From: Leishmania mexicana MHOM/GT/2001/U1103
Lineage: Eukaryota > Euglenozoa > Kinetoplastea > Trypanosomatida > Trypanosomatidae
DNA: 64,000 bases
NCBI RefSeq assembly: GCF_000234665.1
Contig: NC_018337.1
Span: 768,222 to 832,221, forward strand
Direction of reading: 5' to 3'
Shown piece by piece: positions 1 through 64,000 of this stretch. Under the pieces are notes generated by a model. That model did no database searches. It was not told the origin of the DNA and saw only the letters and a program-made list of their open reading frames with translations. The position numbers and the translations under genes were made by a program. The number at the start of each line of letters is the position of its first letter. Position 1 is the first letter of the stretch.

Positions 1-3000
1 AGCCGGTGCGGAGACGCAGCCAATCTGCTAGCGTACCGCGTGGGAAGTACTCCATCTGAATGAAGAGCATGTGGTATGTGTCGCCAGCATTGGAGGCGGT
101 GTCGTGGTCGGTCCTGTGTCCGTTTGTGTTGTCGGATGTGGACACCATGAGTGAGTTGTCGCTGTAGGCCAGCGATGTTGCATCGAGTCCGTCCTCGTCG
201 TGGTGGCACAGCTCCAGGCGGTTGGCGGTCGACACGGCGATATCTTCGATCCAGCAAAAGTAGAAGCGCACCACGTTAGCGTTGTCGAAGGAGCTGTGCA
301 GGACGGCCTCTTGCACCACTCGCTCCTCGTCCTGCTCGTGGATGTGAATCGCCTTGATGGCGTACCGTGCATGTGTCACGCGGTGCTCGACGCAGAACAC
401 AGACCCCTCGCCCCCAAACCCGATCTTCTCTAGGACCTTGAAGTGCAGCTGGAACAGCTTGCCCTCCTCCTCCGTTCCCGTATTCGCTTGCGAGCGGCTA
501 TAGCTGCTGCCGCGGTCAGAGAACGTCTCGTCCAGCACGGGGGCACTTGCATGCTGCCGCGGCGAAAACTGTGCACGCAGCCACCAGCGTTCGCCGAGGT
601 CGATGTCAACCGTGTCGTCGTCGCTCGAGCTGTTTAACACGGATGCGACGGGCTTATCGGCTGCGGAAGAATCGGCCGGACTCGAGGACGATGCGGCCGC
701 TTTCTTCACTGACGTCTCAGACGTCTTTACCTTCTGTCGCGTTGTGGACGACGTCATCCCAAAGCCCACCTTTGATGAAGTTGCGGTGCCTTTGGTCGTT
801 GTGGTCGCTGGGGTACTGGTTACAGGGAGGATCTTCTCACTCTCCTCATATTTGAGGGAGCGCACCTGCTCCGGCGTCGGGTACACACACGGCGAGTGTG
901 GCGGGGACCTGCTGAGGTGCCCGAACTGGTGTTGCCGCATCTGCTCCTGCAGTGAGTCGTCTGAGTGGGGAAGCGACACAGTCGCTATGGAGGCAGAGGC
1001 TGTCGGTATAGGGCCCAAACCAAGGGTGTCCATCGACAAGGAATCCAGTATGAGGTTGAACGGGGTGCCTCTTCCGCCGTGCGGGGAGAGGAGGTCTTGC
1101 GGGAGCAGCTGCGTTGATTGTTGATGAGAGGAGGACGTCTGGGAGACTCGGTCACGGTTGCGGTCCGCCTGGGCCCAGGCGCGCTGCAGCTGCCCCCGTG
1201 GCGGCACGCCGGCGCACAAAAACGCGATGGAACCGGCGAGGCAGAGCACGTGAAAAGAGATAAAGGCGGCGGTGCGCCAAGCTAAGCCGGTTTTAATCAC
1301 CGCACCCGAGCTGCCGAAGCCCAAGAGTGGGTTCTCGCTAGAGTAGACGCCGCTCGTGCCCGTCACCGTTCTCGACGATGTCGCTGAGTCGATAGCCTGG
1401 AAAGTCACTGCACCACTTTCTCCGTTGAATGCCCCCGCCAGCAACGGCCAGGAAAGAGGCGGCGTCTCCCACCAGCTGCACTGATGGTAGTACGCGGCGA
1501 GTTCCGTCTCCTCACGCTCATCAGCCTCAATGTCATCGGTAGTCCACTCGCCACATGCGCCGCTGTCGCGACAGCTACCACGCCTTGAACCACGGCTTTG
1601 CATAACTGTCAAGAGTTGCATACCGCCGGCGGTATGCGTTGTGGGCACCAGAGCCCCAGCGAGCGAAGCAGATGTGAGCCGCGGCAGATCTGTAAATGCG
1701 TCGCCTCTCGCATCCGCCTCCATGGATATGCGAAGCTGTTTCGCCTCTTCTGCCAAGCCGCCGAAGGCCGAGCGTAGCACTGGAACGCGGAAAATATCAT
1801 CCGCGCCACTTACCCACACATATGCAGCGATCAAAGTGGAGGTTGCATTCGAGGATGACGCCGTCGAACTTGGCTCGTCTGCAGAAGGCTCGCGCGCCAC
1901 ATGCGGCAAAGTCGATGTCCAGGCCGTGCTGCCATCGTGGACGCTTCGAAGACTGACATGAGTTGCATTGAGCTGGTGTACACTGAGTACGCGGCTGATG
2001 TAATCGGCAGTCTGAGTATGGGTGCGCTGCCAGTTGCTCATCATCGCCGTCGACGTCCGCGCGGCGGGCTTCGGGTCGGCCTGTTGATCTGCAGCACGCC
2101 TGTAGGCCACATTCACGACATGCTCGTCATCGTAGTCGAACATGTTGCGCATAAACTGCGAGAAGAAGCGTGGCGTGTGCTCGCTGTCGTCGTCCGTAGG
2201 AACCGACGACGAGGTATCGGCTGGGTTATGTGCGGAAAAGTGCGACGGAAAGCTCGACTGAATGACTGCACGAGGCGACATGCGCAGCTGCGAGAGAGAG
2301 ATTGACCAGCTGTACTCGCCTGACCTCACCACGTGCAAAACAATGTTGTAGCGGACAATGTGCAGTAGAGGAAGAAGCTCATTGTGCGGGACGCGGTGAG
2401 ACGCTGGCGTTGAGTCGCCGCGTGGTGGACTTCTGGTGGCGTTGCTGCTGCAAAAAGCCTGCGATGGAGTTTCCCGGCCCCCAACAGGGCGCCCTGTACT
2501 TGCGTCGAGATCCGCCACTTGTACTGAGGTCGTCACGTACACATCGGTGCCACCCAAAAAGAGTGTCTGCCGCCTCAGAAGCGTTGAGATGTTCATAAAG
2601 AAGTAGGACCGGAGGGACGGCGGTAGCCCTTCGAGCCGCTCAATTGCATCCACGGAGTCTAGATGACTGTACGTGAAGAACGGAACGCGTGTAAATAGAC
2701 TGTTGCCACGCACAAGAAACGGAAGCGCTAGTGGATCCCGCAGCATCGCTTCCTTAGACGGCGGCACGTCTATTGTCACGGTGATCATGTCACCCCCAGC
2801 GTCGGCGCACCACGCATGGTGGCCACGCTCCAGATCATAGGCGTGCAGATAACCGCTCTCCGTCACTAGAAGCGCCAAACTGCTGCCGGGGAAGGTGTAG
2901 CGAAGTGCCACACTCCGCGCGGATGCTGCGTTGGAGAGTGTCTCGTCCGCTCCGACGTCCCGCGCAGGGTCGAAGGGAACAGACTGGGCTTGGGAGCGGC

Positions 3001-3169
3001 ACACTGAGCATAGCACGAGTGCACCCAAAAAGAGGAAGAGAACAAATCGCGTAAGCGATCCGCCCTGTTTGCCCGAGCGCTTCCCCGCGCTCCGCCGCCT
3101 CTGCTCGCGCCTCACCGCGGCTTCGATTCCAACGAACGAGAAAGGCTGGAGACGTGCATCCTGTGGCAT
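1..3169 (-). CDS. PERK: PERK-like eIF2-alpha kinase, N-terminal 1056 residues (3' end outside window)
   Basis: Predicted ER stress-sensing kinase that phosphorylates eIF2-alpha and lowers translation. The ATG at 3169 is the first after an in-frame TGA at 3182-3184. Residues 1-41 are basic, then a hydrophobic signal-anchor stretch lies at about 42-56. The lumenal region (about 60-628) begins with a PQQ/WD-like beta segment (ESGYLHAYDLERG near residue 100). A transmembrane helix lies at about 633-655. A Ser/Thr-rich linker leads to a kinase domain from residue 910, with glycine loop GFGGEGSVF and VAIK lysine K939 (YAIKAIHI). A long acidic insert follows FYFCWIE and precedes LFIQMEYF, the usual place for the insert of eIF2-alpha kinases. 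The frame is open at position 1, so the HRD and DFG motifs and the C-lobe lie outside. Leishmania PERK is a known family member; the lumenal domain assignment is weaker than the kinase assignment. Confidence 0.85.
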   Translation of the reverse strand, partial: MPQDARLQPFSFVGIEAAVRREQRRRSAGKRSGKQGGSLTRFVLFLFLGALVLCSVCRSQAQSVPFDPARDVGADETLSNAASARSVALRYTFPGSSLALLVTESGYLHAYDLERGHHAWCADAGGDMITVTIDVPPSKEAMLRDPLALPFLVRGNSLFTRVPFFTYSHLDSVDAIERLEGLPPSLRSYFFMNISTLLRRQTLFLGGTDVYVTTSVQVADLDASTGRPVGGRETPSQAFCSSNATRSPPRGDSTPASHRVPHNELLPLLHIVRYNIVLHVVRSGEYSWSISLSQLRMSPRAVIQSSFPSHFSAHNPADTSSSVPTDDDSEHTPRFFSQFMRNMFDYDDEHVVNVAYRRAADQQADPKPAARTSTAMMSNWQRTHTQTADYISRVLSVHQLNATHVSLRSVHDGSTAWTSTLPHVAREPSADEPSSTASSSNATSTLIAAYVWVSGADDIFRVPVLRSAFGGLAEEAKQLRISMEADARGDAFTDLPRLTSASLAGALVPTTHTAGGMQLLTVMQSRGSRRGSCRDSGACGEWTTDDIEADEREETELAAYYHQCSWWETPPLSWPLLAGAFNGESGAVTFQAIDSATSSRTVTGTSGVYSSENPLLGFGSSGAVIKTGLAWRTAAFISFHVLCLAGSIAFLCAGVPPRGQLQRAWAQADRNRDRVSQTSSSHQQSTQLLPQDLLSPHGGRGTPFNLILDSLSMDTLGLGPIPTASASIATVSLPHSDDSLQEQMRQHQFGHLSRSPPHSPCVYPTPEQVRSLKYEESEKILPVTSTPATTTTKGTATSSKVGFGMTSSTTRQKVKTSETSVKKAAASSSSPADSSAADKPVASVLNSSSDDDTVDIDLGERWWLRAQFSPRQHASAPVLDETFSDRGSSYSRSQANTGTEEEGKLFQLHFKVLEKIGFGGEGSVFCVEHRVTHARYAIKAIHIHEQDEERVVQEAVLHSSFDNANVVRFYFCWIEDIAVSTANRLELCHHDEDGLDATSLAYSDNSLMVSTSDNTNGHRTDHDTASNAGDTYHMLFIQMEYFPRGTLADWLRLRTG

Positions 3170-5009
3170 GCACCTACAATTCACGGCAGCAACGAAAACG
3201 TCGGCGGAGACAAAAAGAGCCCTGTGCACTGTTCCAGAGCATACGTCCACACCAGACTTTCCCAAACACGCGCACGGAAAAGACGAATTCACAAAACGAG
3301 CAAATGCGCACGCACGGCAGAAGAGCAAGCGGAAAGGACAACAACAGGAGAAAAAAAAACAAAGATCTTTCCAACACGCCGCGTAGCACAAAGGGCGCGA
3401 AAGAGGGCGTTTGAGAGGGAGTTTGGTGCAGCAAGTGAGCCGCGGATGTGCGTCAATAGAAAAATAAAAGAGTACGCGTACCTTTCATCCACACCCCCTT
3501 ACTGAGATGTGTATTTTTCGTTTCTTTTCTTTTCACGGAGTGTGACAATGCCTTCACACACACGCACACACTCCCGCTGCCTTAGCCGTTGCAACGCGAT
3601 GCAGCGCAGACAGTGGCAGCACGTGGGCGCTTGGCTCTGTCGGTTAAGCGTTCAGGTTGTCTTCTTTATGGGTGAGAAAGGAACAGAGAACAGAGTCGTA
3701 TCTCTCGAATGTCGCCTTGAGCGGTGCCTTGGCAGCGCCGTCGCCAATTTTATTGCCGACACTGGCGTCCGTGTGCGTTTGGCGCGCGTGTCTGTGCCGT
3801 TTGTGTGTTTGTTTGGCGTCTTTTGTTGCGTTTCTTTGTTCCTCCCCTTTTCCTCGTATGCTGCGCTGTGTGCCCTTTGCTCTTCCTTTTTAGTTTCTGG
3901 CAAAACAAAAAAATCGAACAAAAGGAGGCAAGAGCGGGAGACCGGCCGAGATGGCACGTGCGCAGGCGGAGGAGCGTGTCTGTGCCGTGGATTGCATACA
4001 ACGAGAAGAAGAACAGCAAACGGAAAAAAAAAAACAGCCAAAAAAAGATGAAAATAATAATAATAAAGCAGCAGCCGCGGAGGTGAGAGGGAGAATGTAG
4101 CGGTGTCAGCCAATGTGTGGGAATGCGTGGAGGAGAGACGAGTTGCCGGCACGCAGTTCGTGAGCACAAACGAAGCACAAATTCACGCACCAATAGAAGA
4201 AAAAAATGATGGAAAAAAAACACCAGTGAAGGGGATGTGATCCGACTGTGACGGACGATGGCGGTGCGCACACAACGTATCGGGAGCAGAGCGGGGAGAA
4301 GGGAGAAGCGACAGTGCGGCGAAGCAAACATGCGTAGAGGAAGTTGTGCAGAAGCATAATGTGGCACAGGCAAAGATGCCAAGAAGGACGAGTAGCATAC
4401 ACTGGGTGCAGCATAGACGGCTGAGCAGCGCAGGAAAGCAGGCGCCGGTGGGACACTTGACCTGGGAAGAGTCTATGTGAATCGCCTCGAGAAACGACCT
4501 GAGCATTCATTGGTACATGCGTGGCGAGTCACCATCAAATGCGAATTCCTCCACGCGCGCTTTTCCTCGCTCAACGCCGGTGTTATTCGTTCTCTGACAC
4601 CGACTTCTTCTCACGTTGATGCGGTGGACTTTCTTCTGCACGACGCAGGGATGCTCCTCCACTGTAGATGGCGGTAATGCAACGGGGAGATGGAAGAGGG
4701 AAAGAATCTGGTACACGGGACCTTATCCTCAATCCGGAGAAAGACAGCCAGGACCTACAAGAAAAAAGAAAACCGACCAAAGCAGGCGGTCCGCAGGCCA
4801 CACGCAGAGCACGTCGGGATTCCCGCTATCGCCCTAAAAAAGCGGCAATCATGCCTGCCAGAAAGGGGGGATGAAAATCATGATACATGGACGGAAACAG
4901 ACGTACGGTGCAGGTGGGGCGCACCACCGCACCGCAGGCAGAAACCTCATCCTCGGCACGCACACGTGTGTCCACGAAGGCGCCATTACGAACCACCGTC
5001 GAGAGACCG
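3170..5009. other. Intergenic spacer
   Basis: This spacer holds the 5' region of the PERK-like gene and the 3'UTR of the coiled-coil gene. Long A-runs on the plus strand (around 3350, 3905, 4026 and 4200) read as T/pyrimidine tracts on the coding strand, as expected for trans-splicing signals. Open frames of up to 210 codons here are rich in Phe, Leu, Ser and Arg from low-complexity DNA and are not credible genes. Confidence 0.6.
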
Positions 5010-6485
5010 TCAGCGCTCATCACCACGGGCCAGGACCATTGTTTTCCAGGCGTGCACCGATGTTGAGACGGGGGTCATCTCGGCCACCGCCAGACGTGCC
5101 GCTGCGGCCGCGCGGTCGCGCGGACTCCCGGCAATGTCTTGCAGCAGCTCCGCCTCCTTTTCCGGCCCCTCTACCAGGAGCTTCACAAGCTTTTCCTGCA
5201 ATGCAACTCGCCTCTCCTGTAGCTGCTTCAGCTCCGCCACATCCGCAAAGCTGAAGCGAGGCGATAGCAGATGCCGAACAGGGGGTAGGATCTCATCCAG
5301 TGGCACGTGACTGAGCGACTGCGATGTGGCCCACTCCGCAGGGAGGGCGTTGAAATCCTGTGCTCCCAGCACGGTGCCTCGAACGCCAAAGCACCGGCCG
5401 TCCAGCTTTGCCTCGCACACACTGTTGCGCACGCACTGGTCATAGAGATGGGAGAGAGTATCCCGAGGCATCCTCTGCAGTTCCTGCACTGCCGCAAGGT
5501 CGGTGCTCCCGCTGGAGTCCAACTCGGCAGCGTACACCATGCACCCCAACAAATGCGCTGCTGCGCTCGCCTCTGAGACGTTCGTCGACGCCAGAGCCTC
5601 TAATGCGTCAGCGGCACGCCCAGACAGCCGCTGACATGCCCGCGCCAGCAGCAGGTCTATGTTTGTGTGATTCACCACACTGCCCTTACCCGTTGCGTGC
5701 TGGGCAAGAGTGACATCCCCAGAGCGTGCGCTGCGATGAGAGGCCGCTGTGAACGGTGCACAGGAGCTTGTCTGAGAGCCGGTCGAGCGCGAGGATGCGG
5801 CACCGCACCACAGAGCTCGCACGGAGGCTGGAAACTCGAAAGGGTCCACCACCCGTGCCACCAGGTTTTCCAGGTCGATCTCTTTGACCGCGTTCTTCTG
5901 CTTTTCTAGGTGGAGGAGCTTGCCCCGCAGCGAGTAGCGGTCGAGATGCATGATCCGCGCTTTGAGTCGCTCGACTTGCGCGTCGACCGAGTCCGCCTCG
6001 GAGCCCGCGCACGGTGCAGTCGATGATGTGGCCGTGGAAAGTCCCCGCGTCGACACCGCCGACGCTCCATACTCCTGCTCAGGTTCACCTGGAAACAGAT
6101 CCACGGACAATCTTTCGCCTGGGCGACGCGGTGTGCCGCCCATCAGGGATGCCGATCTGTTCGATGGTGTGCGGGACGTTTGGATTCGCTTGTTGCCGTA
6201 CTGCTGCGTCGACGCCTGCACACTTCGTCGCAACTCCATGCCACGGCGCCGCTCATCCTGCGAGAAGGCAATCATGGAGCGGGTCACGTGCAGTCGCCGC
6301 TGCCTATCGAGCAAGCCGGCCAACTCATTTTCAAGGATGTCAAGATGCTCATCATTTGTGGATAACTCTACAATTGCGGCCTCGACGTCGTCTACGGCGC
6401 AGCACACGGCGTCGGCGTGCACGGCGAGCGAAAGTGCAAGAAAGCGCAGCAGATCCACGGCGCTAGACGGCGATGTTGCCGTCAT
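5010..6485 (-). CDS. Conserved-type hypothetical coiled-coil protein, 491 aa
   Basis: Not recognised as any named family. The start ATG at 6485 lies just after a T-rich tract and an AG, which suits a spliced-leader acceptor. Helical, heptad-like stretches lie at about residues 30-90 (acidic, then Arg-rich), 170-205 (VERLKARI and HLEKQKNAV) and 410-450 (ELKQLQERRVALQEKL). Between them are a Ser/Thr/Pro-rich low-complexity linker (about 95-165) and a compact Ala/Leu-rich helical region (about 275-360). There is no signal peptide or transmembrane segment. The architecture suggests a structural or scaffold protein, possibly cytoskeletal, but this is inference from composition. Codon use is like its neighbours and the frame is intact. 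Confidence 0.75.
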   Translation of the reverse strand: MTATSPSSAVDLLRFLALSLAVHADAVCCAVDDVEAAIVELSTNDEHLDILENELAGLLDRQRRLHVTRSMIAFSQDERRRGMELRRSVQASTQQYGNKRIQTSRTPSNRSASLMGGTPRRPGERLSVDLFPGEPEQEYGASAVSTRGLSTATSSTAPCAGSEADSVDAQVERLKARIMHLDRYSLRGKLLHLEKQKNAVKEIDLENLVARVVDPFEFPASVRALWCGAASSRSTGSQTSSCAPFTAASHRSARSGDVTLAQHATGKGSVVNHTNIDLLLARACQRLSGRAADALEALASTNVSEASAAAHLLGCMVYAAELDSSGSTDLAAVQELQRMPRDTLSHLYDQCVRNSVCEAKLDGRCFGVRGTVLGAQDFNALPAEWATSQSLSHVPLDEILPPVRHLLSPRFSFADVAELKQLQERRVALQEKLVKLLVEGPEKEAELLQDIAGSPRDRAAAAARLAVAEMTPVSTSVHAWKTMVLARGDER

Positions 6486-7774
6486 CAGCTTCGCTTTGAG
6501 AAAAAGTATTTTGCAGGGAATGAGGACAGACGGAGAAGTGATGGTGAGAAAAAATGAGCTCTCGGCACACCTACCGCCTCCGTGTAAGTGTGTAGGCGTG
6601 CCTTCGCGTCGCTACGACCCAATCGCGAGCAGACAAGCTAGGAAGGAGGGGGGAAGTGCTTCTATGGTTCGACATGTCGCCTTGTAATGCGACGCCTGCA
6701 GGAGCAGTACACTACGAAACCGAAGGGGGAGAGAGAATGGAAAGATGAAGGCCGACTGCATTCCTTTTTGCTGAGGTTGATGACATGTCTTTCCCAACAG
6801 AGTAATCCCCTCCTCTTCACATCCGCGTTTCTGTCACCCGCGCATCATGTGCATCATCAGGGCAATCCAGCGGACAAAGTGTCTGCTTGTGTGCTCCTGC
6901 TTGTAGTGCACGAGCTTCAACTTCGCGGCCAATTTCACTGAGTTCCACACACGTCTGCGTTGGGACGTGTTCCTCGCATTTTTCGCCAAGAAAAACTGCG
7001 GGACCGCGCACCATCTGCAGCTGCTCTTCGTCGGGTGCGACAAAGAGGGACACGGAAATGTGTAGGCCTGATTCTCCTGTTGGCTAAGACCCACCGGATG
7101 CGTGTGAATGCAGCTGCGCCTTGCAGCGCCACGTCCCTCACCCTGATACCCCCGATGATCCCGAGTCTCGCAGTGAAAGACCTCATCATCATCAGAAACG
7201 GGCATGCTGGCCGACAGCCCTCGCAGAAACAGCTAATGTGAAGAGAGAGGCGTTGCCGGGGAGCAGGTCGGCCGGGGCGCGGAAGAGGAGTCGCTCCGTG
7301 ATTGCCGTTTGTAGTCGCAGCCCTTCGCACGCGCCGATTGCGGACGGTGCGGTCATGGAGTACTCTTTTGCCAACAGCGTCGGCGACAGCGGCGTCTATG
7401 ATGCGCGAGCCGATGGAGAGGGGGTGGGGGTGACGCTTGTGTCGCGACTTCATTTCACTGCACACTATCCTACCAAGCTTAGTCGGCGGCGCCTTCGCCT
7501 CAGCCGCGATGTTTGCGACAGCGACGGTGCGCCCGCGACTCGCATCTGCGTTGGCACAGATGGAGCTGCATGAGATTCGAACAGGGATCTCGTTTCCTTG
7601 GCCTTCTCGACATATTTGGAATCGATCGCAATGATAGCGTTCTGTGATGACAGTGAGGAGCGCAGGCAAGCCGGGAAAAAGCGAAGAGCAGCACGGCATC
7701 ACCACATGCCTGCTCACGCCTGAGAGCAAAGGGCACGCGCCTCGTAGAGTTCTCCCTGCTTCCGCGCAGGTGCT
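6486..7774. other. Intergenic spacer with possible old coding remnant
   Basis: The 3'UTR of OGG1 and the 5' region of the coiled-coil gene. Unlike other spacers, 6820-7730 has little low-complexity sequence and carries overlapping minus-strand open stretches in all three frames (264 codons at 6935-7729, 124 at 6834-7205, 79 at 6817-7053). No family was recognised and no frame dominates, so no gene is called. Confidence 0.4.
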
Positions 7775-9481
7775 TCACTTGCGCATGCGGTAGTAGAAGA
7801 GAATGCTGTGAGCCCACCCAGCATAGTTGCCAAACAGCTTCCAGAAGGCGTCCTGAATGGCGTTATGATGCCGCTCGTACAACGGTGGGAGAGGCGTTTT
7901 TCGTGAGGCACGCGGCGGGGACGCTGCGGAGCTTCCGTGTTCCCCTATTGCCTTTACCGACGCTGGCGACGCGCCTTTCTTCACCTTGAGAGCCTCCGCC
8001 TGCTTCCTCCACTCCAGCAGCAAATTATCTGGTGAGTGGGCTTCCTCTTCGGGCAACGGACACCCTCGACGAGAACGCTTACGACCCACCGCCGTCACGG
8101 CGCGTGGGGCTGCAAGGTACTCGACCGCAACTTGCGCCATGTGCGTGTCCACGGGGACAATGTGGGTGCGGTTCAGCGCGAAGAGCGCCACGCAGTCTGC
8201 CACTTTGCGCCCCACGCCCGGCAGGAGAAGCAGCATGTCCCGTTGATGCTGGTGGTGGTGGCTGTGGTGGCTCAGCACAGCAGAGTAGAAGCCGTTTCGA
8301 TAGCACGCCCCATGTTGCCGTATTAGGTGCGGAGGGGAGTGCATCTTCCCTTCCACCGCCTTTTTGTCCTGGAGCTCCGGTGGAGGCAACTGCGTCTGGA
8401 TAAAGCTGACAGCCTCAACCATGTACTTGCTGCGGTAGCCAAAGCCGAGGCTGCGCAGCGTGTCCTCCGTGGCAGCCGCCAGCTGCTCGAGTGAGGGGAA
8501 GCTGTACACCGAAAGCCATTCCGGAGCGTTGGTGCTTGAGCTGTGCGGCTTCAGCGACGGATATGCAATGGTGTCTCTCCTGATTGCGGCGGCGGCCGAC
8601 TGGAATTTCCTTTGTGTCGCCTTGGACCGCCAATCAGCAGCCGACGTCCGCGGTGCTCGCACCTCACCAGTGGCGAGTTGGACGTCACATAGGTGGTCGC
8701 CGTAGGCGCGGGAGAGTGCGTAGATCATGCCTGTGATGCGCGTGACGTTGTTGTTTTGCGAGCACAGGAAGGAGAAGAGACAAGAGTGCAAATCCTGCCG
8801 AACATGACGGATGGGAATGTACAGGTTTGCCTGTGCTTCGTCGTGCTCGCAAACACGCTGGTCGTGACCGCTGCCCAAGAATTGTCGCTCAAGGCGATTG
8901 CCGACGAGGTATTCCACGAGGGGATGCCTGCGAGTCTCTGGCGAGTCGGTCCACTCCTGCCACAGTTTGTCAAGATCGACATCGAGAGAGAGATAGCGAC
9001 TCAGCATCTCCTCGTCACTCTCCCCTACGGTGGGCGCTGATGATGCACCTGTGGGCCGCAATGATGATGGGAGTGGGCTCGTGCGACCCTTGCCACTGAG
9101 GCGCACTGGGTGAGCTAGCGGCCATAGTCGCCGGTACTCTATCCAGCAGCATGAGAAGCAGTCGCTCTTGCCCATGACAGCCTCCGAGGTGGATGCAGGA
9201 GCGTTCGCCTGGTGCCGCTGCTTCGCCTCTGTCGACACTGGCGGCTGTGATGCGGTCCTTCGCAGTTCCTGTTTTTTCAGCTTTGCAGTGCACTGCGCCT
9301 CGCGCAGCTCAAAGACGCCGTCGCCAATGGCACCAACAAACGTGCCGCGCGGCGTTCGGTGCCAGTGAAAGCACTGGCCACCGCAAAGCGTCATTTGAAG
9401 ACTCACCTTGGCTTTGAGAGACGATGTCAGCACCCGCCACGAGTGCAGAGCAGCCGTACTCGACGTCGTCATTGGTGGCAT
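7775..9481 (-). CDS. OGG1: 8-oxoguanine DNA glycosylase/AP lyase, 568 aa
   Basis: Base-excision repair enzyme removing 8-oxoguanine opposite C and cleaving the AP site. The OGG N-terminal fold is seen early (GGQCFHWHR). The helix-hairpin-helix core is clear: PIRHVRQDLHSCLFSFLCSQ with NNNVTRI, then LGFGYRSKYM, then LPGVGRKVADC with catalytic lysine K426, and VPVDTHM with D445. The 19-residue Lys-Asp spacing equals that of human K249/D268. It is longer than human OGG1 (about 345 aa) because of low-complexity inserts, including a His-rich one just before the LLPGVG hairpin and a long one between the N-terminal fold and the core. The ATG at 9481 is preferred over an in-frame ATG at 9664: the extension is encoded by poly-T tracts, and the first AG after the strong tract upstream of 9664 lies downstream of that ATG. 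An ATG at 9472 is an alternative. Confidence 0.9.
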   Translation of the reverse strand: MPPMTTSSTAALHSWRVLTSSLKAKVSLQMTLCGGQCFHWHRTPRGTFVGAIGDGVFELREAQCTAKLKKQELRRTASQPPVSTEAKQRHQANAPASTSEAVMGKSDCFSCCWIEYRRLWPLAHPVRLSGKGRTSPLPSSLRPTGASSAPTVGESDEEMLSRYLSLDVDLDKLWQEWTDSPETRRHPLVEYLVGNRLERQFLGSGHDQRVCEHDEAQANLYIPIRHVRQDLHSCLFSFLCSQNNNVTRITGMIYALSRAYGDHLCDVQLATGEVRAPRTSAADWRSKATQRKFQSAAAAIRRDTIAYPSLKPHSSSTNAPEWLSVYSFPSLEQLAAATEDTLRSLGFGYRSKYMVEAVSFIQTQLPPPELQDKKAVEGKMHSPPHLIRQHGACYRNGFYSAVLSHHSHHHQHQRDMLLLLPGVGRKVADCVALFALNRTHIVPVDTHMAQVAVEYLAAPRAVTAVGRKRSRRGCPLPEEEAHSPDNLLLEWRKQAEALKVKKGASPASVKAIGEHGSSAASPPRASRKTPLPPLYERHHNAIQDAFWKLFGNYAGWAHSILFYYRMRK

Positions 9482-9510
9482 CCTTATCCGTGCAGAGGAC
9501 CATGCTAGAC

Positions 9511-9529
9511 CTAGGAACACAAAAAAATT
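9511..9529 (-). promoter_or_regulatory. Predicted polypyrimidine tract and spliced-leader acceptor for OGG1
   Basis: On the minus strand a T-rich run ends in an AG at 9511-9512, with another T10 tract further upstream near 9580-9590. Acceptor use here puts an out-of-frame ATG at 9503 ahead of the OGG1 ATG at 9481. This is prediction only, without transcript data. Confidence 0.45.
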
Positions 9530-10356
9530 GAGCGCAGCCGCGCTCTCAGTAGCGACACGGCGAGGAACAACGAAGCGCAAAAAAAAAACACCGAAGGTGT
9601 CCCTGCGGCTTCCCAGCGCTGCTCCCTGCGCGGCGCCTCTCCTCACCACCCTAGCGGGCCGCATGGCAGTCGAGAGAAGATGTGAAAGAGCGCAAGTGCG
9701 CAAATCAAAAAAAATAAAGAACAAGAAAAGAGGGCGGAATCAAGCGGTCGAGCAATGCCCCAACAAGGGAAGAGGCGTGCGAACGTGCACACGCCAACGC
9801 AGGCACACGCAGACAATGCAATTCAGAATCAAGACTGCTTTCACAAATGAGTCGGCAGAGAGGAGGCGAGGAGGCGGGAAACGTTAGCAACCCGGAGGGA
9901 AGAACAGCGGGCACCCCTACGACCCCAAGAAGAAAGCGTCCTTGGAAGGCTTTCATTCGCTCTGCTATTCTGCCAGAGCAGCCATTCGGCAACGTGCGCT
10001 GTAGGAAGTCCGCCCGCCACACCCCTCCCCCATCCCCACACTCACAGACACACCTTTGGTTGTTGCTGTTCAGCCTTTGCGCGTGATGGTCCGTCAATAA
10101 CCAAACTCGGCATTCTGGCGCCTCTTCTGCTCCCCCATGCTCGAGAGAGCAGCGCGCCATCCAGGCGCAAACACCAGGTTTGTAGTGGTGCATATGTGAG
10201 TAGTATTGTGCGCTAACATTCCTTTCTTGACAATCCCCAAGCAGCTCTGTTTCACGCATCGCCTCCGCCGCACAGAGAAGGTGGTAGCACGAAGGGGTCC
10301 GCCGGCAAACGCGAGCCCTCCAGTCCACCACCACCTCCACGCTCGCGCCCAGGTCA
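9530..10356. other. Intergenic spacer
   Basis: The 3'UTR of the 1545-residue protein gene and the distal 5' region of OGG1. Pyrimidine tracts on the minus strand lie near 9585 and 9710. No convincing gene is seen. Confidence 0.5.
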
Positions 10357-13300
10357 TCACGTGCCGCTCGCCGTTGCCACCTTCTCCAGCATGCGCAACA
10401 CCTCATCTGCCAGAACACGGGTTGGGCGATCGGGGTGCATGAGGGCGATGGACTGCAGCGCAGACGCGGCGGAGCTCAGAAGCCGCTGCCCATCTTCGAA
10501 CGCGCAGCAGGGCAAAGCTGAAGAACCCATACGGATGGAAGGCTTCGACATGACCGTCTGAGTGCTCAACACCTCCATGTTCAGGAAGAGCTCGGGTGCA
10601 GCGACAAGGACCGCAGAGAGGAGGCGGACGCCAACGATTTGCACCGCTGCCGACGCCGTGAACCGCACGCATCCGAGGGCAAAGCTCACAAGCGCCTCCC
10701 TCTCCTCCCACTCAAGCCGTACGAGGAGAGAGGACGAGGCCGACGATTTGTCTTCTGCCGAGTTGGTCAACGCAGGGGCGGTGGGGCTGCCGATCTTGCG
10801 CGCCAGCAGAGCAGCCTGAAAAATAACACTGCATGCGTCCACGGCTGCACGACACTCGTGCAGTTCTCTCCCTACCACGCTTCTGCAAGCAGCGTTCGAG
10901 AGCTCCACAATCGGGCGGAGGAAGCCGCGAAACCAGCACAGCAGCAGACCCTTCGCATCGGCGGGGTGAAGAGAGATGGCGTTCAGCATGCACTGATGAA
11001 TGCGGAGGCATAGCTGAAAACGCGTCAGCTGCCGGGTCCAATCCGTTTCACCGTCCGTGTCGTCGTGCCTCAGCAGCTTCTTCGACGTCTCGCGCTTCTC
11101 GGCGGCTCTGTACGCCTTCGCCAACTCTGTCAGCGGCGTCTCGAGGAGACTGTTGCCCAGAGCGTGGAGCACGGAGGTGTAGCTGTTGCCGGGCGTCGGT
11201 GGAGAAAATGACGTTGGAAAACCGTCGGTTTTGACTAGCGTCACAACGCCGACGACGGCTGCCGCATCGACAGCGGCGACGCACAGTCGCTGTCTCATCG
11301 CCTCCATCTTTTCGCTCGAGTCCTGGCCGATAGGTATCTTGGGTCCCGCTACACCGGCTGCTTGTGCTGAGCCCCCCTGCTGCGACGATGGCAACTTGAC
11401 AGATATGTCCCCTTCCTCTTCCATCAGCCATTGGGGCAACGTGACGTTCAACAGCCGCTCCAGCGTGGCGCGGTAGTCTAGGACAGCCTGCAAGTCGCTG
11501 ACCAAGTAACTGCCGTGATCTGCTGAAAGAACCGCCGCCGTCGATGCTGATGGGTCGCTCTGCCGCGACATTGTCTGCACACTCGCAGCGGCCAGGTACG
11601 ACGACACGCCGAAGAGGTACACCCGATACGCAAACAGCCTCGACGCCGACAACCCGTCGCCCGGCGAGCTAGAAGCGTTGGAAGCCTCAGTGTCTTTTGC
11701 TTGCGCCGCTGTCCACTGCGTCCATGCATGAAAGAAGAGCCTCGCAGGAAAGCGGCACACCACCTCCAACGCAACCCGTTGAATTTCCGGGTACGCGGCA
11801 AAAATCGTGGCATTCGACTTCTTCTCCATTGTGACGCCGCGCCAGAGGACTCGCCACAGTCGGCGCACAATACTGGAAACGTCATCGTCGCCGCCGCCCT
11901 CCTCAAGCGACTCCACCGCATCGGTCACGAATGTCGCGTCTTCGACAGCGAATGTTTTTGGCGCACAACTGCGTAAACACAGGAGCGGCAGCAGTACGGC
12001 GTGCAGGCATTCCGACGCGCCTGCCTCGCCCCCGCTGCCGGCGCCTCCTGAACGGCAAACAAGGCGTGTCCACCTGTCATCAGACGGTCCTTCCGTGGTC
12101 GACGTTTGTGCAAAGAACGTGACCCAGATGGCCCGAAGGTGCATCGTGTTCAGTCGAGCCTGGTCAGTCGTTGAGAGGTCCTCGTTGACGAGGCCCGTGA
12201 GCGATGCGGTAAGCCGCAGCGTGTACTTCATGGCCCACTGCACACACTCCTCGGCAGGGGCACCAGAGTCACTGGCATGATCAGCTGTGCCGTCACCCGC
12301 TCCGCAGTTCGCTTGACGGGCCAGAAACTGAAGGAGAGGGAGGGAATGGCAAGCGTACGTCCACCTCGCTGCCGCCGCCCGCACCCATCGATCTGTGAGC
12401 GTCAGAAGCGCTGTCTGCAACTGCGCTTCCTTGCGACGCCAGTTGCCGGCGTGCGCGTCAGAAGATGATGCGTCCATCTCGCCCGCTGTGCTGGACATTG
12501 CCGCCGGTGTCGAGGACAAGTTGCGCGCCGATCCTCCCATGTCATCAGCTGAGTAGAGGAGGGCCTGCGATAGAATGTCGCCTGGCGTCTGCGGAGTCGG
12601 TCGCCGCACCATAGTAGGGCTCTGCTCGCTGTCTCCACCGTCAGGATCCATCTTTACACCTCCAGGCGCGGCTCCAGCGCTGAGGGCGCCGCCGCTCGCC
12701 GCCGCCAGGCACTGATACCCGCATTGCAAGAGCAAGAGGTACGTCTCCACTGTGTCCGTGTGTGCGGTGACAACCGAGATCAACGCTGACAGCGCGGCGC
12801 TTTGCTTACGTCCCGTGCCATCTCTTTGCACACAGAGGTTCAAGAGGGGGAGTAGCACATCGTCCGGGTGCACCTTGGCAAACAAGGACGAGCTCATCAG
12901 CCGCACGCACAGTTCCTCATCCTGCAGCCGCAGCAAAAGGTTCTCTGCAAGGAGTCGGAGTACGTTGCGCCGGTGTGCCCGTATACACATCGAATGCTCA
13001 CCAGACCACGGCGCCACGGTATCTGACACGCTGGAGTGCAACGGAGGTTCCGCCGCTGTGTCCTGCTCGGCGGCGCGCTGCTCCGAGACGAGGTCCGGTA
13101 GGTTACACAGCACCTCCAGCACGTGTCGCCGCGTGACCGCGCTACCGTGCTCCAGCATACGAAACAGCGCAGGGATAAGACGGTATGGGTGCTCAAGGAT
13201 AGATACGCACAGGAGTTCACCAACGCACCGCGACGCGGCGTCATCCTCGCTCTCGAGTAGCTCTAGCAGCTGGTCGGACGAGTCCGCGGCGAAGCCAGCG

Positions 13301-14994
13301 AGGGCGCCGCCTCGAACCGCCGCATCCAGCACGGCGCGCGAAAGCAGTGAGGCTAACCTAAGCACCCGCTCATTGCGGTACCGCAAGGCCCGCTGCACCA
13401 GAAGAGCGTGGATCTGTTGTGTGACGCCGCTGTCTGTGGCCCACAAATCCGCCTGCAGCGCTGTGGTGGGTGCGGCTGCGACGAGCGCGAGGCACGCACT
13501 CAAAACCGCATCGGTTGCCATGAAGGTTGTCCGCTCGCTCTCCTTCGCATCTTGCAGGGTTGGCACGCGCAGAAGGACGCTAGCCATGAACATCAAAACA
13601 TCCCTGTACGCTGGCAGAACCAAATCTGCCGACGCCGTCGACACGCCCAGGCCTCCGTGTACGGCGACCCACACGCCAGTCAAGTTGCGAACAAGGAAGC
13701 ACATCTGCAGCGTGTGGGCCCATGTCATCTCCGTCAGACTCCGTGCGTTGTGTGATGTAGCCCCGTTGAACTCGCGCGTCGCGTTGAGGAGCGAGTGCTG
13801 CAGCAGCTCCTGGTGCTTGACCACATCTGTGAAGACGTCCTCGAGCTGCTTCGAGACAGCTGACAGCAGCGCCGTTGCCGGCGTCGCTGCTGTGCGGGAG
13901 CCGCGGTGGTCAAACTCCTCGGCGACCCAACGCAAACTGCGTCGCAGCGCGTTGCGGACCATTGTGATGCACCCCCACAGGCACGCTGGTAGGTCACGAT
14001 CGAGCACCGGTGGGCGTTTCTTCCGTCTCCCCGACTTGAATGCTGCCTCCCTGGCGTCCACGGATGAGTCGGCCTCGCCGTCCATGTGCGCCAAAAGCAC
14101 GTCTGTGGTCAGCCAGTACACACAGTGCACGACGAGGTGATTCAGCTCAACCGTCAGCCGGCTCGGCAGCGGGGCGGCGCCGCCGGCATCCGCTCTCCTC
14201 GCGGCGTGCAGTACGCTCTCGCGCATCGACTCCTCCACGTAGCTCGCAGCAGCTGGCACCATCCCCTCTGCAATGCCGGTGAACAGTTCTGTGTGTTCGG
14301 CGCAAAGCCGCTGGCCCTCGACGTGACCGCTGGCCAACATGCGGAGCGTGTTCGACAGAATGAGAAGAAATCCAAGCTGGTACCGTCGGTTTGCATGCAC
14401 GAGGCGCACAAATCGGTCATCGAGCTCCTTGTGCTCGCTGCTGCCCTTCACCGCACCCCTCAGTGGCAGTCCATGCAGTAGCGCTTGCGTCCACTCGTGC
14501 GTGCAGCATGGCCGTTCGTTGCCTTGACCGTGGGCCGTCGCCGGGTCACAGAGAATACGGGTGCTCAAAAAGATGACACACTCCAAGTCCGCAGCAGAGC
14601 GGGTGGCCGCAAGCGCCATGCGATAGAGCACTGCCTGCCACCCGCGAAGCACGCACGCGTCAGTCGACGTCGCCGCTGACAAAGCGGGGTCTCGATGCGT
14701 CGCGCCATCTTTGGACGGAGCCAACACAGGCTCGTGATTCGCGGTACCTACCCCTGTCCCCGTCAACGTGAGCGTGGTTGCACGGACACCGTACAGAAGC
14801 CCGCGGTACGCCTGCTGCACCGAGTAGCTGCACATCTGCTCGTCCGCAGAAACCTTCTCGTACAGCAGGCGTTGCAGCGAAGCCTCGAACGACACCACGT
14901 CGACCAGCAGCGGTGAGGAGGTCAGGTGGGATGCTACGGAAGATTCTTGCCGCTGCACCACCGACGGCGTAAGCAACAACGACGATGCGTTCAT
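10357..14994 (-). CDS. Large hypothetical helical-repeat-like protein, 1545 aa
   Basis: No named family was recognised. The ATG at 14994 is the first after a pyrimidine tract (CTTTTTCTGTTTC on the coding strand). The open frame reaches 15102, but only via a TTG codon. The protein is rich in Leu, Ala, Arg and Ser and made of long runs of amphipathic helices, for example LLELLESEDDA, PALFRMLEHGS and RRHVLEVLCNLPDL, which resemble HEAT/ARM-type alpha-solenoids. Low-complexity acidic or Ser-rich linkers interrupt the helices (region encoded near 12480-12680). No signal peptide or clear transmembrane helix was seen. A scaffold, transport-factor or nuclear-pore-like role would fit an alpha-solenoid but is conjecture. 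A 462-codon open frame on the opposite strand (12752-14140) is a shadow of this gene. Confidence 0.8.
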   Translation of the reverse strand: MNASSLLLTPSVVQRQESSVASHLTSSPLLVDVVSFEASLQRLLYEKVSADEQMCSYSVQQAYRGLLYGVRATTLTLTGTGVGTANHEPVLAPSKDGATHRDPALSAATSTDACVLRGWQAVLYRMALAATRSAADLECVIFLSTRILCDPATAHGQGNERPCCTHEWTQALLHGLPLRGAVKGSSEHKELDDRFVRLVHANRRYQLGFLLILSNTLRMLASGHVEGQRLCAEHTELFTGIAEGMVPAAASYVEESMRESVLHAARRADAGGAAPLPSRLTVELNHLVVHCVYWLTTDVLLAHMDGEADSSVDAREAAFKSGRRKKRPPVLDRDLPACLWGCITMVRNALRRSLRWVAEEFDHRGSRTAATPATALLSAVSKQLEDVFTDVVKHQELLQHSLLNATREFNGATSHNARSLTEMTWAHTLQMCFLVRNLTGVWVAVHGGLGVSTASADLVLPAYRDVLMFMASVLLRVPTLQDAKESERTTFMATDAVLSACLALVAAAPTTALQADLWATDSGVTQQIHALLVQRALRYRNERVLRLASLLSRAVLDAAVRGGALAGFAADSSDQLLELLESEDDAASRCVGELLCVSILEHPYRLIPALFRMLEHGSAVTRRHVLEVLCNLPDLVSEQRAAEQDTAAEPPLHSSVSDTVAPWSGEHSMCIRAHRRNVLRLLAENLLLRLQDEELCVRLMSSSLFAKVHPDDVLLPLLNLCVQRDGTGRKQSAALSALISVVTAHTDTVETYLLLLQCGYQCLAAASGGALSAGAAPGGVKMDPDGGDSEQSPTMVRRPTPQTPGDILSQALLYSADDMGGSARNLSSTPAAMSSTAGEMDASSSDAHAGNWRRKEAQLQTALLTLTDRWVRAAAARWTYACHSLPLLQFLARQANCGAGDGTADHASDSGAPAEECVQWAMKYTLRLTASLTGLVNEDLSTTDQARLNTMHLRAIWVTFFAQTSTTEGPSDDRWTRLVCRSGGAGSGGEAGASECLHAVLLPLLCLRSCAPKTFAVEDATFVTDAVESLEEGGGDDDVSSIVRRLWRVLWRGVTMEKKSNATIFAAYPEIQRVALEVVCRFPARLFFHAWTQWTAAQAKDTEASNASSSPGDGLSASRLFAYRVYLFGVSSYLAAASVQTMSRQSDPSASTAAVLSADHGSYLVSDLQAVLDYRATLERLLNVTLPQWLMEEEGDISVKLPSSQQGGSAQAAGVAGPKIPIGQDSSEKMEAMRQRLCVAAVDAAAVVGVVTLVKTDGFPTSFSPPTPGNSYTSVLHALGNSLLETPLTELAKAYRAAEKRETSKKLLRHDDTDGETDWTRQLTRFQLCLRIHQCMLNAISLHPADAKGLLLCWFRGFLRPIVELSNAACRSVVGRELHECRAAVDACSVIFQAALLARKIGSPTAPALTNSAEDKSSASSSLLVRLEWEEREALVSFALGCVRFTASAAVQIVGVRLLSAVLVAAPELFLNMEVLSTQTVMSKPSIRMGSSALPCCAFEDGQRLLSSAASALQSIALMHPDRPTRVLADEVLRMLEKVATASGT

Positions 14995-16149
14995 TGTACC
15001 CTCGTGTACCTGCTCTCGAGCCACGAAACAGAAAAAGCGTGAGCGTCGCAAGGACGCGAGGAGCGAGACGCACAGGATGTTTGAATGGGGCAGTGATGAC
15101 AACGTTTCTTGCGTGTTGCGGGGAGCGCGAAGCTTCTCCTAACGGGGAGGTATGGAGATGTAATACGGAACGCTAGCCCTTTTACATATATATATATGTC
15201 AATAATAGCTGCCCACAATACTGCTACGGGGGCAGGTGGGATCGGTCCCTAGCGATGACAACGCAAACAGAAGAGAGAAGGAATCGGCGGTGGTGGAGGT
15301 TGGAAGACAGAGCCAAGCGCACATGGGGAGGTGGTAGAATCATGAGAGAGAGACAGGAGAAGGGCGCACACATCACGGGTAGCCGAGATAAACAACGAGA
15401 TGATGCGTGTGTGTGTGTGTGTGTGTGCATGAGGGGTAGCTCAACTCTATAGCATCAGTCACACAGGCAGAGCCGAGATGCAGCCCCCCCCCCCCCTCCC
15501 TCCAGTGCTCTTCTGAAGGAGAGGGGAGGGGCATCGTCACGTGTCACAGCGGAATTCCTGATATGCTTCTCAGCTTTATTGGTTTCGGGGAGGAGAGAGG
15601 GGGGCAACCTCAGTTCGTCTTTACCTGGCGTCGGCAGTACCTTTGCCCACAACCCCGGCAGAGAGCATCAGAAGTCCCCCCACTCGGGGAGAGAGAGACA
15701 CTGGAGCGCAGGAGAAAGATGGACAGAAAACAGGATAAGGAAAGCTAATAAACATGCGACACAGGAAGGACAATAAGGAGCACACACACACAACAACAAC
15801 AACAACAACCGCAACGAAATAAGTGCACCGCGCACGAAGGTGGACACTAATAAACATGGTTGGACCCTCGACACAACGGAGGAGGAGGAGAAAATCGACG
15901 CAATACGAGCCAGCAGAGGGTGTCAGTGTCTGTGTGTGTCTGTCTGTGTGAGAAGGGAGAAGTAAAAAAAAAAAACAAAAAGAAAAGAGACCACGCACGC
16001 GACGAGCCCACGCCACAAAAGGAAAAAATTGAGCAGAGACAGTGACCGAGCTTTATGAACAAGAAAAAAAAAATGAAGAAGAAAGAAGCACTCACACACG
16101 GGAGCAAAGAGTGCCACTCCACGGCACAGACGCCTAGACGGAAGAACGA

Positions 16150-16216
16150 AGGGAGGGTGAAAGGTAGGGAAGGGGATGGGATGGGATGGAAGGGGGAAGG
16201 GGAAGGGGAAGGGGGT
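16150..16216. repeat. G-run tandem array, potential G-quadruplex
   Basis: The plus strand shows repeated GGGA and GGGAT/GGGGAA units, with eight or more G-runs of three to five. The minus-strand transcript would carry the complementary C-rich pyrimidine tract. A second array of (GGGAA)n type lies at 16581-16610. Confidence 0.6.
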
Positions 16217-16580
16217 ACAACGCGGCATTGTAAGTTCGTGCTTCCTTTCCCCCTCTTTCCTTCTCCTTTGTGGGTGGTGTGGGCGGGTGCGTCGGCGAAG
16301 GTGGAGGGAGGGGGTGGAGGTTCTTGTCGTCGAAGGACAGAAGAAACTAAGGTAGAGAGAGAACAACACAATCCAACACAACACAACAAACACACCACAC
16401 ACACACACATACCAGCACGAACGAGAACGGGGGTAGCAAAGAAAACAAGCGAAGAAGATAGCGTGAGAAGAGCTGTGGGTAAAGAAGCATTACACGGAGA
16501 GAGAGAGAGACACGGCAGTGAACTAAGGAGTCACCACAAGTCCGAGACAGAGACAGAGAGTAATATCAGGAGCACGGCAA

Positions 16581-16610
16581 GGGAAGGGAAGGGAAGGGAA
16601 GGGGGAGGGA
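16581..16610. repeat. (GGGAA)n array, potential G-quadruplex
   Basis: Four GGGAA repeats are followed by GGGGGAGGGA on the plus strand, about 370 bases from the array at 16150-16216. On the transcribed RNA it is a pyrimidine tract. Confidence 0.6.
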
Positions 16611-17372
16611 GACAACAACAAGAAAAACGAGAACACGTCAACACTTAAAAGGAAACCACGAAGAGGTTCAGCCGGTGAAGAATGAAGAGAAGAGGGAGAG
16701 AGAAGTAAAGCGAGGGCAGAAATCTTCATACATGGCAACAGATAGGAGAGAAAGGAAAACGAGGCAACCATTGTATCCTCCCACCACGACTCAAGTAGCG
16801 CGAACAAAGAAACGCAACATCGGGTGAGAGAGCCACACGGAATAGAAGCCAGACAAAAAGAAGGAAGCAGGAGCTGCACCAGCCTACGACACCAACAGCC
16901 ACCCAAAGGGCAAAACCACCGCAAGAAGGACATCTCATATTGTTTACCATGGATAGCGAGGCCTTTTTTCAAACTGACACAGGCGTGTTAACACGTGACA
17001 CGAACAATAAGAAGTAAATATACCTATATATATATATCTATATATATAAATATAAATATCGCATATGTTGAGAGCACACACAGACAGAGATAATGCACAC
17101 ACACACACACATAAGCGAAAAAAAAGAGAGCAACGACGAGAGAGACCGACGACCCAATGCCCATCCACGAAGACACTCGTACGCTCACCGGCGCCACTCA
17201 GCGACTCTACACCGAGACGAGCCAATAAAAAAACAAAGAGTCGGAGAAGTGGAGAGTCGCCAGCTCAACGACGAACGAGAGCGGTGAGAAACACTGAAAG
17301 AAAAAAGAGCACGTACATGTGATTTCTTTTTCCCGCGTGTACATTCTCTGCCCTACAGCGTGAGCCCAGTTC

Positions 17373-17793
17373 CACTCCACCCCGCCCTGTCACAGGCCCC
17401 AGTCGCGCGGCACCAAGTCGCGCTAGACGCACGCGTCGCAGCAACGCGCCGACTCGGCCATGTGAGAGCACGACACCCTTGCCTCAGCCTGCCCCCACCA
17501 CACACCCTGCGGCCTCGCAGGGCCCCGCACAGCCGCTTCCTCCTCACGACGGTCGCCACCCCTGGTGCATCCCCCCACCCTCGGGGGTGACACTCAGGCC
17601 CCCCACCACCCAGTAGGCAGTGTTGAGGGCCGGGGGCAGGATACATTCGAGTCGCGCGGACGCCATGCCCAATCATAGGGATGGCAAAAGCTGTGTCCAT
17701 TGTCGGCCATCGCACCGGCGCAGCGCCACCCGGGACCTCCTCGCCGACATGCGTAGCGGTAAGCATCGCTCGGACCCCCTCCCCTCCCTACGC
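17373..17793 (-). repeat. SIDER2-like retroposon relic, 5'-truncated
   Basis: About 420 bases nearly identical to 26751-27150. The main differences are a 15-base duplication (GGCACCAAGTCGCGC, 17409 region) and a few bases at the distal edge. It lacks the signature segment that the second copy has at 27240-27310. It lies downstream of the kinase-phosphatase gene in the same orientation as transcription, so probably in its 3'UTR. SIDER elements are known as degenerate Leishmania retroposons enriched in 3'UTRs; the family name is my inference. Confidence 0.65.
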
Positions 17794-19364
17794 CAAGGTG
17801 CCCCTACCCTTCAACGTAGATAAAAAAGAAAGAGTGCCTCTAACGAGGGCGGGCGTCGGGTAAGCAAGAGGGACACCGACAGACATGACGGCAGTGGGGG
17901 TGGAAGTGGGGGAGGGACGGGGAAATGGAAGCGGGGGTGGCCACGTAAGGCGCATACGTGTGAAAGAAGCAACGAAGCGTTTCACAGACGAAGGAACGAC
18001 TGTGACAGCGACACACATACGGGGAGAGAGTATGTTTGCTTGTGTGTGTGTGTGTGTGGTGTGCGAGACTCAGAAGACGATACCGGCCGTGATGAGGGAC
18101 TGCGACCTGAGCGACGAAGGGGGATGAGGAAAGGCCAAACAAATAAAAAAACGAATATAAGACGGGAAAACATATCGTCAGAAAGTGGTAGCGAGAAGTG
18201 GCAAAACAAGCAAGGAAGCGATCGTCATCGCAACGAGAGCCAGCACAAAAGACGAGAAACAGAGATGGGGAGATTGCACAAAGAAAAAAAAGAGGAGGCA
18301 GGAGAGAACGAGGCACGTGCTACGCCATAAGCCGGCTTCCACGCCTGACCTTTTGTGTGCGTCGTCGTTGGTGCCTTCAGATGCGGAGTGGGTTTCAGTT
18401 GGCAACTTCTCCTCCTGCTACTCCACTCTCTCCGATGCACCACCGTTGGCACCGCAGTCACGAGGATGAGCACGGAAAGAGAACAAAGGGAATAGAGGAA
18501 GAGGTGAATACACGGAAAAGAAAATTCTGAAACAACAAAGAGAGGCAAATTTTCGCCTTCGTCAACCACATCGCGGAATTCCTGCCCCCCCCCTCCCTCG
18601 CTCCATTGTCTTTCCGTCACTTCCTTGCCGTTCGCCCGTAGAGAAGGCGAAGAGGCAACACGGCAAGCGTAGCAGAGGAACGGCACGGACGTAAAACGTT
18701 ACATGAACGGAGAAAAGAGTCACAGGAAAGCGCGCAGTATATAGCTCCTCTTTCCCTTTTATTCAACTAGGACGTGCGTTCTGTCAAGTTGGGGAGATGC
18801 ACATGAACACTCTGCGCTTCTCTCCTGCAGCACCTCCTCCTGTCGCCCTGTTTCGTTTTCCACCCGCTTTCCTTCGTCTTCTGCCGCCGATATGAACTTG
18901 CATGATTGCATCCTCCCTCGAGTTCCTTACTGCGCACCTCCCTCCACGCTGCAATAATGTTGCAGTGGTGACGCAGAGTTCCTTCCTTGGGTGGTAGTGG
19001 TGGTGTGTGTGGGGGGGAGGGGCTTCCTCGCCTTGGATTTCATCGAGGGCACCAGATCCGGCGCCACCATACACGAGAATAGAAGCAACACAGAAAACAT
19101 TTGGAAAAAGAGTTAGATTGGGGGTGGGGTAGGATGCAAAGTCACACACACACACACACACATCTATATATATATATATGTACATACATGGTACAGAAGC
19201 AAGTGTCTATGGGCGAGTGAGCGTGTCGAGACGCTACGGCGTACATCGATGCAAGAGAAGAGCAGAGAATAAGCATACCCGCTCACGGGCACATAAGCAT
19301 AGACATGGATGTGAGGGAAGTCATGCGGCGGTAAAAGGGCCTCCTCCTTCTGTTTTGCCTTTGT

Positions 19365-22300
19365 TCAGTTTGCTGAGCGCCCGAGGGACTCGATGTCGAG
19401 TGGCCGGCTTGGCTTGGGGTACAGTTCGTTGTCCAGTTCCACCAGCTGATCAAAGAAGCCCTTGTTTGGGAGAATTGCCGGTCTGCCCTTCTTGGTCACC
19501 AGATAGGCCTCATCCAGTCGCATGCCCCTTTTAATCATCAAGTACGCAATCACCGTTGTGGCAGAGCGCGACAGACCTGCAAAGCAGTGCACCAGGCACC
19601 CGCTCTTTTTCGACTGGCTTTCCTCGATGAAGTTAACGGCCTCGTGAAAAGACATGCGAATGTTCGCGCCAGGGATGTCGTCCACGACGATGACCTTGTG
19701 ATGGCCGCCCTCCGGTGGCACCGGCACCAGTTGCCGACCCACAGTGAGCAAATACGTAATGTTCAGCTTCCGGTACACCATCTGCGACTGCGCGGAGCGG
19801 AGACTGCCGCAGTAGAGATACGGCACAATTTCATCCGGGTACAGCTTGTTCCAGTTCACCGTAATATTGGGCAGCTCGGTGTCGAGATTCTTCTCGTAGT
19901 AGTCCTTGTAGAGTGAGGGCTCGTTGTCGAGCGCAATCGTGAGGTCGTCGAAGCGCTGCAGCCGCTCTCGCAACGGGAGGGTTGTCAGGCTGTCGTTGGC
20001 GGCGAGGTAGATCACCTTCAGCTTGGGTGACATGATCACTGTCTTGGAGTTACTCACGTTGGAGCCGCCAACAAAGGAGCCGGCCATGTTCCCCGCGAAG
20101 CTTGCCATTCGCGCGCCGTTCACCTGCGGTGAGGCCATGGCGAAGTAATCCATCACGTTCGACACGCTGGAGCATAGCGGAGGAGCAACGATATCCAGCA
20201 AGCTATCTGGAATGCTGGAGAAGTTGTTGTAGTCCAGCGCGGCCGAGGTGAGGGAGCTGAGGTAGATGAACGTCTGCGGTAGATCCACTAGGGCGTTGTG
20301 GCTTGCATCGAGGCTTTCGAGCTCGCTAAGGTTGCCAAGGCTATCCGGAAGCTCGGAGAGCTTGTTGTACGAAACCACAAGCTTGCGCAAGTGGATCAAG
20401 AAGCTCAGCTCATGTGGCAGCGACGTAAGATTGTTCTGTGAAATATCCAAGACGACCACCTGCAGCAGCGGTGGGTCGTACACCTCCGGCGGCACCTCGT
20501 CCAGACTGTAGTTGTACAGCAGCAGCTCGGAGTGATGGCTGGTGCGGCAGCGCTCCAGCTCCTGCTGCCAGTCGTCGTCTTCGATTTCCGCCGCCTTGGG
20601 AAGCGCCAGCTTCCTCGCCTCTTTGTCCTTCATGAGTGAGAGCCTCGACGGCGGAGGCAAGTAGAGCGAGCCACAGTCCTTTGGCGTCACAGAATCCGCG
20701 CGGCCACATGGGAAGCCTACCGTGTTGAAACCCGTATTGCTGCTGTTGACGCCGCTGCCAAGGTGTAGTCCGCCACCGGACATCCCACCAAACCCACGGA
20801 AGCTGATCAAGCTGCGACCGTTGATGTTGACCGAAATGCTCTGCTCGCTTATGTCGTCAGAAAGGTGGACGACACTCTCTATGTCGCCAAACATGCCTTT
20901 TGTAATGCTGCCGCCACCAGTGCTGCGCACCGCAATCGACCGCTCCGCCGCGCGCTGCGCCACGAGATGTGCCGTAAGAGAGCCTACCGGAAAGTTCGCC
21001 GTCATCTCCAGCGTCTCGAGCGCGTGCACATCCGGCACCGTCGACGGCTGCACCAGCACGGCCTTGTTGGCACCATCCCTGCTGTGCTCGATCGTGTGAA
21101 TCAGGAACGGCACTAACTCGTGGTGGTCCTTGTGGTAGTTGCCTACAGAACACTTGCCGCAGCGAATGTAGCCGTCGCAGTCGGAGCACTGGTAGAGCGC
21201 CACCGTCAGCTCGGCGCTGCATTGGCCGCAGAGCAGGTTCTCGCCCTGGAAGACGAGAACCGTGGGTTTCTCGCCTGTGGCACCGGCGATAATGGAGGCT
21301 TCGGTGCATGAGTCGCTGCCATGTAACGTGGCGTCACCCGCAGAACTGAGCATCTGGCTCTCCTGGAACGGGTCCTGGGCGAGGACGTCTAGCATGCGGG
21401 CTTCGTCGCGCGTCTCGGGTTTCGAGTGCACGGCGCTCTGTAGCTCCTCCTCCGTGACCTCGACAATCGTCCTTGGCAAGTTTTGCGCTAAGCTCAGATT
21501 TTTGAAGTACGTGTGCTTCAGCGCCGCTCGCGCGTCTTGGAACCTCCCCACCAGCGCCTCCTCGATGAAGGAGACCAACGCTGGCGTCAGCTGCGCCCTT
21601 GGCTGTCGCACGGCTGTAAGTACCGTGTCGACGGCAAACGCCCTGTTCTTCTCACCGTCGAGCAGTTCTGTCCATACCGTGTTGAAGAGCTCCGGAAGTA
21701 CCGAGGCGGCAAGGAGACCGACACAGAACATGTCCACGCTGGGGCCATGCAAGGGACTATGCTGCCGCACCCACGAGGGTAGCGTGTAGAGCGGCGCGTC
21801 TTCCGCGATGGAGTCCTGCAAGGCGTCTGCCGTCACAAACAGCGGTCCAAAATCGGCAATGCGGTAGTGCAAGGTGTGCTCGCAAAAGAATATGTTCGTC
21901 GGAACCAGAGAGAGGTGCGCTACGCCGTTGTCGTGCAGGTGTACCAATCCAGCCAGCACATCCACTAAGAACTCCTGCAGCGTTGGGGACAAGTTGTCGC
22001 CATTCACCGGGGGCACGGCTTCGATGGCGCCACTCGACATGTAGTCCTGCACCACGAAGCAGTTCGCCTTCTTGTCCTCCACGATGTCGATGAAGCGCAT
22101 AACGTTTGGGTGGTCAACCTTGCGGGAGAAAACGAGCTGGCGGCGCATTTCTCGCGCCCATCTCTCCCGCCCAGGTGCTTGCAGCCGCTTTAGAATAGCC
22201 TTGTGGATAATCTTGAAGGCGAACTGCTTGGACTGACTGCGGCGCAGATGAACCATCATCGTTTCCGAGAAGCGGCCCTCACCAAGAAAAGCGTCCACCT

Positions 22301-24119
22301 GGAAGCCGTTTCGCTGCTGCGTACGGTAGTTTGGCACGGCCATATTACTCATCGAGGCCCCTCTCGGCGCCAACGCGCTCATCGTCCGGTCGCCGAAGCC
22401 ACCCACCATATGTACACCAAAAGCTAAGCTGCTCGTCATGGAAATTTTGCGCATCAATGACGAGGTGCCTAAGACCAAGCTGTGCTTGAAGAAGGGGTGT
22501 TGCAGCAGCCGCAGCACACTTGGTCGCTTCGACGGCTCCTTTTGCAGGCAGAGTCTGATCGCGTCCTCGATGTCGTACGCGAAGTTCCAGTGCGGGCGTG
22601 CTGGGAAGCTCAGGTCGAAGTTCTCGAGCCGCTCATGAACCTGCGCGTAGGAGCACTCGGCGATCTCGACCGGATCGCAGCCGTAGGCGAGGCGGTACAT
22701 GAGTACGCCAAAGCCCCAGATATCCACCGCGGCCACTCCAGCCGCGCCTTCGTCCGAGACGACATTGACCTCGCCTGTCGCGTACGCGCCCTCCGGGTCG
22801 AACACCTCGGGCGGGAGGCAGGCCAACTCGCCGTTGAATACGAGATCCTCTGGACACTGCACGGCGAAGAGACGCCAGAAGCCGGCGTCGGTGATGCAGA
22901 AGTGCCCCTCGCCGTTCTCGAGCACGTTGTCGAGCTTCAAGTTGTGGTGATAGATTCGGTGTGAATGCAGGATGCGAAGACCCACCGCCACCTCCATCAG
23001 GATACGGCGCAGCTTGTCGGGGTCGTGCGAGAGTCGGCCTGCGTAGTTGACGATGTTGCCCTTTGCATGGTAGTTGGTGATCACAATCATGTTCTCCTTC
23101 GCCTCATCATTGAGAACGTCGCTGATATGCAGCACGTTCTGGTGCACAATGTTGACGAGAACGCGCTGCTCCGCGGTGACCTCCTCCAGCAGCCGGCGGC
23201 GAAGCACAAAGCTGATCACCTTGAGGATGCAGAATACGGGACCTTTGGGGGCATCGTCGGGAAGGGAGTCGCTCGAGCCCTGTGTCGGCGTACACCTCTT
23301 CGACAACGCCGCGACGTCACGGGTGGCGAAGTAGCTTCGCCCGATGGTGCCGGCGTTGTAGGCAGCGCGCAAACGGTAGCCATCGATTGTCTCGTCTTGA
23401 TGGAAATCAGGGATGCAGATTACGCACGACCGGTTTGAAAAGGATACTTCAGGGTGATTCAGAAACAGCAGACCAACGGAGCTGGTGCGGAGGGCGTCGA
23501 GCACCTCGTACATGACCTTTTCCTCCTCTGTGCGCCGCTCCGCATCGAGTCCCCCACACTTGCGCACAATCGAATCGACGCGCGACACAATGCGGAGTGC
23601 ACGGGCTGACAACTTCTGCGGTGCGAGAGAGGCTTCATGCGACGTGACATGGGAGCTCGCGCCTAGCTGAAGCTGCTGCTGTTCGTGCCCGTTTTGCGCT
23701 GTGTCTGCTGCTGCTGCTGCTGCGTGCGGCGGCTGCGACTTGGGAAGCGCTGTCCCTGCCACCTGCGGTAACTTGCCGTGCTCCGTAGAGCCGCCTTCAG
23801 CCGCACCGACAGCAGGCGAGTGTCCCACACCATCGTTGTTGGTGTCGGCCCCAACACCGGCGAACCTTTCAGTTCCACCGCTTCCGCCTACGCGACTGAT
23901 GTAGATTGTGCTAGCACTCAGGATGGTCTCAGATACGTTAGCATCGCCAACCTCGGCTGAGCTGCTAACGTGGCTGTGCGGCGCGCACCCGTTTCCCTTC
24001 TCATTAGAGCTGTCCACACGGCACCGCGACAGCTCGCGGTTCGATCGGCAGTTGGTGTCAGCGCAGGCGGCCAGAATTCTGCCACCGCGCAAGTTCGCTG
24101 AGCCGCATAGGACGCCCAT
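19365..24119 (-). CDS. Kinase-phosphatase ('kinatase'): two pseudokinase-like domains, Cys/His finger, LRRs and a C-terminal dual-specificity phosphatase, 1584 aa
   Basis: The start ATG at 24119 gives an N-terminus MGVLCGSAN. A disordered region runs to about residue 180. Kinase-like domain 1 spans about 240-545; it has a VAIK-type lysine (CILKV) but HHNLKLDN at 391 in place of HRDLKxxN, and DAG at 411 in place of DFG. Kinase-like domain 2 spans about 605-875, with GEGRFSE and FAFKI, HLSLVPTN at 735 in place of HRD, and an intact DFG at 756. A CxxC-type finger (CGQC, CSDC, CGKC, HKDHH; about 964-1000) resembles a B-box or ZZ finger. Leucine-rich repeats follow at about 1215-1400. The C-terminal phosphatase (about 1420-1570) has HCFAGLSRSAT with Cys1512 and Arg1518, and upstream VDDIPGANI with a candidate general-acid Asp. 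Trypanosomatid proteins joining kinase and DSP domains are known as kinatases. The phosphatase looks active, the kinase domains probably not. Confidence 0.9.
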   Translation of the reverse strand: MGVLCGSANLRGGRILAACADTNCRSNRELSRCRVDSSNEKGNGCAPHSHVSSSAEVGDANVSETILSASTIYISRVGGSGGTERFAGVGADTNNDGVGHSPAVGAAEGGSTEHGKLPQVAGTALPKSQPPHAAAAAADTAQNGHEQQQLQLGASSHVTSHEASLAPQKLSARALRIVSRVDSIVRKCGGLDAERRTEEEKVMYEVLDALRTSSVGLLFLNHPEVSFSNRSCVICIPDFHQDETIDGYRLRAAYNAGTIGRSYFATRDVAALSKRCTPTQGSSDSLPDDAPKGPVFCILKVISFVLRRRLLEEVTAEQRVLVNIVHQNVLHISDVLNDEAKENMIVITNYHAKGNIVNYAGRLSHDPDKLRRILMEVAVGLRILHSHRIYHHNLKLDNVLENGEGHFCITDAGFWRLFAVQCPEDLVFNGELACLPPEVFDPEGAYATGEVNVVSDEGAAGVAAVDIWGFGVLMYRLAYGCDPVEIAECSYAQVHERLENFDLSFPARPHWNFAYDIEDAIRLCLQKEPSKRPSVLRLLQHPFFKHSLVLGTSSLMRKISMTSSLAFGVHMVGGFGDRTMSALAPRGASMSNMAVPNYRTQQRNGFQVDAFLGEGRFSETMMVHLRRSQSKQFAFKIIHKAILKRLQAPGRERWAREMRRQLVFSRKVDHPNVMRFIDIVEDKKANCFVVQDYMSSGAIEAVPPVNGDNLSPTLQEFLVDVLAGLVHLHDNGVAHLSLVPTNIFFCEHTLHYRIADFGPLFVTADALQDSIAEDAPLYTLPSWVRQHSPLHGPSVDMFCVGLLAASVLPELFNTVWTELLDGEKNRAFAVDTVLTAVRQPRAQLTPALVSFIEEALVGRFQDARAALKHTYFKNLSLAQNLPRTIVEVTEEELQSAVHSKPETRDEARMLDVLAQDPFQESQMLSSAGDATLHGSDSCTEASIIAGATGEKPTVLVFQGENLLCGQCSAELTVALYQCSDCDGYIRCGKCSVGNYHKDHHELVPFLIHTIEHSRDGANKAVLVQPSTVPDVHALETLEMTANFPVGSLTAHLVAQRAAERSIAVRSTGGGSITKGMFGDIESVVHLSDDISEQSISVNINGRSLISFRGFGGMSGGGLHLGSGVNSSNTGFNTVGFPCGRADSVTPKDCGSLYLPPPSRLSLMKDKEARKLALPKAAEIEDDDWQQELERCRTSHHSELLLYNYSLDEVPPEVYDPPLLQVVVLDISQNNLTSLPHELSFLIHLRKLVVSYNKLSELPDSLGNLSELESLDASHNALVDLPQTFIYLSSLTSAALDYNNFSSIPDSLLDIVAPPLCSSVSNVMDYFAMASPQVNGARMASFAGNMAGSFVGGSNVSNSKTVIMSPKLKVIYLAANDSLTTLPLRERLQRFDDLTIALDNEPSLYKDYYEKNLDTELPNITVNWNKLYPDEIVPYLYCGSLRSAQSQMVYRKLNITYLLTVGRQLVPVPPEGGHHKVIVVDDIPGANIRMSFHEAVNFIEESQSKKSGCLVHCFAGLSRSATTVIAYLMIKRGMRLDEAYLVTKKGRPAILPNKGFFDQLVELDNELYPKPSRPLDIESLGRSAN

Positions 24120-24137
24120 CACTCGAACACCTCCTCA

Positions 24138-24139
24138 CT
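24138..24139 (-). promoter_or_regulatory. Predicted spliced-leader acceptor AG for the kinase-phosphatase gene
   Basis: On the coding strand, long CT/GT-rich pyrimidine sequence (24160-24240) precedes GCATAG, leaving an 18-base 5'UTR before the ATG at 24119. No earlier ATG intervenes. Prediction only. Confidence 0.4.
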
Positions 24140-24209
24140 ATGCGTGAGGTAGCGAGAACGAGCAAACACCACGCAAAAAGACGACGGCGAGAGCCAACGT
24201 GCGCACAGA

Positions 24210-24243
<34 letters not shown>

Positions 24244-27200
24244 AAAAAGAAAACAGCAACGATGAACAAGGGCACAGGGCAGCTGTTAAGAGAGAGCTTC
24301 TCTGCGCTTATCAATGTCCGTAAATGGGAGGGTGGGAAGAAATAGGTGTGTGAATCTGCGTGTGTGTGTGTGTGTGTGTGTGTGTGAGTGAGTGAGTGTG
24401 TGTGGTGAGACGTGGAAAGAGGTGGTGGAGGTGTCACACAGCGAGGGATGCAGTGCGAGAGAGCGAAGACACGGAGGAAACGAGAAAAAGAGATGTAAAG
24501 TGACTGAGAAAAACGACGAACAGCGGGTTGTGGGGCAAAAAAAAATAACCGCGACGGCACCTGAACGTCCAGCGAGGTGAGGTGCACGTGAAACTGAACA
24601 CGCCCGGCGGAAAGGGAAAGAGGAGACGCTCAAACACAAGACTCAGTGATGCACAGAACAAAAAAAAACGAGAAGACAGCAGGCACCAACAACAGTGCTC
24701 ATAAGAAATAGAGATAGCGAGAGTACGAGCAAAGGATGGCAACACATCCAGCCGCAGCCGCAGCGGCAGCAGCACAGACAAATTAAGACGAATACTGATA
24801 ATAATAATAAAAAAAGAAAAGCAGACACACACACAGAAACAGACAACAAAATGAACACACGCACACACCACACACACACAGAAAAAAAAACACGAGCTCA
24901 CTTCTTTTGTTTGTGTGTCTTGTGTCGGCGTGTTCCGTTTTCGTTTTTTTTGTGGTTGTTGTTGCTTGCCCGTAAGTTCGGCAACGTCCAGGTTTACCGA
25001 AGACGACCCAAACGATTCTTTATTTTTTTGCCCCCTGTTCTGTTGAATACACGCATACACACACACACACATACAGAGAGGCACGCACACAACCAACAAA
25101 AGGGCAAGCAACAGCAACAACGAGCAAGATATATATATATATATAAAGAATGGCGATCGAGACAGGGACAGAGAGAGAGCACAAGAAGAAGAATACAGGT
25201 GCTGGCATAAAGGTGAAAATTGAACCCAAAAAAAGGTGTATGTGGGGGAGGGAAGATGCGATCGCACTGATCTAGTGAAGAACGGCAACCACACCCCAAT
25301 GCACTGCTTCAGCGCACACAAAATATAAAACTACAAAAAAATAAAAAGAGGGCAGGCAATGAAGAGTGCTTCCGTATGCGCGGCTGGGACACAACGCAAG
25401 AAAAAAAACGAGGACGGTTGGGAAGCGGCCAAGTCGTCAAAAGAAGAAACCAAACTCCAAGAGGTGCTGCCGTACGACAAAAGAGAGAGAGAATGAGAAG
25501 AAATATGGAAAAAAAATTTCCTCGCACCTTCCGTCCCTTCCTCGGCTTCTTCTCGCGCGCCCCTTTGTCTGTTTAGGTGTTTTGTCGGTGCGGGTCCTTG
25601 CCAGTCCTCGGTGTCGCTCTCTCGCACTCTCTTCCTCCCGCTTCTGGCCTCCCTGCGGACCCTCAAATTCCTCCTCGATCAGCTTCGGCGCAGCGTCCCT
25701 CGCATGTGGTCGCCGGCAATGAGGACTCGTCAGCACCTTAAGTAAGAACGAGCGAGGGCGAAGGGTTCGCAAACAAAGGTGTCTACGTTTTTTTTTCTTT
25801 GTTGGTGAGCTTCACGGCCACCGCTATAGGAGAGAAAACACGTCAGCTGCACGCGCACCCTGGCACACACACACACAAAAAGAGAGACAACAACAGTAAA
25901 AATGGTGGGGCTTCCCTGACGGACACAAAACTCAGGCGAACATCGAAAAAAAAAACGAAACGAAATAGCCTGAGTACAAGCCTGTCGTTGCCCTAGAAGA
26001 GCACGACCCTCTGTGACAAGCTTGTGCGCCCCAGTGACGCGACGGGGTGTGAGAGAGACGACGACGTGAATGTAGGTATGCAAGGGCGAGATGACACTGG
26101 CGAGCAACCCGGATGCGAAGGAAGAAAAACAGACACAGATGATAGCGTCTAGAGCGACGAAAACAAAAGGACTGCTTTCGAATCCTCGACACTTGGAGGT
26201 GAATGGTGCTCGGTCCTCAATAACGGGCGATCGGAGGGGAAACGGGGGAGGGAAGAGAAGAAGTCGGTTAGTCGTGTGTCAGAGAAGCTCCATGTCATTT
26301 GCCTAACCTGTATCCTCGGCAGTTTCACCAAACGTGTTGAGCGTCGTCCGGTAGGGGGACGAAGCTTACGCGTGTGCGCCGCGCTTACGGCATCGCTGTC
26401 TATCGTTTTGACGTGCTCGACCAAAAAGGTAGCGTCCACCCTTTCTTATCCGTGATGCCGCACACCCGGTTCCGGACATGATAGGGAACGGTGGTAATGG
26501 TAGGACAGACGTGAACTCAGACACAGGATAGTTAAAGCAGTGGGCTTCCCAACAGAACAACGCGGAAAGATTGTTATCACACATCGCACACACACATGCC
26601 TGGGCGTCCTGGCCGGAGGCTGACCCAACGAAATTTCAGACCCCCCTCCGCCAAAGACTGAAGGGCAGGATGCTTCCAGTGAGAAGCAGAGAGATCGAGA
26701 TTTTCATCCTCGGCGGGACTTCACTCTTCTGTAGAACAGTAGTCCAACAGCACTCCACCCCGCCCTGTCACAGGCCCCAGTCGCGCTAGACGCACGCGTC
26801 GCAGCAACGCGCCGACTCGGCCATGTGAGAGCACGACACCCTTGCCTCAGCCTGCCCCCACCACACACCCTGCGGCCTCGCAGGGCCCCGCACAGCCGCT
26901 TCCTCCTCACGACGGTCGCCACCCCTGGTGCATCCCCCCACCCTCGGGGGTGACACTCAGGCCCCCCACCACCCAGTAGGCAGTGTTGAGGGCCGGGGGC
27001 AGGATACATTCGAGTCGCGCGGACGCCATGCCCAATCATAGGGATGGCAAAAGCTGTGTCCATTGTCGGCCATCGCACCGACGCAGCGCCACCCGGGGCC
27101 TCCTCGCCGACATGCGTAGCGGTAAGCATCGCTCGGACCCTCTCCCTACGTCGTGGATGCACGACCTTGTCACCACCAGAAGTGCTCTGGCATCTGGCAG

Positions 27201-28508
27201 GGATAGGGAGGAGGGGGGGGGGCTGCTTGTCTTACTCACAGAGTTGGCCACTAGACCCTGAGATACCACGCCTTGTGAAGCGTGTTCCCTCACCCCCGTC
27301 CATCAGGGCAGTTAGGTATGTGAAGTGGTCCAGAGAGAAGAGCGAGGTGTGCAGCAAATGAATGCGTACACATCCGCAGACATTCAGGCAAATCAAAGTA
27401 GAAACGATGAAAACGAAGGCGGGGGAGAGCAGTGGAAAGCGGAGCGTCGCAAAAACGAACCTGCTAACGAGACACTGTCAGCCCTGTGTGTGCGTCGAGG
27501 TATCTGTCCGTGTGCAGGTGCCTCTGCATCCACCAGTGAGGTGGGGATCTGCACAGAAAGAGGACGGTGTACCGAGAGCGGCTGCGGTGTACGTTTCCAA
27601 GTGCGCCTCCGGTAAGCAGGGGGTGAGGGTGAGCGAGTCTCGTCGCGAAAGGAGAACAGTGAGCTTCTCGCACGTTGTCACTGGCCCCATCGGAAGGCAA
27701 CACGGCACAACTTCAGTGATGAGTCCCGCCTCCGAAAACGGAGGGGGGAGGGGTGGCTTTGCGCGCTCCCGTCCTCTCGTTGTTCGTGTCTGCTTCCATG
27801 ACCGTTTTTTTCTTTGCCCCTGCCGACGTGCCAGAAGAGTATGTTGCTCGATTAACCAGTGCTTCGCATACACTCAAACAGAGTACAGTCTGTAACCCAG
27901 ACCGGAGCGCGGCACTCTTCAGCCTTACCTGACGCCTGCCCTTCCCCGCAGGAAATCCCACGCGCTCTCCGAATCTCTCTGCAGACCAGTGTAGCGAACC
28001 CATCGTCACCACTTCCGCAGCGTCAACATTTCCCTTGGCGGCAACAAACAAGGTGCGCGGGCGCGCACGCAAGCCCGCCCAGTGAAGATAACGTAGTGAG
28101 AAAGCGCGGAGAAAGACAAAGGTCGTACCCGCGCCACGGCGGGGCAAAACACCCACGCAAACAAAAAAAGGGAGACGAGGTGAGACGAAACACGCGTGTG
28201 CGCGCGCCACAAAAAAAAAGAAAGCCCATGCGATGTACCGCGAAGATGTCGAAGAGACGAGGACAAAGAAGCAGCGTACACAAGACACGATAGCATCAAT
28301 GCAATTGCTGAGAGAGACGATTTCGTGAAAAGCGAGCCACAGTCACGACAGCGGTGCGGCAGACACCGCGACGAGGTACTGCAACGCGCGCAGAACAAGG
28401 GAGGAGCTGGCGGTAGAAAGAGAGATAGAGGGAAATGCAAACCAGGACTGTTGCCCTCTTTCATCTTCGTGGCCTGTGCCAAGGTGACATGGCAAAGGAT
28501 GCGAGCGC
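24140..28508. other. Long intergenic spacer
   Basis: It holds the upstream region of the kinase-phosphatase gene and the long 3'UTR of the PDI-like gene. Microsatellites include (GT)n at 24359-24386, CA and GA runs at 24211-24242, and TA at 25129-25145. A full-length SIDER2-like element lies at 26751-27310. A 295-codon minus-strand open frame (24434-25321) is made of Phe/Ser/Leu/Cys low complexity and is rejected as a gene. Confidence 0.6.
26751..27310 (-). mobile_element. SIDER2-like degenerate retroposon, full-length copy
   Basis: About 560 bases, matching the usual size of SIDER2. On the minus strand its 5' end starts near 27310 with CCCTGATGG and continues to GTGGTATCTCAGGGTCTAG (27253-27273 region). 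This resembles the 77-79 bp signature shared by trypanosomatid ingi/L1Tc-related elements (..GTGGTGCCAGGGTCTAG..), as I recall it. The 3' part (26751-27150) is nearly identical to 17373-17793. It has no coding capacity. Its location downstream of the PDI-like gene implies it lies in that gene's 3'UTR, where such elements are known to affect mRNA stability or translation. Confidence 0.7.
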
Positions 28509-29810
28509 CTAGGCATCTCCGACGCGCTCTGACCGGAGATGCACCTCACCATTGAGAATACGCTGCAGGGCTGCCTGTAAATCGTCGTCGGAGTCAATGT
28601 GCTCCAGCAGCGCGTACCGCACCGTTGTCGGCTTCGAGTGGCGCAGTACCACAATGGACCCCGCCAAAGACGCCGTCGCTTCCCCAGGAGGCGCCATTTG
28701 TAGGCCAAAGTCGGCTTGCAACTGCTGCAGCAGCTCCTCCTTGTGCTGAGATGCCTCGAAGAAAAGCAACGGGTCGTTCTTAAAGTACTGGTGCACGTTG
28801 TCGAGGTGGACGTGCTCGCTAAGGCTAAAAACGCACAGGGGGGACTGGCCGCGAATCTTGCGGGTCTGCGGCGCGCAAAACGTCGAGATCACTTTTGGCG
28901 TGTATTCGACCGGTTCTACCGGAAGCGCTATGGAGGACTGCCGCGAGGCTTCTCGTGTCTGGTGCTGGTTCTCATCTTCGTCAAGGTTCACGGAGTTCAT
29001 TGGGGCCTCCGTACCGGAGCTGCACTCCTTCTCCGCGCAATCCAAGAAGAAACGCGCGACGGGATCGTAAGCGATAGTCTTTTTCGCGTACTGCACCATC
29101 TCAAGCTTCTCCTCTGCATCACCTTCTGCCGGGGTGTAGCGCAGTACGCCGAGCATTGGGAGTTGCGAGACGCCAAAGGCCTTTGCCACGCCCTTTTCAG
29201 GGCTGCAGCTACCCGCGAACACCAGGGGCAGCTCCTTCAGCTTCGGCGACATGGCCATGACCGAAAACATCGGCGGCACCTTGTTCTTAGCGGAGAGCAA
29301 CACGCCGATCATCTTCTTTGGTGCGTCTCGAGCGGCCTGCTTCATCTGCTCTGCCGTCGTCACCGTCATGACCTTGCTCGAGCTGATTCCCTCCACCATC
29401 AAACTCTGCAGCGCCGCCGCTGTGCGTTGGCCGTGGTAATCCTGCGAGGAGGAGACGGACTTTGTCCCGCTCCTCCAGTACTTGATCGTCGGAAAGCCAC
29501 GCACGCCAAACTGCTGTCCAATGTCGGCGTTCTTGTCAGCATCGATCGCGCCAACACGGATGGTGCCCTTCACCGACTCGGCAAACCGCTCATACTCGGG
29601 GTGGAACTGCTTGCAGTGGCCACACCACGGCGCGTAAAAGAGGATGACCACAGGCTTGTGTGTATTAACAAATGCATGCAGCGAGGCAGGCGTCAGCTCC
29701 GTGACAGCCGACGATCGTCCGTACGGGTACGCCAACGATGTGTGCACGAGACACGCGACCACAACAACCGCTCCAAGAAGCTGCACTGCTGATGCGGTGC
29801 TACGACACAT
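28509..29810 (-). CDS. Protein disulfide isomerase-like thioredoxin-domain protein, 433 aa
   Basis: Predicted thiol-disulfide oxidoreductase of the secretory pathway. The ATG at 29810 gives a classic signal peptide (hydrophobic core LLGAVVVVACLVH, cleavage near residue 27). A thioredoxin fold follows, with active site APWCGHCKQF (Cys63, Cys66) and the cis-Pro region VRGFPTIKYW. A second, redox-inactive thioredoxin-like segment lies at about 150-260 (LPLVFAGSC and QLPMLGVLRY). The C-terminal part carries an acidic low-complexity stretch, then a further mixed alpha/beta region. Only one CxxC site is present, unlike two-domain PDIs, which resembles the single-domain PDI-like proteins known in kinetoplastids. 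The C-terminus (SERVGDA) has no KDEL-like ER-retention signal and no transmembrane anchor. The open frame extends to 29906 only through a GTG codon. Confidence 0.85.
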   Translation of the reverse strand: MCRSTASAVQLLGAVVVVACLVHTSLAYPYGRSSAVTELTPASLHAFVNTHKPVVILFYAPWCGHCKQFHPEYERFAESVKGTIRVGAIDADKNADIGQQFGVRGFPTIKYWRSGTKSVSSSQDYHGQRTAAALQSLMVEGISSSKVMTVTTAEQMKQAARDAPKKMIGVLLSAKNKVPPMFSVMAMSPKLKELPLVFAGSCSPEKGVAKAFGVSQLPMLGVLRYTPAEGDAEEKLEMVQYAKKTIAYDPVARFFLDCAEKECSSGTEAPMNSVNLDEDENQHQTREASRQSSIALPVEPVEYTPKVISTFCAPQTRKIRGQSPLCVFSLSEHVHLDNVHQYFKNDPLLFFEASQHKEELLQQLQADFGLQMAPPGEATASLAGSIVVLRHSKPTTVRYALLEHIDSDDDLQAALQRILNGEVHLRSERVGDA

Positions 29811-31284
29811 CGTCGGCAGCGTTGGCACAGAGATCAAGAAGAGTCCGATGCACGACCGACGGAGTGGGAAGGAAGAGTAAATCTGATAGTCAAACGCTGC
29901 GTGCACCTCTGAGTGGTGGCGCGAAGAGGGTGGCCGAGAGGGGGGAAAGAGATCACCGATACGAGTCCAACCGAGAAGACAGCGAGAGGAGGAACGAAAC
30001 AGTCATCACGAGCCAATAAAGAGGGACCGGTGAAGAGGGCGCCGTCAGAAGAAAATACAAGAGAAAACAAAATGAAAAGAAATGCCACGAGGAAGTCGTC
30101 ACACTGTGCCGAGCGAGAGGAGCAACAAACAGGGTTACTGTGCAAGGCCCTTCGCCGGCGCGAAACGGCAGCGGCTATAATGCGCACCGTCGTGCAGCAA
30201 CACAACGTGCAGACCAAGAAAGCCGCGTCGTGGACCGCGCAGAATTCTGCGTGTGATGGTTGGCAGACCACCTGCTTCTGTGGTACTGCTGATCACGCGA
30301 GGTGCGTGAAACAAGGCAAAACGTAAAAGAAAAACGAAAGAGAACGTTTTCGTTCTTATGGTGTCCTTGTTGTTCAGGATGCACTCTAAAATGTGTGCGG
30401 TGTGTGGGAGGTTGGGGTGTGGGGTGTCGTCATGCTTGCGGAGAGGGACGGGCAGTGAGAGAAAAAAGCACATGAGCGAGACCGCGGCGACGCAGTAAAC
30501 CAGTTGCAGAGATGACGAAAGAGGAAGGTGGTGCGAGTCAACAGCATCCGTCCATGTAGGCAGAGGCGCCCACACACAGGAGAGCGGACCGAGAGATGGA
30601 GAAGGAGCGAACGAGAAGGTTAAAAGAGGGTGGTGCACAGCACAGAAAACCGTGTCAAAATGGAGCAAGCGGCAACACACAACAGGGCTGCCCCTGATGG
30701 GCGGTTTCATCTGTTTTTTTTTTCCTTCGTGCGGTGTCTCCTGGTTGCCCCTCTGCTGCGTGGCATGTCCGTGTGTGTCTGTGTGTATCTACGGGAGGGC
30801 CTCACTCGTACAGGTCCCCGAAGGGTGCGTTGTCACGCACTCACATGCTGAAACATGTAGCGGCGTCTCGTCCTCGCCGTGTGCCGGTTCATAGTCGCAT
30901 TTCGTCTTCCTATTCAGTGCTGTCGGTTGTGCGTCCCGAGGAGAGCAACATATTCGAAAACGCACGCACACACAGAAACCCGAAGAATGCTCTGCGCGGC
31001 CCTCTTCCGCCGTTTCGATTCTTGCCCTTCAAAGGCAGGAAAGGATGCCGAGCACAGAGGAGAGGTCGGTCCATAGGGGTAGGAACCGGCCTAATCAAAA
31101 GAAAAAAGACAGTAGTCGCCGCCCTAACGTGAACGACGCGGCCTCCCCTCGTCATCTGCGCATGGCATCTGTCGTCCCATGTGATCGTGTGCGACTGTGC
31201 TAGAGTTCCCAGACGCACAGAGGAGCGGAGGGGGGAGGCATAAACAGGTGAGCCCATCGCCTAGAACAGCTTGCGTCAAATTCA
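29811..31284. other. Intergenic spacer upstream of the PDI-like gene
   Basis: The 5' region of the PDI-like gene. Pyrimidine-rich tracts on the minus strand lie near 30040-30080 and 30325-30350. No gene was recognised. Confidence 0.5.
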
Positions 31285-32520
31285 TCACCACGTCACGACA
31301 GCGGTTGCCGTCGGTGCAACAAGCACGACCCACATCGCGTCCTGGCTCTCACCCTCGTCGTGTGTGCACGTGATGTTGATGCCGCAACAGCAGGGGAAGA
31401 AATCAACGGAGATGAACACTGTGGAGAAAACAGTCAAGGCACGCAGGTGAGACTGTGTCTGCTCTATGGCACCGTACAAACTGCCGAGTGCTCCGTGACT
31501 CCGCATGCTCCTCCATGCGCGCCCCCGCGGGGAGGACGCCGTCAACGTAGAGCAACTTGTAGTCATCCGTGAGATCCGTGCCGTGGTCCATGACGCGCTC
31601 GCGCCTCTTGACCGACACCCTTGGCTCGCGCCAAATGACGCTGCAAACCAACGCCTTTTGTGACACGAAGCAGAGCTCGGTTACCGGTCGGGTCATGGGG
31701 CGCACGTGCGCAGGGACGCTACCGCAGCCAGTGAGCTTCGAGACGGCTGGAAAGCCGCCCTGTCGCCTGCTGGCGAAGGTGGAGGTCGGTCAGGAGACTA
31801 CCCAGACCGCCGTTCTTGGTGGCGCACCGTCCTCGTTTTCGGGTGTAGAATCGAGCATGCTGAGTCGTCATCCATGCAGATCGCCAACAGCACCGCACCG
31901 CTCGCGTACACGCTGATCCGAAAGCGTAGAGGGAAGAAAGCGCGCATGATGAAGGAGGCGTACTGACCCTCCGCCACGCACGTCATCAGTGCGCCCTGGA
32001 AGTACTCAGGCAAGGGGGATATGTCCCTCCACTGCAGCAAGGACATGGTGCTTACCTCTGTGGTCTTGACGAGCCCCCTGTCGCCGTCAGAGACGAGCAA
32101 CTCGAAAATACGCATCTCCGTGTCCGCTTAGCGCAGCCGCTCTACTCGCCGTCGCTCCTCAGAGCTGTTCTTGTCGGGAAATTGAACCTCCGCGCTAGAG
32201 GATCCCTCCCTGGGCATCCCTGCTTCCCGCTTCGCCTTCTCTCCCCCCCCCGTCCATCGGTAGTCTCTTGCAGTGCCACTCACTCGCCGTCATTCGGGGA
32301 CGCCCTCATCGTGGCAGCGTCGGGCGAAGGCAGCAGAGGTACACAATGCTTTACACACTTCCCAGCTTTGTCTGGCGGAGTTGACGCAGGCGGCGAGCCT
32401 CGGCGAAGCGGCAGAGGCGGCGGTTGTTGTAGCCGTCAATGAAGCAGATTTGTTATTCGACTGCGTATCAGCAGGCTCAAGACTCTCGGACGGGCGCCAC
32501 AAAGCACGTGTCTTTGTCAT
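31285..32520 (-). pseudogene. Decayed protein gene of unknown family
   Basis: One minus-strand frame starts at an ATG at 32520 and continues to 31798, interrupted by only two stops (TGA at 32290-32292 and TAA at 32128-32130). Protein-like text then continues in a second frame (about 31784-31490) and returns to the first frame (about 31540-31285). That requires at least two frameshifts. The predicted text has mixed, low-repeat composition unlike the surrounding spacers. A hydrophobic segment lies near ISVYASGAVLLAI, and two more near the 3' end (FSTVFISVDFFPCCCGI and MWVVLVAPTATAVV), suggesting a membrane protein. I could not name a family; an amastin-like origin was considered but not supported. 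Length if whole would be roughly 400 residues. Confidence 0.5.
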
Positions 32521-35027
32521 GACGCTGCGGCACTGGCATTCTTGAATGCCACAAGGGAGGAAGGGGGGAGGGGGGCTGAAAAAGGTCACAAGAGGCAGAG
32601 AAGAGCCAAGACACGAGCATGGCAATAACGGACCAACATGTGCACTGATTCCGAGATGCAGTGAAGAAGATGCCTGAATCCATAATTATCCTGTGACCGC
32701 CACCTGCGCCACGGTTGGGCAAAAGACGTTGCGGCGGGTGGTTGTACCGCGACAGAGGCCCCAGAAGGAAGACTATACCAGAGGCAACGGCGAAAAGAAA
32801 GAGACTGCAGATGTCGATGTGTGTGTGTCTGTGTGTGTGTGTCTGCTCTGGAGACCGCCACGAGTCGCTGTCACACACACACACACACCACTGATGAGTG
32901 CGTAGATAGCAATGTTGGAGCGGGTTGGTGCGTGCGCCGTCCCCATCCCCTCTGAAAACACACTACGCGCAAAAAAGACGCCCTCGTGCAGACGAAAAAA
33001 AAAAGAAGCGGAGGTCTGTGAGGCGCACGAGAGACCGAGTGAGCAACAACAGGACAACAACGTGCAAAGCTAAAAAAAGACACAACACGCCTGCCCGTTT
33101 CACCGCTCATGACCGGGAGACGCATTCACGTCGCCTCTAGTCGTGGGTACGCCGTCTTTTGGTGCGCGTGCGTGTGTGCGAAGTCCGTTGGGCTTTCAAA
33201 GTCGTGGGAACGCTATCTGAGCGCACAGCCTGTCAGCCCACCCACCCACCCCCGCCCAGCGAATAATGAAAGATAATATTCCGAGCGCTGTTGTGTTTGC
33301 GACAGCCCACCCACACATCGATCTCTTCGTCTTTGTGCGGGTGGAAGCAGAGGGGAGGTATCGGAGAGGGAGGGGAGGGGGCGGCGGGGAGAAACGATGA
33401 TGACGGAAAAAAAAACAACGAGCACACAGAAACATATATATATATATATTGTATGTTGCTGGTGAAGTATAGAGACAGGGCGACTCGTCAAAATAAGATA
33501 GGTGCCCTACCCCTTTCTCCAACCCTCCCTCTTTCCACAGAAGGGCTGTCTGCGTGCTCGACGCCTCTCTCGGTGACTGTGTGCGCGCCGCGGTATATCT
33601 TAGTTTTGGCACTGTATCTCCTTTTTTTCTGCTGCCGTCTGCATCCGTCCCGCTCTGCTGGAAACCCGAGCCGAAGGTGAACGGGTAAGGTGCCGTCCCC
33701 TGTCATGCGAGAAAGAGCGAAGACGTTCATGAAACCAAAGGAGGGCGGAAGGCAAACAACAACGAGGGAGAAGCCGTCGCGTGAGTTGATGCATCCGTGA
33801 TGCACTGCGCCAAAAAATGCAACCGAAAATATGAGCCTTACGTGAGCTAGGCCCACAGAGCCGACAGCGTCCGATTCTGTCCACCAAGAAGGGGTGAGAG
33901 GGGGACGAGGGGATACAGGGGGCCGCTCGTCTCACCTACACCCTCCCCCTCCCCCTCCGTCATCGCTCTCTCACTGTGCGCAGCGAGGAAGCATCATCGT
34001 TGTCTTGATTACGGAGATGAGGAGAAAGAAAGGCGCCAGCCGCCAAGTGTGAAGAGGGAGTGGCGGTGTTGTGTCTCGCATGGGAGACCATGCAACAAGG
34101 CGTAGAAGGGCAATCGGAGAGAAAGCGGGGGTTGCGTGGGGGAGAGAAGAGGGGGTGGGCGTGCGTGCGTGTGGAGGGAAAATGCTGATAGGAACAAAAG
34201 AGGTGGACGAAGGAGGCGTGGGGGAAGGCTGGTGCATGCGCACGCCTGCGCATCGCCGCAACGCACAACTACCACACAGAAAACAAAGCAAAGGGGTCAG
34301 CGGAGGGCCACGCCAACGGTCGCGATTCCGTCTCAGACCCACTGCGCAGTGACATGGGTTCAACGGAGATCGTGCAAACACCGCGGAAGCGGTAAGCCGA
34401 GAAACGAAAAAGGAAAAAAAAGGTACAGCGGAGCCAAGAATGCGCATACCGCTGCGTGCGTTCTTCTTCGTTGGCCGTGATGCACCGAAGGTGAGTCCTT
34501 CGTCATCGTCCTTTCATGACTCTCGCTTTGCCCCATCTCGGACTGCCTAGCCGCGTATCTGTGACCCAATGCAGCTGTGCGCGAGACATGGAGTCGCCTA
34601 ATTGCTTCCTTGCTCCTGCCCAATGTTGCGCACTAACGCGCGACAGCTACGCTCGGTGGCACAAGAAGAGGTCCATCTCTTCACGGACTCGCGTGTCTGA
34701 TAGAGACGAAGAGGGGGCGGAACACACCAAAAAAAAGCGAAAAGGTGAGGCGTAAACCACTCTACCACAGCCCCAGCAGAGGTGTGCATCTATAAGCTGA
34801 AGAGAAACACCGCACACACAGAAAAGCGCGCCGTCGTCGCGACGGCGGTGGTGGCAGGAGAGCGGCTTAGAATACAGCTGTGCGGGCACCGTCAGAAGCC
34901 GCAGTCTCCCCTTCACCCCCTTTCGCACTCACACGTCACGAGTTTCTGACGACCGAGCGCTCCATACCATCGCTCCATGTTTCAACCGCGCCTCATCGGC
35001 CTCTCCCCCGTTTCCTCACAACCCGCG
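32521..35027. other. Intergenic spacer
   Basis: Mainly the 3'UTR of the disordered-protein gene. It holds CA/TG runs (32818-32845, 32875-32888), a TA tract (33433-33449) and pyrimidine-rich tracts at 33330-33400 and 33880-33960. No gene was recognised. Confidence 0.5.
33433..33449. repeat. TA microsatellite
   Basis: A (TA)8 run, one of several TA tracts of similar length in the spacers of this window (15185, 17025, 19164, 25129, 47787). Confidence 0.8.
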
Positions 35028-38000
35028 TCAGAGCCATGAGTCAATAAAGTAGGTGGCGGAGTTGGAAGTGGCTGTGAGAGTGGGGCGGTAGCGCACGTAC
35101 GACACATCCACGCTGCGCGACGCGTCTTTGGTGGACGACAGTCCGAGGTGCAGTTGCTGGTATGCATGCGGTGATGTGGCGGGCCCCTTTGAGGACGACG
35201 GCCCCTGCAGCTGGCTCGCGAGCGACGAGGGACACGGCGGCGCTGGCCGGACGCTGCAATCAAGCCGGCCTGACTCCTGCTGGACTGTGCGAGACCGCAA
35301 GCACGTAGTGAACGACGCGCCCCACCGTGTGCTTGCGTCGCACTGGACCTTTCCTGGCTTTGAGAGCAGCGGCTGCTCCGCCTCCAACGACTGGCTGGCA
35401 TTCAATGACACCAGCGGCGACGCCTGCACACGCGGAAGCGGTGGCTTGACCGAAGATGACGCTACTGTGGGAGACGGTGTGCCGTTTGCCTCCTCACCGT
35501 CGCTGAGCGCGGGTGACATCAACGCAGGGTGCTGCGTCTGCCGTCCGCGGTTCTGACGTGCTTCATTGGCGAGCGCGCTGCACCCGCTCTCGCCACCCAC
35601 ACCTTCCACAGGGAGGCCTGCGTGCTGCGCGTCATGTGCGACGGCCGGGTTCCGCCGAAGTCCAGGAATGGGCAGAACGTGGAAGTACTGCGTTGCTGGA
35701 GGCATGAAAAGAGAGCAGCAGCTCTCGCCAAGCGCCTGTGCTGGTGACTGAATCATGGACACTGTCGGCGTACCGAGGTTCAACGTGTCGGCGACATAAC
35801 GCGGGGTGACCCACCCACCTGCAGAGCGATCCGTAGACCTGTGCAACAGCCCAAGGTCACCCGTCGCGGCATCGGGTTGGAGTAGCTTCTGGGGCTGCTG
35901 GTGCGATGGTTGAGCCTGCACCTCCACGGACATCAACGACATCGCTGTCAAGTCCTCGGACGCCTCTTCAGCAACCCGTTCGGAACGCAGCGCGGTGCGA
36001 GATGGGCTTGTGTGAGCGGAGAAGGAGTGATCACGTGGAAAGATATGGACAGCGCCGAAGATAGGGGAGGTGCGCAAGACGTTCGGTTGCTGTCGCTGCG
36101 GTGGCTGCTGCTGCTGCACAGCAGTGCTCGAAGGAAAGTCGCCGAGAAAGCGTGAAGAGTGGCCCTCGGCGGAAGACGGCGGCGGCGTTGAATGCTGCTG
36201 CTGCGACACCTCGCTCGGGTGCGGCGTCCACACGCGCGTTGCCTGGCGGGCCCGCACGCGAATCGGTGACACAGAGCACTCGGAGTCGATGGTGCTGATG
36301 CTGTGGGCACCGCTCAGGTAGTCCGCAATGTTGCCATCGGAGAGCGGCGGCTCACCGCCACCTTCAGAAAAAGATACCCCGGTCGTCTGGCTCCCCGATG
36401 CGCGAGCGTTCTCTGCAACCTCAAAGGCGTTCACCACTGCAGTCGGCGTCGCCGCGTCCAGTTTATCATACCCCCATTCGTGAGCATCGCCCTGCAGTGC
36501 AGATACTACAGGGGACGGCGAGTCGGACGCACGAGGCGTGGAGGTCAGGGTGGCCGCTCCTGCCGCAGCGACACCGGTGGCCGTAAGCAGGGGGTACGCC
36601 GAGTACCCTTTCGTGGGTATGGGCGACAGTTTCACTGGCGTAGGGAAGCCCGTAATCTCCGCCAGGCTCTCCCAGCCTGGGGTTGCGCTGCCGCCTCTCC
36701 ATCTGTGCGCCCGATTCAGCGGCGTGGGGGTGGTCAGCAAACCAGCATTCGGGGGCGATACACCCGATGAACACGTGCGCGCTGTCGGCGTGTGCGCGGC
36801 TGTGGCGGCGTGGGCGGTGAGCAGGCGAAGGAAAAGCCCTTGGCGAAGCGGTGATGTCAAGGGCGTTTTGAAAGCGGAGAGGTTGCCGTTTGTCCCCTCC
36901 AGAGTCGGGGGGACACACGGCGTGCCTTCCATCTGGTCAGCCTTTACCGCTGCAGACGAGTTCTCGGTACCGTCCTCGATGGCCGGCGTTGTGAGGCGCT
37001 CCTTGGCAGGCCCGCAGCCACTCGGCGCCTTTGCATCAGACGACTCCCCGCTGGCACCGACAGCGGTCGCCAGAGAGAGCACAGACGCGCTAGGAGTGGT
37101 GCAAGAAGACACAGAGGTTGCGGCATAGTGAACGGCGAAGTGTTCGTTGGAGCTGCAGTCGGTGCTCTCACATCCACCGGTGCTGTCGCGATTAGGAGCG
37201 AGCAGAGGACTCGCTCGTATGTCGCGAGGACGAGGAGGCGTGTGCGCCACGGCATCAACTACCGCGCAGGGTGCGGGAGGCGTTGCCTCCGGCTCAGGCA
37301 CAAAGGTGCGACAGCGGGCCGAGGCAGTGGACATGTCTGTAAAGTCGTCGTCGTCACCGAAGAGCACACGCTCCGCACCCGCGGCAGCAATGGGGGTGAT
37401 CCCACTCTCGGTGTTAGACGTGAGCAGGTGCGGCGGCGGCCTTGCAATACTACACGCATGCAGCGCTGGAACGGCGCCACGGTGCTCTCCACTCGCACTG
37501 TGCCGTGCGTCCGTGTAACACACAGCTTCCACTTCGCCTGCCGGTAAAGTGCTTGCCAGCTTTAGCGGTGGCCCAGTGAGCAAGTTCACAGCCTCGCGAT
37601 TGCCCACCGCAGTGCCAGACGTCCACTGGTGAGGTACGCCTCTAGCTGCCGCACAGGGCACCGATGCTTCGGCACCTCCATGGGGACACAACAACAGCGC
37701 AGGACTTGAGGGCGCCACCACAGCAGTCGGTGGCCACTCTGCAAACCACGACGAATGGTAGTCACTGTCTGGATGTGCAGTCGAGTCGCCGTGGCTGTTT
37801 ACGTCATCTGCAAACGGGCTTGGGCTCACCCCTTGCAGACTGTGGTGCGCACTTTGTCGCGACAGTGCCTGAGCGCCAGCGTTTTTCGGTATGCCGGATG
37901 TGTCGCCGACATCATGATCCGCGCATCCAGCAGGCGGCGGAGGCGGAGGCACGCGAGGCGAAGGTGAGTGAGTCGTGTGGGACAGAGCCCCGTCACTGCA

Positions 38001-38267
38001 CCACTCACCCTCCGGCGCCATTACTGCGTTCACGGTGAGTGAGCTCCACGGCGACGCCAGCGCGCTCCGTTCATCGGCAGCGGTGGTGGTGCTGCCCAGG
38101 ATATCTGCCGCCTCGCGCGGTCGGCTCCCTTGAAACGGTGTCGGCGACGCGGATGGAGGCACGCGGGAGGGTGAACGGCAGGAACTTCGCCGGATATTGC
38201 TCAACTTCACCACGGAGCGCGTCCCGCACTGGTATACGAGAACACGTCGTTCCGTGGCCAGCTGCAT
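35028..38267 (-). CDS. Large disordered hypothetical protein, 1079 aa
   Basis: Not recognised. The ATG at 38267 follows a strong pyrimidine tract and AG (38273-38274). Only the N-terminus (about 1-30: ATERRVLVYQCGTRSVVKL) and a few short segments look ordered. The rest is Ser/Pro/Thr/Ala-rich with a Gln-rich stretch at about residue 720. Many Ser/Thr-Pro sites occur (GFPTPVKLSPIPT and RVWTPHP), of the sort used by proline-directed kinases. The frame is uninterrupted over 1079 codons and third positions are G/C-rich like the neighbours, which supports a real gene despite the low complexity. No signal peptide or membrane segment was seen. A regulated scaffold or cytoskeletal protein is possible but unsupported. 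Confidence 0.75.
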   Translation of the reverse strand: MQLATERRVLVYQCGTRSVVKLSNIRRSSCRSPSRVPPSASPTPFQGSRPREAADILGSTTTAADERSALASPWSSLTVNAVMAPEGEWCSDGALSHTTHSPSPRVPPPPPPAGCADHDVGDTSGIPKNAGAQALSRQSAHHSLQGVSPSPFADDVNSHGDSTAHPDSDYHSSWFAEWPPTAVVAPSSPALLLCPHGGAEASVPCAAARGVPHQWTSGTAVGNREAVNLLTGPPLKLASTLPAGEVEAVCYTDARHSASGEHRGAVPALHACSIARPPPHLLTSNTESGITPIAAAGAERVLFGDDDDFTDMSTASARCRTFVPEPEATPPAPCAVVDAVAHTPPRPRDIRASPLLAPNRDSTGGCESTDCSSNEHFAVHYAATSVSSCTTPSASVLSLATAVGASGESSDAKAPSGCGPAKERLTTPAIEDGTENSSAAVKADQMEGTPCVPPTLEGTNGNLSAFKTPLTSPLRQGLFLRLLTAHAATAAHTPTARTCSSGVSPPNAGLLTTPTPLNRAHRWRGGSATPGWESLAEITGFPTPVKLSPIPTKGYSAYPLLTATGVAAAGAATLTSTPRASDSPSPVVSALQGDAHEWGYDKLDAATPTAVVNAFEVAENARASGSQTTGVSFSEGGGEPPLSDGNIADYLSGAHSISTIDSECSVSPIRVRARQATRVWTPHPSEVSQQQHSTPPPSSAEGHSSRFLGDFPSSTAVQQQQPPQRQQPNVLRTSPIFGAVHIFPRDHSFSAHTSPSRTALRSERVAEEASEDLTAMSLMSVEVQAQPSHQQPQKLLQPDAATGDLGLLHRSTDRSAGGWVTPRYVADTLNLGTPTVSMIQSPAQALGESCCSLFMPPATQYFHVLPIPGLRRNPAVAHDAQHAGLPVEGVGGESGCSALANEARQNRGRQTQHPALMSPALSDGEEANGTPSPTVASSSVKPPLPRVQASPLVSLNASQSLEAEQPLLSKPGKVQCDASTRWGASFTTCLRSRTVQQESGRLDCSVRPAPPCPSSLASQLQGPSSSKGPATSPHAYQQLHLGLSSTKDASRSVDVSYVRYRPTLTATSNSATYFIDSWL

Positions 38268-38272
38268 GTGGC

Positions 38273-38320
38273 CTGAACACCGACAAACGGAAAAGAAAAA
38301 AACAAACGTTGGCGCAAGAA
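38273..38320 (-). promoter_or_regulatory. Predicted polypyrimidine tract and spliced-leader acceptor
   Basis: On the coding strand, TTGTTTTTTTCTTTTCC and neighbouring pyrimidines lead to TTCAG at 38273-38277, leaving five bases (GCCAC) before the ATG at 38267. This also excludes the in-frame extension to 38357, which would read through the tract as Phe/Leu/Val residues. Confidence 0.55.
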
Positions 38321-39261
38321 AAAGTAGAAACAACGAGTGAGACGGTCCGTCCTCCACTCGCGGCGTCGACGATCTATCCAGTTATCGATCTATAGTGTGG
38401 CTGTGTGTGCGCGTGCTTGCTTTGAGAGATTGACGCGGCTTGCAAGGCGGCTGTGGACAGCGGGGGAGAGAGAGAAGCAGCCGTCTCGGCTCTCTCAGCT
38501 CCACAGAAAAGAGAGCAGGTTCGCTGTCGTCGCAAGCGCGCGTGTGTGACTCCACGCCAGCGGGTCTGCTTCTCGTACGTGCGTTGATTGTCTGGCTCAC
38601 GTGTATGGATAGGGAAGTACGCGGGCAACTTGACAAGCGTCTCCGCGCCTTCCCGTGGTTGGCGTGGGGAGGAAGAAGGAGGGAGACGAGGGCGGTATCT
38701 TATGTAGGCAAGTCTCAGTCCGAGGCAGGCGACACACCACAACAGCAGGAGAGATGAAAGGCAGGCGAGGGAGTCGACGCGCCCAGAAAACCGCAAAAGA
38801 CGCCAGTGATGACGAGCATGGGGAAGGAGTGGGTGAGGGTGGACCTGTTTGTATGCATGACGGTAGTAGAGGAAGGGGCATGGTGGAGCCTTGCGGCAGG
38901 GGAGCAGAGAAAATTACGAAGAAGCGAAGAGCCCGGTTGGCAAGGGGGGAAAGAACCCAAATGGGCCTGTGCACCCTGCACCGCGGGGCTGCCTTTGCTG
39001 CTTTCGCCACCACCACGAGGATACATGTGACACGTGGTGCATCTCACAAACATGTTCTACCCTCTTGCTTTGTTCGTTAAGACGGAGCGACCTCAGCTGC
39101 TGCTTCATTCAGGGCGCCAGCTGGAAACATCCCCTCCCCACCAACCATTCTGATTACGAGGATGCAGCATAAACACTGCGTTAGTGAGGAGCGCTTTTGC
39201 GGCGAGGTGGGCGTCACCTCGTGGCTACGACCTCTACTGGGGAGGGGAGGAGGCAGTGGAC
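38321..39261. other. Intergenic spacer
   Basis: Contains the 3'UTR of the PDE12-like gene and the distal upstream region of the disordered-protein gene. No gene is seen. Confidence 0.5.
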
Positions 39262-41763
39262 TCACTGCATCGTGAAGGCGAGGTCTGCGACGAGGGCGAC
39301 GTGGTCGGACGGGTATTTCTTGTTCGGCAAGGCAAAGTTCTCTGTCAGCTCGGCCTCTGAGGGGATGGGCACCGTGCGTAGCACTTCCAGTGAGTCTTCG
39401 GAGAAGAAGATGTAGTCGATCACCTCGCGAAAGGTGAGCGTGAAGTTCGTCCACGGCAGTGAAAGGTCGGTGCGCTGGTAGGCGTCCTGGAGGCGCACTT
39501 GCGGTCCGTAGAGCGCCTCATGAAATACCTTTGTGATGACGCGCTCCCTGCCCTCCCCATGCACCGGGTCCTTTTCTGCCTGCGCCTGGTTGCCTGCCTC
39601 TACAGGGACCTCTGCCAGATCAGCCGTAGTGGGTGTCGCCGTTTCTGCTGGCAATTTGTCTTGCCGCTTGCAATCCTTTCGCGCCTCCGTGGCGTGCGGC
39701 AGCGCTGCGACTTTGCCAAACAGCTCCCCGAGGTCGTCGTCGTAGCCGAGCAGTCGCGCGCAGCCCCACCAGAAGAGCCTCCCTTTGTCCCAGGACGGGT
39801 GATCGGCCTCCACCTGCCCTGTTGTGAGGAGACGGTATGCACCGGTCGGGTGCGTGCAGTTGAAATCACCACACATGACCAGAGGTCGGCGCCGCCGAGC
39901 GCGGTTGGCTAAACTGAGCGGCGGCGGCGCCGCTGGGTCGGCGTCGGGCGAGATCAGGGTGGAGTCGTTCAGCCAGTGCAGAAGCATGTACGCTTGGAGA
40001 ACGCGAATATGGCAAGCATTCGCGTGGTAAAAAAGATGCGTATTGCCGACCACGATCTCCTTGTCACTGGTCGATTCCCGCAGCACCACTCGCGCCCCAA
40101 TGGAGGTGACCGCGGAGAGCGCTTCCTTGAGCTCAGGGCAGGCGCCCACTCGCTCCGCCAGTTCCGGAAACATGATGGAGAGGGTTTGAAAGTTTAGCGG
40201 AACGGACGCGTACTGCACGAGCTGGAAGCGGGACTCGCGAAATAGGAAGCCGCAGCCCTCCTTCACCGATCCAGACTTGTTGCAGTACACCCCGTCGTAC
40301 CCGCACGCGCGCATCACAGGCAGAAAGTAGGATTGGAAGACGTCCCGACCGCACTCCTGCAAACAGACGATATCCATATGATAGGCCAAGAGTTCCTGCA
40401 CAATGCGCACCTTCCGGTTCTCAAGGTCGAGGATGTCGTCGGTGGCGAACGGGTATATCTTCGCCTTGGAGCTCTTCGATGTGCAGAAGTCATCGTAGAG
40501 GATGTTGTACGTCACGACGCGGAAAGCTGGGTAGTTGACGACCGTCGTCGTCTCCTGCCACCGCGGCACCGGCGGCGGTAGCTGGCGCACGACACTGGGC
40601 AGGCGCATCTCCGTCCAGAGGCCCGTGGCGGGGTCCAGCGAGACGCGCAGCATCATCTCCTTGCCCTGGAGTTCGCTGGTCGGCGTGAACGTTGGCGCGG
40701 TGCCAACCACGCGTACGGCCGCTTCGCCGTGGTTTGTGCTGCGCGTGTTCGCCGACGCCTCAGACAACACGCACCACTCGTAGCACAAGCTCTCCTTGGC
40801 CGCAAAGAGCAGCGACACGTCAGCGCACGCGAGCGGGAGCCCGACGTACGGGATACCTGGCGAGGTGATGGAGACGACCGTGGGCACGTTGTAGAGCACG
40901 CGTACGATCGTCTCGTTGACGCACAGCACCCGAGCATGTCTCCAAAAGACACCGTTGGGCAGCTCGGGGTTCAGCTCCGTGAAACGTTCGGTTTCGTTCA
41001 ACAACGGGAGGACAACCGACGTCGCCCCTGGCGCCGCCAGTGGACCATCCTCCTCCGCCATCCCTGCGAGATCGGAGGAGCGGCAGAAGGCGCGCACAAT
41101 AGGGCAGTCAGCGAATATTTTCTCCTTCGTCGTCCGCTTCGAGCTCTGCCCGCTCGACCGCGGCGGCGCAAAAAGCAGCCGGATGCGCCCCAGCGTTTTC
41201 GATGCCGTCTCTTTCTCCTCTCGAGCCATACTCTTTGATACCGTTGTGGTGCCGTGCTTCGGCTGCAACGGTGCCGCGGCGCCGGCCGCCGGTGCCGGCG
41301 CCTCGATGGACAGGTCGAGAGTGATGACCTGGCTGCCCTCTGGATGGAGCACCACCACCTTGTTCTTGGCCTGCATTGTGCGCTTCAGAAGTGGGCGAGC
41401 CGCAGCCGATGGCGACGTGGGTGATGATGAGCCGCAGGGCACGGAAGCAACGCTGTGTGATGAACCGGTGCGCGATGACGCTGATTCAATGGCCTGTGTA
41501 GCGCGACTCGCTTTGCTCCAGCGACGCTGCGCCTTCTCCGTTCGATAATCTGTCAGGAATGACGCAGAGGAGGGGGACGCGGTAGCAGTCTTGGTGGGCA
41601 GCTTCTTCTTCAGCGAGGTCGAGTCAGTGACTGGTGTGCTCGCGGCGGCGTCGTGCCGATGCGTGTCCACGTGCGGGGTAGTGGCGTCGACCGAGGTGGT
41701 ATGAGTAGCGCCAAGGGATGAGGCAAAGAGGCGAAAGCGGCGCAGCGGCAGCTGACGAAGCAT
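39262..41763 (-). CDS. PDE12-like 2',5'-phosphodiesterase/poly(A) exonuclease of the EEP fold, 833 aa
   Basis: The C-terminal half (about 412-833) is an endonuclease/exonuclease/phosphatase domain closest to vertebrate PDE12. Motifs in order are VVTYNILYDD, IVCLQECGRD (metal-binding Glu near 468), VGNTHLFYH, CGDFNCTHPTG (near 633), EVIDYIFF and YPSDHVALVADL. The PDE12-typical run LEVLRTVPIPSE before the last motif supports this subfamily over CCR4 or nocturnin. Human PDE12 is mitochondrial, removing poly(A) from mitochondrial RNAs and degrading 2-5A. Here the start ATG at 41763 gives MLRQLPLRRFRLFASS, Arg-rich and without acidic residues, which suits mitochondrial import. Residues about 30-400 are low complexity plus a beta-rich region matching the extra N-terminal region of PDE12. 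The frame extends to 41832 only through TTG. Confidence 0.85.
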   Translation of the reverse strand: MLRQLPLRRFRLFASSLGATHTTSVDATTPHVDTHRHDAAASTPVTDSTSLKKKLPTKTATASPSSASFLTDYRTEKAQRRWSKASRATQAIESASSRTGSSHSVASVPCGSSSPTSPSAAARPLLKRTMQAKNKVVVLHPEGSQVITLDLSIEAPAPAAGAAAPLQPKHGTTTVSKSMAREEKETASKTLGRIRLLFAPPRSSGQSSKRTTKEKIFADCPIVRAFCRSSDLAGMAEEDGPLAAPGATSVVLPLLNETERFTELNPELPNGVFWRHARVLCVNETIVRVLYNVPTVVSITSPGIPYVGLPLACADVSLLFAAKESLCYEWCVLSEASANTRSTNHGEAAVRVVGTAPTFTPTSELQGKEMMLRVSLDPATGLWTEMRLPSVVRQLPPPVPRWQETTTVVNYPAFRVVTYNILYDDFCTSKSSKAKIYPFATDDILDLENRKVRIVQELLAYHMDIVCLQECGRDVFQSYFLPVMRACGYDGVYCNKSGSVKEGCGFLFRESRFQLVQYASVPLNFQTLSIMFPELAERVGACPELKEALSAVTSIGARVVLRESTSDKEIVVGNTHLFYHANACHIRVLQAYMLLHWLNDSTLISPDADPAAPPPLSLANRARRRRPLVMCGDFNCTHPTGAYRLLTTGQVEADHPSWDKGRLFWWGCARLLGYDDDLGELFGKVAALPHATEARKDCKRQDKLPAETATPTTADLAEVPVEAGNQAQAEKDPVHGEGRERVITKVFHEALYGPQVRLQDAYQRTDLSLPWTNFTLTFREVIDYIFFSEDSLEVLRTVPIPSEAELTENFALPNKKYPSDHVALVADLAFTMQ

Positions 41764-42730
41764 GGAGGAAGACGAGTGGCAGCGGCACACCCGTAAACGT
41801 GCACACAGTGAACGGCGGTGACTAAAGCACAAGGGAGAAGCACTCGTGCCGGAGAATCATGCGGCCCAATGACAGACGTGTGCGCGAGCGCCGTCGCCGA
41901 ACCCAAGACACACAGGGAATCACGCGAAAAACAACTGATGGGAAAGAAAAAAAAGAAAAAGATAGGCAGCAGGTAGAGTCGTCACACCTATCCGATTTGC
42001 CGAGCCCTTGCGGCGAAGGTACACAGAGAAGCAGATCAGGTTGGAACGAGGAAAAAAAAGAAAAACGAAGAAGGTGCAGATGTTGAGATGGCGCCCGAGG
42101 GAGACGACGGGTGGGGAGGGGCATGAAAAGTGCGCGTGGGTGAAAGAAAGGGGAAGGGGGTAGGCTGCCTTTCTCTAGAGCGGTGCCGCCGCGGGTGACC
42201 GTGGTCTGCCGCCAGCGCCACCGGCGCCCGCCTACCCCAAACCCTCTGGAAAAGCTGACAGCTACGGTGCAGAAAGGAGACGCGTCGCTCTCTTGCGACC
42301 GTGCGACGGGAGCAGTCCCCACAACAGGCGAGCACCTCGGTGCGGTCGAAAAGGACTTGTTTGAGAGGGGAAGCGGTGAACCGTGCAACTGACAGCGTCC
42401 ATACAACACTCTGCGGGTAGGTAGGGGCGAGCCATCAGGGCGGAGCCGCGCGGACGCGGACGCGGACGGCTGCCCCTGTGTTGGTGTTTCTCCTCATTCG
42501 TCGGTTCGCTTCCGCTCAGCAGCGGAGGCTCAGGACAACCCTTTCAATGAACACACTAGTGCACACCTGCTCTCACGGATAGCCACACAGAGAGAGAGCG
42601 GCCACCCAGCACCACAGCGATGCCATCACCACCGCTCAGCCGCGGCGTGCGAGTAGCGGAAGGAGCAACGCGCCACCACTCTAGCTATTCTAGCCAGGAA
42701 AGCCGACTAGGAAAGCTGCCGATGTTGTGT
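41764..42730. other. Intergenic spacer
   Basis: The 3'UTR of the small membrane-protein gene and the 5' region of the PDE12-like gene, with T-tracts on the minus strand near 41945-41960 and 42050-42065. No gene is seen. Confidence 0.5.
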
Positions 42731-43204
42731 CTACGTTGCTGCCTCTGGCGGTGGTGGCACCTTCCCACGATAATCCTCTGCGGTGTCCCAGCACTTGGGC
42801 TTCACCGTGTTCACCGTCATCGCCACCATCGGCGCCACGCAGGTCCCCATGCCGTCCCATGCAACTTGAAGAACAAAGCTGCAGCACAGCAGAACAGTGA
42901 GCGCTGCTACGACACTCATCGTCACAGAGGCACTCACAAACGCCTCATACGAAAAGGGTACGAGCACGGCGTTGCCTCTCGTCGGCACACCGTCTGGCAC
43001 CGCAACACGTGCCGTCTTTGTCAGGTACTGCTGCATCTCCTTATCTGCAAAGCCGTAGGCTAGCACAATCGTCACCAGGAAGAGCAGCGCGCCGCTCATG
43101 CACACGTACACGAGCACATCCTTCACCACCGGCAAAAACGGCCTCTGCAGGGTGGCCAGGGAAAAGAATGAAAACCACTGAAGGAGGGTTGTTATGGCAA
43201 CCAT
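42731..43204 (-). CDS. Small two-TM hypothetical membrane protein, 157 aa
   Basis: Not recognised. The ATG at 43204 begins VAITTLLQWFSFFSLATLQR. Two clear transmembrane helices follow, at about residues 28-49 (LVYVCMSGALLFLVTIVLAYGF) and about 86-112 (SASVTMSVVAALTVLLCC), separated by a mixed loop with MQQYLTKTARVAVPDG. The tail is hydrophilic, Pro-rich at the end (KVPPPPEAAT), with Cys and Lys residues. The open frame extends upstream to 43483, but the added part is Pro/Ser-rich, derived from pyrimidine-rich 5'UTR, and starts at TTG. A role cannot be assigned. Confidence 0.7.
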   Translation of the reverse strand: MVAITTLLQWFSFFSLATLQRPFLPVVKDVLVYVCMSGALLFLVTIVLAYGFADKEMQQYLTKTARVAVPDGVPTRGNAVLVPFSYEAFVSASVTMSVVAALTVLLCCSFVLQVAWDGMGTCVAPMVAMTVNTVKPKCWDTAEDYRGKVPPPPEAAT

Positions 43205-44206
43205 GGCGCCGCGGATCTGGACAGGCTGAGAGGCAGCATAGCGGGGAAAGGACGGCGGTGGTGCCACACGGAGCAGACAAGAGGAGATGTGTAGACGAGT
43301 CAACCAGAGAGAGCCGCACGAAAGCACGCTCGTGCACACCGCAACAATGCCAAGAGACAGAGGAGCAGAGGGGGGATGCGATGGTGCGCGAGAAGGGTGG
43401 GGCAGAGAGGGGAGAAAACAAAGCATCGCAAAAGAAAAAGGCAGGGCAATGCAAGCGCTCACTGCTGTCTTCCTGGCAGTCAACAGAAGCTAGAAAAAAG
43501 GACCACAGACGCCTCGCAGGACGGCTTTTCATGCGCACCAGCTCGGCACAGCGAACAGCAATAGCTCTCACTGGCCCGCGACTTTGATTTACACTGGTTG
43601 CTCGCCCAACGCTTCGCCAGGGACGCTCCTTCAGCTAAACCCGAGAGGCTAGACCAGCACCGTGCTGGTTTTACTTCCTCGCATTACCACCCATGCGAGA
43701 GGTGTCCGGGGGAAGATGCGTCGGTCTCGCTACCGTCTCTGCTGAACTCGTGTTCATTCCGATTGGTCCACGGCGACCCCCCCCCGGTGTTCCTTGTGTT
43801 GTGGAGCATGAAAAAATGCACTGTAACGGACACCAGCGAGGCACACAGACAACAATGTAGCCAACAGCGTGTGGTTGAGCCACGCGGCAATGAATAACAA
43901 CGACGACACTTTTCAAAAGAAAAAAAGGAAATGTGAAAACGCATGCCTATCGGGACTGGTGGCCCCGACCTCCTTCAACAGAAGTGTGTGCTTGGGTGTG
44001 TGTGCAGGCCCCCAGACGTCGCTGGATAGGCACCTTCTTTGCGCACATTCGACCCCCATCAAGCACTCCCCTCTCCCCCTTTTGCCTGCGTACACACCAC
44101 GGCCAACCGATACAGACACCAACACACAATTCTGGCGAAGCAGCCGTTCCGGGAGCCACTACACCTTCTGGTGTGTGTCACGACGGCCAGTTTCTTTTTT
44201 TTTGAA
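43205..44206. other. Intergenic spacer
   Basis: The 5' region of the small membrane-protein gene and the 3'UTR of the GH65-HAD gene, with pyrimidine tracts on the minus strand near 43425-43440 and 43910-43930. No gene is seen. Confidence 0.5.
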
Positions 44207-47200
44207 TCACAATTTTCGGCCGTCCACCAAGTCCTCCAACTCGTCGATCGACGACGGAATCCGTGACAGCTCCAGACGGCACACGACAGGGTTGTCTCGG
44301 CCGGTCTCTTTCGACTCCTCCGGCGTCAAGGACGGGTACGGGTTGCGAATGAAGCGCGAGCTCACAAACGGGTCCTCGACATCGATGAACATGCGGAACT
44401 TCGACATCTCCTTCGCGTTAAATCCGCGGTCCAGGTGGTGGCTAATCACGAGGCACCGGTTAGTGTCCACGTGGATCTTCTCGGCGGCTCGCATGTACAG
44501 ATCAAGGTGAGGTTGTCCCTTTATCTTCCAATCGTGCGCCTCCTCGCCGTCGATGGAGGCCACGAAGAGACGCGCCAACTGCGGGTTCGAGGCGAGCAGC
44601 TGCTTCAGCGTCCGGCTGTACGACACCACCGCCAGCGCCACACCGTTCTCCACCAGGCCCTTGAGCAGGCAAAAGAGGCTTGCATTGACAGGTGGCGGCG
44701 ACATGACCACCATCTCCGTCATCTCCGCCAATTTTGCATTCGCCAAGCCGTACCGCGTCTCGACGATCTCGGCATCTTCAGGTGTGCCCAACTCCAGGCA
44801 CAGCCCACGACGCTGCAAGATTTTGTCAATGCCACTAAACGAAATCTCGCCGTCCTCGTGCTGGTAGACGACCTTTTCGATAAACTCCTCCGGTGTTAGC
44901 GAGGGGATGGGCCGGTTGTGCAGCACCCGGTACGTATCGAAGAGCGTCTCCAGCGTCTTGTACCACGAGCGGTAACTGTATTCAAGGAGATTGTCGAAGA
45001 GGCAGTCGGAGAGAAGCACAACACCGTCAAACTGCGCGACCTGGCTCTGGCGCGTGCGCGGGATGGCGAGGTGCGTCGTTTCGGGGCAGCGGCCAAAGCC
45101 GGTGTGAAGGTGGATGCGCTCACCAGGGGTACCGTGGATGAAGCGCAGGCTCGTCCCCGAGAGGAGGTCGTACGTGATGTTCGCGCGGTCCACCACCACG
45201 CGCAGCACCGCGCCACGCCACTTGATCGTGAAGGAATACCGCTCAATCCTGGCTGGAAGGATGGGATGCACCTGCAGTCCCTTGTGGGACAGTCGAACCC
45301 CACCGCAACCGAAGATGAGCCCTGGCAGCGTCGACGCTATCGCGCTAAAGTGCAGGCCACCCTCGGCGGAGTGGACAATGTTATCGAGATCGATGTTGGC
45401 CAAGGAGCGCAGAAGTGGCATCGGCTGCGAGAAGTTTGACCGCGCTCGGCAGAGCGCGTGTACCATCACAAACAGCGACTCAGGCGAGTCAAACGTGCAG
45501 AGTGGGAGGTAATACTCGAAGTTCTGCAGAAAGTCGCGCTGGTCAAACTCGTCGGGGTAGAGCAGCATGCCAAGCAGCACCTCGGGCACGTCGATGAGCT
45601 TACGACGATAGATGTGGATCGGGTGGTAGTTCAGATGAAGCGGGTGCATGGCCCGCTCGTTGCCCCAGTTAATCAAGGTGTCGAAGTTGTCATGCACCAT
45701 GTACACACCGAGTCGCTCGTGGCGCTGCGGCACAACGATGCCCTCGCCGACGGCCTGCAGCTCGACCATCTCGTGCCGGGACATCCCTAGCGAAGCGAAG
45801 ACGCTGTTCAGCTGCTCCTCGGTAAGGTGCTCACGCTGACGGTCCAGAAACGAGAAGGCGGAGGCGATGTGCCTCCGCGCGGAGATGTTGACGTAGAAGT
45901 TGCCCGAGGCGTTGCTATTGTACTCATCGGTGCCGGCGATGTTGTCGAGGCGGAAGACGGTGTGGTCGTCCTGCCACTCCCCACATTGGGGCCAGATGCG
46001 AGCCGACTCCATCATCAGCTCGAGAAGCAGCAGCCGATCCTCGGCCGAGATGCTCTCCGCTGCCTCGTCGTAGAGGGCGATGAGGAAGCCGATCTCGGCG
46101 TTCACGTGGAAGCGAGCGTTGCTCACGTTGGCCGCATGCGTGGAGTGGACGCCGCTGATCGTTTTCAGTGGAAATACGGCGCCGTGGTTCATGGCGAGCA
46201 CGCGCGCATACTTCCGCGACTGTGGCAGCATGTGGTAGACGCTCTTGAGCAGTCGCAAGCACGCCTCCGGCTGCATGAGAAGGTAGTACAGTCCATAGTA
46301 GATGTACTCGGACAGGTTGAACTGCAGCCCGTCGCCGGCAGCCGAGAGCCCAGAGCGCGACAGCCCACCCTCCAGACCGTGGCTGACCATAAACATGCGA
46401 AACGCATTGTAGACAAAGGGCAGCGAGCTGCGGCTGGGACTCAGCTCGTCCTGCAGCTTGACATCCGCGTCAAACGTCTTCCAGAACAACTGGAGCGCCG
46501 CCTTCTGATCTGCAATCATCTCCTCAATCGTCGGCAGCGCTCGCGGGCGCTGTTCCGCGGTTTCGCGTGTGTGGCAGGCACGGAACGTCAGCACGACGCT
46601 ATCCGGCACCGTCTCGGGCGTCAGCGGCATCATGAATCGCTTCTTGATCACGTACGACTTGTGCGCCTTGTTGGGGCTGTGGAAGGTGTGGTAGCTCCAC
46701 GAGCCTGGTCGAACAAAGGCGGAGTTGTTACCGCCATCCCGATCGCCGTTACCGTGCTCCTTGCTCTCTGCATTGCTGCAGCTGCTGGCGCCGTCCCGCG
46801 CGCCGCTGCCGCCGCCCGCGCTCACATTGTACCGATCGCGCGAGAACGGCGACGTCGTATCGCTTCCGGATTCGAGAATCCATGGCGTGGCATCCACCTC
46901 CGCTTGTAGCAGGCGATATGTGTCGCCGTACTTCACCACACACTCCACCTCTGTGAATGTCGTCACCTCCTTGTACGAGGTCAGCGAGCACTGATGCACG
47001 TGATCCATTTGTTGGTGGGCAACATCCCAGCACTCCTGGTCAATGGAGAGCAGCACGACAAGCTCGATGCGATAGTTCAGGTCGCTGTGCGAGCAGTGCG
47101 TCCTGTGCGACGAATGTATCTGCAGTGCCCCGTCGGACATGCTATCCACACTAAGATTGTGCGGCGCGCCGGAGCCCGTCAAGCCGTTGCCGAAGCCGAT

Positions 47201-47752
47201 TTTAGCGTCGCTGCCGACAGACACCGGCGAGTCCTTGGCGCCGAGTCGGAAGTCGCTGTAGCACACCTGCGCACCCCACGTGCTCAGGTCGCTGAGCCCG
47301 ACTGTGCGCACGTATTTCGTGTTGAAGATGAGCCCCCCATCGGCGCTCATGACATCGGAGCAATAACTGCGATAAGCACCGTCGTCGAGGCTCAGCTTTC
47401 GGGATGGGATCGACGACAGCGTGCCTGATTCACCGTCCAGCATGCAGTCGAAGTCGACCGTGCAGATACTCGCCCCCACCTGATTAGTGCGAGGAATGCC
47501 CATGTACTCCGAAATGTCAGTCGGCTCTTCGTGGTAGATGCCATTCATTAGAACCTCCGTCTTGAAGCCAACCCTTTCCACCTCGCTCAGGTGTCGCAGA
47601 CCGAGGTTACCGTTGGTGCTGTACATGACACTATCAGTGACGCTGTTCGACACGAAGGCGGACGCCTCGATGCTCTGAACCACGTTTCTGCCCTCGAGAA
47701 GAAAAATGGGCTTCTTCGGGACTTCGTAGTCTCGCGCTAAGATTGGGTTCAT
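44207..47752 (-). CDS. GH65 disaccharide-phosphorylase-like enzyme fused to a degenerate beta-phosphoglucomutase/HAD domain, 1181 aa
   Basis: Residues about 20-890 form a glycoside hydrolase family 65 protein. The N-terminal beta-sandwich is followed by an (alpha/alpha)6 barrel with FPLKTISG, ARFHVNAEIGF and AGTDEYNSNASGNFYVN (general acid Glu610). The segment HSAEGGLHFSAIAS (794-807) aligns with the phosphate-binding segment of phosphorylases such as maltose, trehalose and kojibiose phosphorylase, favouring phosphorolysis over hydrolysis. Residues about 905-1125 align with beta-phosphoglucomutase (EYSYRSWYKTL, AVVSYSR, KGQPHLDLY). The nucleophile Asp of FDLDG is replaced by Leu914 while the second Asp is kept as Asp916, and the acidic motif IV reads VISHHLDRG. 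The HAD part is therefore probably inactive. The sugar substrate cannot be read from sequence. The start is the first ATG after a TA tract; the frame extends open to 47983 through UTR-like sequence. No signal peptide or peroxisomal targeting tail (…GRKL) is convincing. Confidence 0.85.
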   Translation of the reverse strand: MNPILARDYEVPKKPIFLLEGRNVVQSIEASAFVSNSVTDSVMYSTNGNLGLRHLSEVERVGFKTEVLMNGIYHEEPTDISEYMGIPRTNQVGASICTVDFDCMLDGESGTLSSIPSRKLSLDDGAYRSYCSDVMSADGGLIFNTKYVRTVGLSDLSTWGAQVCYSDFRLGAKDSPVSVGSDAKIGFGNGLTGSGAPHNLSVDSMSDGALQIHSSHRTHCSHSDLNYRIELVVLLSIDQECWDVAHQQMDHVHQCSLTSYKEVTTFTEVECVVKYGDTYRLLQAEVDATPWILESGSDTTSPFSRDRYNVSAGGGSGARDGASSCSNAESKEHGNGDRDGGNNSAFVRPGSWSYHTFHSPNKAHKSYVIKKRFMMPLTPETVPDSVVLTFRACHTRETAEQRPRALPTIEEMIADQKAALQLFWKTFDADVKLQDELSPSRSSLPFVYNAFRMFMVSHGLEGGLSRSGLSAAGDGLQFNLSEYIYYGLYYLLMQPEACLRLLKSVYHMLPQSRKYARVLAMNHGAVFPLKTISGVHSTHAANVSNARFHVNAEIGFLIALYDEAAESISAEDRLLLLELMMESARIWPQCGEWQDDHTVFRLDNIAGTDEYNSNASGNFYVNISARRHIASAFSFLDRQREHLTEEQLNSVFASLGMSRHEMVELQAVGEGIVVPQRHERLGVYMVHDNFDTLINWGNERAMHPLHLNYHPIHIYRRKLIDVPEVLLGMLLYPDEFDQRDFLQNFEYYLPLCTFDSPESLFVMVHALCRARSNFSQPMPLLRSLANIDLDNIVHSAEGGLHFSAIASTLPGLIFGCGGVRLSHKGLQVHPILPARIERYSFTIKWRGAVLRVVVDRANITYDLLSGTSLRFIHGTPGERIHLHTGFGRCPETTHLAIPRTRQSQVAQFDGVVLLSDCLFDNLLEYSYRSWYKTLETLFDTYRVLHNRPIPSLTPEEFIEKVVYQHEDGEISFSGIDKILQRRGLCLELGTPEDAEIVETRYGLANAKLAEMTEMVVMSPPPVNASLFCLLKGLVENGVALAVVSYSRTLKQLLASNPQLARLFVASIDGEEAHDWKIKGQPHLDLYMRAAEKIHVDTNRCLVISHHLDRGFNAKEMSKFRMFIDVEDPFVSSRFIRNPYPSLTPEESKETGRDNPVVCRLELSRIPSSIDELEDLVDGRKL

Positions 47753-47786
47753 GGTCACCGCCGCCGGTGGCGCAACACCAAAACAG

Positions 47787-47808
47787 ATATATATATATAT
47801 ATATATAT
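47787..47808. repeat. TA microsatellite in the 5'UTR of the GH65-HAD gene
   Basis: A perfect 22-base AT run ends 35 bases upstream of the ATG at 47752. The nearest upstream acceptor-like AG (CATTGAAG, at about 47812) would place the run inside the mature 5'UTR. Confidence 0.7.
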
Positions 47809-50800
47809 GAGCTTCAATGAAACACACACACGCAGAGCGAGAGCTGCGAGCACCAAGATCAGAACGACCGAGGTGGTGTTCCGCCACACACACGCAACAC
47901 CAGCGAGGACACGAGGGGGAGGAGGGAGGAAGAGAGGAGGGGAGGCAAAACCGTTGGCCTCGACGACACAGAGAAAAAACCACGAAAAAAAAACGTCAAG
48001 ACGCGCAATGCCTTGAAACCGCCTTGGAGGAAAAGGAGAGAGGTGGTGGGAGGGAGGGAGGGAGGCCGACAGGAAGCGTAGAAGTCGAGAGAAGAGAAGC
48101 AGTAGAGGCGACCACAGGGTCAGAAACAGCCACAGAACGGAAAATACAACCGCACAGTACACAGTACAGAGAAAGTCGGAGAAGAGCCAGAAAGATGGCG
48201 GTGTAGGGGATGAGAAGCTAGCGAGAACGCGAGAGCACTCCAGAACACGATAACGAAAACCACACCCCGAGTATATACTACATAGACGTGAAAAGAGTAG
48301 AGTCCGGGGCGTGGTTGTCGACGTTGGGCGTCAATGGCGTGAAGACGATGAGGAGCAAGAGAAGGAATGTTAGCGGCAATAGCCAAGGTGCCGTGCTGCC
48401 TCTGCGAGGTGGGAAGGGAGGAGGAGGCAGATATAGACACATATATACCCGTGGGTATGCGCGTGCTTTGGTAGAGCTAGCGCTGGTAGGGCGCTCGGCT
48501 GTGCGAAGGTTGCCTCACAATAGACGCAGGGTAAGGGAGCAGAAAACACGTATATATGCCGACGAAGCGACACCCTACACCGTATCAATCGCCACTTCCG
48601 GCCAATAGTTGATGCGGAAAACACAAAGGAGAGACACAACTCACTCCCTCAACAGCCCGATGCAGAGAGAGCCAGACACCTTCGAGCACACGCGCAGACC
48701 CTCCCGCGAGTGCACGCACACACACAAACACACAAATTACCCCACAGAAACAGTAAAAAAAAGATTTAAAACGATCCGGAGGCGAAAGGGTAAAAGAAGG
48801 AACGCGGGCGCACTACTAAGACTCGGCCCCGCTCTGGTTGAGCCTCCGGCACGGCCAGCACAGAAGAAATCCGCTCACCGTGATGCACAGTGCCCCGCCT
48901 GTGCACTCCCTCTCTGCACGAATGCTCTTACGGAGGCGACAGTTGCGTATCGATGGCACAAACGGATTGGAGAGGTCTCCTTCCGCCCTACCACCCAAGA
49001 GGAGTTTAGGTCCGCAGGTGTTGCTCGAGTGGAGAGTACAGAGACTCCAAGTTGCGTCTTCGTCACCTTGGCCACGGTCTGGACTCCTTCCTCTCTCCTT
49101 GGTGGCCACCGGCACCGTGTCCCTATATCACGTGTTCGCAGCGTGGTACTTACACTACACCTTCCCGCGTTCGTACGGACAACGAGTGCACGGCAGGTGT
49201 ATGCGGCGACGGCAAACGGTGATCCTCCTCCGCTCCCTCTCTCTCCCCTCACACCCACCCACCCACACACACACACACGAGGAAACAAAAATAAATAAAG
49301 ACAACCAACAACAAGAACGGGCCAACAAGGAGGGAAGACGAGGAAGGCGATTCGCGTGTGTGCCGAAAAAAAAATACGAAGAGTGCAGACGAAGCAGAAG
49401 TGGCAACAGCTAAGGAAACAACAACAAGAAGAAACACGTAATAGTAATGATACTTGTACGAGCGAGGAGGACCTCTACGGAGAGCCACACACAGAGGAGG
49501 TGGAGAAGAAAACAAACAAAAAAAGGGAGGAGATACCTGCACACGCAGCCACCCCGACCTATCTGAGTTCGCCTCCCTCGCCAAAAAAAAAAAACGCTCC
49601 ACTCTAGACGGAGAGCAAAGGCAAAAAAAAAGACAAAAAAGAAAGTGTGCGGGGGGTCCGCCGGTCCAGGCACGCACTATTGCCACCCTACTACGGGGTC
49701 GTTGAGACACAGCTGGAACACCAAAAAGGAACGACAACGAGACACACACACACACACACACCGATATACACCGATATACACAGATATACACGCACACACG
49801 CGCAGCACAGAAATAAAAAAAGCGTGCTGACGCACGTACGGCAACACAGGAGAACGACAACGAAGAGCAGGAAACGACTCGGCACAGAAAGAAAACAGAG
49901 CCCAATGCAGGCGCGAGGGTATCGATGTTTGTCCGTCTGTTGCGTCCGTGCTCTTCGCGTCGTCCCGTCGGATGCCACTCGACGAGCCGCTTACTTTTTT
50001 GTTGTCGTTCCGAGGCAGCTCTGCGAATCTTATGCGACGGCGCGCGGCCTGTTCTCCTCTTCCTTGTTGCTTGTGCGTTGCCAGACGCTGCACCTTCTGG
50101 ATCAGCGTGAGCGGGTCGCAGGAGAGCCTGTTATTACGGAGGATGGGGAGCGATGGTACGTGTGTGTGTGGAGGGGGAGGGAGGACAGCGACTGCGTCAG
50201 GCGGAGAGGATGCACGAAGGCCAAGGCTCGCTTTGTTCTCGTATCGTTGCTCCTGTCCGACTTCCTTTTTCACTTACTGCTCTCCTCTTCGTTCTGCGTG
50301 TGCGTGTGTGTGTTTGTGTGTGTGTGTGTGTGGCTGCCACCACGTCGGATGAGCGCTCGCTTCGAAGGGATTACGGGAAAAAAACTCCAAAAAAAAGAAA
50401 TGAAAAGCAGTTCCTCTTCCGTTTTTTATTCGCTGTCGCGGGGTGGTGGGGTGGTGGGCTGGTACGCTTGTGTGACGGCGCCGTGGACACACAAGACAGG
50501 TCTGTGAGAGCGTCCGCTAGTGGAGAAGGGGACTATCAAGATGTGCGTGAGAAAGACAAAGACGAAAGCCGTCCACAGACTCACGTGCAACCCCTTTTCA
50601 AGGCTCCGAGAGGAAGGCGAGGGAGGAGGTCAAAACGAAAGCAACGCTGCCTGTGGATCTGTGCGGGGCGCGGGTGATGTCTCGCTATGGCGTCGCTTCT
50701 ACCACCCAGCAGCGTGGCGAGTCTGACTAGAGAACGGCCCCGAAATACGTTTATTTCCTTGCGCTTGTATCTCTGTGTTGGATGCGATGCGAATGTAAAA

Positions 50801-51887
50801 AAAGGATGTGCAGGGTGGTCAGTACGGGCGGGTGGGGTGGGGGTGTCGTGAAGGTTGAAAGAGGAAGGCGGAGGAGCGGGCAGGCCAAATAGAGGAGAGA
50901 GAAGCGGAAGGGAGAGGAGGGGCAAAAGAAAAGCCGAGACCGCGACCGAAATAGTACGCACATCCTGAGAGGGAATGTGCCGGTCGTGGGAGGCGCTGCG
51001 CTGCCCGCAAAAGGCAAGGCACCAGCCATCGTCAAATGAACGTCCGCTCACAGGCGTGCGACGCAACACCGAGAGAGCGAGCCCGGTGCGCGTCTGCTAT
51101 CACACTCCTGCGAGCACCGCTCGTGATGTACAACGCCATCGACCGACTTTACCGTCCGCTGCTGCGTCTCTCACTTTTTCTCTGCACGCACTTGACGCAT
51201 GTTTCCTGCTCCGTGTGCTTTGTTTGCTTCCTGGACAGCACAAGGAGGAAACGACATATACACACACACACACAAGTACACGCACGCGTGCGATGCACCT
51301 CCCAGCACATCCCCAGAGACACGCCAACACAGGCGATGTATATCGATATAATAAGATGAGACGGCACCCAAGGAGACGTCTCCTCGTGATCGAGTAATGC
51401 GCCTTTGCGGTCACGCCTACATACACACACACCACACGCTGTCTATATCCGTCGAAAATGCGAGAAGTGGGGGAGACGCAGCTGTGCTTGACTTCGGTGC
51501 TCCTCTACGTGGAGCAGCATAAAAAAAGGACAACACCCAAGCACCGGCAAAGCAAGGAAAGCTCGCCAGTCGCCGTCAAACGTGCTTCATCAACTCCCTC
51601 CTCCATCACATCCACTCTGCATCTATTTTCTATTGGCTACACGTCCGCGGCCACAGCCACGGCTGCGCACTTCGGATCGCCCCTTGTCACGTGATCACGT
51701 ACGCGCCTCTTTGTGCGCCACATCGTCCCGCTCACTCACTCTCTCGAATGGCTCTGCACAGAAACGTATCGGAAAGTTTCTGTCGAGCGCACATCGACGT
51801 AAACGCTGGCACAACCAAGATGGGCATGTGGGGATATCCCCGCAGAGTGTGTCCCGCACCGAAAAGCAGCATGCGCTTGCGCGTTCA
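47809..51887. other. Long intergenic spacer
   Basis: Holds the distal upstream region of the GH65-HAD gene and the long 3'UTR of the Kelch gene. It includes (GGGA)n at 48049-48063, CA runs at 49267-49280 and 49744-49762, GT runs at 50301-50332, and A-rich tracts at 49367, 49583 and 49626. No convincing gene was found; open frames of up to 286 codons here read through microsatellites. Confidence 0.55.
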
Positions 51888-54800
51888 TTACATGGACGAC
51901 TTTGACCGCAGGCGCTCGCGGGCTTGCATCAGATGCAGCTCCCCGGGAGTGAAGAAGCCGTGCTTCGTGCCGCTTTTGCGCACGACTGGTCGTACTGTGT
52001 GCAATTTCAGCAACTGCGACGCTGTCGATGACTGGTAGTGATCCGACACCCGACGACCGCTGCTTCTGCCCCGCGCCGTAGAGGAGCGCGTGCGCAGTGC
52101 CGTTGACGCAGGAGTGACGCCGGGGATGCCGCGCATCGACGAAGCCGCTAACTCCGCATTCACACGCGGCGAGCCCAACACCGTCCCCACGGGCGGCGAC
52201 ACGCCCACGCCACCACGCGGACGGTTAGAGATGTAGGGAGGGCCAGACACTACCGTTTCGGCAGTGGTCATACGCTTCCCTACAGGCCGACCAAAGTAGA
52301 AATAGTCTTCATCGATGTCCGACCACGCCTGCTGCATGCCACCGGCGCCCCCCTGCAGCTCTTTCTCGGCCGTGGTCGCCGCCAACAATGCATGCGGCGC
52401 CACACGAGAAAGGTACTCCGCGTTCACGACGAAGTTGCCCCTCGTGATATGTGTGACCGGCTCGCGAGTCACAGGATCTATGCCGTCGTCGCTGTTGGTC
52501 GTTCCACCACGAAAACTGTCGTCCTTCAGCCGGTTCTGGGAAAGGTGACGCAGCTGCGTGAGATCTGCGATCGTAGAACGCCGGCGCCGCACTGGCGATT
52601 GTGTCGTGTAGGTCGCCTCAGCCTCATCGGTGCGCACGTCATTCGCTCCTCCCGGCATTACAACCTTTGGCACGACGCTCAGCGCCACAACAGGCGCCGC
52701 TCCGCTTGTCTGCATTGAGCTGACCGTGGGTGTCCACGGACCCGCTATGACCGGTGCGGCCACGCTGCCGTACAAGAGGCTAGTGGCGCTGGCATTCGGC
52801 ACCGTGCGTGCGTCTGGGTACACCGCGTGCACCTCCACGGCGGATGAACCGGCTGCATTCGTGGATGCGGCAGCAGGAGGCACAACCGCTGGCCGGACAT
52901 CTCGCAGGAGCGCCTCATGTGATACCAGAGGTATACCAGCTGCCTCGCCATAGGTTGGGCGAGAACGCTTCGACAGCCATCCGTCATCAGCGTCATCGAG
53001 CTGGTTGTGGGCGGGCGGAGAAAGTGGCATCAACCTCAGGGCGTTCGCCACATTGCCGTCGGCGGCGCCGGGCAGCGCCACCGTTGCCGCGCCGTGGCCC
53101 TTGGAAGAAGAGTTTCCCTTGTTGCCTTTCGCGCCGGAAAACAGCGCTTGCGAAAAGCCCGCGGATGCAGGGTTCGCGCTCGCCTCCGCCACCGAGGTGA
53201 GCGACGTCGGCTGCCAGGCTCGCTTTGTGGCCGCGCCGCTGGTCCTTGCCCCTCCCGTCGACTTCTCGCTCCTTGAGCGTGGCGGCGGCGGCCCGACAGA
53301 GACGGGAGCGGGGCGGAGACGAGGCGGCCTCGCGCCTGCCTTGGCCAGGAAGGTGGCCGTGACACACTGCGCCACTCCCGTCAGCAATTTGCTGAGACGC
53401 CTGTAGAGCTCTTCCACCTTCACGTCCTGTGGCGCGCCGGCCAGGTCGCTGACGTCCCACTCGTTCAGGCGTATCAAAGTCACCTTGTCTTGGAGCTGCA
53501 AGAGGGAATCCTTCGCTGCGACAATGGGGCGCAGCGCGCTCAGGTATACAGCATGCCCCTGAACTGTGGAGGTTTGCGCCGGCGCAGCAGAGGTTGTCTT
53601 TGCATTGCGGCTATGACGGGAAGCGCCGGTTGCGGCATCGTGCGAAGACGCTGCCGACCGAGTGAGCTGGGGCTGCTGCACGTTCGCAAGCGGTGCCTCT
53701 GTGCTCGGCCCCAAGGACGCCGTCGCTGGCTGCTGCAGTTGCACGAACCCCGTCGACTCCGGCGGCGCCGGCATGGCGGATGGTAAGGAGCCTCCTGACG
53801 GGAGCTGCGACGACGGACCGCCCATCACGGCGGCGGCGGCCAGTCCAGACGACCCCGAAGACGACGACGACGACCGCGACGATCCCGACGACGAAGAGGA
53901 GCTGGCGCTCGATGGAGATGATCGGAAAGCCAGCGTGGGCCTACTGGTCGCCGCCGCTGTTGTCGTGTGCAATGATATAGCACTGGGGACCGGGAGTTGC
54001 GGAGCGGGAATGGTGTGGGGGACGGCATCGGTACCTCTTGTCGTCTGAGGTGGGGTGGCTGTGGGGTGGCTCACCGCTATCGTCGCCGACGATGCGTTTG
54101 CGGAACTCGCCGGTGGCAACTCTGCAGCCGCCTGGGTAAGCGCTGTGTGAAAGTCCAAAGCTGCTTTGCGCACCTCCTCAGCGACCGTCGCCGTCGTCAT
54201 TCGCAATTCGTTCGAGCGCTGAATCATGATCTCGCGCGGTCGAGCCGCACCAGCCTCACCCGCAGTCGACGCGGGGACTGCCACAGCAGGAGCCTCTGTA
54301 GCTTCACTCGTCAACACGCCTGCCAGCGGCACGCCGGTGTGCAGGAGAACCGGTGGCGCAATTGACGGCGGCGCCATCAAGCCAGCTGGCGCCAGTGTAG
54401 GCGCTTGCAGAGAGGGCTGGACGGGCACCATCAGCAAAGGTGCCGGCTGCGGCGCAAGAGGTATCGAAAGGGGGTCGTCGACGGATGGCTGCGATGGCGG
54501 TGGTGCTGGTGGTGGTGGCAGAGGTGACAGTGGCGCTGTGCCGCTGGTCGCCGCACCTTCCACGCAGTAGCGGCGCAGACGACCGGCGCACTTCTCCACC
54601 ATGCGGGCGCGGTTCAGCAGGTCGTGCCATTCCCTGTCCATCATGCATACCACAGCTTTACTCTCATCGGCGTGGTAGCCACCACCGAGCGAGCGGCTGC
54701 GGGCGGAGCGACCTCGTGTCGCGGCCGGAGATGAGCTTCCACTACGCGCGGCAGCCGATGGTGTGCGCCGCTGTCTCGCGGCCTGCGTTGTTGTAGCCGC

Positions 54801-57740
54801 CGGCTGCCCAGGCGTCGCTACGGCGGCACGGACGCGCTGGTGCTTTTGTCGCTTCTCATCTCGCGCTGCCTCGACGCCCCATATCTTGTCGTGAAGGTTC
54901 TTCTCCACAACCTGCGTAAGCAGCCGCATCACCTCCTTGTGCTTGTCCACCCCCTTCATCAGGGATTCCACTCGGTGCTGGATGTATTTGTTGAGGACGC
55001 CATTGATGGCGCGCGACACGGCGTGGACGGAGTTCTGCATGTCGCCCACGGCCTCGAGGAACCTCTCTTTTTCAGGCCAGTCCACCGTCCGCAGCGCCTT
55101 GTTGAGTCGATGCATGCGTGACAGGTGTTGGTTGATGCTCTCGAGCAGGTGCATGACGACAACGCGGCGGAAGGGTTTTGCGGCCGAGTAGTCCTCAAAC
55201 TTCTGCCCAGCACGCTTGCGGTGCGTCTTCGACTTGACGGCGGTGACGCCAGGCGCCGAACCCTTCATAGAGCGCATCACATCCCGCACCTGGCGACTCT
55301 CGGAAATGCACTCCTCAATCAGGTGCACACGCTCTTCGCGGTCCGGCACATTGCCGGGCAGCATGTTCATCTTGTAGCGCTCCGCAAACGCAACGCAGCA
55401 CTCCTCGCTCCGGTGCAGGAGCAGCTCGATCTCGTCATCCGTGAGGTACAGCGCCGGCTCCATCTCCTCTTGTTCCTCCAGAGTCGTCTTACGAATCGTC
55501 TCTGCGGCGGCGGCGTCCTTTTTCTTCACAAAGTCCTCCTGCCGTCGCACAAAGGCCTTGAAGTGCTCCGGCAGTTCGTCAGGGGCGACCTCGATGCCGA
55601 GCGCGTTTACCACCGGCTCGTCCTTGGCCCCCTTGCTGCGCTGACGCTTCTCTGGGAAAGTCAAAACAAGACCGTCGTCAAACGGTGCAAGCCTCTTCCA
55701 CAGTCCGTTGCGCGCCGCCAAAGACGCCCCGCGCTCCGACACTTTGTGCGAGGCGGGGTGGTTGTCCACGTCCACGTCGCTGTCCGCTGTATCATCCGCG
55801 CCGCTCTCTTCCTCAGCGGAGGCCGCCGCGCCGCGTTTCGCGGAGGCGGAGCGCTTGCCGGCCGACCGGGACCGACTGAGATGTCGCGCCAGCTTCGTCA
55901 GCCCGCCAAAGAGAAGAAACGAATGGTCGTCGCCGCACGGTGCGCACCGCGTGAAGGCGAGCGGCGGCAAGGGCGGGTGGACGCGCACTTCAGCACGCCA
56001 CATGTGCTCCCCTTGCACCGTTGGCACAAGGTTCAACTCCATCACTGTTGTCACCGGCGACGCTGCTATGCCGACTTCATCGAGCGATGACTCAAAGCCG
56101 CCTGTGACAAGCATGCGGCAGCCAACGACACAGGACTCGTGCCCTGCACGGCCCGCCGCCTCGCCGCGGCACCGCAGCTGCTCCCAGCGCTCATTCGCCA
56201 TGTCAAACGCCCAGCAGTCACCAAGCACCTCATTCTGCGCGTCGTAGCCGCCGTAGACAATCATGTACGGGCCGTACCGCACTGCCGTGTGCAGAAAGCG
56301 CGGCCCCGGCCCCGCAGCCTCGCCTTCGTCCAGGTCGCTGCCACTGTCCGCCTCCTCCGCACCATCATGTGGTAACACCCCCTGTCGGCCTCGCCTGGAC
56401 GAGTCAGCACCTGTTTGGATGAGGCGAACCGCGTACGTGGCGGAGTTGATCGCAAGCAGCTGCCCCGACACGTGCAGATCATCTGTCAGCCCACCAAAGA
56501 CAAAGAGCTCCTGGCCAAAGTGCACGGTGGTATGATACGCCAGCGGAAACTGGGTGGCGGGTTGGATGGCACGCCAGGTCTGATCACTCAGGTTCATGTC
56601 GAAGAGCAGAGATACGAAGCCGATTGAGACAGGCGGGAAAGACGGGGGAAGCGGCGCAGCAGTCCCACCTGCACGCGCCAACGTAGTCGCCGCTTGCCCG
56701 GCACGTCGATGCAGGAGTGGGCACAGGCATCGATACCGCGGCGCGCGCAGCGGGTCGGTGCTCCACACCTGCCTCTTCTCCTTTGAAACCGCCGCACCGC
56801 CGGGCCCGATGCCGCCCACCACCACGAGTCGGTCAAACGACTCGACCACTGTCACCGTGTGACCATAGTGGCCGGCTGGGACGAGCTGTCGTCCCTCGAT
56901 GCGGCGCCAGTTGCCCGTCAGCATAGAAAATTCGTACAGCTCCTGCTCCACGGTGCGGACGCCAAAGGAAACGCCGCCGTAGACGAGCAGGCGCTGACCG
57001 CGATCTTTGCGGCTCAAGTACGACGCCGCTGCGTGAAAAGCGAGGGCGGTGGGGCGAAAACGCCGGTAGTCTAGCACCGGCATATACGAGACGTAGCGGA
57101 GAACCTTGTAGTTGTGCGGATGCGCCTTTTTCTTCGCCGGTGCTAGAGAGGCCCATACCTCACGCCGAGACGCGCCTGGTGGCGGCACGCTCCTGGCAGC
57201 ATCATCTGCAGCGATGGCCTTGCCCTCGAGGCCCGCTGCATTGGAAAACCACTTCAGCGGCGTGGCCACACTGCGCAACTCATTGAGGTGTCGCGTGACA
57301 AGGCGGCCTTCGCCCTCACCCGACTTTCGCATGGCGTCCTCCACCTCAGCCGCGCTGCGCTTCACATTGATCTGCTCGCGGCGTAGAGCATCCAGCACAT
57401 CGTACCAGTCCATGGTGGCCCGCGTGCCGGAAGGCGGGGCAGCGGCGGCGGCGGACTCTTCTCGAGCTCCGGCGCCCTCGACAGAGCCTTTGGTCCCCTC
57501 TTCGTCGTCAGCATAGTCGTCGTGTGCGCTGGTGTCACTGTCGTCGCTGTAGTCCTGCTCGGCATTGAGCGCCTCGAGGCGCAGGGCAATTCCAGCGCCG
57601 ATATCCACAGTGTGATCCTTCTGCTGCAACAGCTCCTCAATATGGATGGGACGCTGCGCGATGGTGCTGCCGTCTGCGCTCACGAGCTGAACTTGCACAG
57701 CGTCGCCGCGCAGCGGTAGAGGCGGCGAAGCACCGCTCAT
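51888..57740 (-). CDS. Giant Kelch-repeat protein, 1950 aa
   Basis: The ATG at 57740 begins SGASPPLPLRGDAV, followed by a short beta-like head with an acidic stretch. Residues about 250-615 hold a beta-propeller of Kelch type: LLVYGGVSFG, LVVVGGIGPGG, LFVFGGLTDD, MIVYGGYDAQ, MLVTGGFESS and FLLFGGLTKL give about six GG blades. Helical sequence at about 770-950 (DDEIELLLHRSEE through LHDKIWG) has coiled-coil character. The remaining 1000 residues are Ala/Ser/Pro-rich and mostly disordered, with a poly-Ser run near 1280-1297. A more conserved-looking tail contains ISNRPRGGVGVSPPVG. Kelch propellers bind protein partners, so a scaffold role is likely, but no partner can be inferred. The domain order resembles Kelch proteins of plants and protists in which the propeller is followed by a conserved helical region. 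Confidence 0.85.
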   Translation of the reverse strand: MSGASPPLPLRGDAVQVQLVSADGSTIAQRPIHIEELLQQKDHTVDIGAGIALRLEALNAEQDYSDDSDTSAHDDYADDEEGTKGSVEGAGAREESAAAAAPPSGTRATMDWYDVLDALRREQINVKRSAAEVEDAMRKSGEGEGRLVTRHLNELRSVATPLKWFSNAAGLEGKAIAADDAARSVPPPGASRREVWASLAPAKKKAHPHNYKVLRYVSYMPVLDYRRFRPTALAFHAAASYLSRKDRGQRLLVYGGVSFGVRTVEQELYEFSMLTGNWRRIEGRQLVPAGHYGHTVTVVESFDRLVVVGGIGPGGAAVSKEKRQVWSTDPLRAPRYRCLCPLLHRRAGQAATTLARAGGTAAPLPPSFPPVSIGFVSLLFDMNLSDQTWRAIQPATQFPLAYHTTVHFGQELFVFGGLTDDLHVSGQLLAINSATYAVRLIQTGADSSRRGRQGVLPHDGAEEADSGSDLDEGEAAGPGPRFLHTAVRYGPYMIVYGGYDAQNEVLGDCWAFDMANERWEQLRCRGEAAGRAGHESCVVGCRMLVTGGFESSLDEVGIAASPVTTVMELNLVPTVQGEHMWRAEVRVHPPLPPLAFTRCAPCGDDHSFLLFGGLTKLARHLSRSRSAGKRSASAKRGAAASAEEESGADDTADSDVDVDNHPASHKVSERGASLAARNGLWKRLAPFDDGLVLTFPEKRQRSKGAKDEPVVNALGIEVAPDELPEHFKAFVRRQEDFVKKKDAAAAETIRKTTLEEQEEMEPALYLTDDEIELLLHRSEECCVAFAERYKMNMLPGNVPDREERVHLIEECISESRQVRDVMRSMKGSAPGVTAVKSKTHRKRAGQKFEDYSAAKPFRRVVVMHLLESINQHLSRMHRLNKALRTVDWPEKERFLEAVGDMQNSVHAVSRAINGVLNKYIQHRVESLMKGVDKHKEVMRLLTQVVEKNLHDKIWGVEAARDEKRQKHQRVRAAVATPGQPAATTTQAARQRRTPSAAARSGSSSPAATRGRSARSRSLGGGYHADESKAVVCMMDREWHDLLNRARMVEKCAGRLRRYCVEGAATSGTAPLSPLPPPPAPPPSQPSVDDPLSIPLAPQPAPLLMVPVQPSLQAPTLAPAGLMAPPSIAPPVLLHTGVPLAGVLTSEATEAPAVAVPASTAGEAGAARPREIMIQRSNELRMTTATVAEEVRKAALDFHTALTQAAAELPPASSANASSATIAVSHPTATPPQTTRGTDAVPHTIPAPQLPVPSAISLHTTTAAATSRPTLAFRSSPSSASSSSSSGSSRSSSSSSGSSGLAAAAVMGGPSSQLPSGGSLPSAMPAPPESTGFVQLQQPATASLGPSTEAPLANVQQPQLTRSAASSHDAATGASRHSRNAKTTSAAPAQTSTVQGHAVYLSALRPIVAAKDSLLQLQDKVTLIRLNEWDVSDLAGAPQDVKVEELYRRLSKLLTGVAQCVTATFLAKAGARPPRLRPAPVSVGPPPPRSRSEKSTGGARTSGAATKRAWQPTSLTSVAEASANPASAGFSQALFSGAKGNKGNSSSKGHGAATVALPGAADGNVANALRLMPLSPPAHNQLDDADDGWLSKRSRPTYGEAAGIPLVSHEALLRDVRPAVVPPAAASTNAAGSSAVEVHAVYPDARTVPNASATSLLYGSVAAPVIAGPWTPTVSSMQTSGAAPVVALSVVPKVVMPGGANDVRTDEAEATYTTQSPVRRRRSTIADLTQLRHLSQNRLKDDSFRGGTTNSDDGIDPVTREPVTHITRGNFVVNAEYLSRVAPHALLAATTAEKELQGGAGGMQQAWSDIDEDYFYFGRPVGKRMTTAETVVSGPPYISNRPRGGVGVSPPVGTVLGSPRVNAELAASSMRGIPGVTPASTALRTRSSTARGRSSGRRVSDHYQSSTASQLLKLHTVRPVVRKSGTKHGFFTPGELHLMQARERLRSKSSM

Positions 57741-58701
57741 GACGGCGCGCTGGGATACAGAAAGATTTGTAAAAAAAAGGGGCAATCTATCCTTGGGTAC
57801 GTCTATGTGAACATGTACGTCTACTACGTGTGATGTCTCCTTCTCTCTGTAGCAGCGTACAGGCCTGTGAATACGGACACACAAACAAGAAGTGGTTGCT
57901 TGCGTGCGTCAGGGGGAAGAGAGAGACTCCTCGATGCCGCCTCCAGCGATTCACCTCACCGTGATGTACCGGAAGTCTCACCCGCGTTTATGTGCTTTTT
58001 TTTCGTGGTTCCGCGTTTTGTGCGACAGGGGGGTGGGCAGGAGGTGAGGGGGCGACCGTCTCTCTCCCTCTCTCTGCCTCGCCTCCTCCGTTCCGTGCAA
58101 CGGCAGAGAGTATGTGTAGGTGTACAGGTGTATGTATGTATGTGCGTTCCTCTGCGCAAGCTGTGACGGCTGAATTGCAGTTCCCAGGGATCATGAACAC
58201 GCACACAAAAAATAAGAAAAGGAAAACGCATGAAGGCGGCAGGACGCAATAGTAGACGCAAGCGGTGCGCGCACCGTGTTGAGCGACTCGGCAAACGCGG
58301 CAGGGCGTGAGCGAGGGGAGGGGAGGACGTTTTGCGGCGTTTGCTCCCTCATCCGCCCCTACCCTCATATGCGGTGGACTCAGCACGACCTGTAGCGCTC
58401 GGGCTGTGCACCGCTGAGCCACTGCTGCGCCGACGACAAGCATAGATGTCAGTTGAGCAACAGCCGGAAAAACAACAACAAAAAAGGGCGTATGTTCCCT
58501 AGGAGACCTTCTTTTGTTTCTGCTGTGGTACGCACGACATCTGCTCCGTGGAGCAGGCGACATCGTCGAAACGAATCCTTTTTAAAGTCGATGAAGGGAA
58601 ATCAGCGCGTAGGAGTCCTCCCATCGTGTGCGGCCATGGGACGCGATTAAGGAACGAGGCTCGAAAATGGCAAGCACGCAGCTGCGACCCACAGCGCCGC
58701 A
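57741..58701. other. Intergenic spacer
   Basis: The 5' region of the Kelch gene and the 3'UTR of the DEAH helicase gene. A T-rich tract near 57768-57780 on the coding strand lies close to the Kelch ATG. No gene is seen. Confidence 0.5.
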
Positions 58702-61017
58702 CTACACACTCTCGCGCTTGACTTTGCACGGGTGTGCGCTACTTTCCGCCTCATGAGCACGGCGCAGCACCTGCGCAATCTCGCCGTCTGGGATTTCGCT
58801 GAGGTCCGTGTAGAAGTCACTGACGTCCAGCAGCCAGCCCACCTCCACTGCTGAGGCGGTTCGGATAAACGTCCCGGAGTCCCCTTGCACCTCCAGACGG
58901 TCAAACACAATCCAGGTCGGAAGCGCGCGTGACTTGTGCGTCGCCGCCAGCACGGACTGACGATGCAGCGTCACATTCAAGGCGTCCCGGACAGTGCGGT
59001 AGACTCGCGTCGTCGGGTCCGCTCCGGCTCTATGAGTGATGGGTGTCACGGGAGTCAAGAAGGCGACCTGTGTGAAGAATCCCTCCAGCACCGCCTTGCG
59101 GAGCGCCACCGTGTCCACGTACTCGCGCTCCGGGATGTAGGTGGACTGCACTGGTATCGTAAGTTGGCCCATTAACCGCCGCAGCTGGTTGTACACCTGC
59201 ACCGCCTGCTGCAGGGTCTGGTGTCGTAGGTAGTTCTCGTAGCAGAAGCGCTTACCGTTCTGCTGATTCTTGAAGTACGCGTGAAAGACGCGAAAGAGCG
59301 CAACGTGGTCGCCGTCGGCATCGTCGAAGCGCGCGTGCGCCTCGCGAGCCTCGGCCAACCGCGATGGTGGACGGCTGAACGCGTTTCCAGCCTCCAGCAT
59401 CGCCGCCACCACCGCGGCGTCGGCACCGCACCCGTGCTTGGATGCCATGAGCAGCATTCGTGCCAAGCAGACATCCACGGGGAACACTGCCATGCGTCGC
59501 CCAAAGTCTGTGAGCTGCAACCCGTCATCCACGGCGCCGAAGTACAAGAGCTGGTAGAATGCGTCGCTCATGCCCTGATCCGAGGGCGGGTCGATGAAGG
59601 GGAACTCGCACGGGTTAGCGACACCAAGAGTGAGCAGCAGCAACACAGTGTTCACAATGTTCGTGCGTAGTATCTCCGGGTGCGTTTGATCGGGAAAGGT
59701 GGCAAAGTCGGCCGACGTGTAGAGGCGGAAGCACTTCCCAGGCCGCGTACGGCCAGCGCGGCCCTTGCGCTGTTCTGCGGAGGCCTTGCTAATAACCGCC
59801 GGCAGCAAGTAGTCCACGCGCGCCTCGGAGTTGTACAAGCTCTGCTTCTGATACCCACAGTCCACAACGTAGACGATGCCGTCAATTGTGACGGACGTCT
59901 CAGCAATGTTCGTGGCCACGACAACCTTGCGCGTGTTGGGGGGATAGGCAGCAAACACCTTCTGCTGCTCCTGGAGGCTAAGAGAGCCGTAGAGAGGCAG
60001 CACCACCACCTCCGTCGGCCGCGCCGGCCGCGCCAGGTCGTCCGCCGACGTCTTGAGAAGCGTCAAGCCCGTTCCGGGTCCCTGCACCGACGCTTCTTGC
60101 TCCTTGAAGGCGGCTGCAGAGCTCGAGTCGAGGGCCTGGTGAAGTGCCGCGACCGCCCGCTCAATCTCCGCCTCGCCAGTCAAGAAGCAGAGAATATCCC
60201 CGGCGGGCTCACGTTTATGCAGCTGAAGCACGCACGACACGGTCGCCTCCACGTAATCGCGTACCGGCTGTGGCATGTAGAAGACGTCCACGTCATGCAT
60301 GCGCCCCGAGACGTGCACGAGAGGCGAACCAGGGAAGTAGGACTGAATCTTTGCCACATCCAGCGTGGCCGACATGACCACCAGCCGGAAACGCGGACGC
60401 CGTGTGAGGAGCCGCTTCAGCAGGCCGAGAACCACATCCGTGTCAATCGTCCGCTCGTGCGCCTCGTCCACCACCACGACACTGTATTTCTTGAGGTCCG
60501 CATCCGTGAACGCTTCACGAAGCAGCATGCCATCCGTCATGTACAGCACTCGCGTGGCGTCGCACTGGCGCGAGTCAAAGCGGACGTGATAGCCGACTTG
60601 CGCACCGAGGGGCACGTCCATCTCTTCGGCCACACGCGTGGCAACGGAGATGGCAGCGATACGACGCGGCTGCGTACATGCGATGACGCCGGTGAAGGTG
60701 TCCTGCAGCTCCGCAAGAAAGTGAGGAACCTGCGTCGTCTTGCCGCTGCCCGTCTCGCCCACGAGCAACGTGACAGCGTTGGTTCGCACTGTCTCCTGTA
60801 TAAGGTGGCGCTTCTCGTACACAGGCAGTCGCTGACGCGACTGCAACAGCTGACGGTAGCGGGCTGAGAAGGGTTGCTGCGTGAAAGGACTCAATGCGGA
60901 GCTGGAGGTGCAGACAGCCACGTCAGGACGCTTCTTCGGGAGTTGGGAGACGAGTGTGTCGCCGAGGCCGACCTCGCCGTTCTCGGCAGCTTCCTCGCGC
61001 ACGCGCTTGAGGGCCAT
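58702..61017 (-). CDS. PRP43: DEAH-box RNA helicase of the Prp43/DHX15 type, 771 aa
   Basis: ATP-dependent RNA helicase. Family members release spliceosomes and act in ribosome assembly. Motifs seen are PFTQQPFSARYRQLL and LPVYEKR (the Prp43-type lead-in), Walker A GETGSGKTT (87-95), TQPRRIAAISVA, DEAHERT (184-190), MSATLD (215-220), FLTGEAEIE, TNIAETSVTIDGI and QRKGRAGRTRPGKCFRLYT. The ratchet, winged-helix and OB-fold tail follows, with FIRTASAVEVGWLLDVSDFYTDL matching the Prp43 C-terminus in spacing. Length is close to yeast Prp43 (767 aa). The ATG at 61017 lies eight bases after a predicted acceptor. An in-frame ATG at 61131 would give 809 aa with a basic/hydrophobic leader encoded across the pyrimidine tract. 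The Prp43 assignment rests on overall likeness; other DEAH members of that clade are less likely. Confidence 0.85.
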   Translation of the reverse strand: MALKRVREEAAENGEVGLGDTLVSQLPKKRPDVAVCTSSSALSPFTQQPFSARYRQLLQSRQRLPVYEKRHLIQETVRTNAVTLLVGETGSGKTTQVPHFLAELQDTFTGVIACTQPRRIAAISVATRVAEEMDVPLGAQVGYHVRFDSRQCDATRVLYMTDGMLLREAFTDADLKKYSVVVVDEAHERTIDTDVVLGLLKRLLTRRPRFRLVVMSATLDVAKIQSYFPGSPLVHVSGRMHDVDVFYMPQPVRDYVEATVSCVLQLHKREPAGDILCFLTGEAEIERAVAALHQALDSSSAAAFKEQEASVQGPGTGLTLLKTSADDLARPARPTEVVVLPLYGSLSLQEQQKVFAAYPPNTRKVVVATNIAETSVTIDGIVYVVDCGYQKQSLYNSEARVDYLLPAVISKASAEQRKGRAGRTRPGKCFRLYTSADFATFPDQTHPEILRTNIVNTVLLLLTLGVANPCEFPFIDPPSDQGMSDAFYQLLYFGAVDDGLQLTDFGRRMAVFPVDVCLARMLLMASKHGCGADAAVVAAMLEAGNAFSRPPSRLAEAREAHARFDDADGDHVALFRVFHAYFKNQQNGKRFCYENYLRHQTLQQAVQVYNQLRRLMGQLTIPVQSTYIPEREYVDTVALRKAVLEGFFTQVAFLTPVTPITHRAGADPTTRVYRTVRDALNVTLHRQSVLAATHKSRALPTWIVFDRLEVQGDSGTFIRTASAVEVGWLLDVSDFYTDLSEIPDGEIAQVLRRAHEAESSAHPCKVKRESV

Positions 61018-61025
61018 GAGGTGCG

Positions 61026-61060
61026 CTGTATGCAGTGTACCAGATGCGTGGCAATACAAA
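61026..61060 (-). promoter_or_regulatory. Predicted polypyrimidine tract and spliced-leader acceptor for the DEAH helicase
   Basis: The coding strand reads TTGCTTTTCTTTTTG, then CATACAG with AG at 61026-61027, the first AG after the tract, eight bases before the ATG at 61017. Confidence 0.5.
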
Positions 61061-62171
61061 AAGAAAAGCAACGCAAGACGACGGAGGGCGGGGTGCAAGA
61101 GCATGGGAGTTTTTTTTACCCGCGAGAGCATGTGTCACATGATGACAGACTTCGCTGCCATTCGCAGAGCTGTGGCAATGTCACGTGAGGGCGAGATGGA
61201 GAGAGGGGGTGGGGCGGAGAGCTCATTGCCCATAAATGCAACGTGCGCCAACCGCAATCAAACGAGTGAAGCGATTATGGTGATCAAAGACATGCTTGCA
61301 GCCTTCTTTTGCTTCGCCATGGTTCACATTGCCCATTTTTGGTGTTGAGGCGATGCGCTTGACAAAGCCTAAGGCGCGTCTTCCCCCTCCCACCCACCCA
61401 CCCACTCCACCGACACACACACACGCACACACATACTTTTGCATAGTACGAGGATGAGGACAGAGGAAAACAGATCGAAGCACCACAGCGGAAAAAAAAA
61501 ATGAAGCAACATGTAAAAGGTGAACGATAAACATATAGATGTGCTCGTGTGTGTGTGTGCACGATGGAGGCATCTGTGCCACACCAACTCACATAACAGG
61601 GAAAAGTAGAAGCCAGATGAGGAAGCAACCAATCGACTCGATGCTCGAATGCACCGAAACAAGCGCACGCATACAGACAGACACATACGCACACACACAA
61701 AAAAAAACAGCATCAATGCTCCCATGGCATACGTGCGTCTCCAACCGAAGACGGCGGCCCTCTACGCGGGAAGGGGTCGACGGAAGCGTGTAACGCCTAT
61801 TAGAGAAGAGGGCCAAAATCAGTCTCCCCACCCCCACCACACCTCCCGGACGCGCATGGCAAATGGTCATCAAGCAGAAACATGTGCAAGCGGCAACATC
61901 GCTGATTTTTCAGGGTACTGCGAAAGCGAGACGGAAGAGCGAAACCGCTGAGACCACGAGGTCCACGAAGAACAAAAAAAAGCTCGCATCGTTACTGTAC
62001 CGTCAAAAAGCAAAGCAAGCAAGTCGGAGCTCTTGTCCGCCTCTCTGCTCCACCGATCCCTGCTGTATCCCTCCTTGATGGCACGCGTCTTTGGCGGGCG
62101 GCTTGTTTCGTTTTTATTTTTGTGTGTGGGTGTTACACGGTAAAGGAAGCCGCCTCTCTTGTTTCTCTCCC
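61061..62171. other. Intergenic spacer
   Basis: The distal upstream region of the DEAH helicase gene and the 3'UTR of the EHD-like gene, with CA/TG runs at 61418-61434 and 61549-61560 and T-tracts on the minus strand near 61490 and 61700. No gene is seen. Confidence 0.5.
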
Positions 62172-63791
62172 CTACCGCTGTTGCTGTTGGGACTGCTGCA
62201 ACTGCTGCTGCATCATGGTCATCATACTTTGCATCGTGAGCTGCATCTGGTCATTCGAGACCGTCGTCGCTGCGCCAGGGCTAGCCTGACCAGTCGAGGG
62301 ACTACTAGCCTGCTGCTGCTGCTGCTGCACAGCCAGCATCTGCAGCATCATTGTTAATATCTGCGCCTGGGGGTCAGTGGTAGGCGAGACACTACCCACA
62401 GCAGGTGCTGCTGCAGGGGGCGGCGACACAACGGCTTTCGGGGTCGCGCTAGGTGCGTCAGTGTCCCCAAGGCTCGCTATCGTAGCTTCCTTAGCGGGAG
62501 GCACTCCACTGGCTTGCTGTCGCATATACTTGCGCTGAAGCATAATAGCATTGCGTTGCTCCTGCGGGTCGCCCATCGAGTACTCCTTGAGCGGCTGGAG
62601 CAGGCGTGGGAGGTCCTCTTCGATGGTGCTCTTGAGCGACTTGATCCATCCACGCTTCTCCAGCTTCTCGATGTCAGGGAAGTCCTTGGAGTCGACCCTG
62701 GTCAGGAAGGCGCGCATATCCGCGCATTTGGGAAAACTGTTCTCGCTAGTGTGGTAGCGCGAAGCCAGGTCTTTTACGATGGTCTCGTACTCCTCAAAGA
62801 AGCGCTCTTTCGCCTTGCTTTTGCCAAAGACAGCCGGTAAGCGGGTTCGGTAACTGGCACAGATGAGCGCGAACAGAAGCACGTCACTCGCGCGTCGCAT
62901 CACGGACGTGACGCGGCGGTCGAGCGACTGCAGCGGGATCGTGACGATTAGCTCGTACAGCAAATCCTCTTTCTCCTTCTCAAAGAGGGCGTGGTCGGTG
63001 CCGTCGTGGTACGGTTTATCCCAGAAGCTGGACACGTACAGCCGCGGCGGCTCCGTTGAGCGGACCAAGTTCGACAAGTTCCAGTACAAGGAGCCGTACA
63101 CTCGCATCAGCTCTTTTGCCCTCACCGAGTCGGCCTTGTTCATAACGATGCGTATCTTGCTCTCCTCTTGGAAGAGCGCCTTGTTGAACACCTGCCGCAG
63201 CTCTGGCCCGGCGTCCAGCTTTGTGGGGTCAAACAAGAAGAAGACGAGGTCGCTCTTTTCAACAAACCACCGGCACACCTCGATGTAGTCGTATCGGCGG
63301 GAGTGCATATCGCCGGACGCTTCAAGGATGCCAGGGGTGTCGATGAACGAGACGGAGCGCAGTATTGGGTGAGGTGCCACCACGCCAGCGAAGAACTCCG
63401 CAAACGCGTCACCAAACTGCGAGAGGCCGCGGTAGGGCAGTCGGCTGTCTGCCATGAGCACACGACCTGGAATTTGCTGGAACTGCTCGCCATACATGAC
63501 GACGGTGAACTTGTCAGTAACGGGCTGCGGTCCTGTCACGAGGTAGTCGCCCTGCAGCAGGTAGTTAATAAAGGAAGACTTGCCGGATGAGAAAGGGCCG
63601 AGAAACGTCACGAACGGCATTTTCTGCTTGATCGACTCAGCGAACCACGTGGGACGGAACACATTGTAGCTGTAGGAGGCCTCTACCGGCTCGACGCGGC
63701 TGGTGTAGAGATGACTCAGTTGCACCAACGTCGACTCAAGATGGTCATCCCAAGCTTCCTTCTTCTTGAGCGCCTCCTGCATCTCGCCCAT
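62172..63791 (-). CDS. EHD-family dynamin-like ATPase lacking an EH domain, 539 aa
   Basis: Membrane-remodelling ATPase of the EHD family. The P-loop is GPFSSGKSS (65-73), switch text GPQPVTDKFTVVMYG follows, the DTPG motif is at 151-154 (FIDTPGILE), and NKAD is at 218-221. RVYGSLYWNLSNLV, YVSSFWDKP and ALICASYRTRLPAVFGK match the EHD helical domain. EHD proteins oligomerise on endosomal or plasma membranes. Here the C-terminal EH domain is absent. Instead, after about residue 430 there is an Ala/Pro-rich linker and a Gln-rich tail with a run of Gln (CAG repeats near 62311-62328) and a Met/Gln-rich end. The start ATG at 63791 gives MGEMQEALKK; the frame upstream opens only through GTG. Confidence 0.9.
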   Translation of the reverse strand: MGEMQEALKKKEAWDDHLESTLVQLSHLYTSRVEPVEASYSYNVFRPTWFAESIKQKMPFVTFLGPFSSGKSSFINYLLQGDYLVTGPQPVTDKFTVVMYGEQFQQIPGRVLMADSRLPYRGLSQFGDAFAEFFAGVVAPHPILRSVSFIDTPGILEASGDMHSRRYDYIEVCRWFVEKSDLVFFLFDPTKLDAGPELRQVFNKALFQEESKIRIVMNKADSVRAKELMRVYGSLYWNLSNLVRSTEPPRLYVSSFWDKPYHDGTDHALFEKEKEDLLYELIVTIPLQSLDRRVTSVMRRASDVLLFALICASYRTRLPAVFGKSKAKERFFEEYETIVKDLASRYHTSENSFPKCADMRAFLTRVDSKDFPDIEKLEKRGWIKSLKSTIEEDLPRLLQPLKEYSMGDPQEQRNAIMLQRKYMRQQASGVPPAKEATIASLGDTDAPSATPKAVVSPPPAAAPAVGSVSPTTDPQAQILTMMLQMLAVQQQQQQASSPSTGQASPGAATTVSNDQMQLTMQSMMTMMQQQLQQSQQQQR

Positions 63792-64000
63792 CCCATCGAC
63801 CGACACCCAAGTCCGACTCGATCTACCTTTGCTCGTCTATCCGTTTCTACCGTTGTGCCCCTCACCCACCTGGCAAGCGGGCAGTGGAGTCCGCGTACGA
63901 GTTGGGAAAAAGACAGATGTGCGAAAGCGACGCCAATGATGAGCGCCTGCTTCACACAAGAGAACGGACCCCCCCCGCAAAAAAAAAGAAGAGGAAAGGA
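63792..64000. other. Upstream region of the EHD-like gene
   Basis: T-rich and C-rich sequence on the coding strand (63970-63995) leads towards the ATG at 63791, probably the pyrimidine tract for trans-splicing. Nothing else is seen. Confidence 0.4.

What the first reader, a model, noticed from the sequence alone, without database searches (positions are those of the whole stretch)
44207..47752. GH65 phosphorylase-like enzyme fused to a HAD domain that has lost its nucleophile
A bacterial-style pathway pairs a GH65 phosphorylase (disaccharide + Pi to glucose + beta-glucose-1-phosphate) with beta-phosphoglucomutase. Here the two are fused, but aligning EYSYRSWYKTL with the family puts Leu914 at the nucleophile Asp, keeps Asp916 as the acid/base residue, and replaces the acidic motif IV with VISHHLD. 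The GH65 half keeps its general acid (Glu610 in TDEYN) and a phosphorylase-like GGLHFSA segment. This suggests an active phosphorylase with a HAD domain kept for structure or regulation. The natural disaccharide in Leishmania is unknown to me; trehalose phosphorylase activity is known from the related euglenid Euglena.
Basis: partly seen in the sequence, partly recalled or inferred. Interest (0 to 1): 0.75.

Follow-up and report, generated by a model that had tools for sequence, protein, structure and literature searches.

The report
Twice-disabled sugar enzyme of Leishmania
This Leishmania gene descends from a bacterial-style double enzyme that splits disaccharides, but both halves have lost residues their chemistry needs while the protein has stayed intact, so its likely job is something other than catalysis.

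Summary
The ORF is real: 44207-47752 (-), 1181 aa, GH65 barrel plus bPGM-like HAD. The inference 'active phosphorylase' is not supported. In 30 A-type proteins (window plus 29 homologues) the GH65 subsite -1 Trp, Lys and Gln and the phosphate-site Lys are absent in every row; the same columns are intact in 32 of 32 bacterial-type reference rows and 5 of 5 outgroup rows. Glu610 itself is replaced in 6 of 30, although Asp609, Tyr611 and Asn612 never vary. The HAD nucleophile is absent in 30 of 30. A second fused paralogue, B, on another contig is degraded differently; searches of the genome showed no other bPGM-type HAD, no GH37 trehalase and no trehalose-phosphate synthase. Best reading: an ancient double pseudoenzyme kept for a non-catalytic role. 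This questions published inferences that trypanosomatids phosphorolyse trehalose, though which paralogue those papers mean could not be checked.

The parts
44207..47752 (-). Whole coding sequence of paralogue A, 1181 aa, GH65-HAD fusion
   Evidence: 29 homologues
46553..47752 (-). Residues 1-400: N-terminal region; only 1 of 30 A rows still matches the GH65 N-terminal Pfam domain
   Evidence: domain bounds approximate
45308..46552 (-). Residues 401-815: helical linker and GH65 (alpha/alpha)6 barrel
   Evidence: PF03632 at 489-809; bounds approximate
45128..45307 (-). Residues 816-875: GH65 C-terminal beta domain
   Evidence: PF03633 at 820-873
46352..46354 (-). Ser467 at the phosphate-site Lys column; Lys in 0 of 30 A rows
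46310..46315 (-). Leu480-Ser481 at the subsite -1 Trp-Asp columns; Trp in 0 of 30; Asp in 0 of 30 (MAFFT) or 5 of 30 (profile HMM)
45923..45925 (-). Glu610 at the general-acid column; Glu in 24 of 30 A rows, else Thr 2, Gln, Met, Leu, Arg
45587..45592 (-). Asp721-Val722 at the subsite -1 Lys-Gln columns; Lys and Gln in 0 of 30
45476..45487 (-). Ser756-Pro-Glu-Ser759 at the two phosphate serines: second Ser replaced by Pro (MAFFT) or Pro-Glu inserted between the serines (HMMER)
45350..45352 (-). His801 at the phosphate-site His column; His in 18 of 30, Asn 6, Asp 6
44363..45037 (-). Residues 906-1130: bPGM-like HAD domain, degenerate
   Evidence: TIGR02009 at 966-1105; HHalign against bacterial HAD E 5.1e-14
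45005..45013 (-). Leu914-Ser-Asp916: motif I; nucleophile Asp in 0 of 30 (Leu 29, Gln 1)
44732..44794 (-). Residues 987-1007 ELGTPEDAEIVETRYGLANAK: most conserved cap stretch
   Evidence: invariant columns
44429..44449 (-). VISHHLD (1102-1108) at motif IV; Glu and Asp in 0 of 29 rows with letters

Best explanation
The gene is paralogue A of an ancient pair of GH65-bPGM fusion proteins. A fusion of the kind still found in bacteria (inverting alpha-glucoside phosphorylase joined to beta-phosphoglucomutase) entered the lineage and was duplicated before the sampled kinetoplastid lineages split. On the stem of clade A the sugar pocket of the GH65 half and the phosphoryl-transfer centre of the HAD half were both lost, and the long protein has been kept since. 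It therefore most likely does not phosphorolyse or hydrolyse alpha-glucosides and does not interconvert glucose phosphates. It most likely works as a non-catalytic protein: a binding, sensing or scaffolding partner. Shown: fusion, residue losses, their sharing across the clade, persistence of full length. Inferred: loss of activity (about 0.8 for GH65, 0.93 for HAD). Speculative: binding of a phosphosugar by the remnant HAD site (0.3) or pairing with paralogue B (0.2).
For: In 30 A rows Trp, Lys, Gln of subsite -1 and the phosphate Lys are absent throughout; the HAD nucleophile, Lys145 and motif IV columns are lost throughout (profile HMM agrees; HHalign agrees for motif I). Controls in the same alignment: 32 of 32 bacterial-type rows and 5 of 5 outgroup rows keep the GH65 sites (second Ser is Thr in 4 of 32). 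The general acid is replaced in 6 of 30 while its neighbours Asp609, Tyr611, Asn612 are invariant; in FjGH65A the Glu-to-Gln change left under 0.1% activity (PMC8626586), and Gln is what Leptomonas pyrrhocoris has. A is one clade (100/100) on a stem of 1.63 changes per site. No other TIGR02009 HAD in the genome. Conservation: 29 of 29 homologues are uninterrupted predicted proteins beginning with Met; A and B identities track each other over 78 species pairs, means 60.9 and 61.4%.
Against: Glu610, Ser756 and His801 survive in this protein, and Glu610 in 24 of 30 rows. The A clade sits on a long branch, where alignment is least safe; the subsite Asp is Asp in 5 of 30 rows in one alignment. Catalytic columns are not lost significantly more than other conserved columns (permutation P 0.21 for GH65, 0.15 for HAD). 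No structure, no assay, no codon-level selection test. Motif IV Glu is missing also in otherwise intact outgroup rows, so that loss alone does not mean inactivity.
Confidence: 0.75

Rival explanations
1. A GH65 enzyme with a rebuilt sugar pocket: Glu610 still protonates the leaving group, but the donor is not a plain alpha-glucoside, so the subsite -1 set was dropped. The HAD half is structural.
For: Glu610, Ser756 and His801 are present, and Glu is kept in 24 of 30 A rows. Motif DSPESL, NYHP and the acid-loop neighbours are strongly conserved. Clade A arose by a burst of change on its stem (1.63 per site).
Against: The general acid is lost in at least three places on the tree (Leptomonas pyrrhocoris, Phytomonas, P0027-P0029). 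The phosphate His is Asn or Asp in 12 of 30, the phosphate Lys is gone in 30 of 30, and the column nine before His, where I place the hydrolase base, is Ile, Val or Leu in 30 of 30 (that placement assumes no gap).
Confidence: 0.15
2. One reading: an ordinary active GH65 phosphorylase (for trehalose or a related disaccharide) with a dead HAD domain.
For: Glu610 and GGLH segment present; published annotation of a trypanosomatid trehalose phosphorylase (PMC3916237, PMC4301809, PMC8483307: passages).
Against: Subsite -1 Trp, Lys, Gln and phosphate Lys lost in 30 of 30 rows. Trehalose did not stimulate respiration of Trypanosoma cruzi epimastigotes (PMC12153322, passage), though that is another genus.
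Confidence: 0.04
3. Division of labour: A keeps the phosphorylase step and paralogue B the mutase step.
For: In 5 of 20 B rows the HAD nucleophile is Asp, and B keeps Asp+2 in 20 of 20 and the distal phosphate columns Ser116 and Asn118 in 20 of 20.
Against: In the Leishmania B rows the nucleophile column is Glu; Lys145 is Arg in 20 of 20 and Arg49 is Pro in 20 of 20 B rows. A has lost its sugar site.
Confidence: 0.03
4. A functionless gene in slow decay.
For: Loss of catalytic residues; paralogue B also degraded.
Against: Lengths of 30 A proteins are 1051-1275 aa, 27 of them 1136-1250; no inner stop or X in 29 of 29 database rows (such rows are predicted proteins, so stops are partly excluded beforehand); invariant runs, most of all in the HAD cap; GC3 0.80, highest of 8 window genes measured.
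Confidence: 0.03

Closest known systems
Bacterial GH65-bPGM fusion proteins (e.g. Paenibacillus P0075-P0077, Hyphomonadaceae P0050)
   Same: Same two domains in the same order, about 1000 aa; 26% identity to P0075 in the barrel, 19% in the HAD
   Different: They keep the GH65 catalytic and binding columns (31 of 31 fusion rows) and mostly the HAD nucleophile; the window protein has lost both sets
Paralogue B of the same genome (L001:460-3921:-)
   Same: Same fusion; 25% identity over a 749-column alignment
   Different: B keeps subsite Trp (20 of 20) and Asp or Glu, but lost the acid in 18 of 20 and Lys and Gln in 20 of 20; its HAD keeps Asp+2 and motif IV Asp
Kojibiose and maltose phosphorylases (6w0p, 3wiq, 1h54)
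   Same: Best solved relatives of the barrel by sequence
   Different: No HAD domain; full -1 subsite and phosphate site (PMC8626586, section 7)
Beta-phosphoglucomutases (8h5s, 1lvh)
   Same: Best solved relatives of the HAD part
   Different: Nucleophile Asp, Lys and motif IV Glu-Asp, all absent here

Membership tests
GH65 (homology) | Sequence match to the GH65 catalytic and C-terminal domain models above cut-off | tested here: met
   PF03632 133.1 bits (cut-off 27), PF03633 47.5 bits (cut-off 22); 30 of 30 A rows match both at E <= 0.001
Active GH65 enzyme | Subsite -1 Trp, Asp, Lys, Gln | tested here: not met
   Leu480, Ser481, Asp721, Val722; Trp, Lys, Gln 0 of 30; Asp column alignment-dependent
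Active GH65 enzyme | General acid Glu | tested here: met
   Glu610 present in this protein; but kept in only 24 of 30 A rows
GH65 phosphorylase | Phosphate site of Lys, His and two consecutive Ser | tested here: not met
   Ser467 for Lys; Pro-Glu at or between the serines; His801 present
GH65 hydrolase | General base Glu (Glu616 of FjGH65A) | tested here: inconclusive
   Column His-9 is Ile, Val or Leu in 30 of 30 A rows; its placement assumes no gap against FjGH65A, which was not in the alignment
Beta-phosphoglucomutase | Nucleophile Asp and Asp+2 in motif I | tested here: not met
   Leu914 for the nucleophile; Asp916 present
Beta-phosphoglucomutase | Lys of motif III and Glu-Asp of motif IV | tested here: not met
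   Gln1080, Ser1104, His1106
Beta-phosphoglucomutase | NCBIfam curated score for bPGM | tested here: not met
   TIGR01990 18.5 bits against 189.4; TIGR02009 36.9 against 153.35
Pseudoenzyme | Intact fold with measured absence of activity | not testable with these tools

The most novel reading that the evidence does not exclude
Leishmania carries two fused GH65-bPGM proteins in which the sugar-splitting and the phosphate-moving centres are damaged in both copies: A before the sampled lineages split, B later, since unnamed environmental relatives of B keep most of the sites. The pair has been turned into a phosphosugar-binding or scaffolding regulator, and Leishmania has no working trehalose phosphorylase at all.
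Probability: 0.35. Interest if true: 0.7.

Novelty: new variant of a known kind. Interest (0 to 1): 0.52.

Why it matters
Papers infer or consider that trypanosomatids can use insect or plant trehalose because they carry a trehalose phosphorylase (PMC3916237, PMC4301809, PMC8483307; passages). If A, and in Leishmania B too, cannot catalyse, that inference falls for Leishmania, and for Phytomonas as far as its A copies go (Thr at the acid in both). A fusion in which both enzymes are disabled, yet kept across the family's many genera, would be a clean system for asking how an enzyme becomes a non-enzyme, because relatives with intact sites still exist.

Tried and rejected
Rejected: reciprocal division of labour between A and B as the main reading, my own first idea (note). 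It rested on taking the FDFD upstream of motif I in B as the nucleophile; alignment put motif I at VVFELDS, with Glu at the nucleophile. Rejected: Asp909 as nucleophile. Rejected: a conserved C-terminal glycosome signal; the ends of the A rows differ. No positive result: whether catalytic columns are lost faster than other conserved columns (P 0.21 and 0.15).

The stop check was empty, as my script had stripped stops; one search repeated it on the raw rows.

Led nowhere: structure prediction; a script stopped by a cut pipe (redone); a paper look-up with an unusable term (redone); the genome-contig scan with P0050, which returned only its own source; Rfam, tRNA and tandem-repeat scans of the window, with no match. 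That B was not seen in T. brucei, T. congolense or Phytomonas is no evidence of loss; those searches were word-limited and the second listed 120 of 578.
Full report
What is there. The reverse strand at 44207-47752 encodes 1181 residues from ATG to stop. Pfam recognises the GH65 barrel and C-terminal domain; NCBIfam recognises the beta-phosphoglucomutase subfamily of HAD proteins in the last quarter, well below its cut-off. One search listed 29 homologues of 1051-1275 aa. The named ones run through Leishmania (94% identity to the L. infantum cluster), Porcisia, Novymonas, Leptomonas, Trypanosoma and Phytomonas; nine come from unnamed contigs and one (P0018) had its organism cut off in the listing. 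I take the genome for a Leishmania, probably L. mexicana, from these relatives and from contig sizes; the species is recalled knowledge, not a tool result.

The HAD half. In MAFFT, in a profile HMM built without clade A and in HHalign of clade A against bacterial fusions, motif I GVVLLSDCLFDN lies on AVIFDLDGVITD without a gap. Leu914 takes the nucleophile and Asp916 the second Asp. Over 30 A rows (window plus 29) the nucleophile column is Leu 29, Gln 1; the second Asp is Asp 15, Glu 15; the Lys145 column is Arg 15, Gln 13, Pro 2; motif IV Glu and Asp are absent in 29 of 29 rows with letters. The motif II Ser/Thr is kept in 30 of 30 and a cap Lys in 27 of 30, but Arg49 in 0 and Asn118 in 2 of 30. 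The bPGM residue numbers and their roles are recalled, not taken from a call. So the transfer chemistry looks lost, while part of the phosphate-contacting surface survives. Against over-reading: the motif IV Glu is also missing in B, C and outgroup rows (0 of 20, 0 of 11, 0 of 5).

The GH65 half. PMC8626586 (passages; section 7) states that subsite -1 is made by Trp343, Asp344, Lys538 and Gln539, conserved in the GH65 phosphorylases and hydrolases compared; that the phosphate site of phosphorylases is a Lys, a His and two Ser; and that hydrolases use a Glu base. In the window protein these columns are Leu480, Ser481, Asp721, Val722; Ser467, His801, and Ser756 followed by Pro-Glu. Over 30 A rows Trp, Lys, Gln and the phosphate Lys are 0 of 30 in MAFFT; in the profile alignment they are 0 of 29, 0 of 30, 0 of 30 and 0 of 28 rows with letters. 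The Asp is 0 of 30 in MAFFT and 5 of 30 in the profile. Controls in the same alignment: 31 fusion proteins of bacterial type and E. coli YcjT keep all nine GH65 columns (second Ser is Thr in 4 of 32), and so do five outgroup proteins, three of them from EukProt. These 31 rows are my choice: P0050 and 30 from the 120 listed (578 found); an organism name was seen for only nine of them. Of the 28 rows whose HAD aligns (27 fusions and YcjU), the nucleophile is Asp in 27 and Glu in one (P0075); the other four carry the HAD, with FDLDG, at the N-terminus.

The general acid. Glu610 is kept in 24 of 30. It is Gln in Leptomonas pyrrhocoris, Thr in two Phytomonas, and Met, Leu, Arg in three unnamed proteins, while Gly607, Asp609, Tyr611, Asn612, Phe619, Tyr620 and Ser624 are invariant. 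In FjGH65A the matching Glu-to-Gln change left less than 0.1% activity.

The second copy. The genome search found one other GH65 gene, on contig C20, also fused to a HAD domain: paralogue B, 25% identical. In 20 B rows the subsite Trp (20) and Asp (17, Glu in 3) are kept, Lys and Gln are lost (0 of 20), the acid survives in 2, the nucleophile is Glu 14, Asp 5, Asn 1, and the Lys145 column is Arg in 20. In the Leishmania B rows the acid is Thr and the nucleophile Glu. No other TIGR02009 HAD, no trehalose-phosphate synthase and no GH37 trehalase were found in the genome (single-family searches that score only the best candidates).

History. In trees with the catalytic columns left out (quick, 63 rows; careful, 45 rows) the kinetoplastid, environmental and outgroup rows together are one side of a branch against the bacterial-type rows (100/100). 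Clade A is one clade (100/100) on a stem of 1.63 changes per site. B (100/100) lies inside a group of unnamed environmental proteins (C), and B plus C has 100/100. A, B and C together against the outgroup has 93/90, just short of a star. The 11 C rows keep the nucleophile in 11, subsite Lys in 11 and the acid in 9, but Gln in 3. Three unnamed proteins (P0027-P0029) branch first in A and already lack the same sites. So A lost its centres before the sampled lineages split, and B later. A permutation test does not show that catalytic columns go faster than other conserved columns; it is consistent with their no longer being protected. A and B have similar identities among 13 species or species groups with both (78 pairs, means 60.9% and 61.4%, Spearman 0.91; for one entry A is from L. 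infantum and B from L. donovani). This speaks for lasting constraint on A.

Function. Most likely a non-catalytic protein. The surviving cap Lys and Ser/Thr columns, the strongly conserved cap run ELGTPEDAEIVETRYGLANAK and the persistent length fit a binding or scaffold role; this last step is inference.

In print. PMC3916237 calls the protein alpha,alpha-trehalose phosphorylase, present in all sequenced trypanosomatids; PMC4301809 repeats it for Phytomonas; PMC8483307 names Tb927.11.10670 as a putative one (passages). Which paralogue each means could not be checked. PMC4711719 lists Tb927.11.10670 among the genes of a lateral-transfer study (passage). PMC12153322 reports trehalose as ineffective for T. 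cruzi respiration (passage). PMC4336185 reports the phosphorolytic activity of Euglena gracilis (passage). I found no paper describing these proteins as inactive in searches; I saw listings of an open-licence library, and passages only of the papers cited.

Limits.

Noticed in passing
L001:460-3921:- (contig C20 of the same genome): A second GH65-HAD fusion, 1153 aa, with Thr at the general acid and Glu at the HAD nucleophile, annotated elsewhere as glycosyl hydrolase.
   Followed up: yes
window 19365-24122 (-): One open frame of 1585 aa holds a protein kinase domain, leucine-rich repeats and a dual-specificity phosphatase domain.
   Followed up: no
P0075 (Paenibacillus, 89 member sequences): A bacterial GH65-bPGM fusion cluster has Glu at the HAD nucleophile, the same change as Leishmania paralogue B.
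   Followed up: no
P0097, P0100, P0103, P0109: GH65-HAD fusions in the opposite order, with the FDLDG motif near residue 15-19.
   Followed up: partly
window 62172-63806, 7775-9724, 28509-29906, 39262-41832, 51888-57884, 58702-61131 (all -): Neighbours by Pfam: dynamin/EHD-like GTPase, 8-oxoguanine DNA glycosylase, thioredoxin-domain protein, endonuclease/exonuclease/phosphatase, Kelch protein, DEAD/HA2 helicase; none of them a sugar-metabolism gene.
   Followed up: no
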